From: a virus | Reading direction: 5' to 3' (one strand) | Length of the DNA stretch: 21,280 bases | Virus record (IMG/VR): IMGVR_UViG_3300024512_000149 | Span: 1 to 21,280 of that record | Shown here: positions 1 through 21,280 of the stretch, one piece after another | How the letters are laid out: each line of letters begins with the position of its first letter | Position numbering within the stretch: position 1 is the first letter of the stretch | The notes under the pieces: model-generated | Told to the model about the DNA's origin: nothing | What the model saw: only the letters and a program-made list of their open reading frames with translations | The model's database searches: none | Program-made: the position numbers and the translations under genes

Positions 1-400
1 TGGCGGCGTCGTCGGCTGGCGCGCACTCATAGGCCGCGAGCTCGACGATTGCAGCCGGCGGGCCTTCTGCCGTGAAGCTAACGCCGGGGCCGTAGGATTG
101 CGCCGAGAATCCGAGCACCTTGCGGACGTTGCCCGGTAAGGTAAAGCTGATTGCGTTAGTGCAGCTGATGGTGACTCGGCGCGTCGTGGCGTTGTAGCTG
201 AACTGGTAGAAGCCCGGCAGCGCGTTGTTGCACTCGGTCGCCCAGATCACTAGCGCATCCGTGAACCGTTGTGGCGTGCCCAGGCGGACTTCGCTGGTCG
301 TAGCGCCCTCAGTGACAATGATCGTGTCGTCCACACACAGCGACGGAAACGTGTCGTCCGTCACGCTCTCGCTGTATAGGTACGCCTCAAGCACCGCCAT
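1..400 (-). CDS. Distal tail-region protein of unknown function (C-terminus beyond window)
   Basis: I do not recognise this gene. It opens at an ATG (398-400) that shares one base with the stop of the preceding gene (TGATG), and reads without a stop to the window edge, giving at least 133 residues. The product begins MAVLEAYLYSESVTDD and looks beta-rich, with alternating hydrophobic residues and no obvious membrane segment or signal peptide. A stretch near residues 65-100 (TRRVTISCTNA followed by LPGNVRKVLGFSA) resembles, in spacing, the middle of the upstream 218-aa protein, so the two may share a fold. Being second after the tape measure, it is probably a distal tail or tail-tip component; that is inference from position. 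The complete length and any C-terminal receptor-binding or enzymatic domain are not visible. Confidence 0.75.
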   Translation of the reverse strand, partial: MAVLEAYLYSESVTDDTFPSLCVDDTIIVTEGATTSEVRLGTPQRFTDALVIWATECNNALPGFYQFSYNATTRRVTISCTNAISFTLPGNVRKVLGFSAQSYGPGVSFTAEGPPAAIVELAAYECAPADDAA

Positions 401-1056
401 CAGAGCACCTCGCCGCCGACCTCAAGCGCAACGCGCCACCACAGGCTGTTGACCGGCTGCCGAGTATAGCCCCCGACCGCGACATCGATCCATGTCGCTG
501 TGTGTCGTTGGTACACCCAGCCGCGCCGCGGGTTGCTCGCCAGCCGCAGGATGCTGATCAAGCGCGCGTGCTGCAGCGCGTCACACGTGCCCGACACAAT
601 CGGCCGTCGACCGGCGAGACCTGGCACGCCGGGCCGCACTGCACCCGTTGCCGACGTGACGCCCTCGTCGCCAAGAAACGGCATATCCAACACCGCCGCC
701 AGCACCCCCACAGGCCCCGGCGCCCACGTTCCCGAGGCCGGCGACGTGCCGACAAAGATAGTGCCGACACCTGAGGCAATGCCCAACCGTGCCGTCGCCC
801 CTGCGGACATCGTCAACGTCGCAGCATCGGTGCTGCCGAGCGTCACCTTTGCGCCGCCAGTGGCCACGTCCTGAGACCAGCTCCACCGCCAAAGCACCGT
901 GTCTGCCCAAGGCCTTGCTGCCGCACTGGCCCACGCGACAAAGGCCTGTAGCGTGTCGAACGTCGACCGCTCGGCGTTGGTGTAGGTATCGACGTTGGCG
1001 CCGATCTGCACCGTGATGGTCCAAGCCCACGCTTCGGTTGTTTCGATCGACAGCAT
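400..1056 (-). CDS. Unknown 218-aa protein immediately after tape measure; probable distal tail component
   Basis: No family is recognised. The start ATG (1054-1056) overlaps the tape-measure stop by one base (TGATG), and its stop overlaps the next ATG in the same way, so translation is probably coupled on both sides. The protein is rich in Ala, Thr, Val, Gly and Trp. Its N-terminal half (to about residue 115) looks like a beta sandwich with a VTLGSTDAATLTMSAG stretch and an LGIASGVG segment. Its C-terminal part is more basic and has several Trp residues near the end (NSLWWRVAL). Phages of lambda-like layout place distal tail and tail-tip proteins directly after the tape measure, which is the basis for the tentative role. 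No enzyme motif is seen. Confidence 0.82.
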   Translation of the reverse strand: MLSIETTEAWAWTITVQIGANVDTYTNAERSTFDTLQAFVAWASAAARPWADTVLWRWSWSQDVATGGAKVTLGSTDAATLTMSAGATARLGIASGVGTIFVGTSPASGTWAPGPVGVLAAVLDMPFLGDEGVTSATGAVRPGVPGLAGRRPIVSGTCDALQHARLISILRLASNPRRGWVYQRHTATWIDVAVGGYTRQPVNSLWWRVALEVGGEVL

Positions 1057-3761
1057 CAGGCCGCCTTGCGCCGGTCGTAGCCGGTGCCGTTCACGCTGCG
1101 CAACGTGCCGCTGATGCCCTTGGCAACTTCCTGCGTAGAGCCGACCACAAAACCCTTGTTGAAATTAAACACTTGAGTAACGCCACCACCGCCGCCGCCA
1201 GCCTCGCCGGTTGTGCCAGTGACTGCGCCGCCGCCGCCGGTGGTCGCGCCAGCCGTGGCCGTGCCAGCCGTGCCAGCGCCGCCGGTCGGGATAGCTCCAC
1301 CTGCAACGCCGGCATAGATGGCCGCCGAGGCCGCGTGAGCAATGCCACCGGGGATGTTGCCACCAGCGAACGCTGCCACGCTGGCAGCGGTCTCGGTGAT
1401 GGCGAGGATGGCTGCCTTGGTCTGCTCGTCCTCGATGAATGCGGTAGCAGCCGCGCCACTGGCTGCAATCGTGCCGTCGATAGCGTTGGTCAGCCCTTCG
1501 TTGGCCGTCGCCATCTGCTCGACGTTGCCCGCGTCGGCCGCCTTCTGGAAAGCGGCCAGCGCTTGCGATCCCTTCTGCACATTGCCGACGATACCGGCGA
1601 TACCCTTGCCAAACGATTGCACAGACTTGATGGTTTCTTGCGCTTGCTTGGCTTGGTCTTGCAGGCCCTTGATCTGCTTTTGGTAGATCTTCTCTTGCGC
1701 CTTCACCTGTGCATCGAGGTCGGCGCGGTCGGCCTCGTTAAGGTTGGCCGAGTTTTCCTGCAACGCTTTCAACGCATCGATCGCGTTCTGCTTTGCCTCA
1801 ACAGTTCGCGCAAAGCCAGACTGCACGAGATCGGCGCTGGCTCCCAAGGTATTCTGGATCGCATCGTCGACGGTCGATAGCTTGGTCTTGAAGCTGGCGA
1901 CGATCGCATCGCTCTCTTTGGTGAAGGCTGCGGCTGTAACATCGGCCAGCTTCTGGCGTTCTGCCGCAATCTGCTGGTCAGCAAGCAAGCGCTCCTTGGC
2001 GGCAAGCTCGGACTGTTCGTCGATGCCGGTCAGCTTGATCGCAAGGTCGCGGTTGATCTTTTCGATGTTGGCAGCGGCCTGCGCTTCGGCGGTCTGGATC
2101 TCCAGCATCGTTGCGCCGTGGACATCGCCGCGCTTGCGCAACTGCTCGATCTCGCGGGCGGCCTGCGCCTTCGATAGCTCGTCGATCTTGGCCTGCGTCT
2201 CGATCTCGGCCTGTAGTTCCTCCTCAAACGCGGCGCGCTTCAGCTCGACAACCTTCCGGCTGCGCTCAACCTCGGCATCGGCGGTTGCCTTGCGTGCGGC
2301 CTCGCGCTCGTTGTTGGCGTTCAGTTCTATAGCGCGCAGTTCAGCTTCCCGACCGCGCACGGTGTTTGCACGTTGCCGGGCCGCCCGCGTTGCGGCTGCT
2401 TCCTCTAAATCGATGACTCGGAGGCGGGACGCGAGCACATCAGGATCCGCTCCTGGTACCTTCGCCCGCTGCGTCGCCAGTTGCGATTCGGCCTGCGCCA
2501 GCTTGATGGTCGCGTCCGTCTCGGCTTGAATGCGTTCCTTGTTCTTCGCGGCGGCGGCCTGCTGGCGCGCGACACGATCGGCTTGCGCTTGCTGGAATAC
2601 CGCGGCCTTTGCAGCCTCGGCTTGCGCCTGCTCGATCTGCAGCGCCTGCGCCTTGATGGCGTAGTCCTCCTGCGACAAAGCATTGCGGTTGCGGTAAAGC
2701 GTATTGATGCGCGCCGCGACGTCGGCCAGTCGCTCATCAATCGCTTGAATCCGAATCACCTCGGCGACCGTCTTGCGCTTTTCTTGGGTCGCCGCAATGT
2801 CGAGCAGCGTCGCCCGGCCTTTGGCCAGCGTGCTGTTCTGCTCTGACGCGCGCTGCTCGCGCGCAAGCTGCCGTTGGGCCGCAAGTTCGATCTCCAGCGC
2901 CGTCGCCTTCTGCCGCACTAGGTCAAGATCGCGCTGTTCGCTCTCGCTGATCTGCCTGCCCGTCAATGCGATCGATGCTTGAATCTGCGCCGCTTCCTTC
3001 AACAGCTCAGACTGCTGCACCTTCTGATCAGTCAAGTCGCGTTCGAGCCCAAGCGACTCCCGCGACAGGCCGATAGATGCGCCAAGTTCGCCCAGATTCT
3101 TAATGCCGAGGTTGCCGATCTCAGCTTGCACCGCGATAAGCGCGTCCGGTCCCTTGGCCCATGCGGCAAGGTACTGCTCGACAGCCTTGCTACCGTCGGC
3201 GCCCATAGCCACAGCGCGATCCCGCACCGCGCGCAGCTCTGTCGACGTCGGCCGGATGCCTTGGTCGGTCATCTGCTCGAGCGCCGCGCTTACCTTGATC
3301 GCTGCGTCCTGCGTGATGCCCAGCTGCGCGGCCATGCCTTCCGAGCCAGCACCGCCGCGCATAAACTTGGTTTTAGCTTCGGCCTCGTTGGCCGCTTCGA
3401 TAAACTTGTAGGTCGCCACAGCTAGGCCGGTCATCGCGGCAGCAGCAATACCGATCGGACCCGGTATGACGGTCGCTACCGCGCCCGCAGCCGTGAACGA
3501 CTGGCCCAGCTTCTGCATAATCGGATTGGTACCGCCGAGCACCGCGTTGACTGCCGAAAAGGCGCCGCCGATCTTGCTCGCTGATTGCTGCGCCAGCGTT
3601 GCGAACTTGGCCATCCCGCCGCCGGCATTGGCCGTTGCCGCTTGCGCCGACTTGCCCATGGCGTCGAGCTCGTCGCGAGTCTGCTTGACCACGCGGCTCG
3701 CGTTGCCCTGTGCGTCGACCGCAATCTTGACGTCGACCCGACTTGCCGCAACCGTGCTCAT
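1056..3761 (-). CDS. Tail tape measure protein
   Basis: This 901-aa protein sets tail length and is packed inside the tail tube. Evidence: it is the longest gene of the arm; it lies directly after the frameshifted chaperone pair; most of it (about residues 220-750) is Ala/Glu/Gln/Lys/Arg-rich helix and coiled coil. Two hydrophobic segments occur, at about residues 90-121 and 782-826, followed by a Gly/Thr-rich linker and a short C-terminal tail ending YDRRKAA. I chose the ATG at 3759-3761 because it overlaps the upstream stop as ATGA and has a GGAGG ribosome-binding site about 7 nt before it; an upstream in-frame start at 3812 would add 17 residues but lacks this support. At about 1.5 angstrom per residue, the family rule of thumb, the tail would be roughly 135 nm. 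No lytic-transglycosylase or peptidase motif was seen inside it. Confidence 0.93.
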   Translation of the reverse strand: MSTVAASRVDVKIAVDAQGNASRVVKQTRDELDAMGKSAQAATANAGGGMAKFATLAQQSASKIGGAFSAVNAVLGGTNPIMQKLGQSFTAAGAVATVIPGPIGIAAAAMTGLAVATYKFIEAANEAEAKTKFMRGGAGSEGMAAQLGITQDAAIKVSAALEQMTDQGIRPTSTELRAVRDRAVAMGADGSKAVEQYLAAWAKGPDALIAVQAEIGNLGIKNLGELGASIGLSRESLGLERDLTDQKVQQSELLKEAAQIQASIALTGRQISESEQRDLDLVRQKATALEIELAAQRQLAREQRASEQNSTLAKGRATLLDIAATQEKRKTVAEVIRIQAIDERLADVAARINTLYRNRNALSQEDYAIKAQALQIEQAQAEAAKAAVFQQAQADRVARQQAAAAKNKERIQAETDATIKLAQAESQLATQRAKVPGADPDVLASRLRVIDLEEAAATRAARQRANTVRGREAELRAIELNANNEREAARKATADAEVERSRKVVELKRAAFEEELQAEIETQAKIDELSKAQAAREIEQLRKRGDVHGATMLEIQTAEAQAAANIEKINRDLAIKLTGIDEQSELAAKERLLADQQIAAERQKLADVTAAAFTKESDAIVASFKTKLSTVDDAIQNTLGASADLVQSGFARTVEAKQNAIDALKALQENSANLNEADRADLDAQVKAQEKIYQKQIKGLQDQAKQAQETIKSVQSFGKGIAGIVGNVQKGSQALAAFQKAADAGNVEQMATANEGLTNAIDGTIAASGAAATAFIEDEQTKAAILAITETAASVAAFAGGNIPGGIAHAASAAIYAGVAGGAIPTGGAGTAGTATAGATTGGGGAVTGTTGEAGGGGGGVTQVFNFNKGFVVGSTQEVAKGISGTLRSVNGTGYDRRKAA

Positions 3762-4117
3762 TTGCCCGCCTCCAGTCGCGCCCGCAGCGTCGCAAGACCC
3801 CACGTTAGCCAAGCTGGAAACGCCTCTGGCCAGCCAGCCAACGGGCTGATCTTAGCGCACTCGTGCAGGTTCACCAACGCCCGAAACTGCAGGCCGCGCA
3901 AGACGCCGTAAGGGCACACAGACCAAGCACCGCCCGGCAGCTCCGCGGGTCCGTCCTCGGTCTCTGGCACCTCGTCGCAAGGTCCATGCTCGCAGCGGCA
4001 CAGCCAGACCGCGCGCCGGTAGAATCCCTCTTTGCGCCAGATGCTCAGCAAGTGCGGCAGTGTCGTTGCCCAGGTCGCGGCCTTGCCGTCGATCACGACC
4101 CCGGCAAGTTTCCCCAT
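3758..4117 (-). CDS. Tail assembly chaperone, T-like part, expressed by -1 frameshift
   Basis: This 119-codon frame overlaps the end of the G-like chaperone gene by 25 nt and lies in its -1 frame. A GGGAAAC heptamer in the overlap is positioned so that ribosomes slipping back one base leave the G frame and continue here with LAGVVIDGK. The expected product is a fusion of 144 G residues and 116 residues from this frame (260 aa), close to lambda gpGT (279 aa). The ATG at 4115-4117 could give a free protein, but no strong ribosome-binding site precedes it, so the fusion is more likely the functional form. The T part has four cysteines and one histidine near its middle (CRCEHGPC plus a later CPYG), suggesting a metal site. 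In lambda, G and GT chaperone tape-measure and tube assembly and are absent from the virion. Its stop overlaps the tape-measure start (ATGA). Confidence 0.85.
   Translation of the reverse strand: MGKLAGVVIDGKAATWATTLPHLLSIWRKEGFYRRAVWLCRCEHGPCDEVPETEDGPAELPGGAWSVCPYGVLRGLQFRALVNLHECAKISPLAGWPEAFPAWLTWGLATLRARLEAGK
4073..4107 (-). promoter_or_regulatory. Candidate frameshift-stimulating stem-loop or pseudoknot
   Basis: Directly after the slippery site, TTGCCG (4107-4102) can pair perfectly with CGGCAA (4088-4083) across a 13-nt loop; counting the last C of the heptamer the stem is 7 bp. GGTCG in the loop (4100-4096) is complementary to CGACC (4077-4073) just downstream, which would make an H-type pseudoknot. 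The spacer is shorter than the usual 5-8 nt, so the first pairs may be melted by the ribosome at the pause. Pairing was found by eye; no folding energy was computed. Confidence 0.5.
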
Positions 4118-4539
4118 GTGAGGTCGACGATCGCGCGATAGAGCGGCACGACCAGCGATGCCACCGGGTCGGCGCGAAACTTCGCCGCCGCTTCCCTGTC
4201 GCCGTCGATGTCGACGAGGCCCAGCTCCATGTGCCGCATGATCTGCGCTTCCGGCGCCATGGCTTCGGCCTCTTGGTACTCCAGCCAGCTCAACGCCCGC
4301 ACCCGAAACAGCGTCGCACCGGCCGCCGACTTGGCCTCGTCAAGCGTGACAAAGCACGGATCCAGCGGCGCCGCCTCGGCCTTGTCGAGCTCGGCCACGT
4401 TGTCGCCGACGGCTTTACGCACCCGCGCAAGCTGGGCCGCCTTGCGTCGTGTTGCTGCCTTGGTCTCCAGCGTAACCGCAGGGTCCGCGCTGTAGACAAG
4501 CTGCACGGTTTTTGCCGTGCTGGTAGTCACGATGGCCAT
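4093..4539 (-). CDS. Tail assembly chaperone, G-like
   Basis: This 148-aa, mostly helical, charged protein sits between the tail tube and tape-measure genes, the conserved position of the tail assembly chaperone. The N-terminal 40 residues are Thr/Ala/Lys-rich; the rest contains helix-forming stretches such as FRVRALSWLEYQEAEAM and MRHMELGLVDIDGD. Length is close to lambda gpG (140 aa). The ATG at 4537-4539 has an AGGAG ribosome-binding site about 4-5 nt upstream. The last codons (TGG GGA AAC TTG) contain a -1 slippery heptamer and the gene stops only four codons later, so most ribosomes should make the short form and a minority the longer fusion. Sequence similarity to a named family was not assessed; the call rests on position, length, character and the frameshift arrangement. 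Confidence 0.88.
   Translation of the reverse strand: MAIVTTSTAKTVQLVYSADPAVTLETKAATRRKAAQLARVRKAVGDNVAELDKAEAAPLDPCFVTLDEAKSAAGATLFRVRALSWLEYQEAEAMAPEAQIMRHMELGLVDIDGDREAAAKFRADPVASLVVPLYRAIVDLTWGNLPGS
4108..4114 (-). promoter_or_regulatory. Programmed -1 ribosomal frameshift slippery site GGGAAAC
   Basis: On the minus strand the zero-frame codons are TGG GGA AAC, so the heptamer reads G GGA AAC, the X XXY YYZ pattern in the right register. After a -1 slip the tRNAs re-pair on GGG AAA, and reading continues CTT GCC GGG in the frame of the T-like ORF. It differs only in the last base from the lambda G/GT site GGGAAAG. The zero frame stops shortly afterwards at 4093. Confidence 0.88.
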
Positions 4540-4578
4540 GGGTGCTCCTGGTGGTGCAGGCGCCCCGACCGGGCCAAC

Positions 4579-5979
4579 CTAGGCCAAGCCGATGCGGAAG
4601 ATGCTGTCGATCGGGCAGTTGTCCGAGGTCTCAGCGCCGTTGGTCGAGCTGTCGCCGGTATAGCTGCCAGCCTCGAGTGCAACGGTGTAGGTCTGCGCGC
4701 CGTTGGCGTCGGCGATAGTCGGGGCCGCGCTCACGCGAGCCGCCGGGACCAGCACCGAAAACGACTTGCCAATCGCCGCGCCGACGTACACGCCGAGGCT
4801 GTGGGTCGTGCCCAGCTCGAGCGACGACTGCCACACGTGCGAGCCGATGTTGCCCGCGGCGCCCGCGTCCGAGTAGACGGTATCGCCGTCAGTGTGCGGA
4901 GCCGTGAAGTTGACCGCGATCCGCGGCTTGACCACGCTCACCGCCGACACAGCCTGCGGAGCGCTGTGGCACATGGTCTCGTTGATCGTCGCCTTCCACT
5001 CCATCGTGAGGCCAGCCAGACCACACTTGATCGAGCTGTCGAGGTAGGCGGCGCCGGTCTTGGTGCCGACGAGCTGCGGCGCGCGGGTGTAGCTGGCCGG
5101 AATCTGCAGGCCGCCGAGCGTCTTGTCCATCTGGAAGTCGTAGAAACGGAACGTGAACTCGGCGGTCGGGGTGGCGCCGGGCTCAAGCGTCAGCTTGAAC
5201 GCCTCGCACACAAGGCCGGTCAGGACATAGCAGAACTTCGTGTCGTTGCCAGTCCACAGCGCGGTCAGCGCCACGGGCTGGTCGTTGGTCACCCAAGCCG
5301 ACGCCGTGCCGTAGATGTTGGCGTTGTCGTCGTCGAAGTTGGCAAGCGGCGCCTTGATCGGGTCAAAGGTCGTCATGACGTTGGCGTTCTTGGTCTTGAT
5401 CCAGCCAATGCCCGGCGCCACCGTGCCCGACGTGGCAGCGGCGATCAGCTGGCCGCCAGCGTGCAGCGCGCCGTTCGCCACCTCGATGTTGTTGGCGTTG
5501 GTGCCGGCGGCGACCACAGCGGCGGCGCCGTAGTCCGACACAGACAGGAACGTGCCGCGCCAAAAGTTGGTGTTCTTGTCAGCCAGCGTGGCGCCGGCCA
5601 AGCTGCCGACGTCGCATCCCATGGCGTTGGCGACGAGCACGAGCCACGGCGGGATGACCTCCGCGCCGCTGACCGGGGCCTCGCCCGGATCCTCCGCGGT
5701 CGGGTCGTAGCCGGTCTTGAACGCCTGCAGCGGAACCACAAACGACACCGTGCCCGACCGACGACCCACGATCTTTTCCGGCGCCGCGCCCACTTGGCCG
5801 GTCAGCAGATCAAGCTCGCTGACCTCGGTATTGAAGGTCACCTTGGGCGTGTCGCACAGCAGCGGCCGGAAGTTGTTGGCCGCCAACACGTTGCCGCCAA
5901 AGTTGGCGTCAGGCGTAGTCGGCGTCACGAGGTCCGACTGGATGGCGAACGAGAGAGAGGAATCAGTCCAGTTTGCCAT
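4579..5979 (-). CDS. Major tail (tube) protein
   Basis: This 466-aa protein would polymerise into the tail tube. It is beta-rich with few long helices, begins MANWTDSSLSFAIQSD, and has the hydrophilic, Gly/Thr/Asn-rich make-up typical of tube subunits. It lies between the tail-terminator-like gene and the chaperone pair, the standard siphovirus order. An N-terminal core segment (about residues 40-95, with SELDLLTGQVGAAPEKIVGRR) is followed by a second large region. It is longer than many tube proteins (lambda gpV is about 250 aa), so an inserted or C-terminal decoration domain is likely; the last 100 residues look like a compact beta domain. The ATG is preceded by GGAG about 8 nt upstream. 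A Mu-like sheath can be ruled out only by its make-up and by the absence of a separate sheath-tube pair. Confidence 0.85.
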   Translation of the reverse strand: MANWTDSSLSFAIQSDLVTPTTPDANFGGNVLAANNFRPLLCDTPKVTFNTEVSELDLLTGQVGAAPEKIVGRRSGTVSFVVPLQAFKTGYDPTAEDPGEAPVSGAEVIPPWLVLVANAMGCDVGSLAGATLADKNTNFWRGTFLSVSDYGAAAVVAAGTNANNIEVANGALHAGGQLIAAATSGTVAPGIGWIKTKNANVMTTFDPIKAPLANFDDDNANIYGTASAWVTNDQPVALTALWTGNDTKFCYVLTGLVCEAFKLTLEPGATPTAEFTFRFYDFQMDKTLGGLQIPASYTRAPQLVGTKTGAAYLDSSIKCGLAGLTMEWKATINETMCHSAPQAVSAVSVVKPRIAVNFTAPHTDGDTVYSDAGAAGNIGSHVWQSSLELGTTHSLGVYVGAAIGKSFSVLVPAARVSAAPTIADANGAQTYTVALEAGSYTGDSSTNGAETSDNCPIDSIFRIGLA

Positions 5980-5990
5980 GACGTCGTCTC

Positions 5991-6404
5991 CTAAGCAGGC
6001 CCGGTGAAGGTGAAGCGCACACTGCGCGACATCGACAGCTCGTTGTCCGCGCCCGTGATATTGGCCAGATCCGGCTCAACTTTCAAGATGTCCGTTTGCG
6101 TCGCAATCCAGTCGTAGAGATCGTCGCAAATCTGCTCGGCATCCTCGACCGCCCGCAGGTAGGCGCCCTGCTGGTCAACGTACCAGACTTCAACCAGCGC
6201 CTGCATTTCCCAGTCGGAGCAACCCTGCGCTGGGAAAACGCGCCGCCCTGGGTTGCAGCTCAACAACACCGCTCGGCTACCAAGGTAGGTATGCCGCACG
6301 CCGATCTGAACCTGGTACTTGTCGTCGGTGCCAGCCCGATGCGTCGGGATTAGCGCCTCAATGCGAGCCTTCCAATCGGTGAGGATTTCCGCGCTCGTCG
6401 TCAT
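5991..6404 (-). CDS. Probable tail terminator (tail completion) protein
   Basis: This 137-aa alpha/beta protein lies just before the tail tube gene, where gpU-like tail terminators are found. Its opening helix (TTSAEILTDWKARIEALIP), central strands (ALVEVWYVD) and a later helix (AEQICDDLYDWIATQ) followed by a final strand (SRSVRFTFTGPA) match the general layout of this class, which caps the finished tube and joins it to the head. The ATG overlaps the preceding stop as ATGA (6401-6404). No catalytic motif is visible. The assignment rests on position, size and secondary-structure pattern and is moderately sure; a head-tail connector is the main alternative. Confidence 0.65.
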   Translation of the reverse strand: MTTSAEILTDWKARIEALIPTHRAGTDDKYQVQIGVRHTYLGSRAVLLSCNPGRRVFPAQGCSDWEMQALVEVWYVDQQGAYLRAVEDAEQICDDLYDWIATQTDILKVEPDLANITGADNELSMSRSVRFTFTGPA

Positions 6405-7261
6405 CGACTCGTCCGCAGTGAGTAAAGCGGCCGCTTCGTCGGCGTTGTGTCGCCTGTGTTGTTGGCGTCGTATGCCTTCAGGCCATTGATCACTTTCTCA
6501 AGCTCATCGCCGAAAGCGTAGCGGTACTCGCGCACCAACGTGGCAATGTCGCCGACCAACGCAATGCCCATGTCAGCCAGCACCCAGCGGGCGCCAATCT
6601 GGCCGACCTCAGCAAAGGCCCGCGGCGAAACATAAAGGAATGGCCGGCGGCCAGTCTGCTCAATGGCGTTTCGGATCTTGTCGTTGACCCGGTCGGCGAT
6701 ACCGCGGCAGAAGTCCTCCGACCGCGTCGTTTGGTAGACCGTCGCAAGCAGCTCGGCGATCTCTGGTGCCGTGATGGCAGGCTGCCACAGCCAGCGCACA
6801 CAAGCGGCCTCGGCCGTCGCGAAGCCCTTTGCCGTCGCATTCTCGTAGCGCCACTCGACCTGGTAGCCGGCGCCAAGCGCCGCCAGTCCTAGCGCGCTCA
6901 GGCTGGCCGACATCGTCAGGCCTTTGACCGTGTCATTGTTGGCTGGCGCCACCGGCAGCGCTGCTGCTAGGTGAACGTGCAGTCCATCGATGCGCACCGG
7001 CGTGCAGACGTAGGTCTCGCCGTAGCTAGTCACTGCCAGCGGTTGGCCCACCTTGACGCCGGCGACCGAATCAAGGTCGAGCATCAGCGCCGTGGAGCTG
7101 GCGTTTGCGTGCGTGTTGATCGTCGACAGCGTGACCGCGGGCGCCTGCAACTGGCTGCCGTTGGGCGCCCGCAAGACCACCGTCGCGGCGGTCGGGACAA
7201 GGCCCGACATGTCGGCATGCGTGATCGTCGTCGCTCTGTCGTACAGCAGCTCGATACCCAC
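6401..7261 (-). CDS. Putative head-tail connector / head completion protein, two-part
   Basis: No exact family is recognised. This 286-aa protein is between the major capsid and tail-terminator-like genes, where head completion and adaptor proteins sit. The first half (about residues 1-110) is beta-rich with Thr/Val runs and has a motif-like stretch GQPLAVTSYGETYVCTPVRIDG. The second half is helical, with helices around APEIAELLATVYQ and FCRGIADRVNDKIRNAIEQ, as in adaptor proteins that dock on the portal. The start is a GTG (7259-7261), supported by GGAGG about 6 nt upstream; no nearby ATG fits as well. The unusual size (adaptors are often 100-150 aa) suggests a fusion of two neck functions. 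Its stop overlaps the next start (ATGA). Confidence 0.7.
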   Translation of the reverse strand: MGIELLYDRATTITHADMSGLVPTAATVVLRAPNGSQLQAPAVTLSTINTHANASSTALMLDLDSVAGVKVGQPLAVTSYGETYVCTPVRIDGLHVHLAAALPVAPANNDTVKGLTMSASLSALGLAALGAGYQVEWRYENATAKGFATAEAACVRWLWQPAITAPEIAELLATVYQTTRSEDFCRGIADRVNDKIRNAIEQTGRRPFLYVSPRAFAEVGQIGARWVLADMGIALVGDIATLVREYRYAFGDELEKVINGLKAYDANNTGDTTPTKRPLYSLRTSR

Positions 7262-7279
7262 CGCACACCTCCGCTTGCT

Positions 7280-7318
7280 GGCGGGGGCCGGTGACCGTCA
7301 AGCCGCCCGACCCCCGCC
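7280..7318 (-). repeat. Stem-loop between major capsid and connector genes
   Basis: GGCGGGGG (7280-7287) and CCCCCGCC (7311-7318) form a perfect 8-bp GC-only stem around a 23-nt loop. It begins about 19 nt beyond the capsid stop codon and ends before the next ribosome-binding site. There is no T-run after it on the minus strand, so a classical intrinsic terminator is unlikely; an attenuator, an RNA-processing or stability element, or chance in GC-rich DNA are the options. Confidence 0.45.
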
Positions 7319-7337
7319 GCAAAACCCACCCCGGACG

Positions 7338-8252
7338 TTAGGCCACGTTGCTGCCCACGATGCCGAACTCATACGCCTTCGTGTAGAAGCTCGCCGAGAA
7401 CTGCGCCACGAAGTTGACGAACAGACCATCTTCCGACGGCAGAACGTCAATCATCGGGGGCTCGCCCATCCAGATGCCGCAGGGGCTCTTGACCGTGTCG
7501 ATCAAGAACCAATCGTCGTCATCGGTGGTCAGCGGGAATACCACCGGGGTCGCAAAGCCCTGGTTGATGTTGACCTGAAGCGCGGCCGAGGTGAACTGCG
7601 AGCCGAGCAGCTGGCGCGCAATCTTCTCGTTCTTCGGGCCGACAACCAGCACGTACGACGAATCGCCCATGTTGAGCGGCAAGCCCTGCTGATTCTTGTA
7701 CTTCCGCAGAATCTCGCGCGCGCTGTTGAGGCTGTTCTCCGACAGCGCGTCGGTGAGCAGGTTCGACTGCGTACCGGCGCCGGCTTGACCCTGCAGGAAG
7801 GACAAGCCAGTGTCGATGAACTTTTTGCCGTTGCCGACCTGGCCGTTGTTGGCGCCCGCCATCGGGTGAGCCAACGCAAACAGCGACTCAAGGCCGTCGA
7901 AGTACAGCTTGTTGATGTTCTGCGCAGCGGCGTTGGCCAAGCTGACCGCGATGTCGGTAGCGGCCGACTCCACCAGCCACGGGAGCTGCTGGCGCGGCAT
8001 CCGGTGCTTGAGCGCAAACGCCTTCTGCGTCACAACGCGGATGCCGCTGGTGAGGTCGGTAGCCGAGACGCTGCTGGTGGCGCCGGTCACCTCGGTGGCC
8101 AGACCGCCGGCGTTCACCGCCATCAGCTGGGCCGAGCCGCCGGCGTAGTCCAGCACCTGGCAGCACTGCGCGTACTGCTCGGTAGACGACGCAAGAGCGT
8201 CAACGAAAGCGGCCTGAGAAACGCGGATCAGATTGTCGAGAGAGTTAGCCAT
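7338..8252 (-). CDS. Major capsid protein
   Basis: This 304-aa protein is the probable shell subunit. It follows a scaffold-like gene and shows features of HK97-fold capsids of the Mu gpT-like type: an N-terminal helix (SLDNLIRVSQAAFVDAL), a hydrophobic spine-like helix region with RQQLPWLVESAATDIAVSLANAA, a segment with FDGLESLFALAHPMAG, and a C-terminal strand region ending AYEFGIVGSNVA. The family match is from memory of pattern, not a search. I prefer the second of two adjacent ATGs (8250-8252), because the AGAGGT ribosome-binding site is about 5 nt from it and only 2 nt from the first (8253-8255). A strong GC stem-loop follows the gene, consistent with separate control of an abundant product. 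No protease gene was seen, so the scaffold may not be processed. Confidence 0.85.
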   Translation of the reverse strand: MANSLDNLIRVSQAAFVDALASSTEQYAQCCQVLDYAGGSAQLMAVNAGGLATEVTGATSSVSATDLTSGIRVVTQKAFALKHRMPRQQLPWLVESAATDIAVSLANAAAQNINKLYFDGLESLFALAHPMAGANNGQVGNGKKFIDTGLSFLQGQAGAGTQSNLLTDALSENSLNSAREILRKYKNQQGLPLNMGDSSYVLVVGPKNEKIARQLLGSQFTSAALQVNINQGFATPVVFPLTTDDDDWFLIDTVKSPCGIWMGEPPMIDVLPSEDGLFVNFVAQFSASFYTKAYEFGIVGSNVA

Positions 8253-8266
8253 CATGCACCTCTAAG

Positions 8267-8677
8267 CTAGGCTTGGCCCAGCAAGAAAGAACCCTGCGCC
8301 GCCATCTGCCGGATGCGTTCGCCGAGCTCGCGGCGATCAGACTCGTAGTCCTCGCTCCGCTTGACCCAGACTTCGCAGCCGGTGGGATAGCCGATCACCT
8401 GCTGGAGCCCTTCCAGCTGGATCCAGCCCTTGGCGGCCCACTTGGCCCGCAGCTCGGCTTTGCGGCTTTCCGCCAGCGCCGGGTCAAGCTTGGCCGATGC
8501 CCAGCCAGCAGGCAGGCCCAACACGGTGCCCGGTGCAAGCTCGGTGTACGTCCCTGCCGCCTTACGCGCTGCACGTGCAGCCGCAACTTCCTCGTCAGAC
8601 GGCAGCACCGGCATTGCCGGCCCAACAGGCTCGACCACCGCTGCCACGTCCTTCTCGCCAGTCTTTCGCGTCGCCAT
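8267..8677 (-). CDS. Unknown 136-aa protein between scaffold and major capsid
   Basis: I do not recognise it. The start ATG at 8675-8677 is chosen because GGAGG lies about 6 nt upstream; a longer in-frame version (from 8722) has no such signal. The N-terminus is Ala/Val/Pro-rich and probably disordered (about residues 1-35), followed by a charged helix (SDEEVAAARAARKAAG), a Pro/Gly-rich turn region and a C-terminal helical part (SDRRELGERIRQMAAQGSFLL). The aromatic stretch GWIQLEGLQQVIGYPTGCEVWVK looks like a small folded core. Genes in this position can encode decoration or head-stabilisation proteins, but nothing in the sequence decides this. Confidence 0.75.
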   Translation of the reverse strand: MATRKTGEKDVAAVVEPVGPAMPVLPSDEEVAAARAARKAAGTYTELAPGTVLGLPAGWASAKLDPALAESRKAELRAKWAAKGWIQLEGLQQVIGYPTGCEVWVKRSEDYESDRRELGERIRQMAAQGSFLLGQA

Positions 8678-8725
8678 ATTGGCCTCCGTGCGCAAGGGTA
8701 CACTGCCCCCGCGCGGTTGCAAGGG

Positions 8726-9280
8726 TTAGCGCATCTTGCTGAGGTTGCGCTCGGTCACAAGCGTTGACTTCTTCTCGCCGCTCATCACAGCCCGCAAAGC
8801 ACTGCCGGCCTTGCTCTTGAGGTGCGAAAGCGCATCCGAGACCGGCACCGCCTGCTGCCGCAACAGCTCGGGGTTGTCCTTGGCCCAGTTTTCTAGCGCC
8901 TTGGCGCCCTTGGGATCGCCCGGATCCACCGCCGGCGCAAAGCTGCGGAACTTCTCTTGCACGCCCAGCCGCTCAAGCGCCAGGTTGCGCCGCTCGTCGG
9001 CAAGTTGCTTGCGAGTCTCCTCGATCTGCGACCGCTGCGCCGCGAGCTCCTCCGCGAATTTCTGTTCTGCCGACAGCTTTGCCTTGCGCTCCTCTTCGGC
9101 TTTGGCTGCTGCTTCCTCGCCGGCCTTGGCTGCCGCCGCTTGGCGCGCCTCCTCGGCAGACTTCAGCGCTGCCAGCTCGGCCCTCAGCGCGGCGACGTCG
9201 TCGACCGGCGGCCCGGCTGGTGCTGCTGGTGGTGCCGCTGGTGCGGCGGTAGTAGCTGGTGCGGTGGTGCTTGCGTCCAT
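8726..9280 (-). CDS. Scaffolding-like protein (coiled coil)
   Basis: This 184-aa protein is Ala/Pro/Thr-rich at its N-terminus (about residues 1-26), then forms a long Ala/Glu/Lys/Arg/Gln-rich helix or coiled coil (about 27-105), and ends in a short basic helical C-terminus (LVTERNLSKMR). Phage scaffolds typically have this extended helical character with a basic C-terminal capsid-binding helix, and they precede the capsid gene, here with one small gene between. The ATG (9278-9280) has a GGGAG ribosome-binding site and starts one base after the upstream stop. No protease or signal motif is visible. The call is from composition and place; such proteins diverge too quickly for confident naming by eye. 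Confidence 0.78.
   Translation of the reverse strand: MDASTTAPATTAAPAAPPAAPAGPPVDDVAALRAELAALKSAEEARQAAAAKAGEEAAAKAEEERKAKLSAEQKFAEELAAQRSQIEETRKQLADERRNLALERLGVQEKFRSFAPAVDPGDPKGAKALENWAKDNPELLRQQAVPVSDALSHLKSKAGSALRAVMSGEKKSTLVTERNLSKMR
9211..9270 (-). repeat. Low-complexity Ala/Pro/Thr-coding tract in scaffold gene
   Basis: About 60 bases made of imperfect GCACCAGC/GGTGCTG-type units encode the Pro/Ala/Thr-rich N-terminus of the scaffold-like protein. It is in frame and probably a flexible leader; slippage could change its length. Confidence 0.55.
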
Positions 9281-9281
9281 G

Positions 9282-9929
9282 CTATCTGCTCCCGTCGTAA
9301 TGCTGCAGGATGTCCCGCAGCAGTTGTTGATCGCCCGTCGTCGTAAACGAGCCAGCGTCGGCGCCCAATATGCGACCGACGATTTGCTGTGACCATCGAG
9401 TGACTGCCGCCACCATGGCTTCGGTTTCTTGCTCTTTGGGCTGAATCACGTTCACGCCGGAACGGCTAAATACGGCGCCGGCCTTCTGCTGGTTGCGCAC
9501 CTTAGTCGGTCGCGCCCGCTGGCGCCCGCTTCTGGTCGTCGACTGTTGCACTTGGCTGCCGTAAGAGCTGCCAGCAAAGTCGATCAGGACGCCCGACGAC
9601 CCGACGTTGCGCACCTGTAGACCTTTCCACATTGCGCCAGTGACGCGAAAAGCGCCTTGTTTCGCGCCGATTGCGTCGTGAAATTGCGCCGAACTGCCGT
9701 AGCGTGTTTTTGTCACGCCGAGCGCTCGCGCGTATTCGCTGTTGATCTCATACAGTCCGCGACGCCGCGAATACGGCTTAGCCGGCGTTGCCGTTTGACC
9801 TTGCTTCGACACGCGCTCAACGACTCGACGCGCCAGCGCTTGGCCTAGCACCATCGGCTGTTGCAGTTTCGCCATCAGGCTGGGGTCGGCCTGCGCCGCC
9901 CTCGTGTACCTAACGCGAACCTCGATCAC
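9282..9929 (-). CDS. Unknown 215-aa basic protein after portal; possible head/neck morphogenesis protein
   Basis: No family is recognised with certainty. The start is GTG (9927-9929), overlapping the portal stop as GTGA, so it is probably translated by coupling. The protein is basic, with an N-terminal amphipathic helix (about residues 20-45, LQQPMVLGQALARRVVERV), an Arg-rich KPYSRRRGLYEINSEYARALG segment, and a central beta motif MWKGLQVRNVGSSGVLIDFAG followed by SSYGSQVQQ. That central pattern (a strand, then a V-x-I-x-F strand, then a turn before a Q-rich helix) resembles tail-completion or virion-morphogenesis proteins of the Mu gpG or HK97 gp10 kind. The place between portal and scaffold is instead where minor head proteins are found. 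I leave the role open. Confidence 0.75.
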   Translation of the reverse strand: MIEVRVRYTRAAQADPSLMAKLQQPMVLGQALARRVVERVSKQGQTATPAKPYSRRRGLYEINSEYARALGVTKTRYGSSAQFHDAIGAKQGAFRVTGAMWKGLQVRNVGSSGVLIDFAGSSYGSQVQQSTTRSGRQRARPTKVRNQQKAGAVFSRSGVNVIQPKEQETEAMVAAVTRWSQQIVGRILGADAGSFTTTGDQQLLRDILQHYDGSR

Positions 9930-11308
9930 TGCGGCACCGTTTCAGGCGTCGGCATTTGCTCGGGCGGCAGGACGCCAAGGTCGCGCGACTCTTGCAGGTT
10001 GCGCTTGATCTTGTCGTAGGCCGACTGCCGCGTGATGCCGTCGCGGTCGGCAACGACGTCGACGGGCGACGTGATGCCCTGGGCAATTTCCATTTGCAGC
10101 GCCTGCGACTCATGGAGCGGATCGGCCGGCACCTCGTAGGTCTGGTAGCGCACCTCGACGACCGTATCCGCCGGGATCTGCACGGGCTCCGTCAGGTTCA
10201 GCACCATGGCGATCAGCTGGCACAGCTCGTTTTCGGCGTCGGCAAAGATCGGCTTGTACTTGTCCTTTGCCTGCTCGCGGTCGTTCGCGTCAGCGGCGCG
10301 GGCCGAGGCCGTAACCGCGGTCGCCACCTTCAAAAACGCATCGGGCTGCAGGTCGAACATGGAGCACAGCAGCCGCAAGCGCGACTCGTTCCAGCTAGTG
10401 ATCTGCGCCAGCGGCGGTTGGCCCTGAACGATGGTCAGCCGCGGCGCCGGTGCGGTCGGGTCGGTGTTGACCAGCGCCAAGACGCGGTCGGGGCCGACTT
10501 GCATCTCCTCGACTTGTTGCGCGATCTGCGCATTCTCAAGCACCTTTTGGCCCCAAGCCTGAGTGTGAACCAGCAGCTCGGTATCGGCCTCGCTCAAGCA
10601 AAGCGCGATCTGCATCGACAAGAGCGGCTCATTGACCGGCGAGGCCCAGCGGCCCGGCTGCGGCTGCTCCGCTCGCAACACGATAAGCGGGATCTTACCG
10701 CCAAACGGGTTGGCCGTGCTGTTGCCGTACACCGGCAGCTTCTGGCCGCCCTTCTCGATGTAGATTTCCGAGGCCGACATATGCAGCTCGCCATAAGTGA
10801 CGAAGCCTTCTGAGTAGCCCACCGGTACGGCAAGCTCGACTTCTTCGGCGTGCTGGATGTCGTCAGCCCGCAGCGGGTCGCCGGGTTCCCACTCAACCTG
10901 CCACGGCTCAAACGACAGAATTTTGACCTTGCCGACGCCGTCGGGAAGCACCGCAAGGATCACGGTCTGTTGAACCATTAGCTCGCGGTGCGCCTGGTGC
11001 AACGCCCGGTCGACCTTGCTGGCGCGGTAGACCTCGCGCAGCTTGACGAACGGATCGGCATTGGCTGCTTGTGTGCTAAAGAACCGCCGCACGACTGGCC
11101 GACCATAGAAGCCGGTCAGCTCGTAGGCGTACCGCTGCACCAGCGGCACAAACCGCTCTTGAAGGTTATTGGTGTTCGGGAACACCTTATCAAGCTCGGC
11201 CCGGATCGAGCTGAAGTCGCCGCGTAGGAACTGCGACAACTGCAGCGACTTGTTCTGAAATTTGGTGATGTCCCAGCGCTCGGCGCGCGCCATCGAAAAG
11301 AGCGACAT
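9926..11308 (-). CDS. Portal protein
   Basis: This 460-aa protein would form the dodecameric portal ring through which DNA enters and leaves the head. It lies directly after terminase large subunit, as is standard. Visible features are an N-terminal helical part (about residues 15-60), a wing-like beta region around residues 115-185 (KVKILSFEPWQVEWEPGDP), a central stretch with SMQIALCLSEADTELLVHTQAWG, a long helical crown and stem (about 305-395, with RLLCSMFDLQPDAFLK), and a C-terminal Pro-rich end. Length fits the 400-550 aa family range. The ATG is preceded by GGAGGTGT about 8-9 nt upstream. The stop overlaps the next gene's GTG. A fused head-morphogenesis (Mu F-like) or protease domain is not seen. 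Confidence 0.85.
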   Translation of the reverse strand: MSLFSMARAERWDITKFQNKSLQLSQFLRGDFSSIRAELDKVFPNTNNLQERFVPLVQRYAYELTGFYGRPVVRRFFSTQAANADPFVKLREVYRASKVDRALHQAHRELMVQQTVILAVLPDGVGKVKILSFEPWQVEWEPGDPLRADDIQHAEEVELAVPVGYSEGFVTYGELHMSASEIYIEKGGQKLPVYGNSTANPFGGKIPLIVLRAEQPQPGRWASPVNEPLLSMQIALCLSEADTELLVHTQAWGQKVLENAQIAQQVEEMQVGPDRVLALVNTDPTAPAPRLTIVQGQPPLAQITSWNESRLRLLCSMFDLQPDAFLKVATAVTASARAADANDREQAKDKYKPIFADAENELCQLIAMVLNLTEPVQIPADTVVEVRYQTYEVPADPLHESQALQMEIAQGITSPVDVVADRDGITRQSAYDKIKRNLQESRDLGVLPPEQMPTPETVPQ

Positions 11309-11347
11309 CGGCAGACACCTCCGCGCCTAGTGTACGGCGGCGCAACG

Positions 11348-12727
11348 CTAGCGCAAGTGCGGAGGCACGTTGTCGACGCCGTCGTTGGCGACCGCAAACC
11401 GCCCCGGCAGTTTACCGCCGTGCAGCTCCTTGAACCGTGAACCCGCAACTATGGCGTAACGCAGCGCGTCAACCGCATGGTCGTGCAGGTTGTCCTTGGC
11501 CGGGATGTCGGTCGGGTTGCCGTCGCGGTCGAGCATGTACCGGTAGGCCGCCATGCTCGGCACAATGCCGGCGACGTTGCCGCTGTAGGTCTTGGCCAGC
11601 GAGTGCGCAAACAGTAGCCGCGGCTCGCCAGTCACTGGCGCCAACATATCCTGCACCTGAGCAATACCGCTTCGCACGTACTGGTCGGCCTTGCTCGACA
11701 GCGACAGAACCATTGTGCGGCGAGGGCTGTAAAGTTGACGCAACCACACGTTTTCCTCGGGCACTGCGCGGTCGGCGCTGATCAAGTGCGGCACGCCACC
11801 GCTGCAAATGTGATCGATCCACCGTTGAAGGTCTGCTCGAAAGTGACCGCGGCTTTCGGGCTGGCGCACCAGCTCGTCGCATACTATCCACCGGCCGTCA
11901 GGCATCACTTGGATCGCTACAGCGACCGCGCGATTTAGGCCCCAGTCTACGCCAATCACCCACCTAGCTTCGGGGTGGTGCTTTGCAGACCATGGCACGA
12001 TGTGCCGCGCCTCGCGAAACTCACCATAGATCGCCGACATCGGACGAAGCGCAAGCGCTAGGATCTCCTGCTCGTAGCGCCGCACCGACATCGCGTCTTT
12101 CCAGCTGTCGACGACGTGACGATCAAGGTACGGGTTGTCATAACTGGTTGCGCGGGCAACAAAAAAGTCGGGATGATCCTCAAGTTGCCGATCTCGGAAT
12201 AGCTTGGTGACGCCCCTCAAACCGTTGGGCGAGCTGGCCACCGCGAACGATGGCCGCGGGCACGGCACGCGAATGCAGCTGATCAAGGTCTCGTAGACGG
12301 TAAGCTCGTTCGTCTCAGACCAGCAGATCTCGTCGGCGGCGACCCATGCCAGGTTTTGGCCGCGCAGCTTGTCTACGCGCTCGTAGCCTTGCCAATAGAT
12401 GGTGCTGCCGTTGTGCAGGTAGATCGCCGAATCGTCTGCGCTGTACCGTTTGATCCAGTTGAAGCCGGTAGCGTCGCGCAGGGTCTGCAAGTGCGTTCGC
12501 AGGAAGGGGAGCAAGTTCTTCTTTAGGTCGCGCTCGGTACGGCCGAGCAGTGCGCCGGGACAGCCGGGGTTCACCACGGCCTGCAACAGCGCGTCTAGCG
12601 TCAGCGTCCACGACTTGCCCGCGCCGCGGCCCGCAAGGAAAAAGCGATTGCGGTGAGGCGCCGCAAGAAACTCGGCCTGCTTGCGGTACGGTGCGAACAG
12701 GTCGGCAATGTCGAGCGATACCTGCAT
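11348..12727 (-). CDS. terL: Terminase large subunit (packaging ATPase and nuclease)
   Basis: This 459-aa protein powers DNA translocation into the procapsid and cuts the DNA at start and end of packaging. The N-terminal ATPase domain shows Walker A GRGAGKS (residues 33-39) and Walker B WVAADE (128-133, with the catalytic Glu at 133), then a coupling-type SSPNG (165-169). The C-terminal RNase H-like nuclease domain shows its acidic residues in VIGVDWG (D261), LISADR (D319) and DHAVDALRY (D416/D420). Length is typical. The start ATG overlaps the small-subunit stop by one base (TGATG) and has no strong ribosome-binding site, so translation is probably coupled. Packaging mode (cos or headful) cannot be decided without a terminase phylogeny. 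Confidence 0.97.
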   Translation of the reverse strand: MQVSLDIADLFAPYRKQAEFLAAPHRNRFFLAGRGAGKSWTLTLDALLQAVVNPGCPGALLGRTERDLKKNLLPFLRTHLQTLRDATGFNWIKRYSADDSAIYLHNGSTIYWQGYERVDKLRGQNLAWVAADEICWSETNELTVYETLISCIRVPCPRPSFAVASSPNGLRGVTKLFRDRQLEDHPDFFVARATSYDNPYLDRHVVDSWKDAMSVRRYEQEILALALRPMSAIYGEFREARHIVPWSAKHHPEARWVIGVDWGLNRAVAVAIQVMPDGRWIVCDELVRQPESRGHFRADLQRWIDHICSGGVPHLISADRAVPEENVWLRQLYSPRRTMVLSLSSKADQYVRSGIAQVQDMLAPVTGEPRLLFAHSLAKTYSGNVAGIVPSMAAYRYMLDRDGNPTDIPAKDNLHDHAVDALRYAIVAGSRFKELHGGKLPGRFAVANDGVDNVPPHLR

Positions 12728-13350
12728 CAGCCCACGTCAATTAGGTCGCCGCCAGCGCTTGCCCGCCGAGCTGGCTCGACACCGGCCGGCAGCGGGGCCG
12801 GGTCGCGGATGCCGGTGCTATCGAGCGTGAGCGATAGCGCCACCTGCGGCGTGCCGTCGGGCGATAGCTGGCGCATGCGCTGGTCGGCCAAGTGCCGCGC
12901 CTCGGCAGTGAGCCGAGACATATGCGCCAGGTAGGACGTCGCGTCGACCTCGCCACGTTGATACGCGCCCTCGAGCACCTGCAGTTGCCGCTGCCACATA
13001 ACGGCAGCGTCGGTCGCCGTGATGCCGCGCTCGGCCGCAAGCCGCAGCTCCTCGGTGTCGGGTGCGTCCCGCGGGTCTAGCTTGGCGTGGCGGTCGAGCA
13101 AATAGCTGGCCGCCTTCCAGTCGCGCTTGGCTGCTCGCTCAATCCGCTTCAGCGCCATCAAGCGGTGATAGGCGCGGGCCGCTTCGAGCTCCTCGACGAG
13201 CGCCGGATCCTCGCGTCGCCAGTCGTGGAACGTCGACCGGCATAGGCCCGCGGCTTGGATCGCATCGTGATACGTGGCGCCTAGCTTGAGCGCTTCGACC
13301 AACCGCGCTTTGACCTCCGGTGTTCGAACCGATGGACGTCCTTGCGTCAT
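12727..13350 (-). CDS. Terminase small subunit-like DNA-binding protein
   Basis: This 207-aa protein would recognise the packaging site and deliver DNA to the large subunit. A helix-turn-helix of the homeodomain-like type is visible near the N-terminus (about residues 10-50: EVKARLVEALKLGATYHDAIQAAGLCRSTFHDW in pieces, with the AIQAAGLCRSTFHDW part as the turn and recognition helix). Helical oligomerisation segments follow (about 53-150), then a Pro/Ala-rich C-terminal tail. I chose the ATG at 13348-13350, which overlaps the upstream stop as ATGA; a GTG at 13362 would add four residues. Position directly before terL supports the call. No direct proof of pac or cos recognition is in the sequence. 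Confidence 0.85.
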   Translation of the reverse strand: MTQGRPSVRTPEVKARLVEALKLGATYHDAIQAAGLCRSTFHDWRREDPALVEELEAARAYHRLMALKRIERAAKRDWKAASYLLDRHAKLDPRDAPDTEELRLAAERGITATDAAVMWQRQLQVLEGAYQRGEVDATSYLAHMSRLTAEARHLADQRMRQLSPDGTPQVALSLTLDSTGIRDPAPLPAGVEPARRASAGGDLIDVG

Positions 13351-13553
13351 GGTTTGCCCCACACTGCGGCCAACGTCGCCAACGCGGTGGACTCCGCGAC
13401 TTCTTCTTCTTTAGGTTTGGCAACTTCGCCGCCGTGCAAAGCAAACACGCGGCCGGTGATGACCTCGGCCGCTTTGCGCTCGGCGTCGGCCTTGGGCTGC
13501 CGTGGCCGCGTCCGCGTCGTGTTGATCTCGGTGGCTGGTTTACGTCCCCGCAC
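13347..13553 (-). CDS. Small unknown protein upstream of terminase
   Basis: Not recognised. About 68 aa from a GTG at 13551-13553, which has GAGGA a few bases upstream; an ATG at 13580 would extend it by 9 residues but has no visible ribosome-binding site. Third codon positions are strongly G/C from here to the stop, as in real genes of this arm. The product is Lys/Arg/Glu/Ala-rich, with a basic N-terminus (RGRKPATEINTTRTRPRQ) and an acidic-basic patch (KPKEEEVAE), and ends in a hydrophobic helix (TALATLAAVWGKP). Its stop overlaps the terminase small-subunit ATG (ATGA). It could be a DNA-binding accessory to packaging, but that is only a guess from place and charge. Confidence 0.6.
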   Translation of the reverse strand: MRGRKPATEINTTRTRPRQPKADAERKAAEVITGRVFALHGGEVAKPKEEEVAESTALATLAAVWGKP

Positions 13554-13794
13554 AGATCCTCGCCAAACATCGAAGCGCATTAGCCACGGATTTCCGTGGG
13601 TTGCGCGCTTTGGAAAGAATACCGTCCAAAAAGTGCGGTGGCGTAAGACCCCGCGCCCAGGGCCACCCCGTTAGAAATTGGGGTGGGGCCTTTGCCATCC
13701 GCTTCACATGCCCGTCCAACCGTCCGTGCAGCTGCCAGACCTCAAGAATTGCCCTATTCACAGCCGGCCATCGTGTCCACGGTATCCGCTTCAT
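13540..13794 (-). CDS. Possible small protein of unknown function, first gene of the leftward arm
   Basis: An 84-aa frame begins at ATG 13792-13794 with a GGTGG-like ribosome-binding site and ends just inside the next small gene (14-nt overlap with its preferred GTG start). The product is basic and Trp-rich (MKRIPWTRWPAVNRAILEVW and later GWPWARGLTPPHFLDG), with a helical C-terminal part (KARNPRKSVANALRCLARI). Codon third positions are less biased than in neighbouring genes, so either it is recently acquired or it is not a gene. No family is recognised. An upstream in-frame extension to 13908 looks non-coding. Confidence 0.42.
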   Translation of the reverse strand: MKRIPWTRWPAVNRAILEVWQLHGRLDGHVKRMAKAPPQFLTGWPWARGLTPPHFLDGILSKARNPRKSVANALRCLARICAGT

Positions 13795-13845
13795 GCCACC
13801 AGCCTGCGCCGCGCCTAGGCCTGCCGTCAAGGGCAACCCGCCCTT

Positions 13846-13859
13846 GTCCCGCGCGGGAC
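13846..13859. repeat. Perfect 14-bp palindrome GTCCCGCGCGGGAC
   Basis: A two-fold symmetric GC site with TGTCCC beginning one base earlier at 13845. The half-site GTCCCGC recurs at 13916-13922 (inverted), 14094-14100 and 14104-14110, so it may be a binding site for a phage regulator or initiator. Chance is possible in GC-rich DNA. Confidence 0.5.
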
Positions 13860-13940
13860 GCGCCGTATCCTGCCATTTCACCTGTTCGCACACCGACTTA
13901 GGCCGCACGGGTCTTGCGGGACACGGACCGGCTGCAACTG

Positions 13941-13986
13941 TTGCTATATACGTAATTGCGGATCGTAATTAGTGTGTGTTTTTAAT
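13941..13986 (+). promoter_or_regulatory. Weak candidate rightward promoter in AT-rich island
   Basis: TTGCGG (13956-13961) and TTTAAT (13981-13986), or TTGCTA (13941-13946) and TAATTA (13966-13971), give sigma70-like pairs, but with 19-bp spacers, longer than the ideal 17. The island is the most AT-rich place in the area and lies upstream of the primase gene. No strong consensus match was found in either direction. Confidence 0.25.
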
Positions 13987-13990
13987 ATCT

Positions 13991-14008
13991 CTCTTTCCTA
14001 GGAAAGAG
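13991..14008. promoter_or_regulatory. Perfect 18-bp palindrome CTCTTTCCTAGGAAAGAG, candidate operator
   Basis: The site is completely symmetric over 18 bp, with no mismatch and no spacer, and sits at the edge of the AT-rich island just downstream of promoter-like sequences. This size and symmetry suit a dimeric repressor or initiator. It would also fold as a hairpin only with a strained loop, and no T-run follows, so a terminator is less likely. Confidence 0.55.
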
Positions 14009-14299
14009 TGTCCCTCTTGTCCCTTCTACAGTCATCCCAGCATCTTACGGGCGACTTTGCCGCCCCGAACCGCGTCCCCGCTGTGTCCTGCGTGTCCCGC
14101 GACGTCCCGCTTGACGCCGTCCTTTGTCGGCTGTAGCGTCCGCATCGACGGTCGCAACCCGTCGCCAGCCACGAGGAGACAGCCTTGCCGACCTCCAAGC
14201 TATCGCCCACGGCATCAGTACGATCCGACGTCGCGTGTCTGTCTCCGCGACTGCCGGTGTTGCGCGTGCTGGTGTCGTGGGCGATGGCAGGAGGCCACC

Positions 14300-15235
14300 A
14301 TGCGCCCTGACCTCGCCCAAGCCTCGACCTTTGTCCGCATCCTGACTGGCTCCACCCTTACGCCGATGACGTGGCAGGTATTCGACGACGACCAGGTGCG
14401 ACGCGACCAGACCCGCGCGGCCCACTTCCACGCCCCACTGTCCGCCGCCGCCTACCGCCTGTCGCAGGCCAACGACAACGGCTGCGGCGTGTTCGCCACG
14501 GTCAACGCCACCGACGGCCAAGGCCGCCGAGCTGCCAACGTGACAGCCATCCGCGCCCTGTGGATCGACACCGACGGCTTCATCCCCGCGGCCTTCCACC
14601 TGCCGCCCTCGATGGTCGTCCGCTCGTCGGCCGGCGTCCACGCCTACTGGTGCCTTGCCGATTCGATGCCCCTGCACGACTTCCGCGACGCCCAGCGACG
14701 CCTGATCAAGCACTACAACAGCGACAGCAAGATCCACAACCTCGACCGTGTGATGCGCGTCCCCGGCTTCTTCCACCGCAAGGAAGGCCCGTTCAGCGTC
14801 TACCTCGCCGACGACAGCGGCTGCAGCTACACCGGCGCCCAAGTCCTCGCCGACCTTCCGCCCTTACCTCGACCAGCACCGCCCAAGCCGCGCGCCCGCA
14901 GTCTGGCGGCGGTCGACTGGTCCACGCTCGACGTCGTCGGCATCTTCGGCCAAGCAGGCTTTGCGCCGCGCGACATCGGCGGCGGCAAGTACGCCGTCAT
15001 TTGCCCATGGACCGGCGAGCACAGCCACCCTGACTTCGACGGCCGCTCGACCTCCACGGTCATCTGGTCGGACCCCGCCACCTTCCACTGCTCGCACGCC
15101 CACTGCGACGGCCGACGCCTCGCCGACGTGCTAGAGCTCATCGGCTACCGACCAAGCGAGGCCGACGTCATCCGCGCCATGGCCCGCAGTGCCCGCGCAC
15201 GTTACGACCGCACGGTGCAGGAGGTGGCCCGATGA
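14300..15235 (+). CDS. RepB-like primase-polymerase with C-terminal zinc finger
   Basis: This 311-aa protein probably synthesises primers for phage replication. The N-terminal domain carries archaeo-eukaryotic primase signatures: a catalytic acid pair in LWIDTDG (D90, D92), an S-x-x-x-H strand motif in SSAGVHAYW (H114), and NLDRVMRVPGFFHRK (149-161), the R-x-PG-x-x-x-(H)K element seen in RepB-type plasmid and phage primases. A Pro/Arg-rich linker (about 187-200) leads to a zinc-binding region with C235, H241/H243, C264, H266 and C269. The start at 14300 is set by AGGAGG 5 nt upstream; an open extension to 13976 is Arg/Ser/Pro-rich and looks non-coding. The stop overlaps the helicase ATG (ATGA). 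In other phages primase and helicase are often one chain; here they are two coupled genes. Confidence 0.88.
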   Translation: MRPDLAQASTFVRILTGSTLTPMTWQVFDDDQVRRDQTRAAHFHAPLSAAAYRLSQANDNGCGVFATVNATDGQGRRAANVTAIRALWIDTDGFIPAAFHLPPSMVVRSSAGVHAYWCLADSMPLHDFRDAQRRLIKHYNSDSKIHNLDRVMRVPGFFHRKEGPFSVYLADDSGCSYTGAQVLADLPPLPRPAPPKPRARSLAAVDWSTLDVVGIFGQAGFAPRDIGGGKYAVICPWTGEHSHPDFDGRSTSTVIWSDPATFHCSHAHCDGRRLADVLELIGYRPSEADVIRAMARSARARYDRTVQEVAR

Positions 15236-16605
15236 TTCGCCCCCTCACCGACCTAGGCAACGCGGAGCGCTTCGCCGACCAATTCGCGGCTGAATACCGC
15301 TACGTTGCCAGCCGTGATCAATGGCTGCGGTGGACAGGCAAGGCATGGGCCAGCGACGTGACCGAGGAGCGCTACCTTGCGGCCCGACTTGTCGCCCGTT
15401 CCATCCGTTGCGACATCGAGAACGCCACAACGACCGCACAAGCCACCGCGATCAGCCGATGGGCCGACCAGTCCGAGTCACTGGCCCGTCAGCGCGCCAT
15501 GGTCACGCTGGCCCAAGCCGACCGCCGGATCGCCATCACCCACCAGATCCTCGACGCCGACCCGCATGTGCTCAACACACAATCCGGCCTCGTCGACCTA
15601 CGCACCGGCGTTCTGCACCCGCACCGGCCCGAGGACTATTGCAGTCGCATCACCCGCGCCGCGTATGTCCCCGGCTCCACCGCGCCGACGTGGCAAGCGC
15701 TGGTCACATGGGCCATGCGCGATGACGCCGAGCTGGTGTCGTGGCTACAGCGCGCGGTCGGAGCCAGCCTCTACGGTCACCAGCAGGAGCAGATCTTCTG
15801 CTTTGCCTTCGGTGGCGGCGGCAACGGGAAAGGCAGTATCCTCAATGCCTTGCGCCGCATCCTCGGCGACTATGCCTGCATCCTGCCCGGCAGCTTCTTC
15901 GAATTGCAGAAAAACAAGCCGCACACCACCGAGATCGCCGACCTGTTCGGCGTCCGCTTCGCCTGTGGTTCCGAGGTCAGTCCGACGGCTACCCTCGACG
16001 AGGGCAAGGTGAAGGAGCTTACCGGCGGCGACGCCGTCAAGGCCCGGCGCCTCCATCAGGACAACGAGGAGCACGAACCGACGTGGACGCTATGGCTTAG
16101 CGGTAACAGCAAGCCGCGCATCCGTGGCACCGACCGCGGCATGTGGCGCCGGATGCGGCTGGTGCCGTTTGAAGCTCAGATCGAGGAGCACCAGATCGAT
16201 CGCGAGCTGCCGTCTAAGCTACTGGCCGAGGCCGATGGAATCCTGACATGGGCAATTGAAGGCGCCCAGCTTTGGCACAGCGACAAGCTCGGACTGTGTC
16301 GCGCTGTCGAGGCGGCGTCGCTCGAGTACCGCGAGGCCGAGGACGTCGTCGGCCAGTTTCTCGAGGATTGCTGCCTCGTTGACCCAGCCAGCGCTTACTC
16401 AACGACAAAAGCCGAGTTCCGCCGCGCCTTTGAAATGTGGTGCATCGAGAACGGCCTGCCCGTCCTCAGCACTAAGACCGTCGCCGACCGCCTCGCCAAG
16501 GAAGGTATCCGCGAGCTCAAGAGCAACGCCACCCGCAGTTGGCGCGGCGTGCGCCTTGTGGCCAACACTACACCCGCGGCCCGTCCGCACTGGAGTCAAG
16601 ACTGA
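15232..16605 (+). CDS. D5/P4-type SF3 helicase (replicative DNA-dependent ATPase)
   Basis: This 457-aa protein would unwind the template for replication together with the adjacent primase. Features in order: a D5-type N-terminal region (residues 1-150, including HVLNTQSGLVDLRTG, about 112-126, a hallmark of this family); Walker A GGGGNGKGS (194-202); a Walker B-equivalent stretch RFACGSEV (242-249); the family signature VKELTGGDAVKARRL beginning at 260; a motif C/arginine-finger block TLWLSGNSKPRIRGTDRGMW followed by RRMRLVPF; and a C-terminal helical region, perhaps a small winged helix (about 395-440). Walker A has GKGS rather than the commoner GKST, a variant I do not consider disabling. 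ATG overlaps the primase stop. No origin-binding domain is obvious, so origin recognition may lie in the primase or another protein. Confidence 0.92.
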   Translation: MIRPLTDLGNAERFADQFAAEYRYVASRDQWLRWTGKAWASDVTEERYLAARLVARSIRCDIENATTTAQATAISRWADQSESLARQRAMVTLAQADRRIAITHQILDADPHVLNTQSGLVDLRTGVLHPHRPEDYCSRITRAAYVPGSTAPTWQALVTWAMRDDAELVSWLQRAVGASLYGHQQEQIFCFAFGGGGNGKGSILNALRRILGDYACILPGSFFELQKNKPHTTEIADLFGVRFACGSEVSPTATLDEGKVKELTGGDAVKARRLHQDNEEHEPTWTLWLSGNSKPRIRGTDRGMWRRMRLVPFEAQIEEHQIDRELPSKLLAEADGILTWAIEGAQLWHSDKLGLCRAVEAASLEYREAEDVVGQFLEDCCLVDPASAYSTTKAEFRRAFEMWCIENGLPVLSTKTVADRLAKEGIRELKSNATRSWRGVRLVANTTPAARPHWSQD

Positions 16606-16949
16606 TGGCAGCCAACTACAATCACCTGACCATCGCCGGCCGCCTCGGCGCCGACGCCGAGAGCAAGACCGCCGCTAGTGGCACTGCCGTTACGCGCCTG
16701 CGCGTTGCGTCGAGCGTGGGCTACGGCGACAAGCAGCAGACCCTCTGGCTCGCGGCCACTGTGTTTGGCAAAAGCGCCGAGTTCGCCGCCAAGCTCCGCA
16801 AGGGCAATGCCGTCCTTCTCGCCGGCCGTCTTGAGCCCAACGTGTGGACGGACAAGCAAGGCATCGAGCGGCGCGACGTTGTTCTGATCGTCGACACCGT
16901 GCAGGCTCTCGGCCCGAAGCAGGCCGCCAGCGACGACGTGCCATTCTGA
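16605..16949 (+). CDS. ssb: Single-stranded DNA-binding protein
   Basis: This 114-aa OB-fold protein coats single-stranded DNA during replication. Typical features are the opening NHLTIAGRLGADAES strand set, FGKSAEFAAKLRKGNAVLLAGRLEPN in the middle (matching the family's lid-and-strand region), the later DVVLIVDTVQALG strand, and the acidic C-terminal tip DDVPF used to recruit partner proteins. The linker between core and tip is very short, so the protein is compact compared with E. coli SSB (178 aa). The ATG overlaps the helicase stop by one base (TGATG), with GGAG about 10 nt upstream. It completes a primase-helicase-SSB module. Confidence 0.95.
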   Translation: MAANYNHLTIAGRLGADAESKTAASGTAVTRLRVASSVGYGDKQQTLWLAATVFGKSAEFAAKLRKGNAVLLAGRLEPNVWTDKQGIERRDVVLIVDTVQALGPKQAASDDVPF

Positions 16950-16960
16950 GGTGACCCAGC

Positions 16961-17926
16961 ATGGATGCAAATCTCAAAAATACGCTTGCCGGCCGAACCG
17001 TGATCGCCAACGTCAGCGGCGGCAAGGACTCGACGGCAATGTGCCTCTGGTTTCTGGAACAAGATATCCCATTCGAGCCAGTGCATCAGCTGACCGGATG
17101 GGATAACCCGGTGACGCTGGACTACCTTCGAGGCGACCTAGCGCGCGTTCTTGGTCCGATCACCGAGATCCGCGGCCCCCGGCTGATGCGGGATCTGATT
17201 CTGCATAAAGGCATGTTTCCGTCGCGGCAGATCCGGTTCTGCACGCGCGACCTCAAGATCCAGCCTATGCAGCGGTATCTGCGCGAGCGCGACGATGACT
17301 TTGTTAACGCGATCGGCATCCGTTCCGACGAGTCGCGCGAACGCGCAGGAGCGGTTGAATGGGAGTGGAGCGACACGTTTGACTGCGAAGTGTGGCGCCC
17401 GATCCTTGCCTGGACGGTCGACGATGTGATCGCCATCCACAAGCGACACAACCTGCGGCCAAATCCGCTGTACTTGCAGGGGGCCGAGCGCGTCGGTTGC
17501 TGGCCGTGCATCAACTCGCGAAAGTCTGAGATCCGTCTGCTGGCAATCACCGACCCAGCGAGGATTGACGAAATTGAAGCTCTTGAGAAGGAAGTCGGCG
17601 AAGCCGCGCTCGACCGGTGGCACCGGGATCGCAAAGCCTGGACCGACAATCCGCCGCCCGAACCCGACAAGGGCTCGGCTGCTTGGGAAAAGTGGGAAGC
17701 GACGCGAGCTCGCTTGTTTGACCGCGAGCTGAACCCGCCAACCTTCTTTCAGGACTCGGCGCCGAACGCCAGCGGGCGCTATAAATGCGTTCCCATCCGC
17801 AAGGTGGTCGAATGGTCGATGACCAAGCGAGGCGGCAAACAATTCGAGCTCTTTGCTGGCCACACACGCGATGACGGTTGCGTCCGGTGGGGCATGTGCG
17901 AACAACCATCCCGTGAACCAGAATAG
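16961..17926 (+). CDS. PAPS-reductase-like PP-loop ATPase family protein
   Basis: This 321-aa protein belongs to the PP-loop ATP pyrophosphatase superfamily that includes PAPS reductase (CysH) and the DNA phosphorothioation protein DndC. The PP-loop SGGKDST is at residues 19-25. Further conserved-looking blocks are RFCTRDLKIQPM (C94), GIRSDESRER (119-128) and GCWPC (C180, C183), with extra cysteines at 276, 307 and 313. C94, C180, C183 and one more could hold an iron-sulfur cluster. The CysH C-terminal ECGLH motif is absent, so ordinary sulfate assimilation is unlikely; many phages carry such genes, of undetermined function, and nucleic-acid modification is my inference. The start is set by GAGGTGA just upstream. 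It lies between SSB and HNH nuclease genes. No dndB, dndD or dndE gene is in view. Confidence 0.85.
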   Translation: MDANLKNTLAGRTVIANVSGGKDSTAMCLWFLEQDIPFEPVHQLTGWDNPVTLDYLRGDLARVLGPITEIRGPRLMRDLILHKGMFPSRQIRFCTRDLKIQPMQRYLRERDDDFVNAIGIRSDESRERAGAVEWEWSDTFDCEVWRPILAWTVDDVIAIHKRHNLRPNPLYLQGAERVGCWPCINSRKSEIRLLAITDPARIDEIEALEKEVGEAALDRWHRDRKAWTDNPPPEPDKGSAAWEKWEATRARLFDRELNPPTFFQDSAPNASGRYKCVPIRKVVEWSMTKRGGKQFELFAGHTRDDGCVRWGMCEQPSREPE

Positions 17927-17937
17927 CGGAGGAGTTT

Positions 17938-18510
17938 GTGCTTTTTGATAAGTCCCAACGCAAGCTCTGGCGCCACGGTCTGCCGCGCTGCATGCACCTG
18001 GTCTCGCGGTATGTGCTCGTCACGACCGCGGCCGGTGCCCGCAGCATCCGGCAGCAATGCCTCGACTGCGGCTGTCTCGACTCGACGGTCCACAAGCTGG
18101 CCGACCATCCCGAGGCCGAACCAGCCGACACTGCCGCTGCCGAGAGCTGGCAAGCCAAGCGGGACGAGGCCGGTCGCGCCGCGCAAGCCCTCGCCCAGCA
18201 GCGCTACGCCATGCGCCAAGCCGCCAAACCTGCCGAGGATGCCGACTGGTGGCAGGCCTATAGCGACTACCTGCAAGGCGACGCCTGGCAAGCCGCGCGC
18301 CAGCTCGTCTTGCGCCGTGACGGTGGCCGATGTCAGGCCGCGCTTCCCGGCTGCACCCGCACGGCCGTGCAGGTCCACCATGACGGGTCGCGCGCCTACC
18401 GCTACCACAACCGCTTAGGCGCTACGCCGCTGTTTCTGCTGCACGCAGTCTGCGTCAGCTGCCATGCCCAAATCACCAAGGCCGACCGGGCCGAGAGGGA
18501 AGCCGGATGA
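17938..18510 (+). CDS. HNH endonuclease with N-terminal zinc-ribbon-like region
   Basis: This 190-aa protein has a C-terminal HNH fold: LVLRRDGGRCQA (123-134), a second zinc ligand C139, the catalytic HH in VQVHHDG (147-148), and VCVSCHAQIT (171-180) with C172, C175 and H176. The order C-C-HH-C-C-H fits phage HNH nucleases with a structural zinc. The N-terminal 50 residues hold C18, H20, then CLDCGC (41-46), suggesting a second zinc site for DNA binding. A charged, Ala-rich helical linker joins the two. The start is GTG (17938-17940) behind a strong GGAGGAG. Some HNH proteins near terminase genes aid packaging; this one sits far from the terminase and near modification genes, so a homing, recombination or host-DNA role is as likely. 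The next gene overlaps its stop (ATGA). Confidence 0.87.
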   Translation: MLFDKSQRKLWRHGLPRCMHLVSRYVLVTTAAGARSIRQQCLDCGCLDSTVHKLADHPEAEPADTAAAESWQAKRDEAGRAAQALAQQRYAMRQAAKPAEDADWWQAYSDYLQGDAWQAARQLVLRRDGGRCQAALPGCTRTAVQVHHDGSRAYRYHNRLGATPLFLLHAVCVSCHAQITKADRAEREAG

Positions 18511-18680
18511 CCACCTGCCCACACTGCCACCAGCCGCTGCCGCCACCCGTGATCCGCTTTGCCGACCTCGCATGGCTGCGCGAGCTGGCCGCCCGCGACC
18601 AAGTGCCCGGCGCCGAAACGCTCGGTCCGCACGAGCTACTGGCACCCGATCACGAGGAAAGCGACGACGTAAACTATTGA
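18507..18680 (+). CDS. 57-aa zinc-knuckle-like small protein
   Basis: A short frame from ATG 18507-18509, overlapping the HNH stop as ATGA, to TGA 18678-18680. The product begins MTTCPHCHQPLPPP, with a CxxCH metal-binding knuckle at residues 4-8, then a helix (DLAWLRELAARD) and an acidic tail (DHEESDDVNY). G/C-ending codons are consistent with coding. Only two cysteines are present, so it would need two His ligands (H6, H8) or to dimerise. No function is recognised; coupling to the HNH gene suggests a related role. Confidence 0.65.
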   Translation: MTTCPHCHQPLPPPVIRFADLAWLRELAARDQVPGAETLGPHELLAPDHEESDDVNY

Positions 18681-18713
18681 CGCCGCGCCCCGCTTTCCGC
18701 TACCTTCCGGCGC

Positions 18714-19850
18714 ATGAGATTTGGTAGCGTGTGCAGCGGTATCGAGGCAGCGTCGGTGGCATGGAAGCCGCTTGGCTGGCGAGCTGCATGGTTCTCGGAA
18801 ATCGAACCGTTTCCGTCAGCCGTGCTCGCGCATCATTACCCGGCCACGCCGAACCACGGCGATATGACCGCGCTACCTGGTCGCATTCGCGCCGGCGATG
18901 TCGAGGCGCCCGACCTCCTTTGCGGCGGTACTCCTTGCCAAGCGTTCAGCGTTGCCGGCCTGCGGCGGTCGCTCGACGACGCCCGCGGCAACCTGACCCT
19001 CACCTTTGTGGAGATCGCTGATGCAATTGACGCTGTTCGCCTCAGACGAGGCCAAGATCGAGCCATCATCTTTTGGGAGAACGTCCCCGGCGTACTCAAC
19101 ACCGAGGACAACGCATTCGGCTGCTTCCTTGGCTCTCTTGCCGGGGAGGATTGCGCACTCAAGCCGGCAGGGCGCCGATGGACGGACGCTGGTTGTGTGC
19201 TTGGACCCACGAGAGCAGTCGCGTGGCGGGTCCTCGACGCCCAATATTTCGGCTTGGCCCAACGACGCCGCCGTGTGTTCGTTGTCGCAGGTACTCGAAA
19301 CGGGCTCAATCCAGCCGCGATTTTATTTGAGTCCGATGGCCTGCGACGGGATATTGCGCCGAGCCGAGAAGCGCGGAAAGGAGTTGCCGACACAGCTTCG
19401 CTATGCTTTGCGGGCAACAGCGAATCAGACGTAGCGGCTACGCTTGAAACGACATCGCACGACTATAGTCGATCCGATAGCTTCAACGTGGTTGCTTTCG
19501 TCAAAGCCACCAGCCCGCACAGCTCGGACGAAGCCCCGCGCTACGAACAGGCCGACGTCGCCGCCTGTCTCAACGGCGGGGACGAGCGTCACAACCCGCC
19601 CAAGCATATGGCGGTGACGCCTATGGCTGTTCGCCGCCTGACACCGCGTGAATGCGAGCGCCTGCAAGGGTTCCCCGATGACTACACGATGATCCCGTGG
19701 AAGAAAAAGCCGGCGTCGGACTGTCCCGATGGGCCTCGCTACAAGGCCCTCGGCAACTCTTGGGCGGTGCCGGTGGTGCGTTGGATTGGCCAGCGTATTA
19801 GCAAAGCGTTAGCAAAGCCAGTCGACCGAAAGTCCAACGAGGGAGCATAA
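18714..19850 (+). CDS. C5-cytosine DNA methyltransferase
   Basis: This 378-aa enzyme transfers a methyl group from S-adenosylmethionine to carbon 5 of cytosine. Motif I is FGSVCSGIEAAS (residues 3-14); motif IV GGTPCQAFS holds the catalytic Cys75; motif VI is ENVPG (122-126); motif VIII QRRRRVFVV (183-191); motifs IX and X lie near the C-terminus (RRLTPRECERLQGFP and KALGNSWAVPVV). The target-recognition region lies between about 195 and 305, so the recognition site cannot be read from sequence. A partner restriction enzyme is not recognised nearby except the HNH gene, so it is probably an orphan phage enzyme protecting phage DNA from host restriction. The start ATG has only a weak ribosome-binding site. 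The coding stretch for the target region is less GC-biased than the flanks. Confidence 0.96.
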   Translation: MRFGSVCSGIEAASVAWKPLGWRAAWFSEIEPFPSAVLAHHYPATPNHGDMTALPGRIRAGDVEAPDLLCGGTPCQAFSVAGLRRSLDDARGNLTLTFVEIADAIDAVRLRRGQDRAIIFWENVPGVLNTEDNAFGCFLGSLAGEDCALKPAGRRWTDAGCVLGPTRAVAWRVLDAQYFGLAQRRRRVFVVAGTRNGLNPAAILFESDGLRRDIAPSREARKGVADTASLCFAGNSESDVAATLETTSHDYSRSDSFNVVAFVKATSPHSSDEAPRYEQADVAACLNGGDERHNPPKHMAVTPMAVRRLTPRECERLQGFPDDYTMIPWKKKPASDCPDGPRYKALGNSWAVPVVRWIGQRISKALAKPVDRKSNEGA

Positions 19851-19860
19851 GTTAGCCGCC

Positions 19861-20094
19861 GTGAGTAGCAAACGAAGCCAAGGCTCCCGAGGCCGCCCCA
19901 CCATCCTGCCGCCCACGGCTGCCTGCACCGAGTGCGGCCGCAAGCGCTTGGCTCGCAACCTGTGCATGGCGCATTACCAAGCCTGGTACCGCGCGCAGGT
20001 CATCGAGTGCCAGCTGCCAGCGCACCGTTGGGCCAGCCGCAGCCAGCGATGCACCTTTTGCCGCCGACACCGGCGCGACGTGGAGACCCGATGA
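19861..20094 (+). CDS. Small cysteine-rich putative zinc-binding protein
   Basis: A 77-aa basic protein from GTG 19861. It has CTECGRK, then RNLCMAHYQAWYR, a pattern (CxxC, later C-x-x-H) that probably binds one zinc, followed by C50 and a final RCTFCRRH. This resembles small phage DNA-binding zinc proteins, such as HNH-like remnants lacking the catalytic histidine motif. Its stop overlaps the next ATG (ATGA). The ribosome-binding site is not obvious. No family is named with confidence. Confidence 0.65.
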   Translation: MSSKRSQGSRGRPTILPPTAACTECGRKRLARNLCMAHYQAWYRAQVIECQLPAHRWASRSQRCTFCRRHRRDVETR

Positions 20095-20306
20095 CCGCCA
20101 AAGCCCGAACTGCCGCCGACGTTGCATGGATTGACCACGTCTGCGACCAGTGCGCCACGCTGCCCGAGGCCGCCCGCCGGCTGGGCATGACGTTGGCCGC
20201 GCTCAAGAGCCTTCGCAAGCGCCTGCGCCAGCTCGACCCGTCGCGACCGTCGCGAGGCCCCGGCGGTCGACCGCGAACGCTGCCGAGGAAGGAGATGGAT
20301 CAATGA
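20091..20306 (+). CDS. Small helix-turn-helix-like protein
   Basis: A 71-aa protein whose ATG (20091-20093) overlaps the preceding stop as ATGA. A helix-turn-helix is visible in the middle: a first helix around TLPEAARRLG and a second around LAALKSLRKRLRQL, similar to the region that reads DNA in small phage regulators. The C-terminus is Pro/Arg/Gly-rich (SRPSRGPGGRPRTLPRK) and may bind DNA or RNA backbone non-specifically. It could be a transcriptional regulator of the arm. Its stop overlaps the next ATG. Confidence 0.65.
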   Translation: MTAKARTAADVAWIDHVCDQCATLPEAARRLGMTLAALKSLRKRLRQLDPSRPSRGPGGRPRTLPRKEMDQ

Positions 20307-20560
20307 GCGACGAGCAGGTCAAGAAGCAGATCATCGCTGAGTACTGGCGACTCGATGTGATGCGCCGCAGCGCGTCGACCTCTGCGCTGGAGGCGATCGC
20401 GGAGCAGCAACGACCCGCACGCGAAGCCCTGCACGAGAAGTGCGGCGTGGCGACAGGGCACAACATGACCACTACAGGCTACAGCGTGGGCGGGCTGGCG
20501 TATGGCCACTGTGTGTGGTGCGGCAAATACTGGCGCGAGGAACGGGAGGTGGAGCCGTGA
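20303..20560 (+). CDS. Small phage protein with C-terminal zinc knuckle
   Basis: An 85-aa protein. The N-terminal half is helical and charged (SDEQVKKQIIAEYWRLDVMRR). The C-terminal half has C47, a GH pair and then HCVWCGKYW, a GH-x(n)-CxxCG arrangement common in small phage proteins that probably bind a zinc ion. Coupled on both sides: ATGA at its start and GTGA at its end; AGGAGATGG lies upstream of its start. No function is recognised. Confidence 0.7.
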   Translation: MSDEQVKKQIIAEYWRLDVMRRSASTSALEAIAEQQRPAREALHEKCGVATGHNMTTTGYSVGGLAYGHCVWCGKYWREEREVEP

Positions 20561-20976
20561 ACGATCAGATGCAAGCTCTCGCACGTCGGGCCGTGGCGTG
20601 CAAGCACTGGCGATGGATGCCGGGGATGCAAACCCAAGATTTCACGCGAGTTTGCTACGACACAGGTTACAGTGCACGTGGTTGGGACGAATGGGATAAC
20701 ACCTGCTCCGAGTGTGATGGCGGCATCGTGACTTTGACTAGCGCATGCCTTCCGGAACTTTCCGACCCTGCCACGCTGGGATGCTTGCTCGCGCTGGTGC
20801 GGGAGGCGTGGAACGACCCCGGCATTGCGTGCGTGACGTCGTCGTACAGCAACGGTCGATACTATCGGCGCGTCGTGGACGGACATCATCACGGCTCCAC
20901 TTTCCAGACTTTGTCGCAGGTAACCCACTCGACCGAAGCCGAGGCGCTGGTCGCCGCACTGGAGGCTGCGCCATGA
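20557..20976 (+). CDS. Small protein resembling phage ABA-sandwich (BC1872-like) family
   Basis: A 139-aa protein beginning with GTG (20557-20559) overlapping the previous stop (GTGA), behind GGAGGTGGAG. It opens with a helix (MQALARRAVACKHWRW), has a loop with C-x-x-C (NTCSECDGG), an LSDPATLGCLLALVREAW segment, then SNGRYYRRVVDG and a C-terminal helix STEAEALVAALEAA. Helix-Trp motif at the start, a PDLSD-like 'SDPATLG' and an ending EALVAALE match what I recall of the small phage ABA-sandwich family, whose function is unknown. This is pattern memory, not a search. Confidence 0.68.
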   Translation: MNDQMQALARRAVACKHWRWMPGMQTQDFTRVCYDTGYSARGWDEWDNTCSECDGGIVTLTSACLPELSDPATLGCLLALVREAWNDPGIACVTSSYSNGRYYRRVVDGHHHGSTFQTLSQVTHSTEAEALVAALEAAP

Positions 20977-21280
20977 ACACTGATCATGTGGTAGTGCAGG
21001 GCAGTAACCTGTGGTGCAAGGCTTGCGGTCAGCGCGAGCCGCTGGCGCTGCCGTTGCCGGTCAAGGACTTGTCTCACTTTGTCCAGACGTGGGCCCAAGC
21101 GCATGAGCAATGCGCTTTCCTTGACCAAGCCAAGACGCTGCGGGAGTTGAGGCAGGTCGCCAATGACCTGCTCGAGCAGAATAAGCGGATGCGCGAGGCA
21201 ATCGACGCCCTACCCGACACTCTGCACTACGAGTGGGCACAACAACGATCCAAGCTGCGCAAAGCAGCGGGGCTGGTGGA
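20973..21280 (+). CDS. Small protein with CxxCG knuckle, C-terminus beyond window
   Basis: An open frame from ATG 20973-20975 (overlapping the previous stop as ATGA) to the window edge, at least 102 residues. It begins with a WCKACGQRE knuckle, then a helical region with HFVQTWAQAHEQC, so C16, C19, and H/C further on could bind zinc. The following part is a charged helix (LRELRQVANDLLEQNKRMREAI), probably a coiled coil. It continues the pattern of coupled, cysteine-bearing small phage proteins. Full length and function are unknown. Confidence 0.65.
   Translation, partial: MNTDHVVVQGSNLWCKACGQREPLALPLPVKDLSHFVQTWAQAHEQCAFLDQAKTLRELRQVANDLLEQNKRMREAIDALPDTLHYEWAQQRSKLRKAAGLV

Follow-up and report, generated by a model that had tools for sequence, protein, structure and literature searches.

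Two overlapping open reading frames (ORFs) of an uncultured phage very probably make up a single recoded tail assembly chaperone gene, in which a -1 slip of the ribosome at the heptamer GGGAAAC, aided by a downstream hairpin, would give rise to a fusion protein of 260 amino acids (aa). The DNA analyzed, called the window throughout, is the whole of the IMG/VR virus record IMGVR_UViG_3300024512_000149 and measures 21,280 bases. As in the lambda G/GT arrangement, the two overlapping ORFs, called G and T here, lie on the same strand between the genes predicted to encode the tail tube and the tape measure protein. Listed in the direction of transcription, the features are the following:

4579..5979, minus strand, predicted major tail tube gene, adjoining G on its upstream side
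4093..4539, minus strand, G-like ORF (ORF1), 148 aa plus TGA, predicted tail assembly chaperone, short form
4108..4114, minus strand, slippery heptamer G_GGA_AAC in zero-frame register, codons TGG GGA AAC
4063..4107, minus strand, predicted stimulatory hairpin 3' of the heptamer, its inner stem beginning 6 nt after the heptamer
3758..4117, minus strand, T-like ORF (ORF2), 119 aa plus TGA, in the -1 frame relative to G
1056..3761, minus strand, predicted tape measure gene, 901 aa, adjoining T on its downstream side

Organization of the G-T overlap

In the zero frame, the end of G reads ...CTC ACA TGG GGA AAC TTG CCG GGG TCG TGA. Reading of the minus strand thereby confirmed the heptamer, its register and the identity of the -1 frame with the T-like ORF, all of which had been proposed in an initial annotation made from the letters of the window. 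The predicted fusion joins 144 and 116 aa into 260 aa at the junction DLTWGN-LAGVVID, and its C-terminal portion consists of T residues 4-119. These lengths, together with that of the 148-aa short form, and the junction TWGN-LAGV were given exactly in that annotation. The 25-nt overlap that it described (4117-4093) holds if the overlap is counted from the ATG of T, a codon peculiar to the window genome, but it is not the full extent, as no stop interrupts the -1 frame over the 247 nt that precede the stop of G. Typical translation signals were found around the pair: AGGAG lies immediately 5' of the G ATG, and GGAGG precedes the ATG of the tape measure gene, which overlaps the T stop as ATGA.

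Identity of the encoded proteins

When compared to Pfam and PHROG, G, T, the tube and the tape measure protein gave no significant match, and neither G nor T belongs to a named tail chaperone sequence family. The sole near-match of this kind among the G/T members was that of one T to phrog_35384 (tail assembly chaperone; E = 0.066). The AlphaFold2 model of G had a mean pLDDT of 91, and its top two fold matches in the PDB were the HK97 tail assembly chaperone gp13 (2ob9) and YqbN (3klu), which we take to be a prophage tail chaperone. With E-values of 0.6 and 1.7 and TM-scores of 0.26-0.39, neither match is significant alone. Against BFVD, most of the named matches were tail assembly chaperones (best E 0.004, best named E 0.015). 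The modeled fold of G thus weakly resembles that of tail assembly chaperones.

The model of the tube protein was of low confidence (pLDDT 46), and its best PDB matches were the phage tail tubes of SH-Ab15497, T5, DT57C and P74-26, so that the gene upstream of G would resemble a T5-type tail tube. The tape measure protein was predicted from its size, its position and the weak match of its homologue in L007, a related locus, to phrog_339 (tape measure) at E = 0.077. On these grounds G and T are placed after the tube gene and before the tape measure gene, in agreement with the placement initially suggested.

The T domain carries conserved cysteines (C40, C42, C47 and C68 in the numbering of the window), and C68 and the proline next to it are invariant in 12 loci. 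This pattern suggests a metal-binding knuckle. Elsewhere in the window, the gene at 7338-8255 (minus strand) encodes a major capsid protein weakly like Mu gpT (Pfam PF10124, E = 9.6e-06); together with the T5-like tail tube, it would make up a mosaic morphogenesis module. A module on the opposite strand (13976-19850, plus strand) encodes a RepB-like primase, a D5_N helicase, an SSB, a PAPS reductase-domain protein and a C5 cytosine methylase.

Conservation of the heptamer among near relatives

Relatives were found by protein searches among viral contigs, one contig of a metagenome-assembled genome (MAG) and whole genomes of the same class. The G protein had no match in the phage collection, and the tube protein had none among phages or plasmids. 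A scan of genomes with the capsid protein found nothing, while the same scan with the tube protein located a single MAG contig. A further search, which covered 379 genomes from the phylum of this contig, yielded none beyond six in its class. Contig 3300024490_000007 (L002, L004 and L013) was rejected as a relative and left out of all counts, as it represents the same virus as the window. Indeed, positions 1-13649 of the window and the start of this contig (27,803 bases) have all 13,649 nt in common; the contig then extends past the left end of the window, the two differing in their contig ends. The window is therefore probably a partial genome.

In 12 aligned relatives, the frame of T is -1 relative to G. 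Seven distinct phage or prophage genomes from separate assemblies (the window, L003, L007, L020, L022, L023 and L043) have T in this frame and GGGAAAC in identical codons, TGG GGA AAC. Relative to the window, G is 61% identical in L003, 45% in L007, 39% in L020, 43% in L022 and 32% in L023, and T is 53-67% identical in five of these relatives and 33% identical in L023. Among near relatives, the slippery sequence is thus kept in register in 7/7. The initial annotation had proposed this very comparison and had regarded genomes keeping both ORFs without the heptamer as evidence against its reading. All seven of these genomes retain both ORFs together with GGGAAAC; one further relative, L009, which also has both ORFs, and six more distant loci have other candidate sites, which are described below.

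We next consider chance. Eleven further genes predicted in the window contain 3 in-register heptamers of the form XXXYYYZ in 3,752 codon positions, and about 0.07 would be expected by chance in the 82-codon open overlap. This puts a figure on the earlier statement that chance was unlikely, and the conservation across genomes is much stronger evidence. GGGAAAC itself occurs once in the whole window, both strands included. Another in-register heptamer, GGGTTTT, lies around position 1155 within the tape measure gene and was attributed to chance, since it is replaced by GGC TTC in L007 and by GGA TTT in L009; this unconserved string served as a negative control.

The codon usage at the site was also analyzed. 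In the tube and G genes, GGA accounts for 1-6 of the 47-57 glycine codons per genome and, when the codon of the heptamer itself is left out, for 7 of 304 (about 2%). The heptamer glycine is nevertheless encoded by GGA in every one of the GGGAAAC genomes, and among 24 invariant glycine columns, only that of the heptamer has GGA in at least two of six genomes.

Access to the T frame

T could in principle be a separate gene with a start codon of its own (the ATG at 4117 or a nearby GTG), perhaps helped by ribosomes that end at the G stop. Overlapping genes are common in phages, a GTG is found 6-11 codons inside T in five of the relatives, and in the window an in-frame ATG lies exactly at the heptamer, where the window alone could start. 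However, this ATG is not conserved. At its position, all six other genomes with GGGAAAC have CTG in the T frame, the threonine codon before TGG being ACA in the window and ACC in the others (serine TCC in L023). Furthermore, we found no Shine-Dalgarno sequence before the T ATG of the window, in contrast to the clear ones before G and the tape measure gene. In L003, the T frame contains no ATG, GTG or TTG within 45 codons, and a separate T start can therefore not be general.

The position of the G stop is informative as well. It comes immediately after the heptamer in four genomes, as TAA in L003 and as TGA in L007, L023 and L043, which places the slip at or before the heptamer. Because of this, and because of the unconserved ATG and the missing Shine-Dalgarno sequence, internal initiation appears untenable as a general mechanism, and the comparison of start codons across the relatives led us to reject it. 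A start of its own would also leave unexplained the invariant rare GGA codon, the full heptamer and the slippery string of L009. Overall, we consider it very improbable that T is expressed in this way. T is thus found in a shifted frame without a conserved start of its own, as in lambda G/GT.

The GGGGA contained in the heptamer might instead be kept because it binds ribosomes that initiate at a GTG 6-8 codons inside T. Such a GTG is found at a suitable distance in L007, L043, L020 and L022, but L003 retains GGGGAAAC without any GTG or ATG downstream, and in L023 the first GTG comes only 11 codons on. Additionally, L009 has GGUUUU in place of AAAC, a change that suits slippage rather than ribosome binding. 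This reading was rejected on the evidence of L003, L023 and L009, and its probability is extremely low. Finally, there is next to no chance that the frame change stems from faulty sequencing, from a mutation or from the decay of a gene whose G and T parts are now unlinked: the window is a metagenomic virus contig, but the arrangement recurs in seven distinct, separately assembled genomes, in which the T frame is intact and T is 33-67% identical, and the two assemblies of the virus itself agree at every one of the 13,649 nt mentioned above.

RNA structure downstream of the heptamer

If the ribosome slips at GGGAAAC, a stimulatory structure would be expected 3' of it, typically at a spacing of 5-8 nt (PMC4066793). 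The 45 nt following the heptamer in the window have a predicted folding energy of -24.5 kcal/mol, which is within the lowest 0.5% of local 45-nt windows. The corresponding values are -23 to -29 in L007, L020, L043 and L009 and -20.5 in L022; folding is moderate in L003 and weak in L023. Averaged over eight genomes, the folding energy within 180 nt on either side is lowest 0-6 nt after the heptamer, a depth that was never equaled in 5,000 random placements. A stable structure is thus predicted near the typical spacing, L003 and L023 being weak when taken individually.

One helix register is common to the window, L007 and L043, and L020 and L022 pair in other registers, so that a single conserved hairpin was only partly borne out. 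Five base pairs show changes on both sides across five genomes, a count that 19 of 500 shuffles equaled or exceeded. Given the energy minimum and the changes on both sides, the hairpin is likely under selection; this is less so for its exact pairing, since the registers of L020 and L022 differ.

Recoding sites in distant relatives

In L009, both ORFs are kept, with G 38% and T 32% identical to those of the window. At the codons of the heptamer it reads TGG GGG GGU UUU, which contains GGGGGGU and GGGUUUU (G_GGG_GGU_UUU). On mammalian ribosomes, GGGUUUU ranks with the strings most prone to shifting (PMC5009743). T is also in the -1 frame in six loci of greater distance (L024, L025, L026, L027, L029 and L046), which have no GGGAAAC and all of which harbor in the overlap a C followed by a proline codon, CCC or CCU (C_CCY). 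Six tetramers count as shifty in Escherichia coli, and C_CCU and C_CCC are two of them (PMC4066793). At the overlap, L025 carries CCCUUUA and L046 carries CCCUUUG, the T frame of L046 becoming open one codon ahead of CCCUUUG. L024, L027 and L029 are three loci of a single genome (G034) and are probably integrated prophages, because they lie on contigs of 100-446 kb.

A different situation is found in L047 (2836-2849) and L048, which have the same bases: G has a run of nine A residues at its end, after which T follows in the +1 (or -2) frame. Here, transcriptional slippage or another kind of frameshift may possibly operate. The sites in L009, in the C_CCY loci and in L047/L048 are candidates put forward from their sequence. 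Taken together, they suggest that related loci keep the recoding even as the slip site is replaced. We tentatively propose, at somewhat less than even confidence, that throughout this phage group (found in prophages of one delta-proteobacterial class) G-T recoding is kept, the site turns over and the mechanism changed in L047/L048. If this is true, the group would provide a natural series for following the evolution of a recoding site inside one gene family.

Proposed mechanism and significance

In our model, the start codon of G (4539) would be the sole site of initiation, and the majority of ribosomes would complete the 148-aa G protein. A minority would pause at GGA-AAC, where the downstream mRNA hairpin meets the ribosome. 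Both tRNAs would then move back by one base, one re-pairing from GGA to GGG and the other from AAC to AAA, after which the ribosome would continue in the -1 frame and yield the G-T fusion of 260 aa. Judging from lambda, the role of the G part would be to cover the tape measure protein and that of the T part to recruit subunits of the tail tube. That slippage occurs, the rate at which it does so and the chaperone function are what we infer from the features described above. Slippage at G_GGA_AAC requires tRNA-Asn to re-pair on AAA, and the frameshift rate in the host could be low, since the efficient A-site codons in E. coli are AAG and AAA (PMC4066793).

By arrangement, the assignment of this gene pair to the lambda G/GT kind appears well supported. 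Two unannotated ORFs without a family match can thus be regarded with confidence as a tail chaperone with a predicted fusion product, and G/GT recoding would extend to a group of phages whose bacterial hosts are poorly sampled. This also adds a bacterial-virus case with AAC in the A site, a codon rated below AAR by the E. coli rules (PMC4066793), and slippage of tRNA-Asn in those hosts therefore becomes testable.

Comparison with known recoded tail genes

The closest parallel is lambda gpG/gpGT, the function and ratio of which have been reviewed (PMC5009743). Both systems have overlapping ORFs between the tube and tape measure genes, use the -1 frame and carry heptamers that are one base apart. 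The initial annotation was correct in noting this single difference from lambda GGGAAAG, but that base matters for efficiency: the lambda site is G_GGA_AAG, whereas the A-site codon here is AAC, and in E. coli sites ending in AAG are efficient and those ending in AAC weaker (PMC4066793). Also unlike lambda, the window has a predicted downstream hairpin and conserved cysteines in T, and its G and T have no detectable similarity to any named chaperone family. The likeness of G to HK97 gp13 (2ob9) and YqbN (3klu) is one of fold only and is suggestive.

P2 E/E+E', with a -1 shift at TTTTTTG, follows the same logic at the same gene position (PMC3091744), but its heptamer is different and no hairpin has been reported for it. 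The heptamer of the window has a precedent in halovirus HCTV-1, for which the shift site of g-t is listed as G_GGA_AAC (PMC5009743). HCTV-1 is an archaeal virus, and it is compared here by heptamer and gene. GGGAAAC at a G-T gene is thus already known from HCTV-1, where the identical heptamer is found at the equivalent gene (PMC5009743).
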